Source: a virus. Taken from it: a DNA stretch of 33,951 nucleotides. The notes below the pieces were generated by a model. The model was not told where the DNA came from, did no database searches, and worked only from the letters and a program-made list of their open reading frames with translations. A program made the position numbers and the translations under genes. Positions within the stretch are counted from its first letter, which is position 1. The number at the start of each line of letters is the position of its first letter. Shown here in pieces: positions 1 through 33,951 of this stretch. The stretch spans positions 1 through 33,951 of the IMG/VR virus record IMGVR_UViG_3300042485_003195, one strand, 5' to 3'.

Positions 1-1
1 G

Positions 2-184
2 ATCGTTGTTTTGAGCACAGAGACTCCCCAAAAGCATAAGGGGTCTATTCAAAATTTCTACACATCCGAATCAGAATGTAGGTCCGAGTTGGATGTTGCA
101 CTAAAGGCCCTACAGCTCAAAAACAGTCAAGTATCAGGCACTTGTACATTTAGAGATTATCTTACACCTAATCGGACTTTTTGA
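2..184 (+). CDS. Partial plus-strand protein, C-terminal 60 residues
   Basis: An open plus-strand frame runs from the window edge to a TGA at 182-184 with ordinary amino-acid composition, including two cysteines in an 'ESECRSEL...GTCTF' pattern. It is the C-terminal end of a gene beginning outside the window. It converges on, and overlaps by 17 bases, the minus-strand structural gene that follows. I do not recognise the family. The cysteine spacing resembles small exported phage proteins, but that is only an impression. Confidence 0.5.
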   Translation: MVVLSTETPQKHKGSIQNFYTSESECRSELDVALKALQLKNSQVSGTCTFRDYLTPNRTF

Positions 185-530
185 GTATATCAAATACTTT
201 TTGCTTTTCCAACAACCGTTGTTCCAGCTCTACGTACTGTATTCTCAGTTCGGCCAATTCCGACCAATCCGCTTCTAATTTTTCGTTTGGTACCAAGATA
301 TTGAGACGTTCGTTGATTTTAGTAATGGCTTCTGTGATACTTTGACCCTGAACACGGATGTCGCCGTTGAAATCAGCATCGCCGTCTACTCGAAGTGTGC
401 TTTGTATCTGGGTCGTACCTGCGGTCAAGCTTTTGTTATCCCAAGTATAATTGCCGCCGCTACCTCCGCTTCCAACACTAAACACCGACAGTGTACTTGC
501 TGAACCCGGGGCTACGTTAGCTACACTCAT
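168..530 (-). CDS. Putative virion structural / tail-associated protein (120 aa)
   Basis: The N-terminal part is rich in Ser, Gly and Thr. It is followed by a beta-type segment ('LRVDGDADFNGDIRVQG') and a C-terminal coiled-coil-like helix (residues about 70-120, many Glu, Leu and Lys). This arrangement, including a 'LNILVPNEKLE' linker, is seen in short structural proteins of T4-like myoviruses. I chose the ATG at 530, which overlaps the stop of the upstream gene as ATGA. An earlier in-frame ATG at 596 would add 22 residues, but it lies wholly inside the upstream gene and has badly spaced GGAG. The exact virion role is not visible. Confidence 0.6.
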   Translation of the reverse strand: MSVANVAPGSASTLSVFSVGSGGSGGNYTWDNKSLTAGTTQIQSTLRVDGDADFNGDIRVQGQSITEAITKINERLNILVPNEKLEADWSELAELRIQYVELEQRLLEKQKVFDILKKSD

Positions 531-706
531 TTGACTTTTACCGTGGAATCTTTTCTTATCCAGTTTATTCTGCGATGCGGATCTGACTCCCGCCATACTC
601 CAATAAACAGTTCACCGTCGATCGCTTTTTCATACACAGTACTGGTAGTGAATATTTCACTTGTTCTAAGATTCTTAACCTTGTAGATTTTTTCAAGTTT
701 ACGCAT
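527..706 (-). CDS. Small basic phage protein (59 aa), unknown
   Basis: Begins at an ATG preceded by GAGGTGAATC, a good ribosome-binding site, and lies 18 bases downstream of a near-consensus promoter (724-752). The product is rich in Lys and Arg (MRKLEKIYKVKNLRT...) with no membrane segment. Its stop overlaps the start of the structural gene (ATGA), so the two form one transcription unit. No family recognised. Confidence 0.65.
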   Translation of the reverse strand: MRKLEKIYKVKNLRTSEIFTTSTVYEKAIDGELFIGVWRESDPHRRINWIRKDSTVKVK

Positions 707-723
707 GATTCACCTCACAATAA

Positions 724-752
724 AGTATAATAAAACTAACAAACTAAGTCAA
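724..752 (-). promoter_or_regulatory. Sigma70-type promoter for the 706-168 operon
   Basis: -35 TTGACT (752-747), 17-base spacer, -10 TATACT (729-724) on the minus strand. It sits directly after the terminator of the preceding gene, giving a compact terminator-promoter junction. Confidence 0.75.
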
Positions 753-777
753 TAAAAAACGAGCCCGAGCTCGTTTA
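753..777 (-). terminator. Rho-independent terminator
   Basis: Minus-strand hairpin with 7-bp arms (AACGAGC / GCTCGTT, loop TCGG) followed by a T-run. It overlaps the stop codon of the 53-aa gene. Confidence 0.85.
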
Positions 778-936
778 TTTTTTGTTCTGAAACCGATATT
801 CTCGTCGCAGCCACCACTTATATCTTGCCCAGTATTCCGATAAGGTATAAGGCAATTCGTTGTGGTCTTCGTGCTCACGACAATTGTCTAACCAGATAAT
901 TCTCAACCAATTTCTAAATTGACTATTACGATTCAT
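775..936 (-). CDS. Small Trp/Arg-rich phage protein (53 aa), unknown
   Basis: Starts at an ATG with GGAG 8 bases upstream and ends at a TAA inside a strong terminator. The product is strikingly rich in Arg, Trp and Tyr (e.g. 'YWARYKWWLRREYRF'), a pattern seen in small phage proteins of unknown role. It is the first coding gene after structured-RNA copy 1 and tRNA-Met, so those RNAs may form its 5' leader. Confidence 0.6.
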   Translation of the reverse strand: MNRNSQFRNWLRIIWLDNCREHEDHNELPYTLSEYWARYKWWLRREYRFQNKK

Positions 937-956
937 ATCTGGCTCCTGTAATTGGT

Positions 957-1135
957 GTTCAGCTACCGGATCCCTCCGGCCCTGAACTGAGTTGTTGCCC
1001 TGTCCGCTGACGATCCTTGTGGCTTGTGCCAGCTAAACCTACGATTTTTCTTGCACCCATTTAGCGGGTTCTGAGGCTGTCATCGTATGAGCCCTGGCAT
1101 TTTGGTGACACCAACCACCCCCTTTAATAACGCAG
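957..1135 (-). ncRNA. Putative structured RNA, copy 1
   Basis: This gene-free stretch between tRNA-Met and the 53-aa gene shares two blocks with 6888-7100. One is CGGACAGGGCAACA-CTCAG (1006-987) followed at once by a hairpin (987-957: arms GTTCAG/CTGAAC with an inner CCGGA/TCCGG helix). The other is GTGCA.GA.AAAATC (1056-1043) following a short GC hairpin. A further 6-bp pairing TACGAT/ATCGTA encloses the second block. Shared blocks with differing hairpin sequences suggest a conserved RNA rather than a protein. Family unknown; boundaries approximate. Confidence 0.55.
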
Positions 1136-1155
1136 AAGGGACTGCGGGATTTGGT

Positions 1156-1227
1156 TGCGGAGAACAGGAATCGAACCTGATGTCTTCAGCTTATGAGACT
1201 GACGAGTAAACCGTTTCTCCCCTCCGC
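1156..1227 (-). tRNA. tRNA-Met(CAU), elongator-like
   Basis: Cloverleaf on the minus strand with acceptor GCGGAGG/TCTCCGC, anticodon loop CTCATAA and T-loop TTCGATT. The anticodon stem TCAGT/GCTGA lacks the three GC pairs of initiators. After discriminator A73 the genome reads ACCA, so CCA is one base out of register. This is the only tRNA here without a directly encoded CCA. Confidence 0.85.
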
Positions 1228-1289
1228 CATTGATTTATTTAAATCGTTTTAACAGTTGTTTAAAACGCCATTTGATATAATAAGGTATT

Positions 1290-1493
1290 TCACGCAGGGG
1301 TATTGGAAACATCACGACTCCTGTTCAAACGAAAAGTCACGTATTCGTCATAAGAAATAGCAAGCCAACCACATAGTGCTGTAATATTGGCATAAAATGC
1401 TGGCATGTTATCAGAACCAAGTGCTGTCAATCCGTTTATGATCGCCAACACAACTACCAAAAAAGGAATACTTACTCGAAAATACTTGATCAT
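1290..1493 (-). CDS. Small membrane protein (67 aa), unknown
   Basis: Two hydrophobic segments (about residues 6-25 and 32-48) flank a short polar loop, with a charged C-terminal tail. The start at 1493 (MIKYF...) is favoured by AGGAG 8 bases upstream; an upstream in-frame ATG has no such site. It lies between tRNA-Met and the plus-strand HNH gene. No family recognised. Confidence 0.6.
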   Translation of the reverse strand: MIKYFRVSIPFLVVVLAIINGLTALGSDNMPAFYANITALCGWLAISYDEYVTFRLNRSRDVSNTPA

Positions 1494-1550
1494 ACTACGC
1501 TCCTGTAAAATAAAAGTGAATTGGAACCACAACCATTCATAAATAATACT

Positions 1551-2018
1551 ATGAAATGCCTAAATTGTCAAGCCGAACTTACTCGTAAAGATCAAAAGAA
1601 ATTTTGTTCTCGATCTTGTTCTGCTACTTTTAACAATACAGGTCTTAGACGACATTCTAAACCTGAATCAAGATATAGCACTGTTAAACCTTGTAAAACA
1701 TGCGGTATCGAAACAGCCCGTCCAGTCTATTGTTCCGATGCATGTAATCCCCGTCGCCTAAAACTTACAGAAGAAGAAAAATATATCCGAAGCTTATCAG
1801 TACATAACGAGGCTTGGCACCGTTACATGGCTAAACGCAAAAATCAAACTCCTAACGATGTTGATATTAAAGCATTACAAGATTTTTATTTAAATTGTGC
1901 TGTTGGATACGAAGTAGATCATATTATTCCGATAAGTAAGGGCGGACTGCATTGTTTATCTAATTTGCAATACCTTACTATCAGTGAAAACAGACGCAAA
2001 TCAAATAAAATTTTATAG
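1551..2018 (+). CDS. HNH endonuclease with N-terminal zinc ribbon (155 aa), probable homing nuclease
   Basis: Two Cys-pair zinc-binding clusters (CLNC...CSRSC near the N-terminus, CKTC...CSDAC about residue 50) precede a C-terminal HNH motif: 'EVDHIIPISKGG' with 'LSNLQYL...N' and a final basic stretch. It is the only complete plus-strand gene in the window and is more A/T-rich than its neighbours. Both features fit a mobile HNH gene. The ATG at 1551 was chosen; a TTG 30 bases upstream is possible. Its TAG stop (2016-2018) abuts, with no spacer, the CCA end of tRNA-Trp on the other strand. Such nucleases cut DNA at allelic sites and may help spread the tRNA island. Confidence 0.88.
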   Translation: MKCLNCQAELTRKDQKKFCSRSCSATFNNTGLRRHSKPESRYSTVKPCKTCGIETARPVYCSDACNPRRLKLTEEEKYIRSLSVHNEAWHRYMAKRKNQTPNDVDIKALQDFYLNCAVGYEVDHIIPISKGGLHCLSNLQYLTISENRRKSNKIL

Positions 2019-2092
2019 TGGCCCGGGAGGAGAGAATCGAACTCCCACAGGCAGATTTGGAGGCTGCTGTACTACCACTATACTACTCCCGG
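2019..2092 (-). tRNA. tRNA-Trp(CCA)
   Basis: Acceptor CCGGGAG/CTCCCGG, discriminator G73 as expected for Trp, encoded CCA, anticodon loop CTCCAAA. One C-U mismatch at the base of the anticodon loop (31-39). Confidence 0.9.
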
Positions 2093-2100
2093 GTATACCT

Positions 2101-2358
2101 TTACTCTGGATCTTTAACTACATTAGAAATCATCAATTCTCTACGTTCTTGCATCTCACGAACTTTTTCTTCAGTTTCCAGCTGACTGAGGTTGATAGAA
2201 TATATAACCCAGATCATCCAAGCAAAGATTGTAAGTATGAATAAATTAAAAAGAGTTTCTCCATCAAGCTGAAACAGTGCCACTACTGCAATAGGACCTA
2301 ATGCTGCAATAGCGATCATTCCCAATGTACGAAGAATTGCTCTTGTTTGAATACTCAT
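2101..2358 (-). CDS. Two-helix membrane protein (85 aa), unknown
   Basis: Two strongly hydrophobic segments (about residues 9-28 and 35-56) are followed by a charged helical tail (QLETEEKVREMQERREL). AGGAG precedes the ATG, and a near-perfect promoter lies 30 bases upstream. No family recognised; it could be an infection-time membrane modifier, but nothing proves this. Confidence 0.65.
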   Translation of the reverse strand: MSIQTRAILRTLGMIAIAALGPIAVVALFQLDGETLFNLFILTIFAWMIWVIYSINLSQLETEEKVREMQERRELMISNVVKDPE

Positions 2359-2388
2359 TACAACTCCTAATTAGTTAATGTACTTCAT

Positions 2389-2417
2389 ATTTTACATGAG
2401 GTTTGTATTTGTGTCAA
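2389..2417 (-). promoter_or_regulatory. Sigma70-type promoter
   Basis: TTGACA (2417-2412), 17-base spacer, extended TG and TAAAAT (2394-2389). It lies in the 10 bases after tRNA-Ser and drives the 85-aa membrane protein and tRNA-Trp. Confidence 0.75.
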
Positions 2418-2426
2418 CTACTATTT

Positions 2427-2516
2427 TGGCGGAAGCGGTGAGATTCGAACTCACGGAACCTTTTGGTTCGTCTGTTTTCAAGACAGGTGCAATAAACCGG
2501 ACTCTGCCACACTTCC
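2427..2516 (-). tRNA. tRNA-Ser(UGA)
   Basis: Type II tRNA with a long variable arm (GGAACC/GGTTCG type helix), anticodon loop CTTGAAA, acceptor GGAAGTG/CGCTTCC, G73 and encoded CCA. Confidence 0.95.
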
Positions 2517-2518
2517 AA

Positions 2519-2752
2519 TCATTTGGACCAAGTCATAACAAACAATGTTCGATCTTGATCCCATTTAAATGCTACACCTATATTGTAAAGAACAGCACAA
2601 TCCGCATAGGCCCAAGTTGTATATCTTGCGCCAACACATTGTTTCAACCAATCCTCTACTACAAGTAGACTGTTGACCCAATCTTGTTGATATTCATGAT
2701 TGGGCCAAGGAATGATTGCATGATAAGGGAATCGGTGCCAATCCACTAACAT
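2519..2752 (-). CDS. Hypothetical aromatic-rich protein (77 aa)
   Basis: Rich in Trp, Tyr and His (VDWHRFPYHAIIPWPNHEYQQDW...), no membrane segment. The start at 2752 lies only 11 bases after the CCA end of tRNA-Cys and has no clear ribosome-binding site. It fills the gap between two tRNAs exactly, with its stop 2 bases from tRNA-Ser. Function unknown. Confidence 0.5.
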   Translation of the reverse strand: MLVDWHRFPYHAIIPWPNHEYQQDWVNSLLVVEDWLKQCVGARYTTWAYADCAVLYNIGVAFKWDQDRTLFVMTWSK

Positions 2753-2763
2753 GCAAATATTTA

Positions 2764-2841
2764 TGGAGCACTGGGCTGGATTTGAACCAGCGAATCGAAG
2801 GTTTTGCAGACCCCGCCATTAGGCCACTCTGGTACCAGTGC
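2764..2841 (-). tRNA. tRNA-Cys(GCA)
   Basis: Acceptor GCACTGG/CCAGTGC, discriminator U73 (the Cys identity base), anticodon loop CTGCAAA, T-loop TTCAAAT, encoded CCA. Confidence 0.95.
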
Positions 2842-2844
2842 ATA

Positions 2845-3144
2845 TTAATCTTCTAATTCTTCCTCATCATCAAACTCGCCAGTGTTATGAGCATAACCTT
2901 TGAGGGTGCTTATAAATAATTCTTGGTCATTTACCACAAAAACATTATATTCACCACGACGAAACGGCTTCATTTTGGGTACCGGTCGCCGCCCGGCTGT
3001 GTCGGACTGTATAGGTTCTACTTTGACGCTATACGAATTTTCAAACACCTCAATAATTCGCCCTAAAATTATTCTATTGTTATGACAAGTAATCACTGTT
3101 GAACCTACTTCAATTGGCGTACCCAATATGTCATTTAAATTCAC
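2845..3144 (-). CDS. Hypothetical phage protein (99 aa), beta-rich N-terminus, acidic tail
   Basis: The start is a GTG at 3144 preceded by GGGAG at good spacing. The longer frame upstream runs through tRNA-Arg and is not credible. Residues 1-60 look like a small beta barrel (IEVGSTVITCHNNRIILGRIIEV...SYSVKVEPI) resembling the SH3/KOW-type proteins common in phages. The last ten residues are acidic (FDDEEELED). A promoter overlapping the end of tRNA-Arg (3169-3198) drives it with tRNA-Cys. Confidence 0.65.
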   Translation of the reverse strand: MNLNDILGTPIEVGSTVITCHNNRIILGRIIEVFENSYSVKVEPIQSDTAGRRPVPKMKPFRRGEYNVFVVNDQELFISTLKGYAHNTGEFDDEEELED

Positions 3145-3168
3145 AGTTGTCTCCCTAAATAATACAAC

Positions 3169-3198
3169 ATTATAACACAACAGTTGAATTTTAGTCAA
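3169..3198 (-). promoter_or_regulatory. Sigma70-type promoter
   Basis: TTGACT (3198-3193), 18-base spacer, TATAAT (3174-3169), only 2 bases after the CCA of tRNA-Arg(UCU). Confidence 0.7.
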
Positions 3199-3200
3199 TC

Positions 3201-3275
3201 TGGTCCGGCGTGCAGGGATCGAACCCACATTAAGGGAGTAGAAATCCCCTGTATTATCCATTATACTAACGCCAG
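3201..3275 (-). tRNA. tRNA-Arg(UCU)
   Basis: Acceptor CTGGCGT/ACGCCGG, anticodon loop TTTCTAC, A73, T-loop TTCGATC, encoded CCA. Reads AGA/AGG. Confidence 0.93.
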
Positions 3276-3283
3276 ATACAACT

Positions 3284-3361
3284 TGGTGGGCCTTGTTGGA
3301 GTCGAACCAACCGCCACCCGATTATGAGTCGGATGCTCTAACCACCATGAGCTAAAGGCCC
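3284..3361 (-). tRNA. tRNA with CAU anticodon, probably tRNA-Ile2 (lysidine-modified)
   Basis: Acceptor GGGCCTT/AAGGCCC with C4-G69 and C5-G68, the pairs known to favour the TilS lysidine synthetase, and loop CTCATAA. The overall layout resembles bacterial tRNA-Ile2. If TilS modifies C34 it reads AUA. A second elongator Met is the alternative. CCA is encoded. Confidence 0.8.
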
Positions 3362-3368
3362 AGAAACT

Positions 3369-3453
3369 TGGTGCGACTGGCCGGAATCGAACCGGCACGC
3401 CTTGCAGCGGCAGATTTTAAGTCTGCTGTGTATACCTGTTTCACCACAGTCGC
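3369..3453 (-). tRNA. tRNA-Leu(UAA)
   Basis: Type II with a long variable arm, anticodon loop CTTAAAA, acceptor GCGACTG/CAGTCGC, A73, encoded CCA. Confidence 0.95.
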
Positions 3454-3462
3454 AATATCTCT

Positions 3463-3541
3463 TGGTCCGGGAAGTGGGATTCGAACTCACGATCTCCTGC
3501 TCCCAAAGCAGGCGCTTTAAGCCAGACTAAGCTACACCCGG
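3463..3541 (-). tRNA. tRNA-Pro(UGG)
   Basis: Anticodon loop TTTGGGA. Acceptor CCGGGTG/TTCCCGG holds a U-U and a G-U pair at positions 6 and 7. A73 and CCA encoded. The T-stem has one A-C mismatch, so this is a somewhat degenerate cloverleaf. Confidence 0.88.
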
Positions 3542-3548
3542 ATAATTT

Positions 3549-3776
3549 TTAATCCTCTTGATCACTACCGTTAAAATATGCTATTATTTTACTACGAGCC
3601 TCATCTTCTGTCAAGGCCGGCACACTTACGGTTGCTAATCCGTTTTTTATTCGTATATCAAATGGCACAACACCATTAGGCATCCAATTTTCTTCGACAG
3701 GTATACTTACAGTAAATTCTTGCAAATTCATTAACCTATCAATCACTTGTTGCGTTTCATCACTAAATCGTGCCAT
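3549..3776 (-). CDS. Hypothetical protein (75 aa)
   Basis: Soluble protein with an N-terminal helix (SDETQQVIDRLMNL) and a beta-rich middle (FTVSIPV...FDIRIKNGLATVSVPAL), acidic at the end. AAGGAT precedes the ATG. It is embedded in the tRNA operon between tRNA-Thr and tRNA-Pro, so it is probably co-transcribed and released by tRNA processing. No family recognised. Confidence 0.6.
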   Translation of the reverse strand: MARFSDETQQVIDRLMNLQEFTVSIPVEENWMPNGVVPFDIRIKNGLATVSVPALTEDEARSKIIAYFNGSDQED

Positions 3777-3788
3777 ATATTATCCTTT

Positions 3789-3862
3789 TGGTGCCCCTTG
3801 ACAGAATCGAACTGCCATCAGAGGATTACAAATCCACTGTATTACCATTATACTAAAAGGGC
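3789..3862 (-). tRNA. tRNA-Thr(UGU)
   Basis: Acceptor GCCCTTT/AAGGGGC, anticodon loop TTTGTAA, A73, encoded CCA. Confidence 0.95.
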
Positions 3863-3868
3863 CTAACT

Positions 3869-3956
3869 TGGCGGAGAGTATAGGATTCGAACCTATGCGT
3901 CGGTTTCCCAACGACAGTTTAGCAAACTGCTGCCTTAACCACTCGGCCAACTCTCC
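3869..3956 (-). tRNA. tRNA-Ser(GCU)
   Basis: Type II with long variable arm, loop TTGCTAA, acceptor GGAGAGT/ACTCTCC, G73, encoded CCA. First gene of the operon that starts at the promoter 12 bases upstream. Confidence 0.95.
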
Positions 3957-3967
3957 ATTATGTTGCT

Positions 3968-3996
3968 ATTATATATGTTGGTAACGGTCCTGTCAA
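3968..3996 (-). promoter_or_regulatory. Sigma70-type promoter of the Ser-Thr-Pro-Leu-Ile2-Arg tRNA operon
   Basis: TTGACA (3996-3991), 17-base spacer, TATAAT (3973-3968). Transcription would start about 5 bases before the mature 5' end of tRNA-Ser. The spacer is one arm of an inverted repeat (see 3980-4019). Confidence 0.8.
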
Positions 3997-4019
3997 CAAT
4001 TACATTGTAGGACCGTTAC
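3980..4019 (-). repeat. Inverted repeat joining the end of the phosphoesterase gene to the tRNA promoter
   Basis: Perfect 11-base arms GGTAACGGTCC / GGACCGTTACC. One arm encodes the last residues of the upstream gene and the other forms the spacer of the tRNA promoter. It could act as a terminator-like hairpin or an operator; there is no clear T-run. Confidence 0.65.
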
Positions 4020-4602
4020 CGTTCTTAAAGCCTATTGTACCACCTTCCTCCACGATGCGTTTGATTGCATCCTCAAACAGTATAGGAGCAAAGTCTGTTT
4101 GTTCTACGCATACACAATGATAGCGCGGATCAATACGTTCTCGTACACCCCACTCCATGAACTCGGCAGTACTGCTGGCACGTTTCATTACACGGTTAGC
4201 ATGAAGGTGCCCGTGTATGTTGGTACCAAATCTACCCAGACTGTCTTCATGAATAGGAATATGACTCAGTATCATTCCGTTCATGACATGGTATGCACGT
4301 AGTTCACGAAAGTACTGTCTATATTCGTCATCACGGAAGATATCGTGGTTACCACGTATAAGCACCTTGTCACCATTAAGACGTGCCAGTGTACTCATTG
4401 CTCTACGGTTAATAACAACATCGCCCAGGTGATACACTTTGTCGTTTGGACGTACACGTTCGTTCCATGCTTTGATCATGAACTCGTCCATTTCTTCGGG
4501 ATTATCCCAAGGACGCAGTTTGGTCACCCCGTCGTTCCGCATGAAACGGCAAACGCCAGCATGACCAAAGTGAGTGTCGCTGACTAAAAATACTGCTGGC
4601 AT
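4000..4602 (-). CDS. Calcineurin-like metallophosphoesterase (200 aa)
   Basis: Carries the family's metal-binding motifs in order: SDTHFGH (residues 8-14), GDV (about 60), GNHD (about 84), a lone His (ILSHIPIH, about 115) and GHLH (about 131). These bind two metal ions and hydrolyse phosphomono- or diesters. Phages often carry such enzymes; substrates may be nucleotides, RNA ends or cyclic nucleotides, and the sequence does not say which. GGAG precedes the start. It is the first gene upstream of the tRNA-Ser operon; its last codons form a hairpin with that promoter. Confidence 0.9.
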   Translation of the reverse strand: MPAVFLVSDTHFGHAGVCRFMRNDGVTKLRPWDNPEEMDEFMIKAWNERVRPNDKVYHLGDVVINRRAMSTLARLNGDKVLIRGNHDIFRDDEYRQYFRELRAYHVMNGMILSHIPIHEDSLGRFGTNIHGHLHANRVMKRASSTAEFMEWGVRERIDPRYHCVCVEQTDFAPILFEDAIKRIVEEGGTIGFKNGNGPTM

Positions 4603-4615
4603 TTTGCTCTCCTTT

Positions 4616-4921
4616 CTATGCTATAAGCCACTCTTGTTTATCTCTATACTCGATGGATTCTGATCCATCGTACTCGTCAATTTTAAACGCTGTACCTTTG
4701 GTTATCCATCGAATCGATAATTTTTCGAGGTCTCCAAAATATTCATCAGGATATTTCAGTGCGAGATAGTGCTCAATCTTATCACGTTCGTTGGATTCAA
4801 TCCAGGCCACAATACTGGGATCAAATAGCAATTCTTCAATACCGTGCCATGAATACCAACCGGCTCCGTGCCCTGGAGAAACTATTATTGCTACCGAATC
4901 ATCACGAACAAGTTTATTCAT
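4616..4921 (-). CDS. Conserved phage protein of unknown function (101 aa)
   Basis: Begins MNKLVRDDSVAIIVSPGHGAGWYSW and contains 'KYPDEYFGDLEKLSIRWITKGTAFKIDEYDGSESIE'. I recall this pattern from many tailed phages without an assigned role. Soluble alpha/beta composition. It lies 5 bases after the preceding 51-aa gene and has no strong ribosome-binding site, so it is probably translationally coupled. Confidence 0.75.
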   Translation of the reverse strand: MNKLVRDDSVAIIVSPGHGAGWYSWHGIEELLFDPSIVAWIESNERDKIEHYLALKYPDEYFGDLEKLSIRWITKGTAFKIDEYDGSESIEYRDKQEWLIA

Positions 4922-4926
4922 TTATT

Positions 4927-5082
4927 TTACACACCGCAAGCTTCAAAAAATTTCTGGGTATCAAATCGTGGATTCATTTCTGCACAGGATGATGCCACTG
5001 CACAAGCAGCCTGCAGTCTGGCATGCGGATCCATGATAGCACGAACATATTTGGCCAACGATTCAAAATGTTTCTTGGACAT
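4927..5082 (-). CDS. Conserved small protein (51 aa), unknown
   Basis: Strong AAGGAG before the ATG. The product has an N-terminal helix, 'MDPHARLQAACAVASSCAEMNPRFDTQKFFEACGV', with four Cys and a 'NPRFD..KFFEACG' ending that I recall from small phage and proteobacterial proteins. Co-transcribed with its two neighbours. Confidence 0.7.
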   Translation of the reverse strand: MSKKHFESLAKYVRAIMDPHARLQAACAVASSCAEMNPRFDTQKFFEACGV

Positions 5083-5092
5083 ACTGGTCTCC

Positions 5093-5404
5093 TTAGGCTA
5101 ATTCAAGTTCACGAGCAGGGTAGGTGATGCTGCCATCAAACTCCAGCTGATCCCGCTCGAATTCGGTGAGGTAGTCATCGGCTACAATGTTAAAGTCAAC
5201 GATGTGCTCGCGGAAGTACGGGCTGTCTTCTTCGATCTTGTCACGCAACGCCATAACTGCCATGGTAACATCTTTACCCTTAAAATTCTTGACCACATAG
5301 TCGTTGCCACCCTTGGCTTTCCAGTATTGCGGGCACTCGCCCTTGCCGTCCCAATCGTGGGCGCCATAGTTTTCGTAAACTTGAGTAGTAATTAGCAGCT
5401 TCAT
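5093..5404 (-). CDS. Conserved phage protein (103 aa), unknown
   Basis: Begins MKLLITTQVYENYGAHDWDGKG and contains 'YWKAKGGNDYVVKNFKG', a signature I recall from several phage groups without known function. AAGGAG precedes the start, and a well-formed promoter with the repeated cassette lies 30 bases upstream. It heads the 5404-4000 transcription unit. Confidence 0.75.
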   Translation of the reverse strand: MKLLITTQVYENYGAHDWDGKGECPQYWKAKGGNDYVVKNFKGKDVTMAVMALRDKIEEDSPYFREHIVDFNIVADDYLTEFERDQLEFDGSITYPARELELA

Positions 5405-5433
5405 TTTGGCTCCTTGTTATTCACTATACATCT

Positions 5434-5462
5434 ATTATAGCAAAATGGCGAATTATGGTCTA
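5434..5462 (-). promoter_or_regulatory. Extended -10 promoter (cassette family)
   Basis: TAGACC (5462-5457), 17-base spacer, TGC-TATAAT (5439-5434). Nearly identical in spacer and -10 to the copies at 23813-23841 and 27749-27777. Upstream (5472-5518) lie GTTGC/GCAAC hairpins. Confidence 0.8.
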
Positions 5463-5471
5463 CCAAAATAT

Positions 5472-5518
5472 TTTGTTGCAAGAATAGCAACAAATGTTGC
5501 AAGAATAACAATATTGCT
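5472..5518 (-). terminator. GTTGC/GCAAC hairpin cluster, probable terminator
   Basis: Repeated ATTGC..GCAAT and GTTGC..GCAAC arms followed by a T-rich run on the minus strand, lying between tRNA-Gly(UCC) and the promoter. The same arrangement recurs at four other promoters in the window. Confidence 0.5.
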
Positions 5519-5535
5519 TAAAAGCAATAGAAATT

Positions 5536-5610
5536 TGGAGCGGGTGACAGGGATCGAACCTGCGACGAACAGCTTGGAAGGCTGACACTCTACCACTGAG
5601 TTACACCCGC
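5536..5610 (-). tRNA. tRNA-Gly(UCC)
   Basis: Acceptor GCGGGTG/CACCCGC, anticodon loop CTTCCAA, U73 (a phage or bacterial Gly feature), encoded CCA. Confidence 0.95.
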
Positions 5611-5620
5611 ATTAAAAAGT

Positions 5621-5695
5621 TGGCGGTCCCAAGGGGTAACGATCCCCTTCTTTCAGCGTGACAGGCTGATGTGCGTCCATGAACACTTTGAGACC
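5621..5695 (-). tRNA. tRNA-Asp(GUC), unusual T-loop
   Basis: Acceptor GGTCTCA/TGGGACC, G73, encoded CCA, anticodon loop CTGTCAC. The T-loop reads ATCGTTA, so position 54 is A rather than the near-universal T. The D-arm is also atypical. Confidence 0.85.
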
Positions 5696-5701
5696 TACTA
5701 C

Positions 5702-5776
5702 TGGCTCCAGAGGGTGGGATCGAACCACCGACCAAGAGATTAACAGTCTCCTGCTCTGCCGCTGAGCTACTCTGGA
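5702..5776 (-). tRNA. tRNA-Asn(GUU)
   Basis: Acceptor TCCAGAG/CTCTGGA, G73, anticodon loop CTGTTAA, encoded CCA. Confidence 0.95.
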
Positions 5777-5783
5777 ATAAACT

Positions 5784-5858
5784 TGGTGGGCGGTGAGAGG
5801 GTCGAACTCCCGACCTTGGCCTTGTAAGGGCCCTGCTCTACCACTGAGCTAACCGCCC
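5784..5858 (-). tRNA. tRNA-Val(UAC)
   Basis: Acceptor GGGCGGT/ACCGCCC, anticodon loop CTTACAA, A73, encoded CCA. Confidence 0.95.
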
Positions 5859-5860
5859 AA

Positions 5861-6145
5861 TTAAATATATCTATCTATATGTAATCCTACTGCACTTGCA
5901 CGTTGAACTAATCTTTGTTCACGAATACTTTCGCCGTAAGCATATTGTCTTAGAAATTCTGTATCCTTATTGTAGTTATAGTTTCGTAGCAACCTATGTG
6001 CTTCTTGAATAGCTAACAATTTTGCTAACTCTAACTGTTCTTGATGATCAATATCCTTGCGTTTCATGTCCATAAGAACTTGTAGTCGCTGACCAATCAT
6101 CTGGTAGTCGTTTAAGTATGCATGCGGTACACGATATATAACCAT
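5861..6145 (-). CDS. Hypothetical helical protein (94 aa)
   Basis: The start at 6145 (MVIYRVPHAYLNDYQ...) has AGGAG upstream; the longer frame runs into tRNA-Tyr. The product is mostly helical and charged (QVLMDMKRKDIDHQEQLELAKLLAIQEAHRLL). It fills the space between tRNA-Tyr and tRNA-Val, its stop 2 bases from the latter. No family recognised. Confidence 0.6.
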   Translation of the reverse strand: MVIYRVPHAYLNDYQMIGQRLQVLMDMKRKDIDHQEQLELAKLLAIQEAHRLLRNYNYNKDTEFLRQYAYGESIREQRLVQRASAVGLHIDRYI

Positions 6146-6157
6146 ACTACTCCTTAT

Positions 6158-6242
6158 TGGTGGGGATGGAAGGATTCGCACCTACTCACCCGAAAGAACT
6201 GATTTACAGTCAGCCGCCACTCTCTAACTTAGCCGCATCCCC
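6158..6242 (-). tRNA. tRNA-Tyr(GUA)
   Basis: Type II with long variable arm, anticodon loop CTGTAAA, acceptor GGGGATG/CATCCCC, A73, encoded CCA. The T-loop reads TGCGAAT. Confidence 0.93.
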
Positions 6243-6251
6243 ATTAAACAT

Positions 6252-6325
6252 TGGTGGAGGATAACAGAATCGAACTGTTACGAAGGCCTTGCAAAGGCCC
6301 CAGGCTCCCTTTACATCAATCCCCC
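6252..6325 (-). tRNA. tRNA-Ala(UGC)
   Basis: Acceptor GGGGGAT/ATCCTCC, anticodon loop TTTGCAA, A73, encoded CCA. The G3-U70 pair of Ala identity is present. Confidence 0.95.
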
Positions 6326-6327
6326 AA

Positions 6328-6576
6328 TTATTCTTTTATATCTTTAGAATCAACGCAAGTTCCGCCTTTGAATACATATATGTCGGAATCTATGCGTATT
6401 TGTTCGAAAACATGATTGTTTACACAGATATATGGATCTTTGTGATTTTCCATATAATAAAACGCTCCATATCCAATGCCCCCTAATACCATAAGTATGG
6501 GGATATATTTTAGGTACTTGACAATTTCGGGCATAGCACCCAAAATTTGTGGTAGCATACGGAGCAGTTCTTTCAT
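6328..6576 (-). CDS. Small single-pass membrane protein (82 aa)
   Basis: Start at 6576 (MKELLRMLPQ...) chosen because earlier Met codons lie inside tRNA-Glu; no clear ribosome-binding site is present. One hydrophobic segment (about residues 25-43, IPILMVLGGIGYGAFYYM) is followed by a C-terminal domain with two Cys that could form a disulfide. It ends 2 bases before tRNA-Ala. Function unknown. Confidence 0.5.
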   Translation of the reverse strand: MKELLRMLPQILGAMPEIVKYLKYIPILMVLGGIGYGAFYYMENHKDPYICVNNHVFEQIRIDSDIYVFKGGTCVDSKDIKE

Positions 6577-6589
6577 GCTTGTATTTATA

Positions 6590-6664
6590 TGGTACACCAT
6601 AGCGGAGTCGAACCGCTCTTGCAAGGATGAAAACCTTGAGTCCTAACCGATAGACGAATGGTGC
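6590..6664 (-). tRNA. tRNA-Glu(UUC)
   Basis: Anticodon loop TTTTCAT, acceptor GCACCAT/ATGGTGT with a G1-U72 wobble, A73, encoded CCA. Confidence 0.92.
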
Positions 6665-6671
6665 ATAACTT

Positions 6672-6746
6672 TGGTGCCCCCGGATGGAATCGAACCACCA
6701 TCACAAGTTTCGTAGACTCGTATCCTATCCGTTGAACGACAGAGGC
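6672..6746 (-). tRNA. tRNA-Arg(ACG)
   Basis: Acceptor GCCTCTG/CGGGGGC, anticodon loop CTACGAA, A73, encoded CCA. Needs A34-to-inosine editing by host TadA to read CGU/CGC/CGA. Confidence 0.92.
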
Positions 6747-6749
6747 AAA

Positions 6750-6885
6750 TTATATTGAAACACACTCCCAAGGGGCTGTCATTAACCCTCTTGTAACTTT
6801 GTACACCCTGTCGGGTAGCTACTCCCGTACTCTTGTACTCACCGTGAAGTTGGCACGGCAATGACAGAAATGTGCTTCAATATAA
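6750..6885 (-). ncRNA. Long-stem RNA element between structured RNA copy 2 and tRNA-Arg
   Basis: 15-base arms TTATATTGAARCACA / TGTGTTTCAATATAA (one G-U) enclose a second 8-bp helix CTGTCATT/AATGACAG (6867-6860 with 6783-6776) and a 16-base hairpin CGGG-AGTAGCTA-CCCG (6827-6812). The outer stem shares the AAACAC core with three other elements in the island. The inner hairpin has a near copy in the element at 7396-7494. No coding frame of quality. Confidence 0.55.
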
Positions 6886-6887
6886 TT

Positions 6888-7100
6888 GCTTGGGCCACGC
6901 TTTTCCACGGTCGCCCCCAAGCTGAGGTGTTGCCCTGTCCGAACACTAAAGGACTTTGCCGCGTAGTGTTCACGCTGCTCGGTTGTCTGAGGGGTTGCCT
7001 CGCTAAAGGTGCCCGAGCCACCTGGATTTTCTCGTGCACCACACGCCACTTTCAGGAAAGTGGTAACCGGAATCTTAGGGCGCCTCACATGGTCATTTAA
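6888..7100 (-). ncRNA. Putative structured RNA, copy 2
   Basis: Shares with 957-1135 the block CGGACAGGGCAACA-CTCAG (6941-6922), followed at once by a terminal hairpin (6922-6888, arms GCTTGGG/CCCAAGC), and GTGCA.GA.AAAATC (7039-7025) after a hairpin. It also holds a hairpin GAACACTA/TAGTGTTC directly before the first block. The spacing between blocks is about 47 bases longer than in copy 1. Long frames here have an odd Arg/Thr/Ser composition. The 406 bases 6747-7152 hold only this RNA and the stem element. Confidence 0.55.
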
Positions 7101-7152
7101 AAGTAGGAGCAATCTGTCTCTGAGACTTTTTCTCTCCACTTCCCTTAACACT

Positions 7153-7368
7153 TTATTCAGGCACACGATCGCCTGAAGCTGAATATTTTATGTAATAATA
7201 CATTATGGAACAAAAAGCCCACGCAGCAAAACCAAACGGAAGTATTAACAAAAACAGAAATAATACAGCCTGTTTTGTGAATGTAGTCTTTCTAACCAAC
7301 CATAAAGTTAACAAGAATGGAAAACTAAAAATGGCCAATGCAAGTAAGAAACTGAAAAAATATTCCAT
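7153..7368 (-). CDS. Small two-helix membrane protein (71 aa)
   Basis: Start at 7368 (MEYFFSFLLALAIF...) with AAGGA upstream. Two hydrophobic helices (about 3-23 and 34-54) and a short polar tail. It follows the long-stem element at 7396-7494. No family recognised. Confidence 0.6.
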   Translation of the reverse strand: MEYFFSFLLALAIFSFPFLLTLWLVRKTTFTKQAVLFLFLLILPFGFAAWAFCSIMYYYIKYSASGDRVPE

Positions 7369-7395
7369 AATTGTTGTTCCTTGTAAGTTTAACAT

Positions 7396-7494
7396 CCATA
7401 CAAAAACACTCTTGATCTCCAGTTTACTTTGCGGTAGCTAATCCGCTTTCAACCTTCTCCGATCCTGCGTCCAGTTTAGAGTGTTTTTATATGG
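7396..7494 (-). ncRNA. Long-stem element starting at the CCA of tRNA-Leu(UAG)
   Basis: 17-base arms CCATATAAAAACACTCT / AGAGTGTTTTTGTATGG with one G-U; the first three bases are the encoded CCA of the tRNA. The 65-base loop contains a hairpin GCGG-ATTAGCTA-CCGC (7446-7431) almost the same as the one in 6750-6885. It is not a classical terminator, and it separates the tRNA from the downstream membrane-protein gene. Confidence 0.6.
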
Positions 7495-7575
7495 TGCCTC
7501 GGGTCAGACTCGAACTGACACGCCTTTCAGCACTGGCTTCTAAGACCAGCGTGGCTACCATTACACCACCGAGGC
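7492..7575 (-). tRNA. tRNA-Leu(UAG)
   Basis: Type II with long variable arm, anticodon loop CTTAGAA, acceptor GCCTCGG/CCGAGGC, A73, encoded CCA that also forms the start of a long stem. Confidence 0.95.
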
Positions 7576-7646
7576 ACTTTGTTGCTTGATTGTTAATGAA
7601 CGTTTACTGCACTATTTCATTATTATACATAATTGTCTAATTCAGG

Positions 7647-7919
7647 TCAACAGCCGCACAACCAATCATCTATATCTTGTTCAGTGCAACCCAATTTGGC
7701 CGCAAGATCGCGACTGCAAGGAAAACCAAGTGTTTCACTTGCACCCGAGAAATATTGATCCACACACTGGCGATAATTGTCGTATGCATCCAACTTGCGA
7801 TTTGGCTTGTAATCAAACACATAGGTGTCAGTGCGGCCATCTGAATCTTCACCTACATAGTACGCAAAATCTGCGCCCCAATCGCGAGTTGATTGGGCTT
7901 TCATACGCTGCTGGGCCAT
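7647..7919 (-). CDS. Hypothetical phage protein (90 aa)
   Basis: The start at 7919 (MAQQRMKAQSTRDWG...) has AAGGAG upstream; an earlier Met at 7976 overlaps the promoter. The product is soluble, with 'DFAYYVGEDSDGRTDTYVFDY' in the middle and a Cys-rich end (WLCGC). It stands alone between a cassette promoter and tRNA-Leu. Function unknown. Confidence 0.65.
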   Translation of the reverse strand: MAQQRMKAQSTRDWGADFAYYVGEDSDGRTDTYVFDYKPNRKLDAYDNYRQCVDQYFSGASETLGFPCSRDLAAKLGCTEQDIDDWLCGC

Positions 7920-7947
7920 GTTGTCTCCTTTGCAAGTAACAAACCAT

Positions 7948-7976
7948 AGTATAGCAAAATGGGTCTTTTTGGTCAA
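7948..7976 (-). promoter_or_regulatory. Extended -10 promoter (cassette family)
   Basis: TTGACC (7976-7971), 17-base spacer ending TTTTGC, TATACT (7953-7948). A GCAAC/GTTGC hairpin with A/T-rich flanks (7998-8020) lies between it and tRNA-Met. Confidence 0.8.
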
Positions 7977-8025
7977 CTCTTTTATTTTTGTTATTAAAAA
8001 AGCAACAAGTTGCTATTTTGTTAAC

Positions 8026-8101
8026 TGGTAGTAGAGGTCAGACTCGAACTGACGATGGGCACCGTATGAAGGTGCTGCATTTGCCGCTATGCTACTCTAC
8101 C
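8026..8101 (-). tRNA. tRNA-Met(CAU)
   Basis: Anticodon stem GCACC/GGTGC with loop TTCATAC, acceptor GGTAGAG/CTCTACT (G1-U72), A73, encoded CCA. The non-Watson-Crick first pair hints at, but does not prove, an initiator; the GGG/CCC anticodon stem of initiators is absent. Confidence 0.85.
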
Positions 8102-8105
8102 ATGA

Positions 8106-8180
8106 TGGTACCCGAGGGTGGGAACGATCCACCGACCCCATCCTTATCAAGAATGTGCTCTACCACTGAGCTACTCGGGT
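8106..8180 (-). tRNA. tRNA-Ile(GAU), unusual T-loop
   Basis: Acceptor ACCCGAG/CTCGGGT, anticodon loop TTGATAA, A73, encoded CCA. The T-loop is ATCGTTC (A54), the same departure as in tRNA-Asp. Confidence 0.92.
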
Positions 8181-8189
8181 ATAATTTAC

Positions 8190-8264
8190 TGGCCGGTCCT
8201 GACAGATTCGAACTGCCGACAGCTGGTTTCGAAGACCAGAACTCTTCCGCTGAGCTAAGGACCG
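8190..8264 (-). tRNA. tRNA-Arg(UCG)
   Basis: Acceptor CGGTCCT/AGGACCG, anticodon loop CTTCGAA, G73, encoded CCA. Confidence 0.95.
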
Positions 8265-8266
8265 TT

Positions 8267-8342
8267 TGGTGCTGCCTCTTGGAATCGAACCAAGTTCAAC
8301 GGCTCTTCAAACCGCCGCTATGACCACATCAGCTAAAGCAGC
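8267..8342 (-). tRNA. tRNA-Phe(GAA)
   Basis: Acceptor GCTGCTT/AGGCAGC, anticodon loop TTGAAGA between GCGGT/GCCGT, A73, encoded CCA. Confidence 0.92.
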
Positions 8343-8343
8343 A

Positions 8344-8418
8344 TGGGGTATCCGACCGGGATCGAACCGGTGATACAAGATCCACAATCTTGGGTGTTGC
8401 CTCTACACTACGGACACC
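8344..8418 (-). tRNA. tRNA-His(GUG)
   Basis: Acceptor GTGTCCG/CGGATAC, C73, encoded CCA and an extra G at position -1 (8418) opposite C73, the His identity pair. Anticodon loop TTGTGGA. Confidence 0.95.
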
Positions 8419-8424
8419 ATTGTT

Positions 8425-8500
8425 TGGTAAGGGGTACAGGAGTTGAACCTGTGACACGCGGAATCAAAATCCGCTGCTCTACCAACTGAGCTAACCCCCA
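8425..8500 (-). tRNA. tRNA-Gln(UUG)
   Basis: Anticodon loop TTTTGAT, acceptor TGGGGGT/ACCCCTT with a weak U1-U72 end as in bacterial Gln tRNAs (U1-A72), A73, encoded CCA. Confidence 0.93.
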
Positions 8501-8501
8501 A

Positions 8502-8651
8502 TTAACTTGGTATTACTTTAGGAATGTAAGGAACATTCCTTGGCCCGTGACGCTGTTCAAAAAGTACACGGGCTTCTTGTAAATCCTTTGCGTATACACG
8601 GTCTTTTACATCACCCGACGGTGTACGAACTGTGGTTTCATACATTGGCAT
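8502..8651 (-). CDS. Small conserved-type phage protein (49 aa)
   Basis: Start at 8651 with AAGGAGATTGAT upstream; a Met two codons later is possible. The product MPMYETTVRTPSGDVKDRVYAKDLQEARVLFEQRHG.. resembles the small proteins of many phages that pair a beta strand with 'A.. .EA...FE.RYG'. It lies between a long-stem element and tRNA-Gln. Role unknown. Confidence 0.65.
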   Translation of the reverse strand: MPMYETTVRTPSGDVKDRVYAKDLQEARVLFEQRHGPRNVPYIPKVIPS

Positions 8652-8666
8652 ATCAATCTCCTTTAA

Positions 8667-8735
8667 CCATATAAAAACACACTGTGCAGATATTAGTAAT
8701 GGCCTCTGTGGGACAATCAATGTGTTTTTATATGG
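8667..8735 (-). ncRNA. Long-stem element starting at the CCA of tRNA-Lys
   Basis: Perfect 15-base arms CCATATAAAAACACA / TGTGTTTTTATATGG enclose a 39-base loop; the first three bases are the CCA of tRNA-Lys. Same arm sequence family and position as the element after tRNA-Leu(UAG). Confidence 0.6.
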
Positions 8736-8809
8736 TAGGTGCGGTGAGACTCGAACTCACAACTTATCGGTTAAAAGCCGATTACTCTAACCAGTTGAGT
8801 TACGCACCC
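8733..8809 (-). tRNA. tRNA-Lys(UUU)
   Basis: Anticodon loop CTTTTAA, acceptor GGGTGCG/CGCACCT, A73, encoded CCA. Confidence 0.95.
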
Positions 8810-8916
8810 ATTCTTACTCCGTACAGTTGCCACATCAATGCTGCAAGCTTGTGCTTGTTTTCATATGTCCAACCATATCTTAGTAAACCTCGTTTGTCAC
8901 TCTTGTCACTGTCCAT
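8800..8916 (-). CDS. Short protein overlapping tRNA-Lys (38 aa)
   Basis: AGGAG eight bases before the ATG at 8916, and a promoter 59 bases upstream. The product is MDSDKSDKRGLLRYGWTYEN.. with a helical 'HKLAALMWQLYGVRMGA' end. Its stop TAA lies 10 bases inside the 5' end of tRNA-Lys, so processing of the tRNA would cut the message. Function unknown. Confidence 0.5.
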   Translation of the reverse strand: MDSDKSDKRGLLRYGWTYENKHKLAALMWQLYGVRMGA

Positions 8917-8974
8917 AACAGGATCTCCTATTTAAAATTTTTATCTAACCACACCAACATTCCAATAATGAATA

Positions 8975-9004
8975 ATAATACAATCAAAGCCCCATTTTAG
9001 TCAA
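8975..9004 (-). promoter_or_regulatory. Sigma70-type promoter
   Basis: TTGACT (9004-8999), 18-base spacer, TATTAT (8980-8975), just after tRNA-Gly(GCC). Drives the 38-aa gene and tRNA-Lys onward. Confidence 0.65.
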
Positions 9005-9017
9005 CCTTTCTGTGTTA

Positions 9018-9092
9018 TGGAGCGGATAGTCAGATTCGAACTGACGACCTACACGTTGGCAACGTGTCGCACTACCACTGTGCTATACCCGC
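9018..9092 (-). tRNA. tRNA-Gly(GCC)
   Basis: Acceptor GCGGGTA/TATCCGC, anticodon loop TTGCCAA, U73, encoded CCA. Confidence 0.95.
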
Positions 9093-9098
9093 TTTGTA

Positions 9099-9193
9099 TG
9101 GTAGTAGGCCAGGGATTCGAACCCTGTCGTTCCAGCCCATCTGACCAGTCTCCAGAGCTTATAAGACTCCGCCGCATACCAATGCTGCCTACC
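9099..9193 (-). tRNA. tRNA-Ile(UAU), long-armed and atypical
   Basis: Acceptor GGTAGGC/GCCTACT (G1-U72), anticodon stem GGAGT/GCTCT with loop CTTATAA, T-arm CAGGG-TTCGAAT-CCCTG, A73 and encoded CCA. The region between anticodon stem and T-arm is about 27 bases, a type II variable arm, which is abnormal for Ile. The D-arm (GCAT-TGGT-ATGC) has a very short loop, and three extra bases separate D and anticodon stems. It might be a degenerate or relabelled Ser/Leu/Tyr-type tRNA. Confidence 0.75.
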
Positions 9194-9203
9194 ATAATTT
9201 AGC

Positions 9204-9268
9204 GCATCCTTGTTCCTAAAATTATTAGGTAGGAATAGTTTACAAGACCTTCTGTTCATCAAGGATGC
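9204..9268 (-). repeat. Stem-loop element 5' of tRNA-Ile(UAU)
   Basis: Arms GCATCCTTG / CAAGGATGC (9 bp) with an inner TTCCTA/TAGGAA helix. It is directly adjacent (no spacer) to the next stem element at 9269. Confidence 0.5.
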
Positions 9269-9349
9269 ATGATAAAACACATTCTTGGATCCTCGTAACA
9301 GTAATCCATGACGCCGGCCGCCATTATGTGTTTGAATGTGCTTTATCAT
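9269..9349 (-). repeat. Long-stem element with AAACACA core
   Basis: 16-base arms ATGATAAAGCACATTC / GAATGTGTTTTATCAT (one G-U) around a 49-base loop containing a GC-rich block. Arm core matches those at 6750, 7396 and 8667. The 255 bases 9194-9448 hold only these two elements and no convincing gene. Confidence 0.5.
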
Positions 9350-9448
9350 TCCTATTTTACTCCTGCGTTTTCGCCGACAGTTTCATCCAGGGCTCCGCCC
9401 GTTTGGCAAGTTTGAGTGCTGCCGCGGCCTCGTTCCGCATTGCACTTT

Positions 9449-9613
9449 TTAGCGTCGTTTAGTTAGACGGCGCATTTGTTCTGCATCTTCAATTTGTTGA
9501 CGCAGTCTTTCCATTTTACTTTTAACTAACTGTTCAAGTAACCTATCGCTAAAAACAAAATTACGCTCTTCTAACTTCTTTTGAAACGACAGTATATCTT
9601 GTTCGTTTGTCAT
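9449..9613 (-). CDS. Small charged helical protein (54 aa)
   Basis: ATG preceded by AAGGAAG. The sequence MTNEQDILSFQKKLEERNFVF.. is almost wholly helical, with a basic C-terminus (QMRRLTKRR). It follows a strong bidirectional hairpin terminator and is the first gene before the tRNA-Ile/Gly stretch. No family recognised. Confidence 0.6.
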   Translation of the reverse strand: MTNEQDILSFQKKLEERNFVFSDRLLEQLVKSKMERLRQQIEDAEQMRRLTKRR

Positions 9614-9631
9614 TTCTTCCTTTATAAAACA

Positions 9632-9662
9632 AAAACCCCAGGGTTTTGAGTCCTGGGGTTTT
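9632..9662 (-). terminator. Bidirectional rho-independent terminator
   Basis: 11-bp hairpin AAAACCCCAGG / CCTGGGGTTTT; A- and T-runs on either side make it work on both strands. Ends the 39-aa gene's transcript. Confidence 0.85.
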
Positions 9663-9682
9663 ATAGAATTTGGTAATTAAAC

Positions 9683-9802
9683 TTAGGTTCTATATTTCCC
9701 CAGGGCACGATTACTAATATCGCGTGTAATCACCCAATAGGCTATTAGGCCTGATTCGGGTTGTGATTTAAACGATTTATGTAATAGTGTTGAGTTCATC
9801 AT
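9683..9802 (-). CDS. Short protein (39 aa), unknown
   Basis: Starts with two Met codons just after a near-consensus promoter (-10 ends 8 bases before), so the message is nearly leaderless with only GAG as a possible site. The product is MMNSTLLHKSFKSQPESG... and is followed by a strong terminator, forming a single-gene unit. Confidence 0.45.
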   Translation of the reverse strand: MMNSTLLHKSFKSQPESGLIAYWVITRDISNRALGKYRT

Positions 9803-9809
9803 AGTCTCT

Positions 9810-9838
9810 ATTGTATATTTATTTATCATTGTTGTCAA
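9810..9838 (-). promoter_or_regulatory. Sigma70-type promoter
   Basis: TTGACA (9838-9833), 17-base spacer, TACAAT (9815-9810). Confidence 0.65.
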
Positions 9839-9864
9839 TCATTGCTTGAATAAAATGATTAAAT

Positions 9865-11079
9865 TCATTCTGCTTTGTGTTCAACCGGCGGAATCTCAAA
9901 TCTTGCAAAATTGTTAACACCAGTGTCAACATACGATGCTGGGCCTAAGTAATAGAAAGGACTAAGAAAGCCAACAAAACCCATTGGTTGTCCCATTTCC
10001 TTATAGGTATATTTTTCATCAATATTGTCAACTAAAAACTGTAGTCCTGCCTTCCAAATTTGATAAGACTTAGTTTCTTTAAAATTGACATAAAACCAAT
10101 AATCCATTTCATTATAGAAACTATTTGTAGGTTTAATAGTCTGAAACGTCGCCGGATCATAATCTGGATATATAATTGGTTTTACCATTTGTTCATAAGT
10201 GGTTCTACTTGCAATACTGTTATTTGGCCATTTTACAATGTACTGTAGTGCTTGGTTTTGTGGCATCATGAACCAGTTTTTAATTATGTGAGCTTGTTTA
10301 CGCACTACTTCTGGAAAGTCCGGTGACCAATAGAAATACTCGTTGGTAATGTTATCATATTCGTACATCACACTGTTACTGTGATTGGTCTGTAGATCCA
10401 TGAAATACAAAAACCATTTACCGTCTTTGATGCAAAGTCTTGGTTTATCTATACCATACAACACTGCAATTCTATATCCCTTTTCTGCCTGTTTTCTATG
10501 GTCAATAAATGCAACATTGTCATGCTTGAACGGATGACTTGGTAAAAAATAATCCTTGGATTTAAATACCCAGTCTTCTTCGTAAGTTTTGTTGAGCATG
10601 TCTTCTGCATAGTCATGCATGGTGAGTTTAACTCTTGGATAGTGAGTAGCTATCCAATTTAAAAGTGGTTTGGCAGCAAAGTCCCATTCACTCAAAGTAT
10701 TTTCACATTTTGTATTATACGGATCGCCGTGTACATTTTTGTCACCGGTCTTGGGATAACGAAAAACTACTTCATCCAAATGTATTCCATTTTGTAAAAA
10801 ACTAAGAATGGCGGTTGTGCTATCACCACCTCCTGATGCTTCAACTCTTATCCAGTCATACTTGTTTCGTAATTGCTGTGCCCGTAACTTGTATAACTCT
10901 TTCAAAGGAACAGATGGTTCAATAGTCCAATCTATATTATTGTATACCTCAGGATTGAAATGCCAATTAGGAAATATTCCTGTTTTGGTGGCTTCAATTA
11001 GAGCTTCGACTTTACCGTAGAATTTTTTTTGTCCTACTGTATAAAAGCCAATTTTGTCGTTTTGTTCAAGTTTATACAT
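9865..11079 (-). CDS. PP-loop (adenine nucleotide alpha-hydrolase) ATPase-like protein (404 aa)
   Basis: Contains a PP-loop signature 'ASGGGDSTTAIL' (about residues 82-93), the nucleotide-pyrophosphate site used by ATP pyrophosphatases such as asparagine synthase, NAD synthase and tRNA-thiolation enzymes. These adenylate a carboxyl or base before an amide or thio transfer. An N-terminal part (1-75) has a beta-type 'KIGFYTVGQKKFYGK', and the long C-terminal part (200-404) is rich in aromatic residues and is not recognised. It lacks a glutaminase domain, so it would use free ammonia or another donor. I recall similar proteins in T4-like phages near glycosyltransferases. Substrate unknown. Confidence 0.65.
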   Translation of the reverse strand: MYKLEQNDKIGFYTVGQKKFYGKVEALIEATKTGIFPNWHFNPEVYNNIDWTIEPSVPLKELYKLRAQQLRNKYDWIRVEASGGGDSTTAILSFLQNGIHLDEVVFRYPKTGDKNVHGDPYNTKCENTLSEWDFAAKPLLNWIATHYPRVKLTMHDYAEDMLNKTYEEDWVFKSKDYFLPSHPFKHDNVAFIDHRKQAEKGYRIAVLYGIDKPRLCIKDGKWFLYFMDLQTNHSNSVMYEYDNITNEYFYWSPDFPEVVRKQAHIIKNWFMMPQNQALQYIVKWPNNSIASRTTYEQMVKPIIYPDYDPATFQTIKPTNSFYNEMDYWFYVNFKETKSYQIWKAGLQFLVDNIDEKYTYKEMGQPMGFVGFLSPFYYLGPASYVDTGVNNFARFEIPPVEHKAE

Positions 11080-11090
11080 GGCGCACTCTA

Positions 11091-11585
11091 TTAAAGAGTT
11101 GATATTCCAGGATGTGCCTTGGTGTTAAATTTAGTTTTTGTTGGCAATTTAAAACCAAATGTTTTGTCTTCTAACAATGTTTTACAGATCACATGCACAT
11201 GTGGTTCGGGCATGTCTGAACGTGCAATCAAGAAATATTTTTCATTATGCAACAAAATTGTTATAGGAAGATCTTTATACAATTCCAGTGCTACCAGTTG
11301 CTGCATATCTGTGCTTGACAACAAGGCTACTTTGATTTGGTTTGTGTACAATAGTGATGCTACTCTATCAAGATCAGGTGCTCTTGTTACTAATGCTCTA
11401 CTTGCCGGTAAATTTTGTCGCAATGCAAGTGCGATCTGTTCACCAAGAACATCTCCTTCGATGTCAACTTTGTTTGTGGCAATTTGTAGATATTTGTTTC
11501 TAAATGCATCCCAATTGTTGTATGGGTTGTGAGCCTGCAAAGGTAATGCTACCAGTAAAAAAATAGTGGCAAGTAATTTTTTCAT
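11091..11585 (-). CDS. Exported solute-binding-like protein (164 aa)
   Basis: A clear signal peptide (MKKLLATIFLLVALPLQAHN, cleavage near residue 19). The body 'LQIATNKVDIEGDVLGEQIALALRQNLPASRALVTRAPDLDRVASLLYTNQIKVALLSSTDM' is typical of one lobe of a type 2 periplasmic binding fold (TAXI or phosphonate-binding type). At 164 residues it is about half the usual length, so it may be a single-lobe form. It follows the formamidase by 55 bases and precedes the PP-loop gene by 11. Probably binds a small ligand in the host periplasm. Confidence 0.6.
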   Translation of the reverse strand: MKKLLATIFLLVALPLQAHNPYNNWDAFRNKYLQIATNKVDIEGDVLGEQIALALRQNLPASRALVTRAPDLDRVASLLYTNQIKVALLSSTDMQQLVALELYKDLPITILLHNEKYFLIARSDMPEPHVHVICKTLLEDKTFGFKLPTKTKFNTKAHPGISTL

Positions 11586-11617
11586 TTTATATATTCAAGT
11601 GGTGTGTAGGATGTTGA

Positions 11618-11640
11618 ACAAAGGGGTTGCCCCCTTTGTA
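11618..11640 (-). terminator. Hairpin after formamidase gene
   Basis: GC-rich hairpin CAAAGGGG-GCAA-CCCCTTTG directly after the stop codon, without a clean T-run. May reduce read-through or protect the 3' end. Confidence 0.4.
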
Positions 11641-12888
11641 TTATTTACTGTCAACAAAAATGTTCAACGGGCAAATAGTTGTTACTGCATAGTTTGGTGG
11701 ATCTACAACGTTACCAATTCTAAGATCGCACGCCACGCTGGTCACAACGTATGCTTGCTCTTTGGTCAAACCTTTGTTTAATTGCAGCCATTCAATCATT
11801 TGGATCAAACTGTTACGTGCAGCTTGATTCAAGTCTTGACTCAAGTTGGTCAATGGTGCAATTTTCTTGCTGTCAAGGTATGCCAGGTGCGGAGGAATCT
11901 CGCCTGCATTCTTTAATGGATACCCAATAGTTGCATGGAAAGAGTCTGGCTCTAACTGCTTGAGCTGACTGCCGCCTTCAAATTGCACTGACTTGAGGGT
12001 AGCTGCACCACCTTTTCTGATACTTGTTTCTACGGTAACAATACCATTCATTTCGATTGCAGTTCCTGAAACTTCACCATCGCCTTGTGCAAAGTGAACA
12101 TCACCTACATAAAGTCCGCAGCCATCAACATAGCATGGGAAAAGCAATGTTGTACCAGCTACCATTTGCTTGACGTCCATGTTGCCGCCGTTTTCACGCG
12201 GTGGAACCGAACGAAGGCATTTGTCTTTGTGTGATCCGTCAGGTCCACAAACTTTGGCAGGATGTGCTCCGGTTGGGAAAGGTTTGAGTGCAACACCACC
12301 GGCATCAGCAAGTTGTGCTTCACGTGCCAACCATTTATCAATTTCTGGTTCGCCGGGCATGGTGCCGATGGTTCCAGCAAAAGCTGAAATTGGAATTCTA
12401 ACTCCGGGGATTTGTTCGGATTCGGCATACAAACGATTTAATCTCCAGTTGGCAATGTAAGGATCAGGGAACATGTCGCTAAGAAAATTCATGCCTGGAA
12501 TAATAGTGGTCCATCCATGTCGTTCAGGTTCGACATCAATAATTTTTACTGCCAATACATCACCTCGTTTGGCTCCTTCGATGTAAATTGGCCCAGTCAT
12601 TGGATGAACCAGACTTAGGTCAACCGCAGTAACATCTTTGGGTCGAGCATTGATATCCAGTTCAGCATCTACTGCGTCTCTGGTATGGATTCTGATCAAT
12701 TCACCGGGTTTGGCTTTGGCTACCGGTTTGATAGCTGGATGTAAACGATTGAAACAGTTTGGATCCTGTTTACATTTGACGCCTTTTTTGGGCACCTCTA
12801 CAATGGGCTGCAGAGGTCGATCTGCAAAGGCAAGATTGGCAGCAGAGGCGATGGCCAAAGTTGCCAGAAGTTTTGAAATAAAACGCAT
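11641..12888 (-). CDS. Secreted acetamidase/formamidase family protein (415 aa)
   Basis: A Sec signal peptide (residues 1-22, ...ASAANLAFA) precedes a body with the acetamidase/formamidase hallmarks: 'PGELIRIHTRDAVDAELD', 'HPMTGPIYIEGAKRGDVLAVKI', 'MPGEPE', 'NGGNMDVKQMVAGTTLLFPCYVDGCGLYVGDVHFAQGDGEVSGTAIE'. The last is the active-site region of FmdA-type enzymes. These hydrolyse formamide or short amides to the acid and ammonia. Most known members are cytoplasmic, so an exported form is unusual. AGGAG precedes the ATG and a near-consensus promoter lies about 60 bases upstream. It is likely host-derived; a supply of ammonia and formate is one possible benefit. Confidence 0.88.
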   Translation of the reverse strand: MRFISKLLATLAIASAANLAFADRPLQPIVEVPKKGVKCKQDPNCFNRLHPAIKPVAKAKPGELIRIHTRDAVDAELDINARPKDVTAVDLSLVHPMTGPIYIEGAKRGDVLAVKIIDVEPERHGWTTIIPGMNFLSDMFPDPYIANWRLNRLYAESEQIPGVRIPISAFAGTIGTMPGEPEIDKWLAREAQLADAGGVALKPFPTGAHPAKVCGPDGSHKDKCLRSVPPRENGGNMDVKQMVAGTTLLFPCYVDGCGLYVGDVHFAQGDGEVSGTAIEMNGIVTVETSIRKGGAATLKSVQFEGGSQLKQLEPDSFHATIGYPLKNAGEIPPHLAYLDSKKIAPLTNLSQDLNQAARNSLIQMIEWLQLNKGLTKEQAYVVTSVACDLRIGNVVDPPNYAVTTICPLNIFVDSK

Positions 12889-12946
12889 GGTTTCTCCTAT
12901 GTGATAATGTGAAAAATTTTTTAGAAAACCTTGTAAGGTTTGTATG

Positions 12947-12975
12947 ATTTTACAAGTGATTTAGTTGATTGTCAA
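12947..12975 (-). promoter_or_regulatory. Extended -10 promoter for the formamidase operon
   Basis: TTGACA (12975-12970), 17-base spacer, TG-TAAAAT (12952-12947). Located right after the pqqA terminator, so formamidase is transcribed independently of pqqA. Confidence 0.75.
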
Positions 12976-13009
12976 CTATATTTATTTATGTCTATGTTCA
13001 AAATTCAAT

Positions 13010-13035
13010 AAAAAAGCCCTTTTGTTAAAGGGCTT
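13010..13035 (-). terminator. Rho-independent terminator of pqqA
   Basis: Minus-strand hairpin AAGCCCTTT / AAAGGGCTT (9 bp, 4-base loop) followed by a T-run, beginning 8 bases after the pqqA stop. Confidence 0.88.
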
Positions 13036-13042
13036 GTTTTGT

Positions 13043-13117
13043 TTATCGATTTGCGATATACATTGTGATTTCAAAACCAAAACGCATATCTTGTGCTGCT
13101 GGTGTGGTCCATGCCAT
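13043..13117 (-). CDS. pqqA: PqqA-like precursor peptide of pyrroloquinoline quinone (24 aa)
   Basis: A 24-residue peptide, MAWTTP at the start and RFGFEITMYIANR at the end, matching the short-form PqqA family (W-T-x-P...D-x-R-x-G-F-E-V-T-x-Y-x-A-N-R). The Glu16 and Tyr20 that the radical SAM enzyme PqqE cross-links to build PQQ are both present at the required E-x3-Y spacing. AAGGAG sits seven bases before the ATG. It is a single-gene unit with its own promoter, upstream hairpin and terminator. No pqqB-E genes are in the window, so host enzymes or genes elsewhere would be needed. It lies beside the formamidase. Confidence 0.88.
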   Translation of the reverse strand: MAWTTPAAQDMRFGFEITMYIANR

Positions 13118-13141
13118 GTTATTTCTCCTTGATTAAAATTA

Positions 13142-13160
13142 ACATACTGCATTAGTATGT
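13142..13160 (-). promoter_or_regulatory. Hairpin in the pqqA leader
   Basis: Perfect 7-bp inverted repeat ACATACT-AATGC-AGTATGT in the 5' leader, 25 bases before the pqqA start. Could be an operator or an RNA hairpin that tunes translation. Confidence 0.5.
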
Positions 13161-13191
13161 ATCATTATTTTACACAGTTGTGCAGTACATT

Positions 13192-13220
13192 TATATACGT
13201 ACAATCATGTTTTTTGTCTA
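13192..13220 (-). promoter_or_regulatory. Probable pqqA promoter
   Basis: TAGACA (13220-13215), 17-base spacer, TATATA (13197-13192), giving a leader of about 70 bases. Confidence 0.5.
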
Positions 13221-13230
13221 ATGATTTTGC

Positions 13231-13434
13231 TTAGGCTACGTTTTCTTTTTCCTGCGCGAAATCTTTTCCCCAATTGATTCTTAACCAAATTCTTTCGTGT
13301 ATATAATACAAAGTCATAAAGAGTGCATTAATCAATAATGATCCTCCAAGTCCGGTCCAATAGGCTAATACCAAAATACATATTATTCGCCATATAATAG
13401 TTTTCACTACGCTTCGAGTTTTTGTTTCTGTCAT
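13231..13434 (-). CDS. DUF2061 family membrane protein (67 aa)
   Basis: MTETKTRSVVKTIIWRII.. then two hydrophobic helices and '..YYIHERIWLRINWGKD' match the DUF2061 pattern (K-x-R-S-x-x-K-x-x-x-W-R...YY-x-HER-x-W-x-x-x-x-WG). Family members are small inner-membrane proteins of unknown function found in bacteria and marine phages. GGACAC precedes the ATG. It is transcribed toward pqqA. Confidence 0.85.
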   Translation of the reverse strand: MTETKTRSVVKTIIWRIICILVLAYWTGLGGSLLINALFMTLYYIHERIWLRINWGKDFAQEKENVA

Positions 13435-13511
13435 TTTGTGTCCTTGAACTTAATTTATGTATCTAATTTCATTTGTCCTAATTTATTTTGAGCCATGATC
13501 TTTTCTTGACG

Positions 13512-13534
13512 TAAAAAGACCCTTTTGGGTATTG
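13512..13534 (-). terminator. Rho-independent terminator after AhpD-like gene
   Basis: Hairpin ACCC-AAAA-GGGT followed by CTTTTTA, two bases after the stop codon. A short stem, so moderate strength. Confidence 0.6.
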
Positions 13535-13536
13535 AA

Positions 13537-14049
13537 TTAACTATTAAGTACCTTGGCCACCGACGTTATTACAGCAGCAATTCGACCAATGTCTCTCAAT
13601 TGTTCCACAGTATAACCCATTTTCTTCAAATTGTCATAATGTGATTTGACACAAAAATGACATTTACCAACAATACTTGCTGCAAGGCTGTATGCTTCAA
13701 ATCGTTCTTTGGTTGTACCACCATGAGTACTTATGGCATTCATACGTAGTTGTGCTGGCAATCCCTTTAAGTTAGGATCATCTGCCATTTCTATATACGG
13801 ATACCAAACATTATTCATGCCCATCAAGCTTGCTGCTGTCAGTGCTGCATCACGTTCTTTAGTATCTTGAATATTGTTTTGAATAAATGATACCAACTTG
13901 CCATTACCAGTAGCCATAGCGGCTGCTAAAGCGATGCAATTAGCTTCAGTAAAATCAAGTGTAGACCTATTGATAACATTATCAAGATTAAGTTTTGTGT
14001 CCTTAGCATATTCTGGCAATCCTTCTTTAATTTGTTCAACCCAACTCAT
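13537..14049 (-). CDS. AhpD-like alkylhydroperoxidase / carboxymuconolactone decarboxylase fold protein (170 aa)
   Basis: All-helical protein with the redox motif 'GKCHFCVKSHYDNLKKMG' (C-x2-C...H, about residues 131-148), the catalytic centre of AhpD. In AhpD the Cys pair reduces oxidised AhpC and can reduce hydroperoxides. 'CIALAAAMATGN..' lies earlier in the protein. Two genes further along is an AhpC, its usual partner, which supports a joint peroxide-detoxifying role. The start at 14049 has AAGGA-type sites upstream and overlaps the end of the 48-aa gene. Confidence 0.8.
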   Translation of the reverse strand: MSWVEQIKEGLPEYAKDTKLNLDNVINRSTLDFTEANCIALAAAMATGNGKLVSFIQNNIQDTKERDAALTAASLMGMNNVWYPYIEMADDPNLKGLPAQLRMNAISTHGGTTKERFEAYSLAASIVGKCHFCVKSHYDNLKKMGYTVEQLRDIGRIAAVITSVAKVLNS

Positions 14050-14182
14050 TTTCCTTTTCCTTTTCTTTTTGCTCTTTGTTATCTATCACCTGTTCTTCTT
14101 TCTTCTTAAAGATAGCGTCCCAATTTGAATCAAAAGTCTTTTGATCAACACTATACGGTCGAGGATTTGATCCTTTACTCAT
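14036..14182 (-). CDS. Conserved small phage protein 'SKGSNPRPYSVD' family (48 aa)
   Basis: Begins MSKGSNPRPYSVDQKTFDSNWDAIFKKK, a motif I recall from a very widespread small phage protein of unknown function, then an Glu/Lys-rich tail. Start overlaps the stop of the SGNH gene and its own end overlaps the AhpD gene by 14 bases, so the three are coupled. Confidence 0.75.
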   Translation of the reverse strand: MSKGSNPRPYSVDQKTFDSNWDAIFKKKEEQVIDNKEQKEKEKENELG

Positions 14183-14583
14183 CTTGTTTGATCCGCTAAT
14201 ATTTTATAACCCTTGTAGGTAGGATGCACGCCATCTCTACTTATGTTAGTTTCGGGTCTTGGAATCACGGTATCACCAAATTCTGATGCCACTTGCCGAA
14301 CTGCTTCAACTTGTTTTGGTTTTAGATATTGACTGGGTAACAACCAAAACACTCTATCAGCTTGGGCATTGGTGCGTAATGATCTTACCTGTCCTTCGGT
14401 GTTGATACCGAGGTCATTTGCACCCAAACTGATAATCAGTGTCCGGGTTGGCTTCAGCTTGTGCAAATGCTTTTTGTTCCAGTCGCTGGAGTTAATACCG
14501 CTTTTCGCAATGGCTTGACACTCAGGACGAACTTGACTAACGCCAACAGCAATACTATCTCCTACAATTAAACATTCAAGCAT
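14179..14583 (-). CDS. SGNH/GDSL-like hydrolase (134 aa)
   Basis: Carries block I 'VGDSIAVG' (residues 7-14), a 'LGANDLG' block (about 54-60) and the C-terminal 'SRDGVHPTYKGY' block with the Asp-His pair (about 114-125). These make the Ser-Asp-His catalytic set of SGNH esterases and acetylhydrolases. At 134 residues it is a minimal form. No signal peptide is present, so it acts inside the cell or in the virion. Possible targets are acetylated sugars or a cell-wall glycan. GGAG precedes the start. Confidence 0.82.
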   Translation of the reverse strand: MLECLIVGDSIAVGVSQVRPECQAIAKSGINSSDWNKKHLHKLKPTRTLIISLGANDLGINTEGQVRSLRTNAQADRVFWLLPSQYLKPKQVEAVRQVASEFGDTVIPRPETNISRDGVHPTYKGYKILADQTR

Positions 14584-14596
14584 TTGCTATCTCCTA

Positions 14597-15130
14597 TTAA
14601 AGTGTTTCGCCACCGACTGTGCGGTTGCAAGCGCAAAGCTCGCCAGTCTGTAACGCATCTAATACACGAAGTGTTTCTTCTGGGCTACGACCAACATTCA
14701 AGTTGTTGACAGTAACATGCTGGATAACGTTGTCTGGATCAACAATGAATGTTGCGCGAAGTGCAGCACCTGCGGGTGCGTAGAATACTCCCAGTTGATT
14801 GATTAGGCTACGTTCGTCACGTGCGGTATCAGCAAACTGAACATGTTTAATTTTCTTAAGGTCTTCGTGCGCTGCCTGCCATGCCAGTTTACAGAACTCG
14901 TTGTCTGTACTACCTGTGAGTAGAACAGCATCACGATCAGCAAAATCACCGTGTAGTTTATCATAAGCTACAATTTCTGTCGGGCATACAAATGTAAAAT
15001 CTTTTGGATAGTAAACGATTACTTTCCACTTACCTGCAAATGCTTGTTCTGTAATTGCAAAGAATTGATCACTTCCTGGGTTTACACCAGTTACGGTGAA
15101 CGATTCAATTTTGTCTCCTACTGTTTTCAT
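14597..15130 (-). CDS. ahpC: Peroxiredoxin AhpC (2-Cys), 177 aa
   Basis: Contains the peroxidatic centre 'DFTFVCPTEI' (Cys about residue 48) and the resolving Cys in 'TGELCACNRTVGG' near the C-terminus. The ending resembles AhpC of beta- and other proteobacteria with AhpD as reductant. It reduces H2O2 and alkyl hydroperoxides. Start at 15130 (MKTVGDKIESF...) has AAGGAG upstream; a longer frame begins inside the promoter region. A promoter lies 36 bases upstream. Likely acquired from a host. Confidence 0.95.
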   Translation of the reverse strand: MKTVGDKIESFTVTGVNPGSDQFFAITEQAFAGKWKVIVYYPKDFTFVCPTEIVAYDKLHGDFADRDAVLLTGSTDNEFCKLAWQAAHEDLKKIKHVQFADTARDERSLINQLGVFYAPAGAALRATFIVDPDNVIQHVTVNNLNVGRSPEETLRVLDALQTGELCACNRTVGGETL

Positions 15131-15165
15131 TGATTTCTCCTTATAAAAATGCTGCATTGCATTAT

Positions 15166-15195
15166 ATTATATATCCAGTAAATACCTATTGTCAA
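15166..15195 (-). promoter_or_regulatory. Sigma70-type promoter of ahpC
   Basis: TTGACA (15195-15190), 18-base spacer, TATAAT (15171-15166). Confidence 0.7.
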
Positions 15196-15269
15196 CGTAA
15201 TTTTAATAGATTTTAGCCGAATATTTTTTAATTGAAAGAATAGGAATTGTCTATTAAATACTGTCAAAG

Positions 15270-16316
15270 TTATTGGTCAAACTGTTTTAAAAACTGATCA
15301 AATGGATTTTTAGAAACATCAAGATTAAAAAAATGTTCGGCGTTCTTTACTCTTCTTGAATATGTTTCCTGCCAAACAGTTTCATGATCCATGTGCATCC
15401 AGAGATCTATACTTGTAACTAATTTATCTATTCTCATATTCAAATCCGGTTCATTGTCGTAATCATGATTTATGATATCATCAAATACGTCAAATCCCAG
15501 TTTCCTTAATAAATCTATTGTACCAGTTCCAGACAAAGTAACAAAAATCTGACCTGTGGCAATAGGTTTAAAAATTTTTTCATCAAGAAAACTAATATCA
15601 TAATGATGTGCAGTTACAATATTCAAGTACGAATCATGTAATCCAGGATGATCTAATCTTAACATATCATCACCATACTTGGCATCTTTTCTATCTATTT
15701 TTAATGGTAGCAAGTTTTGATACTTTGCAACCAATGTTTGCATTTCTGGTAAATCGTAATGGTCATCGGCAGCGGTGCCGTTAAATGAATAAAGAATATT
15801 TTGAAAATAAGGTTTTTGTACAAACTGATCTAACAGTTTAATTCTGTGATATCTACAAAGATTATTAAGACAGCTTGCTGAATATAGCCTTGATTGTGCA
15901 AATTTTGATGTATCTAATTTCCATGCCGCATAATGTTTTTGCGGGCCTGAAAGGAACGCATACCAATAATAAGGATAATACAATGTATTATTAGCAAGTT
16001 CATAGTAACTGCCGTCCCCGGTAATACTAAGAATAGTGGCATCAGGTAAATTATCTTGAATGTAATCGATTATTCTATGCATGTTATCCGAAACATGATC
16101 GCATGCAACATACAATATACATTTTGAATTTCTTGATCTTAGAATATCTATAACAGTTTCTAATCCTAATGCTTTCACATAGTATGAACCAAATATGTCT
16201 TGATTGCTAACTATATCAATATCAAACTTATAATTGCCACTTGCTTTTTTGAGATAGTATGCAATTGGTCTACCATATAATATGTCTGATTTTTCTTGAA
16301 GAGTTCTTAAATTCAT
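15270..16316 (-). CDS. Glycosyltransferase-like protein (348 aa)
   Basis: The C-terminal part contains 'ISFLDEKIFKPIATGQIFVTLSGTGTIDLLRKLGFDVFDDIINHDYDNEPD' (about residues 235-285). This resembles the acceptor/nucleotide-sugar region of fucosyltransferase-type (GT10-like) and related phage glycosyltransferases. The N-terminal half has an alpha/beta layout with 'CILYVACDHV'. It may glycosylate virion or phage DNA. The codon use is more A/T-rich than the neighbouring ahpC. No clear ribosome-binding site before the ATG. Confidence 0.55.
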   Translation of the reverse strand: MNLRTLQEKSDILYGRPIAYYLKKASGNYKFDIDIVSNQDIFGSYYVKALGLETVIDILRSRNSKCILYVACDHVSDNMHRIIDYIQDNLPDATILSITGDGSYYELANNTLYYPYYWYAFLSGPQKHYAAWKLDTSKFAQSRLYSASCLNNLCRYHRIKLLDQFVQKPYFQNILYSFNGTAADDHYDLPEMQTLVAKYQNLLPLKIDRKDAKYGDDMLRLDHPGLHDSYLNIVTAHHYDISFLDEKIFKPIATGQIFVTLSGTGTIDLLRKLGFDVFDDIINHDYDNEPDLNMRIDKLVTSIDLWMHMDHETVWQETYSRRVKNAEHFFNLDVSKNPFDQFLKQFDQ

Positions 16317-16345
16317 AATATTTTTAGAAATAACTCGGAAACAAA

Positions 16346-16370
16346 AAAGCTCGCCTAATAGGCGAGCTTT
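16346..16370 (-). terminator. Rho-independent terminator
   Basis: 10-bp hairpin AAAGCTCGCC / GGCGAGCTTT followed by a T-run; ends the transcript of the winged-helix-like gene. Confidence 0.88.
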
Positions 16371-16387
16371 ATTTTGGTAAACTACAA

Positions 16388-16657
16388 TTAGTCAACAATA
16401 CCCATTGCAATGGCTTTGTAACCTGCTGCAACAATTTTGCGACTTGCTTTACCGTGACGGTATTCAGTAACACGAACGCCGTTGCCTGCTTTGCGTGTAT
16501 TCGCATAAACAGGAAAACCTGCGTAACGAATTTCGCTAATGGTAGCCCGTGGATTCTTGATGCTAAAACGCTTCGAGATCTGACTTGCAGTTAGCGACTC
16601 ACCGTCAAGGACGAGAGCACGGAACAACTTACCTTGTTTTGTATTAAGGTCAAACAT
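16388..16657 (-). CDS. Winged-helix-like DNA-binding protein (89 aa)
   Basis: MFDLNTKQGKLFRALVLDGESLTASQISKRFSIKNPRATISEIRYAGFPVYAN.. has a helix-turn-helix (about residues 21-45) and a beta wing, and closely resembles a small regulator family common in cyanophages and related myoviruses. AGGAG lies upstream of the ATG at 16657, and a promoter inside the 3' end of the AbrB-like gene allows separate expression. Ends at a strong terminator. Confidence 0.8.
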   Translation of the reverse strand: MFDLNTKQGKLFRALVLDGESLTASQISKRFSIKNPRATISEIRYAGFPVYANTRKAGNGVRVTEYRHGKASRKIVAAGYKAIAMGIVD

Positions 16658-16701
16658 TAAATATCTCCTAAAAAAGATATGCTGTACGACAGCATTCAAG
16701 T

Positions 16702-16730
16702 ATTATATTAGATTGTTTTGGATTTTGCAA
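16702..16730 (-). promoter_or_regulatory. Internal sigma70-type promoter
   Basis: TTGCAA (16730-16725), 17-base spacer, TATAAT (16707-16702). The -35 lies in the last codons of the AbrB-like gene. The leader that follows has a hairpin GCTGT-CGT-ACAGC. Confidence 0.65.
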
Positions 16731-16923
16731 CTACTTTTTTGTTCTTTTTTGTTTTCTTTTTTACCAAACTCCAAGAACCGTCTTTGTTATCTAACCATTC
16801 CAGAGTATCACCCTCTTTCCATCCCAATTCTTGCAACATCTCATCATTAAATGGCAAAACAAGTTCTCCGGTTTCGGGATCTTCTTCAAGTATCACTGTC
16901 CAAGTTTTCAATTTTGTGTTCAT
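16708..16923 (-). CDS. AbrB/SpoVT-type DNA-binding protein (71 aa)
   Basis: Residues 10-52 ('VILEEDPETGELVLPFNDEMLQELGWKEGDTLEWLDNKDGSWSLVK') fit the swapped-hairpin AbrB/MazE-type fold: a strand, 'LPFxDEMLxELGWKEGDxLEW', a strand. A very basic tail (KKKTKKNKKVVAKSK) follows. Such proteins are common in T4-like phages; some are transcription regulators. It overlaps the upstream gene by 38 bases. Confidence 0.8.
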   Translation of the reverse strand: MNTKLKTWTVILEEDPETGELVLPFNDEMLQELGWKEGDTLEWLDNKDGSWSLVKKKTKKNKKVVAKSKTI

Positions 16924-17218
16924 ATAAAGGTTCGATAGAAATAAAATTTCTCAATTTAAAACTACGCCAGGCATTAGCATCTGTGCACCAAACACTGATA
17001 ATGTCATTGGGTTTATCTTTAGGTACGGAAGTAGTTTCTTTTGTTGAGGCAGGTAGTAAGTCTTCACGTAGTGTACAAGGCATCACACGACGCTCGCCGT
17101 TGACTTTGTTAAATGTTACTTCACAAATTCCTTTGCGTAAAACTTTAAGTAGTTCTTCTTTGTCTGGCCATGTTGTGAACTTGTCATTCACAACCACTAC
17201 GTCATGTTTATTCGGCAT
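16886..17218 (-). CDS. Conserved phage protein, SH3-like/DUF2693-type (110 aa)
   Basis: 'LLKVLRKGICEVTFNKVNGERRVMPCTLREDLLP...ISVWCTDANAWRSFKLRNFISIEPL' is the pattern I associate with the DUF2693 family of T4-like phages, a small beta barrel. Start at 17218 (MPNKHDVVVV) overlaps the end of the upstream gene by 11 bases; a longer frame exists but lies within that gene. Role unknown, possibly nucleic-acid binding. Confidence 0.7.
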   Translation of the reverse strand: MPNKHDVVVVNDKFTTWPDKEELLKVLRKGICEVTFNKVNGERRVMPCTLREDLLPASTKETTSVPKDKPNDIISVWCTDANAWRSFKLRNFISIEPLYEHKIENLDSDT

Positions 17219-17378
17219 CTTTATCACCGCGATTACGTGCAGGGCGGGCCCGTGTATTTTTTGCTTCTGCTGCGGCAAATTCTCTAATAAGATGTCGCTC
17301 GCGCTCTTTGTTGTAGCATAATAGTGCTAAAGCTTTTTCTGCTTTTTTCACTCGAACTGCTCTCGAATCATATCCCAT
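17208..17378 (-). CDS. Small basic helical protein (56 aa)
   Basis: GAGGAG before the ATG at 17378. MGYDSRAVRVKKAEKALALLCYNKERERHLIREFAAAEAKNTRARPARNRGDKDAE is highly charged and helical with a basic tail, and could bind nucleic acid. It is 2 bases after the preceding gene. Confidence 0.65.
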   Translation of the reverse strand: MGYDSRAVRVKKAEKALALLCYNKERERHLIREFAAAEAKNTRARPARNRGDKDAE

Positions 17379-17380
17379 TT

Positions 17381-17878
17381 TTACTCCTCCTCTTTGAAAT
17401 CTATTACGTTACCTGCTTCGTCAGCACAGATAATTCTCGCTTGATTACCTGCGCCATCCTCAATCAAGATTGGACCCCAGATCCATGCTTCAGTTTCGTT
17501 TTGACTCCAGCCCTCTTCATCCTCGAGTGCTTGGTAAACACCATGCTCTTCAATTACTTCCATAAGGCGTTCTTGTTCTTCTTCCGACATATCTTCTGGA
17601 AAGTCAATATCTTCCCAACAACCGTCCCACATAGTATCAAGCTCAACATTTTCTATGTTGTTATAGCAGCAGTTATACATGTCAATACTATCTTTGGTGC
17701 CATCGCCACCAGGAACATAATCAAATTCGAACTCTGGCGGATTGTCGTTCGTGGTTTCTACAAAGAATGAACAACCACGATACCCTGTTTTACGAACAAT
17801 AGTTTGTCCATCTTTGATGTAATGTTCGTGTTCTTCGCATGATTTTTTATAGTAAGTTGATACTTTCCAATTAGCCAT
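17381..17878 (-). CDS. Conserved phage protein 'MANWKVSTYYKKSCEE' family (165 aa)
   Basis: Begins MANWKVSTYYKKSCEEHEH and contains 'FVETTNDNPPEFEFDYVPGGDGTKDSIDMYNC' and 'EAWIWGPILIED...RIICADEAGNVIDF', which I recall as a strongly conserved acidic protein of cyanophages and related T4-like phages with no known role. AAGGAAA precedes the start. Confidence 0.8.
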   Translation of the reverse strand: MANWKVSTYYKKSCEEHEHYIKDGQTIVRKTGYRGCSFFVETTNDNPPEFEFDYVPGGDGTKDSIDMYNCCYNNIENVELDTMWDGCWEDIDFPEDMSEEEQERLMEVIEEHGVYQALEDEEGWSQNETEAWIWGPILIEDGAGNQARIICADEAGNVIDFKEEE

Positions 17879-18116
17879 TTTGGTTTCCTTTCAGTTCTTT
17901 GAGCACCATGTCTTTGGCACGTTGATCCAGTTCGGCATTTTCTGCATCAGTTATATATGCAGCTATTTCATGCACAAACTCTTGCACTGCTATTTTACCA
18001 GGTTCGGTGAACGAGCTAAATTGTCGGCCCGTGCTGCTGCGATAATAGTAACGACTGTTACTCATTATCTCTTTGACCCCACCGTACATCAATTCTTTGA
18101 TTGCCTGCTTTTCCAT
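17871..18116 (-). CDS. Hypothetical protein (81 aa)
   Basis: Start at 18116 (MEKQAIKELMYGGVKEIM...) with AAGGAT upstream. A longer frame would run antisense-free through the ligase's end and lacks support. Helical and charged, with 'FTEPGKIAVQEFVHEIAAYI'. It overlaps the next gene by 8 bases and follows the ligase by 10. Unknown. Confidence 0.65.
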   Translation of the reverse strand: MEKQAIKELMYGGVKEIMSNSRYYYRSSTGRQFSSFTEPGKIAVQEFVHEIAAYITDAENAELDQRAKDMVLKELKGNQNG

Positions 18117-18126
18117 AACAAATCCT

Positions 18127-19443
18127 TTAGATTTTTTCGCCCGCTGTAAATCCTCTAAACCGTAAGAAACGTGGAAACCGTAACGAGTAAGTGCCGTCTT
18201 GATTTTGAGTAACAGCGTCGGCACGTACTTCTGCCACGTGACCGACAATCGTCGACCTATCCACCCAATAGTCAACGCGATTGGCATCACTAAAACCAGA
18301 ACCCACATTAACACGTATTCTACGACCATCGTCCTCACCTTCACATATAATAGCACCCAGCCTGCCTGTATTGCGACCGGTGCCTTCTTCAAAATCAACT
18401 ACATTGAGGCTGACTTCGATAAACGGTTTGAGCTTGAGCCAAGATACACTACGTTTACATTCGTAGGCAGCATCAGGATCTTTGATCATGATGCCTTCAT
18501 AACCGCCTGTAATGGCCTGCTGATTGATTTCGCGAAATCGTTTTTGTCCTGCATCGGTATCCATGTCAATTGCTTCATGGCTCAACACTGTGACATTGGG
18601 TAGTGCATCTTGTACAGTAGCATACCATTCTTGCAACATGGCACTACGATGTTCTTGCCGGGCTGATCCTGTACCACCTGCATTAAACTCAGCTAATGTA
18701 ATATAGTCAAACAAGTTAAGTACAGCATCACCTGCTGCCACATTGTCTTTACGATGCACTTGCTTCATCAAGTCTTGAAAACTGCTCGACATAATCTCAC
18801 CATCCAGCACCATAGGCTCATTAAATCCTGGTGCTACCGCGGCCAGTTGCTCTTTCACATGTTCAAAGTTTACAAGCTCTTTGCCATTCCGGCTAAATTG
18901 AAGAACACGACCGTCTGGCCACACAATAGTAATAACACGCACACCATCCAACTTGACTTCAACAAGTTTTTGTCCTGCCAACTTTCCTTCATGATTAGCA
19001 CTATCGTGAGCAAGCTGGCAACTGAAAGTAGGTATAATGTAATCTGCATATTTTTTCTCCACTACTTTGTTAATTGTTTTTTCACTTACACCACAACGTA
19101 GGTCTTTAATAAGAATACGACGGCACCATGAATTCCATTCATTGGGTGTGGCCATAGCCATAGCTCGTTGCACCAAATCTCTGGCATTGTTGCCAGTTAC
19201 TATCCTACTACTTAGTTGTGTACACAGTTCGAGAAACAGTTCACGACCTAAGCCATCTCCCGACATGTCCTTCTTTTCTGGCACCTGTTTTAGGCCAAAT
19301 GTAATCAATGGATCCAAAGCCAGTCTACAGCCTTCGAAGAATTCGTCATTACCTTGTGCTGCAATACCTGCAACTATGGATTCTTTGACCAAACGACTGT
19401 TGTCTGCTTCTAATTCTTGTATTATTTCCCATGGTCTACGCAT
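18127..19443 (-). CDS. ATP-dependent DNA ligase, T4 gp30-like (438 aa)
   Basis: The adenylation domain carries the lysine motif 'VEVKLDGVRV' (K-x-DG, about residues 138-147), motif III 'MVLDGEIMSS' (about 195), motif IV 'GGYEGIMIKDP' (about 305) and motif V 'SWLKLKP' (about 322), followed by an OB-fold. The N-terminal 'RILIKDLRCGVSEKTINKV' resembles the same region of T4 gp30. The enzyme seals nicks with ATP during replication and repair. AAGGAGTT lies before the ATG, which overlaps the end of the SWIM gene by 8 bases. Confidence 0.93.
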   Translation of the reverse strand: MRRPWEIIQELEADNSRLVKESIVAGIAAQGNDEFFEGCRLALDPLITFGLKQVPEKKDMSGDGLGRELFLELCTQLSSRIVTGNNARDLVQRAMAMATPNEWNSWCRRILIKDLRCGVSEKTINKVVEKKYADYIIPTFSCQLAHDSANHEGKLAGQKLVEVKLDGVRVITIVWPDGRVLQFSRNGKELVNFEHVKEQLAAVAPGFNEPMVLDGEIMSSSFQDLMKQVHRKDNVAAGDAVLNLFDYITLAEFNAGGTGSARQEHRSAMLQEWYATVQDALPNVTVLSHEAIDMDTDAGQKRFREINQQAITGGYEGIMIKDPDAAYECKRSVSWLKLKPFIEVSLNVVDFEEGTGRNTGRLGAIICEGEDDGRRIRVNVGSGFSDANRVDYWVDRSTIVGHVAEVRADAVTQNQDGTYSLRFPRFLRFRGFTAGEKI

Positions 19444-19843
19444 CTTGTAACTCCTTTATATGCCGGCATGATTTACGAAATTGAAAACCCGGACAAGTGC
19501 AAGTCCAAGTTGATTTGGTTTGAATTACTGTGTATCGAGATCCTTTACTACCAAATACGTTCCAAGTTTTTGTATCTTGCTCGATTGCTTTGCGATTAGC
19601 ACTACGACCGTCAGCATACTCAATGTTAGTAACGCGATGCAAAGGAATTTCTCTAATGCGTACAGGACTGTCAAAATCAGTTACGATTCTAACAAAATCG
19701 GGAGGGGTGAACTTGGTAGCTTTTTCAACGATGCCTGTTATTGTTGTTTTGTTAACTGCGGCCGCGCCGATTACATAACTTGGAAATTCAAAAGTAATTG
19801 CAATTTGACAACCTGGATCAGGAATTGAGAATTGTGTATTCAT
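19436..19843 (-). CDS. SWIM-type zinc-finger protein (135 aa)
   Basis: The C-terminal 'TKSTWTCTCPGFQFRKSCRHIKEL' (about residues 108-131) has the SWIM pattern C-x-C-x(n)-C-x-H, a small zinc domain for nucleic-acid or protein binding. Residues 1-100 form a beta-rich domain, 'GCQIAITFEFPSYVIGAA...'. Close phage homologues occur in cyanophages. Starts 5 bases after the -10 region's downstream edge, almost leaderless. Confidence 0.8.
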   Translation of the reverse strand: MNTQFSIPDPGCQIAITFEFPSYVIGAAAVNKTTITGIVEKATKFTPPDFVRIVTDFDSPVRIREIPLHRVTNIEYADGRSANRKAIEQDTKTWNVFGSKGSRYTVIQTKSTWTCTCPGFQFRKSCRHIKELQDA

Positions 19844-19849
19844 ACTCTT

Positions 19850-19878
19850 ATTATAGCAAAGAGCTGAATTTTGGTCAA
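19850..19878 (-). promoter_or_regulatory. Extended -10 promoter for SWIM-ligase operon
   Basis: TTGACC (19878-19873), 17-base spacer ending TTTGC, TATAAT (19855-19850). Confidence 0.8.
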
Positions 19879-19887
19879 TAAGATCCG

Positions 19888-20247
19888 TTATACTTGAGCT
19901 GTTGGATTATGATTGATATTTGGATCTGCTGTGTATCTGGCATGCCATGCTCCATATTCTGGATCAATTGGAACGTCAAGTATTGTAACACCCGGCGAGA
20001 GAATTGTTTGTAGTCCGACTTCGATGGTTATTTCTTCGCCGTATTCGGGGAGATAAACATTTTCTTTCACAGTCTCTTGAGTCATTAGTCCATGTTGTAC
20101 ATATGACTTCATTAATGCCAAATTGCGATTTTCTGCTTCTAAAAATTGTTCTAATTCATCTTGATCCAAAGTGCGAATTGCCCAATCGTGAATATTAATG
20201 TGATTATGGCTGACATCAGTGTCATTTATTTTTTGAAATTCTGTCAT
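19888..20247 (-). CDS. Hypothetical protein (119 aa), possible paralogue of the next gene
   Basis: Soluble, helical first half (RTLDQDELEQFLEAENRNLALMKSYVQHG) and a beta second half 'ITIEVGLQTILSPGVTILDVPIDPEYGAW'. The neighbour at 20260-20637 has the same order, a helical middle then 'LVTIQTGFKFMFPG...DP', suggesting duplication. Function unknown. Confidence 0.65.
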   Translation of the reverse strand: MTEFQKINDTDVSHNHINIHDWAIRTLDQDELEQFLEAENRNLALMKSYVQHGLMTQETVKENVYLPEYGEEITIEVGLQTILSPGVTILDVPIDPEYGAWHARYTADPNINHNPTAQV

Positions 20248-20259
20248 TATTGCTCTTGG

Positions 20260-20637
20260 TCAAGGGGTGCAATCTATCCAGATAGGATCTTTGTAAACTG
20301 TATTAGGATCTGCTTTCATTTTGTCAACATATTTAAAAAAATTAGGATGGAAAATATATTTTTCGGTTGCTCCCGGAAACATAAATTTGAATCCAGTTTG
20401 TATAGTCACCAATTGACCTTGTGAAGTGGCAACAGTTTCGCGTAATTCAGTTGCAACTACCTTACCAGATCTTAGATCTTCTGCTAATTCATTGGTAGCT
20501 TCACTCAGGTCCAAATCGTATTGTATCAGTTCCATGTTCTCTAATCGATATCTTCCCCAGTCTATTTCGTTAACTAATTTTGTATCTCCAGTTTCCATAG
20601 TGATAACATGAAAAGGTGCGTGATATTCAAAAGCCAT
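20260..20637 (-). CDS. Hypothetical protein (125 aa)
   Basis: GGAG lies upstream of the ATG. Beta-rich N-terminus (EYHAPFHVITMETGDTKLV), helical middle (SEATNELAEDLRSGKVVATEL), then 'QGQLVTIQTGFKFMFPG'. First coding gene after the tmRNA terminator. Likely paralogue of the downstream neighbour. Confidence 0.65.
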   Translation of the reverse strand: MAFEYHAPFHVITMETGDTKLVNEIDWGRYRLENMELIQYDLDLSEATNELAEDLRSGKVVATELRETVATSQGQLVTIQTGFKFMFPGATEKYIFHPNFFKYVDKMKADPNTVYKDPIWIDCTP

Positions 20638-20667
20638 TTTGCTCTCCTATAATAGCAATATTTATAC

Positions 20668-20697
20668 AAAAAAAATTAGGGCATAAAAATGCCCTAA
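20668..20697 (-). terminator. Rho-independent terminator after the tmRNA
   Basis: 9-bp hairpin TTAGGGCAT / ATGCCCTAA followed by eight T on the minus strand, a strong terminator. Confidence 0.92.
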
Positions 20698-20733
20698 ACT
20701 ATTTTGGGTAACAAGGCATAGTTGCCCCGGAGA

Positions 20734-20775
20734 TTACGCTGCGAGAGCGAAGACCTCGTCGTTAGCTGCGTTTGC
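20734..20775 (-). other. tmRNA peptide-tag reading frame
   Basis: Resume codon GCA, then ANAANDEVFALAA and TAA. The ...ALAA end is the usual ClpXP/ClpAP degron. The preceding ATAACT resembles the alignment element before known resume codons. Confidence 0.9.
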
Positions 20776-20861
20776 AGTTATAGTTTTGCTTCTTTTACGG
20801 AGATCGCCTACCGTGTAGATCCTTTGAATACTTGCTCGTCAATCGATACTATTTCCGGCCC

Positions 20862-20993
20862 ATCAAAAAGCATTTTCAAGGTGTCCCTCTCCGATACAAC
20901 GAGGAATCGCTAACCTCGTCTGCCTATTCCACTCTTATCAGCTTTCGCATACTTACCGTGGTGGCTCGTTATATCATCGGGCAAAATGCTTTT
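20862..20993 (-). other. Intervening segment of the permuted tmRNA
   Basis: Spacer expected to be cut out, leaving the two tmRNA pieces. It holds the long closing stem with arms AAAAAGCATTTT, and an internal hairpin ACGAGG/CCTCGT with loop TTAGCGATT. Confidence 0.75.
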
Positions 20994-21071
20994 TGGTGGA
21001 CCGGCCGGGTACCGCCCCCGGGTCTTGTCCGATCTTTCTTCTTAGGCATTGTACTACAATTCTAATCTATG

Positions 21072-21680
21072 TTATTTACTTACCACAAATTGTGGATTAT
21101 GAATGTAACATACTTGTTTTTTTGGTATGTAAGTGACCAGCAGAACTCGATCTTTATCTGGATGATTGTGTACGTGTCCTTTGAATGCCGAGCCTTCGGG
21201 TTTGACCTGTACCGGAATCTCTCCGATCCAACCATCAATACCTTGTGCTTCTTCTTGGGCATCGGAAAATCTAACCGGTAAAGAATAGTACGAACCCACT
21301 GCTTGAATGGCCATTTCTTCGCCGGCCATGCCCATGTGTGTTTTATTGTATATTACTTCTTTAATATAGTCTTCACACATGTCATACGAAATGCCACCAA
21401 TTTGCATCTTTTGAATCATTTCGTACAATCTCTGTGCCTGTGCCGGAATATTGTTGGCAAAAGGTTTAGAGTTATAAAAGTTACACCAATTTTCAAAGGT
21501 GCCAGGTATGCCTTGTTGCCGCATCTCTAACCAAGTTTCTTTTGCAGATCCTACCTGCCTTACATCAAACGCTTTGCAATTTTGCCCAGCCACATTCAGC
21601 AGCTGAGTTGAATATTTAGGCCATTCGCGACGTGCGCGATGTACTACACCTTTGAAATTTTTAGCTGTAAGTTTGATCAT
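21072..21680 (-). CDS. MjaI-like restriction endonuclease family protein (202 aa)
   Basis: Pattern 'EWPKYSTQLLNVAGQNCKAF' (about residues 19-38), 'YDMCEDYIKEVIYNKTHMGMAGEEMAI' and 'EEAQGIDGWIGEIPVQVKP' (about 143-161) matches my recollection of the MjaI type II restriction endonuclease family. The D...E-x-Q/K-V-K core, as in PD-(D/E)XK nucleases, is 'GIDGWIGEIPVQVKP'. Homologues occur in several T4-like phages without a partner methylase. It may degrade host DNA or guard against other phages. Adjacent to the tmRNA acceptor piece. Confidence 0.7.
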   Translation of the reverse strand: MIKLTAKNFKGVVHRARREWPKYSTQLLNVAGQNCKAFDVRQVGSAKETWLEMRQQGIPGTFENWCNFYNSKPFANNIPAQAQRLYEMIQKMQIGGISYDMCEDYIKEVIYNKTHMGMAGEEMAIQAVGSYYSLPVRFSDAQEEAQGIDGWIGEIPVQVKPEGSAFKGHVHNHPDKDRVLLVTYIPKKQVCYIHNPQFVVSK

Positions 21681-21701
21681 AGTATGAAAACAATTTGGAA
21701 T

Positions 21702-21830
21702 TTATTCGTCGTCTTTATTTGGTTTGATCCATTCATAATAAATCAAACCAAATGCAATTGATAAACTGCCAATAAGTAAAACGCCCAACAAGAAGCCAAC
21801 AATAAAATATAAACGGTTTATCTCGTCCAT
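21702..21830 (-). CDS. Small single-pass membrane protein (42 aa)
   Basis: MDEINRL, a hydrophobic segment (about residues 8-32, YFIVGFLLGVLLIGSLSIAFGLIYY) and a charged tail WIKPNKDDE. Weak ribosome-binding site (TAGGAT). Lies between the 105-aa gene's terminator and the nuclease. Function unknown. Confidence 0.6.
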   Translation of the reverse strand: MDEINRLYFIVGFLLGVLLIGSLSIAFGLIYYEWIKPNKDDE

Positions 21831-21842
21831 ATCCTATTTAGT

Positions 21843-21865
21843 AAAAAAGCCCGCCGAAGCGGGCT
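21843..21865 (-). terminator. Rho-independent terminator
   Basis: 7-bp GC hairpin AGCCCGC-TTCG-GCGGGCT followed by T-run; ends the 105-aa gene. Confidence 0.9.
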
Positions 21866-21883
21866 GTGTTACATTTAAATTGC

Positions 21884-22201
21884 TCAGGCTGGCTGTTTGG
21901 TACGAGCTTTGATAGCCTCCATACTTGGCTTGGCACCTTTAACCTTGACAGTGCCAGCAGCATTGTACTTGGTATCGGCTGCATCAATTGCAGCAGCAAA
22001 CTCAGGATTCTTGTACAGATCCGTAGTTTTAAGATGTGTTACAAGCTCACCCTTGGTCATTGCACGTGGCAACTCAACCAAGTTGATGTCAGTGTCAGTC
22101 TTGGCAAGAATCTTGACACGGGTCATGTCGCCAGCAAAGCGAACCTTGTATTGGCCTTTAGTTTTAGAAACACCACCTACCATAAAAGTTTTGTCAGTCA
22201 T
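21884..22201 (-). CDS. Conserved-type phage protein (105 aa), basic
   Basis: MTDKTFMVGGVSKTKGQYKVRFAGDMTRVKILAKTDTDINLVELPRAMTKGELVTHL.. has a beta start and basic lysine-rich end; I recall similar sequences in T4-like phages from fresh water and sea. GAGAG lies before the ATG. It has its own promoter and terminator, implying high or separate expression, and could be a nucleic-acid-binding or structural accessory protein. Confidence 0.7.
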   Translation of the reverse strand: MTDKTFMVGGVSKTKGQYKVRFAGDMTRVKILAKTDTDINLVELPRAMTKGELVTHLKTTDLYKNPEFAAAIDAADTKYNAAGTVKVKGAKPSMEAIKARTKQPA

Positions 22202-22259
22202 TTGTTACTCTCCACAAGTAAAGTTGAAAATTTAGATTACTGTTTGTAACCATACCACT

Positions 22260-22288
22260 ATTATATTGCCATTCGAATTACAGGTCAA
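22260..22288 (-). promoter_or_regulatory. Sigma70-type promoter
   Basis: TTGACC (22288-22283), 17-base spacer, TATAAT (22265-22260), 59 bases before the 105-aa gene. Confidence 0.75.
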
Positions 22289-22317
22289 CCTGTTTTTGGT
22301 CGGCAATTTAACCAAAA

Positions 22318-22446
22318 TCATTTACTCAGTTCAGTTGCAGTCTCTTTGGTTTTGACCACAGCCTTGTCCAGCATACGAGCAATGCCCGTGAAGCCAATTG
22401 TTGCTACAACGATACCAAAAATGGTTCCGTAAACAAAGGTTCTCAT
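22318..22446 (-). CDS. Small membrane-anchored protein (42 aa)
   Basis: GGAG precedes the ATG, which overlaps the upstream stop (ATGA). An N-terminal hydrophobic segment (about 4-22, VYGTIFGIVVATIGFTGIA) and a charged amphipathic tail (RMLDKAVVKTKETATELSK). Unknown. Confidence 0.6.
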   Translation of the reverse strand: MRTFVYGTIFGIVVATIGFTGIARMLDKAVVKTKETATELSK

Positions 22447-22610
22447 CTTGTACTCTCCGGTTTAACTGGATTAATTAACACGTTAAGACGATCCGCAGCG
22501 GATCGAATGTCCATGCTTAATTGTCCGGAGCCAATGCTCTGTTCAATCAAGCGAGCAATATCATGCAATTGTACTACAGCGTCATTCAGTTGTTGTGATT
22601 TTTCGTTCAT
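22443..22610 (-). CDS. Small helical protein (55 aa)
   Basis: MNEKSQQLNDAVVQLHDIARLIEQSIGSGQLSMDIRSAADRLNVLINPVKPESTR, amphipathic helices suggesting oligomerisation. It overlaps the Cys-rich upstream gene by 29 bases and the next by 4. Unknown. Confidence 0.6.
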   Translation of the reverse strand: MNEKSQQLNDAVVQLHDIARLIEQSIGSGQLSMDIRSAADRLNVLINPVKPESTR

Positions 22611-22809
22611 TTTTTACCTTTGGAAATTTACTGCACCATGTGCAACGAACAGAACTGACACCATAAAAATACAATCCAGTATCCGGAAACCGTTGCCCAC
22701 ATCCTTTACATTCAAATGTTAGCATTTCTGGTTCATTTGAGTCAATCGGTCCGTTTACAGCTTCGAACTGCTTCGGACCAAGATCTCCGGTAACCGGTTG
22801 CGCCTGCAT
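22582..22809 (-). CDS. Zinc-ribbon protein (75 aa)
   Basis: Two Cys pairs, CKGC (about 34-37) and CTWC (about 56-59), about 20 residues apart form a zinc ribbon in 'FECKGCGQRFPDTGLYFYGVSSVRCTWCSKFP', with a basic tail. Its start overlaps the upstream stop as TAATG. Probably binds nucleic acid or a partner. Confidence 0.65.
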   Translation of the reverse strand: MQAQPVTGDLGPKQFEAVNGPIDSNEPEMLTFECKGCGQRFPDTGLYFYGVSSVRCTWCSKFPKVKNERKITTTE

Positions 22810-22973
22810 TAGTTATAGCCTACTTCAAAGTTTTCAGGTTCCAACATATCGGCTTCGAGTACAGCGTCTTGATATGTGGTAGCACCCAACATGACGGTTT
22901 GGCCATTAAAATAAGATGCCATGTATCCACCCGAAACCGGATCGTAGTCAATTGAAATCAGAAAATTACTCAT
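22809..22973 (-). CDS. Small phage protein (54 aa)
   Basis: AAGGAG before the ATG. MSNFLISIDYDPVSGGYMASYFNGQTVMLGATTYQDAVLEADMLEPE.. fits the small beta-alpha 'antitoxin HicB-like/partial' pattern (strand, strand, 'A.t..eAv.ea'), but too short to assign. Tightly packed with neighbours. Confidence 0.6.
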   Translation of the reverse strand: MSNFLISIDYDPVSGGYMASYFNGQTVMLGATTYQDAVLEADMLEPENFEVGYN

Positions 22974-23133
22974 TCACAGTCTCCTTGTCATTGTAAAAAA
23001 ATGCTGCGCCTAATTGAGTTTCAAGTACATCAGCTCTTGTTGGGTAATCTGCAACCAAGATCTGGGCAAGTTCCATCATGCTTTGGTTGCTCAGCAAAGC
23101 TAATTCATTGGCAAGTATTTCGAGTCGGTTCAT
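22966..23133 (-). CDS. Small helical protein (55 aa)
   Basis: MNRLEILANELALLSNQSMMELAQILVADYPTRADVLETQLGAAFFYNDKETVNE is a two-helix layout. 8-base overlap with the next gene; its last codons carry that gene's ribosome-binding site. ATGA-coupled to the upstream gene. Confidence 0.6.
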   Translation of the reverse strand: MNRLEILANELALLSNQSMMELAQILVADYPTRADVLETQLGAAFFYNDKETVNE

Positions 23134-23297
23134 AATTCGTCCACGTTAATGTCAGTGATGTCTTTGGGTTTGGCTTGGGGACGACCCCATGCACTTGCAC
23201 CCGCATCTGGGGAGCTTTTGCCTGTAGGAATTTGTTGGATTTCGCCACCATTAGCAAGAAACTCTGCTATAGCCTTTTCGTAATCTTCTTTCGTCAT
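23130..23297 (-). CDS. Small conserved-type phage protein (55 aa)
   Basis: MTKEDYEKAIAEFLANGGEIQQIPTGKSSPDAGASAWGRP.. has the 'F L..GG.I..I P.G' pattern of a widespread tiny phage family that I recall. ATGA overlaps with both neighbours. Confidence 0.65.
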   Translation of the reverse strand: MTKEDYEKAIAEFLANGGEIQQIPTGKSSPDAGASAWGRPQAKPKDITDINVDEL

Positions 23298-23494
23298 TGT
23301 ATATTCCCATAAAAATTAGCATCAAGATCTGCTGCCTGCTCCGCATACTCCTGTGGATCCTCGTCAAAGTCGCTTTCGAGCAGCTCAACAATCTGAGCCA
23401 CACTCAAACCCACAGCATCAGCAATCCGTTGCGGTGTGTAGCCTTTGAAATCCATTTCACGAATTTCAATTTCCAAATCTTTAAAATATCCCAT
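23294..23494 (-). CDS. Small helix-turn-helix-like protein (66 aa)
   Basis: Start at 23494 with AGGAG upstream. 'MDFKGYTPQRIADAVGLSVAQIVELLES' (about residues 12-39) looks like a minimal HTH as in sigma-like or resolvase-type proteins; the tail is acidic. Possible regulator of this operon. Confidence 0.6.
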   Translation of the reverse strand: MGYFKDLEIEIREMDFKGYTPQRIADAVGLSVAQIVELLESDFDEDPQEYAEQAADLDANFYGNIQ

Positions 23495-23495
23495 A

Positions 23496-23783
23496 TTAAT
23501 CTCCTGAGTCAATTTGATATCTGTCACTACAATGTTCGCAGGTGTATTCAGTTACACAGCGGCCTGCGTTACGACCCTTGTAGACGTGCGTACAAGGTTG
23601 ACCTTCTTTGTTCAGCTGGACTTGACCCGTAGGACGACCGAACATATACTGCCCACCGCAATTGGTGCAGGGCAAGGTGTCTGTGGCCTCATCATAACCA
23701 GCAATGACCCGCTTCCAACTTGGATTTAGATTATAGGGCTTACGGGTAGTGCCATTGCATTCCGGACAAGTGTGTTTTTCCAT
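23496..23783 (-). CDS. Zinc-ribbon protein (95 aa)
   Basis: Cys pairs CPEC (6-9), CTNC (39-42) and CEHC (about 84-87) give zinc-binding ribbons; 'EQPCTHVYKGRNAGRC..' type insertion between. Similar to small phage zinc-finger proteins that resemble the DnaJ zinc region. AGGAG before the start and a cassette promoter 30 bases upstream; it heads the run to 22318. Confidence 0.7.
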   Translation of the reverse strand: MEKHTCPECNGTTRKPYNLNPSWKRVIAGYDEATDTLPCTNCGGQYMFGRPTGQVQLNKEGQPCTHVYKGRNAGRCVTEYTCEHCSDRYQIDSGD

Positions 23784-23812
23784 TTATTCTCCTAATTAAT
23801 TACTATACCAAT

Positions 23813-23841
23813 ATTATAGCAAAATGGCGAATTATGGTCTA
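23813..23841 (-). promoter_or_regulatory. Extended -10 promoter (cassette family)
   Basis: TAGACC (23841-23836), 17-base spacer, TGC-TATAAT (23818-23813). The block 23803-23850 is almost identical to 5424-5470 and 27739-27790. Confidence 0.85.
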
Positions 23842-23852
23842 CCAAAATAAAA

Positions 23853-23888
23853 TGTTGCAAAAAAGTAACATAAGTTGCTTAATTAGCA
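23853..23888 (-). terminator. GTTGC/GCAAC hairpin, probable terminator
   Basis: Nested GTTGC...GCAAC arms followed by TTTTATTTT on the minus strand. The left arm includes the last codon and stop of the L7/L12-like gene. Same design as 27790-27827. Confidence 0.6.
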
Positions 23889-24280
23889 ACCAGCCCTAAC
23901 TTGCGTAATTCTACAGCAAAAGTAGGTCTAATATTAGGATCAACTTCCAGGATTTCAGAACCAGCCATATCCAATCTATCCGCAATATCTTTGGCTTCTT
24001 TGAGTCCGAGTCGTCTTCGATCGTAGGTACGAATGCACTTGATTACAGCAATTTTGTCTCCTATCTTGCTCACAAACGGATTCTTCACATGTATCTTGTC
24101 TCTGCGATAGTTGCCGGTCAACATGGCCATGAACACAGCACCTTTAAGCTCGGGATCGATGGTGTCGGCTATTGTGATCCAAAGTTCCATTCCTTTATCG
24201 GCGCCATAGATTTCGGCAATGGTCTGCATAAAACCAATGCCGGCACCTACGAGATCTTCTTTGTATTTTTCTGGTAGCAT
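23879..24280 (-). CDS. Protein with ribosomal L7/L12 C-terminal-like domain (133 aa)
   Basis: Residues about 75-133 ('DKIAVIKCIRTYDRRRLGLKEAKDIADRLDMAGSEILEVDP...AVELRKLGLVAN') follow the L7/L12 C-terminal pattern K-x-x-V-I-K-x-(I/V)-R...GLKEAK-x-x...A...L. The N-terminal half (helical, 'MQTIAEIYGADKGMELWITIADTIDPELKGAVFMAML') resembles a phage family I recall that pairs with this domain. In ribosomes that domain binds translation factors; here it might bind a host factor. Start overlaps the upstream stop as TAATG. Confidence 0.6.
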   Translation of the reverse strand: MLPEKYKEDLVGAGIGFMQTIAEIYGADKGMELWITIADTIDPELKGAVFMAMLTGNYRRDKIHVKNPFVSKIGDKIAVIKCIRTYDRRRLGLKEAKDIADRLDMAGSEILEVDPNIRPTFAVELRKLGLVAN

Positions 24281-24537
24281 TACTTGGGTAAGTTGTAGTC
24301 TCTGTCATACTGCGACGTAATACTCCAATGTGCATCAGGACCTGGGTACTTGACATCACTCTCCACAGGCAGACCAAATGCCTGGCGAAGATTTTTGCGG
24401 TCGGCCTGACTGCCACACATGCTGGCGCATCGTTCCACAATCATTTCAGCAAATCTACGACCCGTACCATTCCACAAGTTGCTGTGGTAGATGTTGAAGT
24501 GCGCTTGATCGGCTATGTCTTTGAAAGGGTCTGTCAT
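24280..24537 (-). CDS. Small phage protein, 'RFAEMIVERC' family (85 aa)
   Basis: MTDPFKDIADQAHFNIYHSNLWNGTGRRFAEMIVERCASMCGS..; the 'FAExIVxEC' core and the leading 'IADQA' recur in 25250-25513 and, more loosely, in 26122-26355. This family is widespread in phages with no known function. AGGAAC before the ATG. Confidence 0.7.
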   Translation of the reverse strand: MTDPFKDIADQAHFNIYHSNLWNGTGRRFAEMIVERCASMCGSQADRKNLRQAFGLPVESDVKYPGPDAHWSITSQYDRDYNLPK

Positions 24538-24540
24538 AAT

Positions 24541-25092
24541 TTAGTTCCTGTAATCTAAGTCCACACGACGATTCTCAGCCCAGGCCTCTTCGGTACTGCC
24601 CGCAGCTCGAGGTTTGGTACTACCATACGAAAATGCTTCCATCTGTTGATCGCTTACACCCAGTCTTGACAAAGCCATTTTGACTGCATTGGCTCGCCGT
24701 TGTCCCAGTGCCAAGTTGTATTCAGTGCCGCCGCGTTCGTCAGTGTGTCCTTGTATGAATACAAATTCGTTGGGATTTTTTATCAAGAACTCTGCATGTT
24801 GTTTTAGTAAAGGTATAAACGATTCTTTAACAGTGTATTCGTCCAAATCAAAATATATTGAACTTTCTTGAAATAAGGTGTTGGGATCCGCCCTATCTGG
24901 GATCTTGTTTTTACGAACTTCAACAACAGGTTCAGGATTGGCATTTACAATTACATCTGTATTACGGGTGCCATTGGTGTTTTGTTTTGTTCTGTTATCG
25001 ATCGTAGGCGGATCTTTGGTCGGTGTATCTTGCAAGCTGGTAGAGGAGCAAGCAGCAAGTAAAAAAGATAGTGCAATTATTTTTATATTCAT
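24541..25092 (-). CDS. Pal/OmpA-family peptidoglycan-associated lipoprotein (183 aa)
   Basis: A lipoprotein signal with lipobox LAAC (residues 12-15 of MNIKIIALSFLLAACSS), a linker, then an OmpA/Pal domain: 'IYFDLDEYTVKESFIPLLKQHAEFL', 'FIQGHTDERGGTEYNLALGQRRANAVKMAL', 'SYGSTKPRAAGSTEEAWAENRRVDLDYRN'. The 'GHTDERGGTEYNLALGQRRA' block binds peptidoglycan (diaminopimelate). Bacterial Pal links the outer membrane to peptidoglycan with Tol. In a phage it may alter the envelope, for example timing of lysis or resistance to superinfection. Translation is coupled by TAATG to the upstream frame. Confidence 0.9.
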   Translation of the reverse strand: MNIKIIALSFLLAACSSTSLQDTPTKDPPTIDNRTKQNTNGTRNTDVIVNANPEPVVEVRKNKIPDRADPNTLFQESSIYFDLDEYTVKESFIPLLKQHAEFLIKNPNEFVFIQGHTDERGGTEYNLALGQRRANAVKMALSRLGVSDQQMEAFSYGSTKPRAAGSTEEAWAENRRVDLDYRN

Positions 25093-25253
25093 TATCGTTT
25101 CTTTACACAAAAAGTTCGAGCTTCGGGTTGTCTTTGTCTAACGAATTCTGCTTGCTTGAGACACGCCTGTTCGCTGACAGTTTCCAAATAAGGATCATAC
25201 AATATCTTATTTGGTGCAATAGCGGTAATTAAAACTAAAATCCAAATGTCTAT
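25092..25253 (-). CDS. Short exported-type protein, non-ATG start (about 53 aa)
   Basis: No ATG/GTG opens this frame. It begins IDIWILVLITAIAPNKILYDPYLETVSEQACLKQAEFVRQRQPEARTFCVKKR and closely parallels the neighbouring product at 25910-26125 (MIYALILITAA...CQETAK...AVCV), a hydrophobic start then two Cys. The most likely start is ATA (25253), overlapping the TAG of the upstream gene (ATAG). It could be a decayed or rare-start gene. Confidence 0.4.
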   Translation of the reverse strand: MDIWILVLITAIAPNKILYDPYLETVSEQACLKQAEFVRQRQPEARTFCVKKR

Positions 25254-25513
25254 GATTCAACTCCAAAATGGTTCTTTATAGAATCACGGATCTGCTGTGC
25301 CGTTCCATTAATCGTAGCATGAGCATCACACCATTCCAAACATTCTTTAACAATCAACTCGGCGAACTTTTGATTGAAAATATCATAAAAGATAACCGCA
25401 TCAGCTCGTTCTTTTTTAAGTCTTTCGTCATAAATCAAGCAACTTGTTTCATGAGCCTGGTCAGCCAAACGAGAGATAACGGTGCTATCATTATTATAAT
25501 ATCGCTTATTCAC
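25250..25513 (-). CDS. Small phage protein, 'FAELIVKEC' family (87 aa)
   Basis: GTG start at 25513 that overlaps the stop of the upstream gene (GTGA). The core 'IFNQKFAELIVKECLEWCDAH...IRDSIKNHFGVES' matches a widespread phage family; paralogous to 24280-24537 and 26122-26355. Confidence 0.65.
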   Translation of the reverse strand: MNKRYYNNDSTVISRLADQAHETSCLIYDERLKKERADAVIFYDIFNQKFAELIVKECLEWCDAHATINGTAQQIRDSIKNHFGVES

Positions 25514-25695
25514 AGTGAGCTATATCCTATCAATGCTATTGTAAAGTAAAGTCCAAACAAAAAACACAATACAGCAACCACATACAATCGCAACGGGTTA
25601 GGTTTGTGTTCCGCACGATTTGTAAGTATAGCACTGGTCAGCATGCCACTCATAAAGAAATGGAACGCGAGAAATAAAATATAAAAGGCAGTCAT
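25510..25695 (-). CDS. Small two-helix membrane protein (61 aa)
   Basis: Hydrophobic segments at about 4-24 and 37-57 flank 'RAEHKPNPLRLY'. Start overlaps the upstream stop (TAATG) and its own stop overlaps the next start. Unknown. Confidence 0.6.
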   Translation of the reverse strand: MTAFYILFLAFHFFMSGMLTSAILTNRAEHKPNPLRLYVVAVLCFLFGLYFTIALIGYSSL

Positions 25696-25898
25696 TATCG
25701 TGACAGCATCCTGGCAAGGTGAGCGTGGAGTTCGTTGATCTCATCCTGCTCCACATAATAGTCTGTTAAAGGGTCATAGTATTGACCTTCTTTGGGATCA
25801 TAGTACAGCACACGACCATTGGCATAAAAGAAAGGACCTTCCAAACCCTTGCGTGGTTGCCAACGTGCATCGCGTTCACCTAACACAGTATAACCCAT
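25695..25898 (-). CDS. Conserved phage protein (67 aa), 'YYDPKEGQYYDPLTDYYV'
   Basis: AGGAGG sits before the ATG. 'MGYTVLGERDARWQPRKGLEGPFFYANGRVLYYDPKEGQYYDPLTDYYVEQDEI' is Tyr-rich; I recall this in T4-like cyanophage-type genomes without function. Confidence 0.75.
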   Translation of the reverse strand: MGYTVLGERDARWQPRKGLEGPFFYANGRVLYYDPKEGQYYDPLTDYYVEQDEINELHAHLARMLSR

Positions 25899-25909
25899 AT
25901 GGCCTCCTG

Positions 25910-26125
25910 TTATTTTTGAGCCGGAATCAGCTGCATAAAACTTTTCATCATGTTCTGTGCTTGAGCCATACTTTCTTCTTGCGACTGCTGCCTAACACAG
26001 ACTGCCCGGTATTCTTTGGTAGCAAGTTCTTTGGCTGTTTCTTGACACTCAGTCTTGCTTGGATAGAACCCAACAGGTGGCTGAGGTACACCGGCGGCTG
26101 TAATCAAAATCAAAGCATAAATCAT
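25910..26125 (-). CDS. Short exported-type protein (71 aa)
   Basis: N-terminal hydrophobic start MIYALILITAAGVPQPPVG, which may be a signal or anchor, then 'SKTECQETAKELATKEYRAVCV' with two Cys, then a polar helix. The start overlaps the upstream stop (ATGA). Paralogous in plan to 25092-25253. Confidence 0.6.
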   Translation of the reverse strand: MIYALILITAAGVPQPPVGFYPSKTECQETAKELATKEYRAVCVRQQSQEESMAQAQNMMKSFMQLIPAQK

Positions 26126-26355
26126 TCATCAACTCCAAAATGTTGTTGTATCGCTAACTTGTGCGTTTCTGCACTTTTGGCATACAAGAATCCTGCTGGA
26201 ATTCTTTCTTGCTCATGCATAACTTTAACGCATTCGTCTATTATTAGTCTACCTAAAATTAGATTATACTGCTCAATCCAGAGATCCGGAGCAAGGATGC
26301 CTTTGGGCACCTCTGCTCGTGCTTGATCTGCTAACTGTTGAATCAGTTCAGACAT
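26122..26355 (-). CDS. Small phage protein, 'IIDECVK' family (77 aa)
   Basis: ATG at 26355 (TTG one codon earlier is possible), overlapping the upstream stop as TGATG. MSELIQQLADQARAEVPKG..'LGRLIIDECVKVMHEQ..HKLAIQQHFGVDE'; third member of the family seen at 24280 and 25250. Confidence 0.7.
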   Translation of the reverse strand: MSELIQQLADQARAEVPKGILAPDLWIEQYNLILGRLIIDECVKVMHEQERIPAGFLYAKSAETHKLAIQQHFGVDE

Positions 26356-26696
26356 CAATCCAACCTTGACCCTGCGTATGCATCGAAGCCGTATTTACGA
26401 AACACATCAGCCGCAGCCCTGGCACCGGTTTCCAAGGTGTCAATGTTCTGCACCGGATAACCGGCTGGATTCCAAAGTTGGAATGTGCGGTTGTAGTCTT
26501 GACGAATGCCAGCTGCCTTCAGCATACGTCCCAATTTGCTATTGCCTTTGACCTTGTAAATATTGGTCCAAGCAAAGCCACACGCATACTGATCCACACC
26601 GCCCAATTTCACACGGAAGAATTCATCCGAAGCCGCATAGGCAGCATCTCTTGCTTCACGTACAATATCGTTGATTTGGTCTTGAGTAAAATCCAT
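26355..26696 (-). CDS. Conserved phage protein (113 aa), 'YACGFAW' family
   Basis: Start at 26696 with AAGGAA upstream. 'YACGFAWTNIYKVKGNSKLGRMLKAAGIRQDYNRTFQLWNPAGYPVQNIDTLETGARAAADVF' fits a family I recall from T4-like phages of aquatic bacteria, role unknown. Confidence 0.75.
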   Translation of the reverse strand: MDFTQDQINDIVREARDAAYAASDEFFRVKLGGVDQYACGFAWTNIYKVKGNSKLGRMLKAAGIRQDYNRTFQLWNPAGYPVQNIDTLETGARAAADVFRKYGFDAYAGSRLD

Positions 26697-26713
26697 GTCA
26701 GTTTCCTTTACAA

Positions 26714-26848
26714 TTAATGTCCAAATACCAATATAGCAAAAATAAACCCTGACACAAAAGCCAACATCAAATTGACTGCACAATCTCCTTGTTCAGGAGT
26801 GGGTGTAGGAATAGCGTCAATTATATTTCGTAAAAATTGTTTAGGCAT
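26714..26848 (-). CDS. Small C-tail membrane protein (44 aa)
   Basis: MPKQFLRNIIDAIPTPTPEQGDCAV then a hydrophobic helix (about 25-43). The ATG is 2 bases after the upstream stop. Unknown. Confidence 0.55.
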   Translation of the reverse strand: MPKQFLRNIIDAIPTPTPEQGDCAVNLMLAFVSGFIFAILVFGH

Positions 26849-26850
26849 AA

Positions 26851-27078
26851 TTAACCCCAATCCTTCTTGTCGCCATGCGTCTCATTGTATTCGTATCCCA
26901 TCATATAAGCTTCATATTCGGGGGTACCTTCTTCAGCCACAATCTCGGCACTTTGATATGTACCACCCACAAAGTAATGCGGGCGAGGACCGCGGCCATA
27001 ATAGCTATCGGCGCTGCCACGATCAAATGCACCACCGTGGCGAGTAAATTTTTCAGCAATTAGAGTGGAATCTATCAT
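26851..27078 (-). CDS. Conserved phage protein (75 aa), 'GSADSYYGR...DKKDWG'
   Basis: Gly/Tyr-rich: 'GAFDRGSADSYYGRGPRPHYFVGGTYQSAEI...YEAYMMGYEYNETHGDKKDWG'. I recall a near match as a common small protein of cyanophages and others. ATG at 27078 overlapping the upstream stop as TGATG; a GTG one codon earlier is possible. Confidence 0.75.
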   Translation of the reverse strand: MIDSTLIAEKFTRHGGAFDRGSADSYYGRGPRPHYFVGGTYQSAEIVAEEGTPEYEAYMMGYEYNETHGDKKDWG

Positions 27079-27254
27079 CACGCTGCCTCCTTCATTAAAC
27101 GATAACCCTGGGCTACATCAAACAAGTTAGCCCGCTGCCAGGTCCATAAGTCCGTTACACGATTGTATACAGGACCAAACGAGTATTCTCCGCCATCGGC
27201 AGTATATACTACGGTCTGCCAACCACCAGGAACATTCGCACAAGAAATTTCCAT
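27078..27254 (-). CDS. Small protein (58 aa)
   Basis: Start at 27254 with AAGGAG located in the last codons of the upstream gene. 'MEISCANVPGGWQTVVYTADGGEYSFGPVYNRVTDLWTWQRANLF' is Trp-rich and beta-like. Unknown. Confidence 0.65.
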   Translation of the reverse strand: MEISCANVPGGWQTVVYTADGGEYSFGPVYNRVTDLWTWQRANLFDVAQGYRLMKEAA

Positions 27255-27255
27255 T

Positions 27256-27399
27256 TTATTTCTCCTTGAATACTCGACGCACGTCACTCAGCGATACCTG
27301 CATTTCACAGGCAATGTAATCTACAGTTTCTTCTAACTTGCCCTCAGGGTCGCCCACTACTTGGGCCAATTGTCTAACTTGTTTTTCAAATTTGGTCAT
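27256..27399 (-). CDS. Small HTH-like protein (47 aa)
   Basis: AAGGAG before the ATG. MTKFEKQVRQLAQVVGDPEGKLEETVDYIACEMQVSLSDVRRVFKEK, two helices with a possible HTH ('VSLSDVRRVFK'). Its final codons provide the ribosome-binding site of the next gene. Confidence 0.65.
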   Translation of the reverse strand: MTKFEKQVRQLAQVVGDPEGKLEETVDYIACEMQVSLSDVRRVFKEK

Positions 27400-27416
27400 T
27401 GCTGTCTCCTTGACAA

Positions 27417-27716
27417 TTACATGCTAAAGTAAGATTCGGAACTGGGCGAGCAGTAGTACGGAGTGTCATAACGCTCCTGGTACTCTTTGCCCGACATCAT
27501 GTTCTTGCGGGTGACAAAAGTTTCATACACATGAACAACCAGGCCTTCTTTACGGATGCCGTCGGCTAATACTTCTGCATGACTGCGAGTAAGTGGTGCG
27601 AAGTCTTTGACTTCCACAAAACGCAGACCCATCTTGTTGCGACCATAGCGTTCATCTTTTTTGATACGCTTGTCGGCTTTGAAGATTTCAAAAGTGTATT
27701 CGGTAAGCTTGCTCAT
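27417..27716 (-). CDS. Conserved phage protein (99 aa), '..YTFEIFKADKR..'
   Basis: 'LTEYTFEIFKADKRIKKDERYGRN...HVYETFVTRKNMMSGKEYQERYDTPYYCSPSSESYFSM' is a family I recall from cyanophages and related phages, ending with a CSPSSESYxSM tail. AAGGAG and a cassette promoter precede it. First gene of the long 27716-26000 operon. Confidence 0.8.
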   Translation of the reverse strand: MSKLTEYTFEIFKADKRIKKDERYGRNKMGLRFVEVKDFAPLTRSHAEVLADGIRKEGLVVHVYETFVTRKNMMSGKEYQERYDTPYYCSPSSESYFSM

Positions 27717-27748
27717 TTATTACGCTCCTTATTAGTTACTATACCAAT

Positions 27749-27777
27749 AGTATAGCAAAATGGGTCTTTATGGTCTA
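27749..27777 (-). promoter_or_regulatory. Extended -10 promoter (cassette family)
   Basis: TAGACC (27777-27772), 17-base spacer ending TTTTGC, TATACT (27754-27749). Heads the small-gene operon. Confidence 0.82.
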
Positions 27778-27789
27778 CCAAAATAAAAT

Positions 27790-27827
27790 GTTGCTTTTTT
27801 TGCAACATTGTTGCTTATTCAGCAACA
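27790..27827 (-). terminator. GTTGC/GCAAC hairpin pair, probable terminator
   Basis: Minus-strand arms GTTGC/GCAAC (loop TGAATAA) and TGTTGC/GCAACA (loop of seven A), followed by TTTTATTTT. The first arm spans the end of the 94-aa gene. Confidence 0.6.
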
Positions 27828-28099
27828 GTTAGCATATTAGCAGGAACGTTCCAGGTAGTGTTATTCTCACGCACCTTGATGTTTTTTATGTTAATTTTAA
27901 CAACATTTCCTCGGTGAGTGCGCCCAGTCTTGGGATGTGTAAATTTAACAACATCGCCCAGCATCAAGGCACGTTTGGTTTCTCGGTTAATTTGGCCGCG
28001 TCGGTACTTGATAGCACAGGTGATGCTTTCCAGTTGCTCATTTGTAAACGAACCAAACATGATTGCTGAATTAACATCCTGGATTGAAAGTTGCGACAT
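27815..28099 (-). CDS. Conserved phage protein with KOW-like half (94 aa)
   Basis: Residues 45-94 ('LMLGDVVKFTHPKTGRTHRGNVVKINIKNIKVRENNTTWNVPANML') fit a small beta barrel of the SH3/KOW type. The N-terminal half is helical ('TNEQLESITCAIKYRRGQI'). Similar proteins are common in T4-like phages. AGGAG and its own promoter precede it. Confidence 0.75.
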   Translation of the reverse strand: MSQLSIQDVNSAIMFGSFTNEQLESITCAIKYRRGQINRETKRALMLGDVVKFTHPKTGRTHRGNVVKINIKNIKVRENNTTWNVPANMLTVAE

Positions 28100-28129
28100 T
28101 GCTAACTCCTAATTAGTTACAGTAATAAG

Positions 28130-28158
28130 AGTATAGCAAACGGGCGAATTTAAGTCAA
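28130..28158 (-). promoter_or_regulatory. Sigma70-type promoter (cassette family)
   Basis: TTGACT (28158-28153), 17-base spacer ending TTTGC, TATACT (28135-28130). A short GTTGC/CAAC hairpin lies upstream (28160-28178). Confidence 0.75.
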
Positions 28159-28167
28159 TTGTTGTTT

Positions 28168-28533
28168 TTATGCAACATTAAAGATTGGATAATTAGCATC
28201 GCTTGAGGGCATGCCATTCCATACGGTTCTTATAATAAAAATTTTGTAATCTGTGTGCCATATTTGCACGCCAAGTGCAATTTGATTGGTATTATCGTAA
28301 AGCCAAAAATGCTGGCCTGCGCCCAGTTGACGTATTTTGGCTTTGGCTTGTGGTATTTTTGGTATTACTTTGGTAAGCACAAAATCATCTACTCGCCGGT
28401 CTTGGGCTTGGTCTAATAGGTGTTCGTCTAAGAAAAAAGTGTAGTCGCCTGCATCCACTTTACCAACCACTTCAGGTCGTCGGCTAAAATATCTAACAGC
28501 AGTTTGTTTGTTGTCGAATTCATGAGAACGCAT
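28168..28533 (-). CDS. Hypothetical protein (121 aa), MRSHEF start
   Basis: ATG overlaps the stop of the diiron gene as TAATG. MRSHEFDNKQTAVRYFSRRPEVVGKVDAGDYTFFLDEHLLDQAQDRRVDDFVLTKVIPKIPQAK.. is alpha/beta. The start recalls the MRAxxF leaders upstream but lacks the x-x-E cleavage pattern. Similar proteins of about this length occur in T4-like phages; I do not know a role. Confidence 0.6.
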   Translation of the reverse strand: MRSHEFDNKQTAVRYFSRRPEVVGKVDAGDYTFFLDEHLLDQAQDRRVDDFVLTKVIPKIPQAKAKIRQLGAGQHFWLYDNTNQIALGVQIWHTDYKIFIIRTVWNGMPSSDANYPIFNVA

Positions 28534-29432
28534 TAACTATTTATTAAATTTGGATACAACATCTTTTCATATGTTTCTTGATCAACGTCAGGAAACACTA
28601 TGTTGTAAAATTGCCAGGTTTTCTTAGCATACAACTTTCTGAAAGTTTGGTGAAATTCTGTAGTATAAGCTTTATTGACGATATTTTTTTTTATTTCGGC
28701 ACTTATAGATAACGTGTCTAAAAAATTTTTAAATTTTGCATCTTCAAATTGTGACCTATCTTTGGCAAATTGGAAAAACTTTCTATCGTATCTTTTTTGT
28801 TCAACATCATCTATATAAGCTTTTTTCATTATATTCATAAAGTGCGCTACATGTCTTGACTCATCTCTAATAAATTCTTTAAAAATTTGTTGTTTGATAG
28901 GATTTTTGCTATACTTAGAAAACAAAACAAATGCCGCATACAAATAGCTTTCGCCAGTTACAATGTTTGGTAATAGTTCAATAAAACTATTTGTGTGCCA
29001 AAGATCGTTTTCTGATTGTATAAATTCCAAACAAGTAGGTGAGACAAATTCTGGTCTATAGTCTTTGATAGCTTTCATCTTGCCAATAATGGCACTAAAC
29101 ATTTCACTGTGTTTTACTTCATCGTCTATAACTTCTTTGAACTTTGATTTTATTTGATTACGTTCAGATTCTGACAAGTGTCCAAAATATACATCTAATG
29201 ATCCGTCATTGAATTTTGATAAAATATTGTCGTACCGTAGTACTACAGCATTTTCAGCTTCGAACCCAAAAACAAGCCAACCGTTATAACAAGTTTTTTC
29301 GAATAGTTTTACGATTGTGGGAGAAGCTATTTCGCCGAGAACAGGAAATAAATTTTCACGAAGCTCAAAAGGATTATCTGCAGAAAAGTCGCACTGATCT
29401 ATTAAATTGAGAACACGGTCTATATTAGGCAT
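28533..29432 (-). CDS. Ferritin-like diiron protein, AurF-like (299 aa)
   Basis: Helical throughout, with two E-x-x-H metal motifs: 'DDEVKHSEMF' (about residues 103-112) and 'RDESRHVAHF' (about 187-196), plus 'ENAVVLRY' and other Glu in flanking helices. This is the layout of diiron oxygenases such as AurF and of related phage proteins. They use O2 for N- or C-oxidation or hydroxylation. A substrate cannot be read from the sequence. It is the last gene of the downstream part of the head-protein operon. Confidence 0.65.
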   Translation of the reverse strand: MPNIDRVLNLIDQCDFSADNPFELRENLFPVLGEIASPTIVKLFEKTCYNGWLVFGFEAENAVVLRYDNILSKFNDGSLDVYFGHLSESERNQIKSKFKEVIDDEVKHSEMFSAIIGKMKAIKDYRPEFVSPTCLEFIQSENDLWHTNSFIELLPNIVTGESYLYAAFVLFSKYSKNPIKQQIFKEFIRDESRHVAHFMNIMKKAYIDDVEQKRYDRKFFQFAKDRSQFEDAKFKNFLDTLSISAEIKKNIVNKAYTTEFHQTFRKLYAKKTWQFYNIVFPDVDQETYEKMLYPNLINS

Positions 29433-29440
29433 AAATTTAT

Positions 29441-30463
29441 TTATTTTTTACTGCGGCCGCTTTTCATGTTTGCACACCAGTGATACATCTTGGCTTTTTC
29501 GCCGCTGGCATTCTTGGCACGTTGGCGTAAGTCTGTGACAGAGCCGTTGCAGCTGGCTCCTGCTCTCTTCACACGCCCAGGACGGCTTTTGCTCTTAATC
29601 TTGCCATCGGCAAAATTTTCATTTACTGTTTGATCTAAAAACTGTTTTACCGCTTGGAGATGGTCACTGCCGGCCACATACACTCCCTGTTTTCGGGAAG
29701 CTAAAAACTTGTCACGTAAGTCATTTACTGATTTTGCCACGCGACCTGCACGGTTAGGATATTGTTCCCAATTATCAGGCCACATCAGCTGTTCACCCAT
29801 GGTAAAAAATCGTCTAACATTACTTTCTGTAGCAGGTGCTTGACTCATTTGAACAAAATCATACGGTCCTTCGCTGACAGCCTGTAAAAACTTTTGTAAT
29901 GTTTCAGCATCAAACTTTCTATCTGGAAAATAGTTTGTGCTGGGTTGTGTGTCAATTATTCTATCAAATATTGTAGATTCAGGATCCGATCCAATCTTGC
30001 CTTCTACCGTATCATTCTCTTTTATATTAGAGAATAGAACATATAAGAATGGTGCAGGATATCCTTTGATGGCCGGAGATAACAAATCGTCATCCCAACT
30101 ACCTTCATAATCGTCAATGATGCCTTGGGTAAGTTTGCGATCCATACCATTGCCTTCGTACCAGGCACCGTGACGTTGGGCAATGGCTTGTACTCTTTCA
30201 GCGTCAGAATCTGACAACTGTAATCGCTTGCCATGTTCTTGTCCCACAATAGCAGTATCGTTGCCTATAAAAAGCACCTTGCTGGTTTTGGCTTCTGTGA
30301 CACTTTCTCCACCGCCACCATCTCCACCACCATCGCCTGACTCGCCGCCGTACGCACCACTGCCGTAATAACCGTAGCCGGGATACCAGTAACCGCCGAA
30401 ATATTTGTTGCTGCGTTTACGTTTTTTCTTTTTACGTTCAGTTACAAACTCGTCGGCTCTCAT
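29441..30463 (-). CDS. Putative internal head protein with MRADEFVTE leader and conserved basic tail (340 aa)
   Basis: MRADEFVTE resembles the capsid-targeting leader of T4 internal head proteins, cleaved by the prohead protease after x-x-E. Then follow a Lys/Arg stretch, a Gly/Tyr linker (residues 20-55), an alpha/beta domain with 'NDTAIVGQEHGKRLQL', and a basic end 'SKSRPGRVKRAGASCNGSVTDLRQRAKNASGEKAKMYHWCANMKSGRSKK'. That end is, as I recall, shared by several T4-like phage head proteins. ATGA-coupled to the upstream gene. Confidence 0.65.
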   Translation of the reverse strand: MRADEFVTERKKKKRKRSNKYFGGYWYPGYGYYGSGAYGGESGDGGGDGGGGESVTEAKTSKVLFIGNDTAIVGQEHGKRLQLSDSDAERVQAIAQRHGAWYEGNGMDRKLTQGIIDDYEGSWDDDLLSPAIKGYPAPFLYVLFSNIKENDTVEGKIGSDPESTIFDRIIDTQPSTNYFPDRKFDAETLQKFLQAVSEGPYDFVQMSQAPATESNVRRFFTMGEQLMWPDNWEQYPNRAGRVAKSVNDLRDKFLASRKQGVYVAGSDHLQAVKQFLDQTVNENFADGKIKSKSRPGRVKRAGASCNGSVTDLRQRAKNASGEKAKMYHWCANMKSGRSKK

Positions 30464-31566
30464 AGATTTCTTTCCCAGATCACAAAAGGATCATTGACCA
30501 CAATAGTACCGTCTGGTCGTTGCATATAATTACCACGATGTAGATCTATGCTGTAGTTGTGTTTTCTTGCAAATTGTTGCACTGTCTTTACAGTCTTTAA
30601 TAAATTCTTTGCTGCCTCTGCTCCGCCCAGTAATTCCATTGTATTCTCAATTTCGTAGTAGTAGGGATCTTCGTCTTCATAACTGCTGTGTTGAGCATAA
30701 TTGATTAGGGTGTTGAATGCAGTATCATAATTGTTTTTTCTTAATTTCCGAACAGCTTCTTCAATGTTACCGACCAGATTACCTACTTCGCCGGGTAATT
30801 CTCGTAGTGCTTCCATTCTGGCCTGGATGTATCGTCTGCCTTGAAATTCAAAACTTTCAAAGCCTGAGAACTTGGGCAAGTGCGGATTGTTTGAATTTTT
30901 ATTACAATAGTTGATCCAGTTTACAAACATTCTTTGATCCGGACTAAAGTCAAATATTGTGCCTTGACGATAGCCAAACACAATCAATACTTGTCCACCG
31001 GGTTCCAGATAGGCCTGTTTGTCTATACCGCCACCAAGATATTTGTAGCCTTTTTTTGCAAGATATTGGCTGATACCAACATTTATTTTGCCAGCCATTT
31101 CATCAAGATCGTCTTCCTTGACTGGTCCCCATGTACCTGTAGTTTTATCAATTACTTCGGCATCTCCAGTTCTGCCTGCTGTCCAGCGAGGCAGCTTTTC
31201 TTGCGGTAATCTTACTTGTGCGTTGTCTGGAGTGTCTTTCCAGGCTCGACCAAAATAACCTTCGGTATCACCTTGGCTCCAATACTTTTTATCTGTATCC
31301 CATGTGGTACGACCGGGGGCTGGATTCTTTTCAAAGTAGCCGGACTTGCGAGCTGCCGCTAATTCTTCTGGGCTCATGTTTCTATACACATGCGAAACAT
31401 CATCAGGGCTACCAGGAACCCGGCCACCAAACATGCCGCCTTTGGGTTGATCTATGGTATTTTTTACACGAGGAGCTTGACCGGCTGCATAGTCAAAGGC
31501 ATCTTTGCCCAGTTTCCATAACCAGCTTCTAAGACCACCTTCGTTTAAAAAATCATCTGCTCTCAT
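30460..31566 (-). CDS. Putative packaged effector: ADP-ribosyltransferase-like plus kinase-like protein (368 aa)
   Basis: Leader MRADDFLNE fits a capsid-targeting sequence (L-x-E cleavage). Residues about 55-130 ('DVSHVYRNMSPEELAAARKSGYF...DTEGYFGRAWKD') resemble an ADP-ribosyltransferase N-terminal region ('YR-x-MS..EE'). Residues about 165-368 look like a kinase fold: 'YLGGGIDKQAYLEPGGQVLIVFGY' (Gly loop and Lys strand absent in classic form) and 'SIDLHRGNYMQRPDGTIVVNDPFV' (catalytic HRxxN and DPF). It may modify host proteins after injection, like T4 Alt. Assignments are by eye. Confidence 0.6.
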   Translation of the reverse strand: MRADDFLNEGGLRSWLWKLGKDAFDYAAGQAPRVKNTIDQPKGGMFGGRVPGSPDDVSHVYRNMSPEELAAARKSGYFEKNPAPGRTTWDTDKKYWSQGDTEGYFGRAWKDTPDNAQVRLPQEKLPRWTAGRTGDAEVIDKTTGTWGPVKEDDLDEMAGKINVGISQYLAKKGYKYLGGGIDKQAYLEPGGQVLIVFGYRQGTIFDFSPDQRMFVNWINYCNKNSNNPHLPKFSGFESFEFQGRRYIQARMEALRELPGEVGNLVGNIEEAVRKLRKNNYDTAFNTLINYAQHSSYEDEDPYYYEIENTMELLGGAEAAKNLLKTVKTVQQFARKHNYSIDLHRGNYMQRPDGTIVVNDPFVIWERNL

Positions 31567-32018
31567 TGACCCACTCGCTGTAAAATAAAAATATCTGCAG
31601 GCAATGACATAGAAAACAGTTCATCGGGCAAATCATTTATGCCAATTTCTTGATAACCGTATCTTGCCGCATATCTTGCCACCAAGCGTAGATACAATTT
31701 GTTTCTGCTGGTTTCTTTACCGCTGAACAATATGTATTCAGGTCTACGATACTTACTAAGATATGTTGCAACTGCCTGAATAACCGTGCCAAACACTCTT
31801 TCTGCATCACCTCTACCAGTAACATCAAAACTGCCACCTCGCTTAAACTCTATGTCTACTGCATCGCCGCTGATTGGCACAAAGCTAATATTGATCTCAC
31901 GACCTTGCCTATCGTAGGATGTGGCATGTAATTCATCAGGTGCAAATGTTTCATCCCACTCTATCTCAAACGCTGTAGCGGGATCAAATAATTCACCTAA
32001 GAAATCTACTGCTCTCAT
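31563..32018 (-). CDS. Hypothetical protein with MRAVDFLGE leader (151 aa)
   Basis: The leader MRAVDFLGE has the L-G-E cleavage pattern of capsid-targeting sequences. The rest (FEIEWDETFAPDELHATSYDRQGREINISFVPISGD...RPEYILFSGKETSRNKLYLRLVARYAARYGYQEIGINDLPDELF) has an alpha/beta pattern seen in T4-like phage proteins. ATGA overlaps on both sides. Probably packaged in the head. Confidence 0.6.
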   Translation of the reverse strand: MRAVDFLGELFDPATAFEIEWDETFAPDELHATSYDRQGREINISFVPISGDAVDIEFKRGGSFDVTGRGDAERVFGTVIQAVATYLSKYRRPEYILFSGKETSRNKLYLRLVARYAARYGYQEIGINDLPDELFSMSLPADIFILQRVGQ

Positions 32019-33951
32019 CTTGCTGGCACCACAGTAAATTCACCTTGTCCAACCATGTTGTTTCCTCTTAACCAATTCGCAGCATACTGATTTGCTTCGC
32101 CTTGGTTGCTGCGATGAACAAAACTATACACTTCACGATCATTTTGATCTAATACCAACCAACGAGTATTGCCTGGTGGTAGGCTTTCAGTACCTCGAGC
32201 TGGTGCCTGTGTCACAGGATCAGCTTCAATTCTGAGAACCTCAGCTCTACTGGCTTCAAGTTGATTTCTAACGTTGGCCATAGCAGCGTCGGCATTGGCC
32301 GCAGGAACAGTGACCCTATTGTTCATAATATCTCCGTACTGACGTATAGTGTAATCAACTGTGAATCGTTGTTGAACTTCACCTTGATTGCGTGACAGAT
32401 TGTCTCTTGGTCGCATGAGTGGTCTCACGTAAATAGGATCATCAAACCCTGTTTGTTGTTGCCATCTTGCTGCGTGTCTTTCGGCGTCCGCTACTGCGTT
32501 TCCGATACCGCTTATTACGGATACAACCTCATTGGTGTTTCTACTAACTACTTCCCAGTGCCCGGTAAATTCTTGATCACGACTTGGTGTTTGTGCAGTT
32601 CGTTGTCTCTGTAATTCAGCAGTTGATCCAGGTATGCCACGGTTTTCTATTCTACGCCACTTGAATAATTCTGGACTACTGTTGGAGCCAGATAACCAAT
32701 CTTGATACTTTCTTTCGGCTTCAGGATCGGTGTTAGCAATAAATCTAAACATACTACGATTAGTTTCTGTGTTATAGATTTCATAGTTGGCATCTGTGCT
32801 TTGTTCTCCACCTACAGCGCCAGCTGGTATAGGTTCTCCTGATCTGGCTCGCATCGCAGCTACAGCAGTTTCTTCACCTTGATAGTCCGGATCATGAATT
32901 GCTACCATGTCATCAAAGGTCACATTGGCAAATACATCAGCGTGTCTTTGAACAGCTAAAGTTTTTGCCTGGTATTCACTCATTGCTCTTACATATACTT
33001 TCCGGTCAGGTCTGCCACCTACTGCCACACGATAAAACTTGTTCGAAGCCATGTTCATATCATTGCTGGTAGCTGCTCGTACGGGTTGAGCTCGCCAACC
33101 ATTTTGCTGAGTGTAATCTTCTATACTATTACCACCCAAGTTTAGGCTCCATTTTTTAATAGCTTCTTTGTATGCACCCAACTCATCCATGGCCACAACT
33201 TCTACGCCTTGGCTTTGATAAGGGCTGTTTTGGCTACCAATAACCTTCCATACCAACAAGATGTCTTTGGCACCAAGTGCAAGTTTATTAGCTTTTCTCT
33301 TGCCCTGAATGTTTCTTACAAATGCTTTCAATGCACTTTGTGGTAATTCACCGGCTGCATACTTGGCAAAGTATTGGATGGTATCATCTTCCCGGCCTTG
33401 TGTTAGAGTTTTGTACAATTTCTTGTAGTATTCTTGTTTGAACTCTTCGGGCTTAGTAGCCACACTAAGTGCTGCCACTGCTCTGAGCAAGGTGTTTTTC
33501 ACAGTGGTTATACCGGCGTCGCCAGTCATCCAATCACCGCCCGGGCCACGGAATTCCACCCACTGATCACGATTGTTTATGCTGGTAAATTTTTCTGTGC
33601 TACCTGTATGTAATATTTTGCTGGCCAATTCACTTAGTCCGCCCTGGAACTGACGCATCATTTCTTCAACACGACTGGGATCACCGCGACCCATGGTGAC
33701 AATTTTCTTTAGAGCAGATTTACAATAGGTATTACCTTCTCTACCAAACTGTTCCAGGATGTAGTTGTCGCCCAGGAACATGGCCAATTTCACATAGTCA
33801 AGATTTTTCTGATTGGGCACACTGACATTCATGTGCAAGCCTGTGCTGCTGTTGGTATAGGCGCCTGCTCGCTCAGCCCACGCCACCACCTTGTCTATGT
33901 CAGACAGCATTTCATCTACGGTCAGCACAGGACTAACAAACTCCAGTCCTG
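32015..33951 (-). CDS. Large amidoligase-like protein, N-terminus outside the window
   Basis: The frame is open to the window end, so at least 645 residues are present. 'GLEFVSPVLTVDEMLSDIDKVVAWAERAGAYTNSSTGLHMNVSVPN' and 'KFTSINNRDQWVEFRGPGGDW' carry the amidoligase_2-type pattern (E..SP, G.H.x.., INN, EFR). This ATP-grasp-like family forms amide links between amino groups and carboxylates; phage members are thought to modify the cell wall or proteins. From about residue 290 on, the protein has repeated beta-type units ('RVAVGGRPDRKVYVRAMSEYQAKTLAVQRHA', 'YDPIYVRPLM', 'FTVDYTIRQYGDIMNNRVTVPAANADAAMANVRNQLEA'), about four related modules. Last gene of the ATGA-coupled set in transcription order here, first upstream. 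Confidence 0.65.
   Translation of the reverse strand, partial: GLEFVSPVLTVDEMLSDIDKVVAWAERAGAYTNSSTGLHMNVSVPNQKNLDYVKLAMFLGDNYILEQFGREGNTYCKSALKKIVTMGRGDPSRVEEMMRQFQGGLSELASKILHTGSTEKFTSINNRDQWVEFRGPGGDWMTGDAGITTVKNTLLRAVAALSVATKPEEFKQEYYKKLYKTLTQGREDDTIQYFAKYAAGELPQSALKAFVRNIQGKRKANKLALGAKDILLVWKVIGSQNSPYQSQGVEVVAMDELGAYKEAIKKWSLNLGGNSIEDYTQQNGWRAQPVRAATSNDMNMASNKFYRVAVGGRPDRKVYVRAMSEYQAKTLAVQRHADVFANVTFDDMVAIHDPDYQGEETAVAAMRARSGEPIPAGAVGGEQSTDANYEIYNTETNRSMFRFIANTDPEAERKYQDWLSGSNSSPELFKWRRIENRGIPGSTAELQRQRTAQTPSRDQEFTGHWEVVSRNTNEVVSVISGIGNAVADAERHAARWQQQTGFDDPIYVRPLMRPRDNLSRNQGEVQQRFTVDYTIRQYGDIMNNRVTVPAANADAAMANVRNQLEASRAEVLRIEADPVTQAPARGTESLPPGNTRWLVLDQNDREVYSFVHRSNQGEANQYAANWLRGNNMVGQGEFTVVPAR

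Follow-up and report, generated by a model that had tools for sequence, protein, structure and literature searches.

What are the two similar stretches of DNA that interrupt the tRNA array of this phage? The window analysed here, the whole 33,951-nt stretch of IMG/VR record IMGVR_UViG_3300042485_003195, carries an array of 28 tRNAs, all on the minus strand. A sequence-only reading had proposed that regions 957-1135 and 6888-7100 of this array encode two copies of an unrecognised structured RNA, and had named two outcomes beforehand that would speak against it, a significant hit to a known Rfam family and a lack of covariation between the copies. Rfam 15 has no match on either copy, and covariation is strong in both types of the RNA and in their common 3' domain. 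We are therefore almost certain that the two regions, diverged from one another and denoted copy B and copy A respectively, belong to a real family of structured RNAs that is absent from Rfam. The proposed ends were roughly right; the RNAs themselves span ~957-1148 (copy B) and ~6888-7071 (copy A).

Two motifs had been reported as common to the copies. The first, CGGACAGGGCAACA-CTCAG, is present exactly, as CGGACAGGGCAACANCTCAG, at 987-1006 and 6922-6941 on the minus strand; at up to three mismatches the window contains no third site, and 0 are expected (100 shuffles). The second, GTGCA.GA.AAAATC, did not survive inspection. The sequence is GTGCACGAGAAAATC in copy A but GTGCAAGAAAAATC, shorter by one base, in copy B. 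It lies 5' of a pseudoknotted hairpin in copy A and within helix P3, on the 3' strand, in copy B. Since the lengths differ and the structural positions are not equivalent, the likeness is most likely accidental. The 'differing hairpins' noticed between the shared motifs proved to be the 5' halves of two paralogous types with one architecture, type 1 (copy B) and type 2 (copy A).

Relatives were collected from IMG/VR by motif scans in which tRNAs played no part. An exact scan with GGACAGGGCAACANCTCAG returned 10 contigs, with every match in a tRNA array. Dropping 'GG' from the motif added 12 contigs that have neither tRNAs in the fetched DNA nor the 3' hairpin P5, and for that reason they serve as a natural negative control. 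Scanning with CCGGTTACYACTTTCCTGAAAGTRG, a motif from the 5' part of copy A, gave 47 contigs, and the core follows ~100-140 nt downstream in all but one, which is cut off by the contig edge. A variant core, GGACAGRGTAACMRCTCAG, yielded at least 120 stretches. After removal of chance matches and duplicates, IMG/VR phage contigs contain at least 145 unique RNAs, at least 107 of type 1 and at least 38 of type 2. No relative was detected among 50,697 deposited phage records (INPHARED), where the sole match is a weak 20-nt stretch inside a coding gene. Cellular genomes (GTDB) were checked with one exact pattern; its single match (L105, Shimia) was rejected because no P5 follows.

Among the matches listed, 142 of 145 RNAs share their locus with tRNAs on the same strand (median distance 150 nt), and the tRNAs within 4 kb number 1,677 on the same strand versus 0 on the opposite strand, a count that treats neighbouring loci of one phage separately. 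Where 4 kb is known on each side, tRNAs occur both upstream and downstream in 19 of 21 listed cases. The position of the RNA within the array is variable, usually mid-array. In 67 of the 145 listed matches the 5' end of the RNA lies no more than 30 nt from the end of a tRNA; some copies are preceded by protein genes instead.

Table 1. Positions of the two RNA copies, their structural elements and the adjoining Ro60/TROVE-like genes (window numbering unless a locus is given; 5' strand first for paired elements)
Feature	Position	Strand	Remarks
Copy B, type-1 RNA	~1148 (5' end) to ~957 (3' end)	minus	follows tRNA-Met 1156-1227
Copy B PK1 stem S1	1142-1146 (CGCAG) with 1131-1135 (CTGCG)	minus	85% of cells paired, compensatory changes
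Copy B PK1 stem S2	1136-1140 (CCCTT) with 1120-1124 (AAGGG)	minus	97.6% of cells paired
Copy B PK2	1095-1119	minus	hairpin P2: 1110-1113 with 1095-1098
Copy B PK2 loop pairing	ACC 1104-1106 with GGU 1117-1119	minus	
Copy B PK3 short stem GGC/GCC	1091-1093 with 1075-1077, plus G.U 1094/1074	minus	
Copy B P3	1082-1087 with 1040-1045	minus	crosses PK3 stem; covariation alignment
Copy B hairpin Ph	1066-1069 with 1055-1058	minus	inside PK3; covariation alignment
Copy B helix P4	1028-1033 with 1006-1011	minus	directly 5' of core; scans versus shuffles
Copy B PK4 (possible)	P4 loop CC 1021-1022 with core GG	minus	
Copy B invariant core	987-1005	minus	GGACAGGGCAACAACTCAG
Copy B P5	957-987	minus	P5a 982-987/957-962; P5b 976-978/967-969; internal loop GGC (979-981)/GTAG (963-966)
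Copy A, type-2 RNA	~7071 (5' end) to ~6888 (3' end)	minus	
Copy A PK1	S1 7067-7068 with 7055-7056; S2 7057-7063 with 7046-7052	minus	
Copy A PK3 stem	7019-7023 with 7007-7011	minus	
Copy A PK3 loop pairing	7013-7018 (GCTCGG) with 6977-6982 (CCGAGC)	minus	
Copy A helix P4	6964-6971 with 6941-6948	minus	directly 5' of core
Copy A invariant core	6922-6940	minus	GGACAGGGCAACACCTCAG, with mini-hairpin GRG/CUC
Copy A terminal hairpin P5	6888-6922	minus	internal loop GGC/GTGG
Ro60/TROVE-like genes (DUF2828+DUF7788)	L051:7552-8967, L111:1487-2935		directly upstream of RNA

Comparative alignment shows an RNA of ~180-220 nt whose elements are an H-type pseudoknot (PK1), two further pseudoknots (PK2, PK3), helix P4, the core and the terminal hairpin P5 (Table 1). 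It is covariation, not folding energy, that reveals it. Minimum-free-energy folding gives z of about 0, with energies no lower than those of shuffles, as expected if pseudoknots carry the fold, so that the z-score is uninformative and adds no independent support; a generic scan for H-type pseudoknots separated real from shuffled sequences weakly (89% versus 58% at 9 bp).

Type-1 RNAs have the order PK1, PK2, PK3 with hairpin Ph, P4, core, P5. Stem S1 of PK1 is CGN/NCG and crosses S2 (for example CCCTT/AAGGG, ACACUUU/AAAGUG, CAACC/GGUUG or GAUUGUUU/AAACAAUC); the same crossing makes PK1 of copy B an H-type pseudoknot. In PK2 the P2 loop, RCC, pairs with a GGY that adjoins S2. This pairing was spotted by eye and tested afterwards in 97 sequences, in which 90% are paired versus 74% after shuffling (maximum 79%) and the pairs swap (58 G-C versus 29 C-G; 64 U-A versus 11 C-G). 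PK2 is thus shown for type 1 at the level of covariation. PK3 is built on a hairpin with the stem GGY/RCC; pairing of its loop with a strand farther downstream makes P3, and Ph lies between them. The short stem of PK3 is paired in 100% of cells, with CG changed to UA in 10 of 25 sequences. Type-1 P4 pairs poorly (54%) on the MAFFT alignment, which we attribute to misalignment. The motif CCANAAR occurs in 56% of type-1 P4 loops versus 3% of shuffled ones, and its CC may pair with the GG of the core in a fourth pseudoknot, PK4, in which covariation cannot show because the core is invariant. Over 25 type-1 sequences, 83.7% of cells are paired versus 71.5% in shuffles, and 85 cells versus 33 are changed on both sides; 0 of 500 shuffles reach the observed score. 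Sliding the partners by 1-3 columns lowers pairing to 33-50%.

Type-2 RNAs have the order PK1, PK3, P4, core, P5. Both PK1 stems are 100% paired, with one GC to CG swap in S1. PK3 can be written GGUG[GCUAUGG]CACC with CAUAGC; its helices are 96% and 98% paired and the loop pairing exists as the compensatory variants GCTATG/CATAGC, GCTAGG/CCTAGC and GCTCGG/CCGAGC. Six of the eight P4 pairs have changes on both sides, and the mini-hairpin of the core is 100% paired, one pair varying between G.U and A-U. Overall, 94.5% of cells are paired versus 87.3% in shuffles and double changes number 63 versus 16.5 (0 of 500 shuffles as good), while slid controls fall to 36-46%.

The two types share their 3' domain. 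The core, GGACAG[G/A]G[Y/A][A/G]AC[A/C][R]CUC or more briefly GGACAGRGYAACMRCUC, is nearly invariant in both and includes a 3-bp mini-hairpin, G-R-G/C-U-C. Hairpin P5, which carries a conserved GGC/GURG internal loop, is 91.8% paired in 15 sequences of both types versus 66% in shuffles, and its outer helix P5a is 100% paired with 26 double-change cells in the same 15 sequences. Because shuffles ignore the kinship of the sequences, we give the slid controls and the independent pair changes more weight than the 0/500 counts.

This structure does not correspond to a catalogued RNA. Neither copy matched Rfam 15 at gathering thresholds. With E ≤ 5 and permissive filters the copy A region remained without any match, and the copy B region showed nothing beyond the adjacent tRNA and an antisense shadow of it. 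A scan at E ≤ 1 of seven further loci, which carry other type-1 RNAs, likewise left the RNA itself unmatched. Among 4,227 Rfam families no relative of the class was detectable, and a search of the open-access literature found no prior description. Both copies combine a GGACAG[GA]G core, a P4 on its 5' side, a P5 with a GGC/GURG loop on its 3' side and a place in a tRNA array. GOLLD (RF02032) matched neither copy at any threshold used and is absent from the window's record. ROOL gave no match in whole-library scans, and ~180-220 nt compares with the ~600 nt or more set for it. RNase P RNA likewise had no match, and its long-range P4 helix is absent from the covariation-supported structure. For tmRNA, Rfam places the window's only match at 20734-21075, at neither copy; identity with GOLLD or tmRNA was rejected, as both sit at other loci of the same records. 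Protein coding was also rejected: any given frame of the six is open across the RNA in only 1-7% of sequences. We are dealing with an RNA class without a detectable known relative, which as an ecological kind, a structured RNA of phage tRNA islands, joins GOLLD and ROOL.

The copy number of the RNA was followed with R1, a covariance model of the core and P5 that was searched against 88 whole records, with one record run a second time. R1 scores copy B at 73.5 bits and copy A at 47.5 bits, matches all 88 records and has three strong matches in none. In the first record set two matches were found in 18 of 43, typically one of each type; almost all records of the second set, including those of 355, 229 and 202 kb, have a single match. 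Even records of 355-365 kb hold one copy, or one per type, where single copies are lower bounds because IMG/VR contigs may be fragments. On these matches, most phages appear to carry type 1 only and the lineage of the window both types. Type 1 therefore behaves as a gene present once per phage, type 2 looks like a paralogue acquired in one lineage, that of the window, and the copy number is unlike that of a repeat or an array spacer. In the type-1 RNAs of two loci (L134, L218), sequence similar to the upstream coiled-coil gene (see below) stands in place of the 5' half, an arrangement that looks like a recombination product or an assembly chimera.

Carrier phages are large and have many translation genes. 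Of 43 large carrier records, 27 contain a permuted tmRNA, and all 14 records longer than 150 kb have one; counted among carrier records, this co-occurrence may reflect related phages only. Two-piece tmRNAs have been reported earlier in aquatic phages (PMC9004378). At 20734-21680 (minus strand) the window has a permuted two-piece tmRNA gene (RF04321, 117 bits) adjoining a gene for an MjaI-type restriction endonuclease (E 2e-23). GOLLD, present in 7 of 43 carrier records, was rejected as a constant companion, and no downstream gene is constant among the RNA loci. Often directly upstream of type-1 RNAs is a gene for a conserved coiled-coil protein of ~190 aa ending in ...LQAEGL(L/I) (L110:6444-7016 and about 20 further loci). 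Its sole relative among deposited phages, at 26% identity a distant one, is in Caulobacter phage CcrPW, and no RNA of this family was found in CcrPW, which has a 290-nt gap after that homologue. A 74-aa RNA polymerase omega/Rpb6-like gene (E 2e-6) lies directly upstream of the RNA at L140:4683-4904, and a similar gene precedes it at L160.

Other genes of the window include a phage acetamidase/formamidase (FmdA_AmdA, E 3e-90; 11641-12888, minus strand) and, inside the tRNA array on the opposite strand, an open reading frame (1521-2018, plus strand) whose translation is by eye HNH endonuclease-like. The product of 30460-31566 (minus strand) weakly matches phrog_15752 (E 9e-9), a protein kinase inhibiting host transcription and acting on RNase III/E. 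Three stretches (6748-6887, 7396-7495 and 8666-8736) are flanked by near-perfect inverted repeats of 17-19 nt, of the type TATAAAAACACT/AGTGTTTTTATATGG. Each directly adjoins a tRNA or copy A, and in other phages type-2 RNAs are preceded by similar arms; the stretches look like another recurring array element.

What might the RNA do? The reading we prefer, although we judge the case for it evenly balanced, is that of a trans-acting RNA that is freed from the tRNA-array precursor and binds a host partner, one that probably belongs to translation or RNA processing. The RNA would be transcribed as part of that precursor and released by the host enzymes that excise the tRNAs. Its chain of pseudoknots may form a stable, nuclease-resistant scaffold that lets the RNA persist and act in trans by displaying its invariant core and P5 internal loop to a conserved partner. 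The partner is probably host-encoded, since no single phage gene accompanies the RNA, and translation or RNA turnover is the most likely domain given the genomic company of the RNA; the candidate would be a macromolecule of the host translation or RNA-processing machinery, which the phage tRNAs and tmRNA supplement. A bolder proposal seems to us rather unlikely: a new class of phage RNA that on its own redirects host translation or RNA turnover, its pseudoknot chain exposing an invariant core that either is catalytic or binds the ribosome or a central RNase, in phages already equipped with tRNAs and a two-piece tmRNA.

Alternatively the RNA could be a cis-acting element of the array, guiding processing, stabilizing the long untranslated precursor or preventing premature termination. 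Strict co-orientation with the tRNAs is consistent with this, as are the tRNAs close to the 5' end (see above) and those that start within 60 nt of the 3' end in 34 of 145 listed matches, and pseudoknots can block nucleases. However, each phage has one copy, or one per type, and the usual position is mid-array, whereas an antiterminator is expected at the start and a terminator at the end; a terminator was in fact rejected on the 34 tRNAs just mentioned. Some copies follow protein genes rather than tRNAs, and the nearly invariant core is longer than such a role should need. We regard a cis-acting role as unlikely.

The positions of some relatives raise the possibility of a Y-RNA-like partner of a phage Ro60/TROVE-like protein (DUF2828+DUF7788), in a ribonucleoprotein for RNA repair or degradation. 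Such a gene ends a few nt before the RNA starts in L051 and ~30 nt before it in L111, and in 42 large records all six DUF7788 genes lie within ~10 kb of it on the same strand. The fold predicted for the L051 protein (mean pLDDT 66) has as its best matches the TROVE domain and the Ro60 of Thermus phage phiLo (Foldseek E 4e-8). A survey of jumbo phages notes that some encode a TROVE protein, a kind of protein that in cells acts together with a tRNA-like RNA (PMC7824862). However, the gene is absent from 36 of the 42 large records, including all with both RNA types, and in 677 deposited phage records with a Ro60/TROVE-like protein no RNA of this family was detected; an obligatory partnership was rejected on both counts, and the protein is for the same reasons a lead rather than an explanation. 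Like bacterial Y RNAs (YrlA) with Ro60 (Rsr), some relatives directly follow a Ro60-like gene. Unlike them, the phage RNA has no tRNA-like module, no match to a Y RNA or YrlA model of Rfam (both copies and the seven type-1 loci) and no end-closing stem: its 5' end is in PK1 and its 3' end in P5, each pairing locally. Also unlike those systems, most carriers have no Ro60-like protein. We find this reading doubtful.

Just as doubtful is an anti-defence role, in which the RNA would be a stable mimic acting as a decoy for a host nuclease or CRISPR effector that targets phage RNA or tRNA. Phage tRNAs are known to help in evading tRNA-targeting defences (PMC10264068, PMC11555353), and a small, structured, single-copy RNA without a constant partner gene would suit this role. 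Yet the Rfam scans show no likeness to tRNAs or other catalogued RNAs, and very strong conservation of a core across diverse phages is unusual in an arms race.

It is highly improbable that the RNA is a self-cleaving ribozyme trimming the 3' end of the preceding tRNA in the manner of theta (HDV-like) ribozymes. Like these small pseudoknotted RNAs, which hold exactly that place in other phages (PMC10879173), it lies directly downstream of phage tRNAs, often beginning a few nt past the CCA. That spacing, however, varies from 0 to 11 nt, and many copies are preceded by protein genes. Shuffled sequences have a 5'-terminal P1 helix of at least 6 bp about as often (8.9%) as the RNA does (9.7%), and the helix order differs, on which an HDV-like ribozyme was rejected. 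The RNA is moreover one per phage and three to four times longer than the 56-nt theta example (PMC10879173). That it is a degenerate or partial GOLLD, ROOL, RNase P RNA or tmRNA is scarcely credible: GOLLD shares the niche in 7 of 43 carrier records, but GOLLD and the permuted tmRNA are separate loci of the same genomes, and no sub-threshold Rfam match was found.

tmRNA contains a chain of H-type pseudoknots. The new RNA resembles it, and its permuted two-piece form (RF04321), in having such a chain and in occurring in the same phages; unlike tmRNA it has no detected tRNA-like domain, and those genomes have a separate tmRNA gene. GOLLD and ROOL are structured phage RNAs that are often near tRNA islands (PMC12286853). 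They differ from the new RNA in size (many GOLLD RNAs exceed 800 nt and a ROOL example has 659 nt), in architecture and core, and in occupying separate loci.

Few structured RNAs encoded by phages are known, and this one adds a compact class of ~190 nt with at least 145 distinct sequences. Its small size suits it to structure probing, binding assays and cryo-EM, and one hypothesis can be tested directly because in some phages the RNA lies next to a Ro60-like gene. The family, real and widespread in large environmental phages, gives a handle on the non-tRNA content of their tRNA arrays.

Follow-up and report, generated by a model that had tools for sequence, protein, structure and literature searches.

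A phage-borne pqqA was reported in 2020 from the Lake Baikal virus population VP_266, which also carries a virus-encoded methanol dehydrogenase (PMC7678222). The predicted host there belongs to the Methylophilaceae, and PQQ is proposed to be raised for methanol dehydrogenase. In its accessible passages the account concerns a single population and gives no data on a leader, on spread, on selection or from isolates; in these respects and in the viral dehydrogenase it differs from the set described below, with which it shares the phage-borne gene. Viruses from reservoir sediment have pqqA, pqqE and pqqD, and pqqA likewise appears among their viral metabolic genes, where, unlike here, it was read as phosphate solubilisation without analysis of the gene (PMC13188868, 2026). 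The preliminary description of our locus had stated that no described phage-borne pqqA was known. These reports overturn that statement; the gene itself has been known since 2020 (PMC7678222), whereas its generality, specificity and uniform build appear to be new. Orphan pqqA genes on Methylophilaceae chromosomes are alike in being stand-alone units with a terminator, in occurring several per pqqBCDE (3-12 pqqA versus one pqqBCDE) and in encoding a near-identical peptide (PMC4109929), and five pqqA were found in a PQQ-producing methylotroph (PMC9851590). They differ in their leaders, in which a hairpin of the phage type is not clearly enriched. A further parallel is cyanophage psbA, by which the phage brings the fast-turning D1 of a host energy pathway. 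In both cases a fast-consumed component of such a pathway is supplied by the phage, but D1 is a damaged protein that is replaced, whereas PqqA is the chemical substrate from which a cofactor is made.

The window analysed here, 33,951 bases long, spans an IMG/VR virus record in full and is a linear fragment. Its minus strand contains a 24-codon ORF with ATG and stop at 13043-13117, the plus strand giving a nonsense reading at this place. The product, MAWTTPAAQDMRFGFEITMYIANR, is, judged from its sequence, a bona fide PqqA. It matches PqqA over its full length and scores 38.8 bits against PF08042 (cut-off 21.1) and 39.1 bits against the NCBIfam model TIGR02107 (cut-off 20). When the entire record was searched in six frames, 13043-13117 was the sole PqqA match (E-value 2.6e-10). 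PqqE joins Glu16 and Tyr20 of its substrate; both are present in the window peptide with three residues between them (E-x-x-x-Y). The length of 24 aa lies within the range of about 22-29 aa for PqqA, and the viral relatives measure 23-25 aa. The preliminary description had called the product a 24-residue PqqA with these two residues, and both profiles, each above its curated cut-off, bear this out.

It had further ascribed to the gene a ribosome-binding site, a promoter, a leader hairpin and a terminator of its own. The Shine-Dalgarno sequence AGGAG is located at 13125-13129 on the minus strand, 7 nt before the ATG and at the same position in viral relatives. It is preceded by the leader element GATACATACTAATGCAGTATGT (13142-13163, minus strand), which occurs once in the window and forms a 7-bp hairpin at 13142-13160 (ACATACT-AATGC-AGTATGT, loop AATGC) that is conserved between phages. 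The folding energy of this hairpin alone is unremarkable (z -0.7). Downstream of the ORF, an intrinsic terminator at 13014-13035 (minus strand) consists of a 9-bp stem, AAGCCCTTT-AACA-AAAGGGCTT, followed by TTTTTA, with a folding z of -3.6. Ribosome-binding site, hairpin and terminator were thus recovered, and the promoter in part: a -10-like box, TAAAAT, lies at 13167-13172 (minus strand), 3 bases before the leader element, with no -35 recognised, and a sigma-70 scan of the window found no complete promoter near pqqA on the minus strand. A promoter belonging to pqqA itself is plausible from these signals. A T4-type late promoter was considered at 13189-13195 (TATAAAT) and rejected, as the window contains 5 copies of the motif against an expected 10, which is no enrichment. 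The Rfam family freshwater-2 was likewise rejected as the identity of the leader, scoring 21.3 bits against a gathering threshold of 49.9 and being absent from 16 related loci.

The leader is specific to pqqA. When the exact 22-nt window leader was searched across IMG/VR, all 34 occurrences lay directly before pqqA (in 2 of them the ORF runs off the locus end), usually with a TATAAT-like box in front. Among the matches listed, a perfect stem of at least 6 pairs is present in 45% of 222 viral pqqA leaders versus 13% of shuffled sequences, and one of at least 7 pairs in 29% versus 4%. For stems of at least 6 pairs, bacterial pqqA leaders give 10% versus 7% shuffled, no clear enrichment, and the regions before other phage genes with a Shine-Dalgarno sequence give 14%. 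A TATAAT-like box precedes the stem in 63% of the listed viral leaders with at least 6 pairs, compared with 17% of shuffles, and some relatives have textbook promoters just before the leader (e.g., TTGACA and TATAAT in L096 and L037). The stems of the listed viral leaders comprise 53 different arm sequences. Since the arms vary while the shape is kept, the element points to an RNA hairpin near the 5' end rather than to one operator, and it may act in RNA stability or ribosome access.

Viral loci were sought with a DNA pattern for D-x-R-x-GFE(I/V)T-x-Y, for which we estimate a chance expectation near zero. The pattern occurs in at least 120 IMG/VR contigs; a complete PqqA of 23-25 aa is present in 117 of the 120 stretches listed, with a clear Shine-Dalgarno sequence in nearly all. 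Searches by tblastn with Acinetobacter queries found no PqqB, PqqC, PqqD or PqqE in the flanks of the approximately 123 viral pqqA loci listed, whereas most bacterial loci from the same search have pqqB close to pqqA. In 50 long records, including 6 complete phage genomes, neither PqqE nor a PQQ alcohol dehydrogenase exceeded the cut-off. In 22 of the long records neither PqqB nor PqqC was found, the PqqC search being weak, with silent controls. The usual pqqB-E neighbourhood is therefore missing from these viral pqqA; it is common but not defining, as Methylophilaceae have orphan copies. The orphan state noted in the preliminary description holds for complete isolate genomes and long related contigs, which lack other pqq genes, the window being a 34-kb fragment. 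A further scan for viral loci used a pattern open at the Glu and Tyr positions, and both residues were kept in all 108 new loci among the matches listed, as expected of a substrate, each with a Shine-Dalgarno sequence (108/108). Across 216 distinct DNA versions encoding 93 peptides, among the matches listed, pN/pS was 0.22 (pS 0.61, pN 0.13); many of these viral loci are related and not independent samples, and the regular expression behind this set fixed W, R, G, E, T and Y, the Glu/Tyr claim resting on the open-position scan. These substitution rates indicate that viral pqqA is under purifying selection. Two marks of an auxiliary metabolic gene were found, namely occurrence in genuine phage genomes (complete isolates) and selection.

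The gene is also present in cultured phages. INPHARED (50,697 records) was searched with four PqqA queries, those of the window, P19250A, Pseudomonas and Klebsiella. All four returned the same carriers: Melnitz (4 strains), P19250A, Venkman, MEP301, MEP401 and MEP402. Further matches were an uncultured podovirus and a pair of records that bear the label Acinetobacter phage MD-2021a. One of the latter, CAKLQF020000010.1, is a bacterial chromosome with pqqABCDE and was rejected as a phage pqqA; the other, CAKLQH020000055.1, carries a matching pqqA and was set aside as probably the same mislabelling. All cultured Methylophilales phages found in INPHARED carry pqqA, in six genotypes from several unrelated groups. 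With the mislabelled records set aside, the four queries found pqqA in no other host-assigned phage among the 50,697 records, phages of other PQQ producers included. Until MEP401 and MEP402 were added, there were no OM43 phage isolates other than Venkman, MEP301 and Melnitz, which belong to distinct groups (PMC10580990). The host of P19250A is the freshwater LD28, sister group of OM43. The gene is annotated in none of these cultured phages, and a search by term found it unmentioned in the Melnitz, MEP301 and MEP401/402 papers; in Melnitz-1 (MZ577095.1, 74848-74943) and MW202481 (MW202481.1, 2067-2195) an opposite-strand hypothetical protein is annotated over it. Common gene callers such as Prodigal have a minimum of 90 bases, and pqqA was probably overlooked in the isolates because it is shorter than this.

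On the host side, four streamlined genomes of 1.3-1.4 Mb, which belong to a sample taken from the order that includes a Limnohabitans genome, each have 3 pqqA, 1 pqqE and 1-2 PQQ dehydrogenases, with pqqA away from pqqE. In three of them PqqA has the same sequence as in P19250A, and in the other it is near-identical. The idea of gene dosage put forward in the preliminary description fits such hosts, with several pqqA per single pqqE. In hosts that already have several copies, one more may add little, unless host transcription is shut off or the phage copy is strongly expressed. The PqqA of cultured Methylophilales phages mostly ends in MYVMNK. The DMRFGFEITMYIANR ending of the window peptide has exact matches in Comamonadaceae, Limnobacter, Thauera and other Burkholderiales, not in named Methylophilaceae; for this reason, methanol oxidation as the pathway served by the window phage is only a guess.

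We think it likely that a functional phage pqqA provides additional PqqA, the substrate that host PqqB-E use up, and so sustains PQQ during infection. The gene would be expressed as a small transcription unit of its own, comprising leader hairpin, ribosome-binding site, ORF and terminator. The peptide would then pass to host PqqD/PqqE, a protease, PqqB and PqqC, being cross-linked between Glu and Tyr and converted to PQQ. With PQQ maintained or increased, electrons and carbon would continue to flow during infection from PQQ-dependent dehydrogenases, which in Methylophilales means methanol dehydrogenase. We infer this expression, processing by host enzymes, increase in PQQ and benefit to the phage. 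Making each PQQ uses up one PqqA, whereas the enzymes serve again, so the phage need bring only the consumed part, and one-for-one consumption makes peptide supply a sensible limit. A narrower form of this explanation is maintenance and not a boost, in which the phage copy only keeps PQQ at its normal level while host mRNAs and DNA are destroyed, comparable to the replacement of D1 through cyanophage psbA. The phage gene is the consumed part only, and the phage-specific 5' hairpin could stabilise its mRNA, both of which agree with replacement after host shut-off; we hold this version tentatively, as a serious candidate but doubtful.

Other roles for the peptide were weighed against this supply of substrate. 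Competition by a short, orphan substrate copy is conceivable in principle, and the phage peptide might act as a decoy that binds PqqD/PqqE, lowers PQQ and shuts down host respiration. Nothing would oblige a decoy to keep the reactive Glu and Tyr, whereas all 108 listed copies of the open-position scan retain them, and the phage peptide is near-identical to host PqqA, making this reading very unlikely. Still less likely is a precursor of another peptide, modified by phage or host, instead of PQQ: a weak radical-SAM match was seen in 4 long viral records (best 34 bits versus the PqqE cut-off of 381), but the PqqA match is full-length and no PqqE-type radical-SAM gene lies near pqqA, and none was seen in the majority of carriers or in the isolates with complete genomes. 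The least likely of all is a functionless passenger of host DNA, acquired by transduction or through contig contamination. The GenBank record labelled as an Acinetobacter phage that is plainly a bacterial chromosome speaks for this reading, whereas complete isolate genomes carry pqqA, pqqB is not adjacent, and both the pN/pS and the phage-specific leader contradict it.

Returning to the supply of a consumed substrate, we lean slightly towards a broader reading, in which methylotroph phages of unrelated lineages share a standard, almost always overlooked "consumable-only" cassette (promoter, pqqA-specific 5' hairpin, pqqA and often a terminator), nearly guild-wide, with the leader as phage-specific expression control. 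The pattern suggests that these phages replenish a host pathway solely with the ingredient it uses up. If true, PQQ supply would be a lever for phages that infect OM43, LD28 and their relatives, which are major methanol consumers in aquatic habitats. PQQ limitation during infection, through the precursor peptide, is directly testable in existing phage-host systems, and the leader with pqqA would provide a specific DNA marker for phages of PQQ-dependent hosts in metagenomes.

The window is firmly phage DNA. Apart from its status as an IMG/VR virus record, it has 28 tRNA genes for nearly all amino acids (1156-9193, minus strand, small ORFs interspersed), a permuted, two-piece tmRNA gene (20734-21058, minus strand, 116.9 bits) and an ATP-dependent DNA ligase that belongs to a phage family. 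A 364-kb viral contig, L104, has similar tRNAs and the same pqqA leader. As a separate observation, the alphaproteobacterial tmRNA model likewise fits the window tmRNA, a match also reported for Melnitz, while the related pqqA phages L022, L041, L048, L070 and L037 match the betaproteobacterial model instead.

All the genes around pqqA described here lie on the minus strand. The next gene upstream encodes a 67-aa membrane protein (13231..13434), weakly DUF2061-like but below cut-off, which recurs beside pqqA in six other loci (L094, L013, L029, L109, L205 and L228). It is followed by an AhpD-like peroxidase of the carboxymuconolactone decarboxylase family (13537..14049; Pfam/NCBIfam), a GDSL-like hydrolase (14179..14583; PF00657 at cut-off), found in 18 of the 120 pqqA-bearing viral loci among the matches listed, and an AhpC-like peroxiredoxin (14597..15157; Pfam/NCBIfam) with the promoter TTGACA-18-TATAAT at 15166-15195. 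Of 80 viral loci with AhpD among the matches listed, 20 have pqqA no more than 2.3 kb away, and in 12 of these the distance is at most 450 bases. AhpC/AhpD was rejected as a general partner of pqqA: it is often adjacent, yet the pair occurs in only 7 of the 120 pqqA loci listed, which makes the link genuine for some members of the group without being general, and many phages have the pair without pqqA. PqqC, which catalyses the last step of PQQ synthesis, makes hydrogen peroxide, and a peroxide-removing partner would therefore make sense; a tie of AhpC/AhpD to pqqA through this peroxide is speculation. In its own right, AhpC-AhpD (13537-15157) is a very common, little-noticed phage module, AhpD relatives occurring in at least 600 viral stretches, at least 598 of them confirmed.

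Downstream of pqqA, the next gene encodes an acetamidase/formamidase family protein (11641..12888, 303 bits) with a signal-peptide-like N-terminus and its own promoter-like site. It was rejected as a functional partner of pqqA, being absent from all other pqqA loci listed. One weak relative (30% identity) of this formamidase was found in 50,697 phage records, and its neighbour at 11091-11585 also looks secreted. Elsewhere in the window, four neighbouring proteins at 28168-32018 (minus strand) have similar N-terminal motifs, MRADEFVTE, MRADDFLNE, MRAVDFLGE and MRSHEFDNK, possibly a common signal.

Follow-up and report, generated by a model that had tools for sequence, protein, structure and literature searches.

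A circularly permuted phage tmRNA gene of a viral lineage, with an intervening segment that probably serves as a gene slot in related phages

The window, a 33,951-nucleotide stretch of viral DNA (IMG/VR record IMGVR_UViG_3300042485_003195), carries at positions 21058-20668 of its minus strand a complete circularly permuted tmRNA gene, including the terminator. The permuted tmRNA model (RF04321, tmRNA_permuted) matches it over positions 1-213 of 213 with 116.9 bits against a cut-off of 47 (E 2e-22), and chance is therefore excluded. The gene is flanked by the ORFs 21072-21680 and 20260-20637, which share its strand. Its parts are as follows.

20994-21058, minus strand: acceptor piece, the first-transcribed 3' tRNA-like half with its encoded CCA, from the RF04321 and RF01849 alignments
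21005-21021, minus strand: T arm CCGGG-GGCGGUA-CCCGG with alpha-type loop, from the alignment
20994-21004, minus strand: acceptor 3' strand CCGGUCC with A73-CCA, from the sequence
20862-20993, minus strand: intervening segment (ITS), 132 nt, non-coding, presumably removed on processing; from its borders and the ORF test (p=0.85)
20983-20993, minus strand: 5' strand of the helix that closes the ITS, AAAAGCAUUUU, from fold and duplex
20866-20876, minus strand: 3' strand of the helix that closes the ITS, AAAAUGCUUUU, from fold and duplex
20699-20861, minus strand: coding piece, made up of the 5' tRNA-like half, a D-loop-like region, the tag and the 3' hairpin; 3' border approximate
20855-20861, minus strand: acceptor 5' strand GGGCCGG, from the sequence, with the predicted RNase P site at 20862/20861
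20734-20775, minus strand: tag reading frame ANAANDEVFALAA with stop UAA, from the translation
20798-20813, minus strand: CGG...CCG hairpin 5' of the tag, at the position of pseudoknot 1, from the RF04321 alignment
20699-20721, minus strand: 3' hairpin CUAU-GCCUUGUUACCCAAA-AUAG, beta_tmRNA-like, from the RF01850 alignment
20668-20697, minus strand: intrinsic terminator, 9-bp stem and T8, from the sequence

The first-pass annotation had recognised a permuted two-piece tmRNA here without giving its strand, and its anatomy is borne out: all landmarks are present on the minus strand, the acceptor piece with its CCA precedes the coding piece, and the acceptor stem forms across both in 7/7 pairs, between CCGGUCC (20998-21004) and GGGCCGG (20855-20861). 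These pairs include G3-U70, the alanine identity pair. The positions given for the last base of the encoded CCA (20994), for G1 of the coding piece (20861) and for the 132-nt spacer (20862-20993) are exact, and the tag had been read correctly: 20775-20734 translates as ANAANDEVFALAA followed by a stop, a frame that runs from an alanine resume codon to hydrophobic residues. The proposed span of 20700-21045 locates the gene properly and is slightly too small in extent, as the model match starts at 21058 and the terminator ends at 20668. Several non-standard pairs appear in the model alignments, outside the acceptor and T stems. ARAGORN lists 28 tRNAs in the window and does not call this tmRNA.

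The 28 tRNA genes lie at 1156-9193 on the minus strand and cover all 20 amino acids; 25 are confirmed by Rfam, and Cys (2764), Asp (5621) and Ile-tat (9099) are called by ARAGORN only. The ORF directly upstream of the tmRNA, 21072-21680, is a MjaI-type restriction endonuclease gene (PF09568, E 2.4e-23; PADLOC REase_II). A MjaI-type gene 61% identical to it occurs at L002 and L004 (contigs G001 and G003) together with a different, alpha-type permuted tmRNA, which has the tag ANENFALAA and an ITS of 31 nt and lies far from the MjaI-type gene. Host-like genes are found at 11641-16316, encoding an acetamidase/formamidase (PF03069), a carboxymuconolactone decarboxylase family protein and a GDSL-like esterase; the ORF 14597-15157 is presumably peroxiredoxin-like.

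With respect to its type, the window tmRNA combines features of two families. In the Rfam searches that had been proposed, alpha_tmRNA (RF01849) gives a match, 89.3 bits against a cut-off of 50, and beta_tmRNA (RF01850) yields 82.7 or 81.9 bits, which falls under its cut-off of 84. The T-loop GGCGGUA, the D-region AAAUAG.AUCGA and the permuted order are those of alpha_tmRNA; however, only model positions 40-270 of 355 are matched, and the AACAGAA-type (ACCUGGCAACAGAA-type) motif of the 3' end, present in many other viral sequences, is absent from the window. The 3' hairpin UGCCUUGUUACC and the tag end FALAA resemble beta_tmRNA, whose model is matched to its 3' end, whereas the T-loop and D-region are not beta-like. 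An RNA that mixes alpha-like traits (T-loop, D-region) with beta-like ones (3' hairpin, tag end) points to no single host group. The expectation that the tmRNA would give a clue to host lineage does not hold, because the alpha and beta scores are close and the nearest kin are viral; host assignment from tmRNA type was accordingly rejected, and the view that the type reveals the host of the window virus is not supported. A mismatch between tmRNA type and known host is also described for phage Melnitz in the available part of PMC9004378.

The placement among viral sequences follows from pattern searches and from a tree. The T-loop and acceptor pattern of the window retrieves 16 stretches from viral contigs and 34 from genomes, and a matching 5' half is present in 0/34 of the latter. 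In the collections searched, the clade consists of 7 distinct sequences, the window included, all of them on viral contigs. The first pattern gave L135 (identical in sequence to L141, on contigs of 364 and 166 kb), L136, L138 and L146 (all three of one sequence, L138 being truncated), L139, L142 and L145, and a second pattern gave L184. Within the clade the acceptor pieces are 90-100% identical and the first 52 bases of the coding piece 85-100% identical; the ITSs, of 64, 70, 91, 94, 107, 132 and 208 nt, are unrelated segments. In the tree of 157 permuted tmRNAs, a branch with 100/99 support sets 62 bacterial and 6 viral rows against 80 viral rows, the 7 clade rows and 2 bacterial rows; a single change accounts for the clade label (support 78/88), and L248, a sequence from Burkholderiales, is placed near the clade. 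Since bacterial sequences entered the tree by selection, the term viral lineage holds for the collections searched. BLAST with the coding piece returns 0/369 gammaproteobacterial-class and 0/385 alphaproteobacterial-class genomes, which shows little, as these searches had no positive control; against the collected loci, the same query finds the six other clade members at E of 4e-16 or below and the best bacterial sequence at 2e-6. The T4-type capsid gene gp23 is detected in 1/23 records, on the 364-kb contig of L135 (E 8e-100), and is absent from most fragments searched, the window included. The window tmRNA is an ordinary, intact phage permuted tmRNA and a new member of this lineage. An alphaproteobacterial genome (L288, G127) contains two permuted tmRNAs, the second of which (84 bits) sits on a long branch among viral sequences and is perhaps a prophage copy.

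The ITS of the window is non-coding. Its longest ATG frame has 8 codons (p=0.85 against dinucleotide shuffles), so that an ORF filling the segment was rejected, and the coding use of this position described below is therefore seen only in relatives. BLAST finds no homolog of the segment among all collected segments and loci or in 50,697 phage records, and no Rfam family matches it. The whole ITS folds better than expected (z -3.86), whereas the inner 104 nt do not do so significantly (z -1.72), and hence the signal sits in the closing helix. In this helix the two ends of the window ITS pair with each other and so continue the acceptor stem. For 63 viral segments among the matches listed, the duplex between the two ends has a mean energy of -13.1 kcal/mol versus -5.4 for ends swapped between loci. 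The window holds the same slot as its relatives, with a unique, non-coding occupant of 132 nt. Taken together, we regard it as very probable that this is a phage-encoded permuted tmRNA of a viral-contig lineage, in which the ITS, enclosed by a helix that continues the acceptor stem, is a slot with interchangeable content. The T4-late-promoter-like motif TATAAATA is not enriched (3 found, 2.57 expected). Stretches resembling a tRNA T arm are seen in the ITS of L142 (about 8820-8911) and of L007 (GGGTTCGAACCC; CGGTTCGAATCCG); ARAGORN calls no tRNA in L007.

Judged from this arrangement, one minus-strand transcript would run from the acceptor piece through the ITS and the coding piece to the terminator. 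The cut ahead of G1 (20861) would be made by host RNase P, host 3' processing would leave the acceptor piece ending at CCA (20994), and the ITS would be lost, with the two pieces held together by the acceptor stem and the adjoining helix. The RNA is expected to be charged by host AlaRS via G3-U70 and delivered to stalled ribosomes by host SmpB and EF-Tu; SmpB of the host is invoked because SmpB (PF01668) is found in 0/16 phage records searched, the window not being among them. The tag ANAANDEVFALAA, ending in ALAA, would mark the product for host ClpXP-type proteolysis. Its AANDE...ALAA pattern is that of the E. coli tag and would suit ClpXP-type proteases of the host.

Other readings of the window RNA have to be considered. 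It could be a host-type tmRNA recently acquired from an alpha- or betaproteobacterial host, with the type naming that host, as the alpha score above the cut-off, the beta-like tag end and 3' hairpin, and the proximity of L248 to the clade might suggest. This is quite unlikely, as the 100/99 branch groups the clade with viral tmRNAs, the 5' half is missing from all 34 genome stretches that bear the T-loop/acceptor pattern, and the sampled genomes gave no coding-piece hit, albeit in searches run without a positive control. The better-than-shuffled fold of the whole ITS would also be compatible with a functional small RNA of 132 nt released on processing; this remains doubtful, since the folding derives mostly from the closing helix and the segment has neither an Rfam match nor a relative. 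Instead of working as a tmRNA, the phage RNA might be a decoy or a remnant by which SmpB of the host, or its tmRNA machinery, is titrated. This has a parallel in the TLD-only form of phage DS6A, which inhibits tmRNA according to the available text of PMC4131195 and PMC11915505, and would fit the lack of SmpB in the phage records searched. However, no functional landmark is missing from the window, tag frame, stop and terminator included, and both halves are conserved across the clade, which makes a decoy highly improbable. An intact phage tmRNA with an exchangeable ITS is the reading retained here.

The wider IMG/VR viral sample was chosen by the T-loop/acceptor pattern and comprises at least 120 matches, from which a parser recovered at least 90 loci, the window included; loci with ill-fitting stems or D-region were dropped. 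On re-testing with Infernal, 38/38 viral records exceed the RF04321 family cut-off. Counts are taken from the matches listed and are not a census (90 loci; 96 unique and 93 unique viral ITSs; 52 of at least 80 nt). Melnitz and Roseobacter phage DSS3P8 were added by hand to the 52-segment frame test; Rhodobacter phage RcSimone-Hastad and Sinorhizobium phage Phosso were parsed and left out. Among named phages, a permuted tmRNA gene is present in Ruegeria phage V10 and Rhodobacter phages RcXuper and RcRudolph by Infernal, and in DSS3P8 and RcSimone-Hastad by parsing; the annotation of these five has no tmRNA feature in the stretches examined. In Phosso (L318, 1029-1442), the parser delimits an ITS of 410 nt with a tag-like stretch, the start of the coding piece being unsure.

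In many of these relatives the ITS contains an open frame. Among the matches listed, the longest ATG frame exceeds dinucleotide shuffles (p<0.05) in 21/52 viral segments of at least 80 nt. Counts are also given by family because some slot sequences are mutually related, and on this basis 15/43 families are significant. The antisense control gives 1/52. As a small control, 40 alphaproteobacterial regions picked for long span provided 6 segments of at least 80 nt, of which 0/6 are significant at p<0.05. A Shine-Dalgarno-like motif accompanies 15/21 significant segments versus 7/31 of the others. Thirteen of the 21 significant frames stop within the segment, 10/13 of them leaving a gap of one base between stop and G1, and 8/21, Melnitz among them, run into the coding piece. 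The frame of Melnitz, unannotated and located in the tmRNA gene (L320 4985-5437, corresponding to MZ577097 45984-46436), has 54 codons, 41 of them in the ITS (MZ577097 46096-46221), and GGAG before its ATG.

One case within the clade is the 208-nt ITS of L135, in which a Shine-Dalgarno-like AAGGA and an ATG open a frame of 64 codons that leaves one base between its UGA and G1. The same 64-aa protein is found in the ITS of other tmRNA types, all RF04321-confirmed, at 97% (L188), 89% (L189) and 73% (L190) identity, as well as outside tmRNAs, in free-standing ORFs at 52% identity (L191-L195; RF04321 finds no tmRNA in these five records). L135 and L188 share 94% of the segment, whereas their acceptor pieces, compared without gaps, agree at only about 54%, and segment and halves therefore appear to have recombined. 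The ITS frame of L020 is Pfam DUF6356 (E 4e-11), and free-standing relatives follow the tmRNA at a distance of 1.6-1.9 kb downstream at L022 and L122. The ITS frame of L084 is 67% identical to annotated Melnitz gp85, the gene immediately upstream of the Melnitz tmRNA. In total, three ITS-frame families are also found outside tmRNAs. Rates of change were measured in the three ITS-ORF families that had accumulated sufficient changes: dN/dS values are 0.013/0.322 for L135-L188, 0.155/0.928 for L135-L190, 0.086/1.008 for L020-L123 and 0.146/1.415 for L042-L124, and two synonymous changes are the sole difference between the frames of L083 and L091. This pattern of substitution indicates that several ITS frames encode conserved proteins under purifying selection. 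Apart from DUF6356 in L020, no slot protein has a match below E 0.001 in Pfam or PHROGs; that of L062 has two PHROG matches at E 0.002-0.003. Against named phages, tblastn finds no match for the L135 family, the L020 family or L062, and for the Melnitz frame only its four isolates. The structure model of the 64-aa protein is poor (pLDDT 56).

That the frames of relatives arise by chance, or as by-products of the conserved UUUUGAU end, might be argued from the many that stop in the UGA of this 3' motif, from the 31/52 ITSs whose frame does not exceed shuffles, and from the selection of the sample by pattern. It is nonetheless very unlikely that they are not genes, given a single significant antisense segment among 52, dN of 0.013-0.155 against dS of 0.32-1.42 in three families, the DUF6356 assignment, the resemblance of the L084 frame to gp85, and the free-standing relatives of the 64-aa frame. 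The slot itself is well supported.

Phages with such a slot would use the precursor, or the segment once released, also as an mRNA from which the slot gene may be translated. A frame that reaches G1 without a stop would become a non-stop message on processing, itself a tmRNA substrate, and a self-regulating loop is conceivable; this loop is put forward as a conjecture. The non-stop step is reminiscent of arfA control in E. coli, as far as this is covered in the available part of PMC10107115.

Permuted phage tmRNAs are of a known kind, and the coding slot in relatives is the new part. In its available text, PMC9004378 describes the two-piece tmRNA of Melnitz and counts 53 two-piece tmRNAs among public phage genomes; since such tmRNAs have already been published, and at least 120 pattern matches occur in IMG/VR, the phage context is not unusual, contrary to the first-pass annotation. 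The corresponding part of PMC11915505 gives 79 bacteriophage tmRNA sequences of all forms. Melnitz (a cultured Methylophilales phage of a marine host, MZ577097, with no SmpB match in its record) resembles the window in having a permuted tmRNA with CCA, ITS and coding piece, but its tmRNA is of a different type and its 142-nt ITS has the open frame into the coding piece, whereas the window ITS has none. An intron form with a homing endonuclease, and permuted forms with tRNA-Ala or a repeat in the ITS, are described in PMC11915505 as far as its text is available. They likewise place extra content, absent from the mature RNA, inside the tmRNA gene; in the intron form, however, the protein gene lies in a group I intron and not in the ITS of a permuted form. 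Small protein genes in the ITS of a permuted tmRNA are not mentioned in that part of the text, and no earlier description of them was found in titles and abstract openings of the open-licence literature. The available part of PMC10117765 deals with the tmRNA of S. meliloti and its tag frame.

Considering these findings together, it is likely that the ITS of phage split tmRNAs is an exchangeable gene slot, that the precursor is both pre-tmRNA and mRNA, and that small genes move between the slot and the neighbourhood of the tmRNA, with a self-regulating loop as a possible consequence. Phage tmRNAs are easily overlooked, as illustrated by the one in the window, missed by ARAGORN, and by the cultured Ruegeria and Rhodobacter phages that lack a tmRNA feature. 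If the ITS is a gene slot, tmRNA processing and the expression of small phage proteins would be tied together in one transcript, and genome annotation would be missing a class of small genes that phages keep hidden within the gene of a structural RNA.
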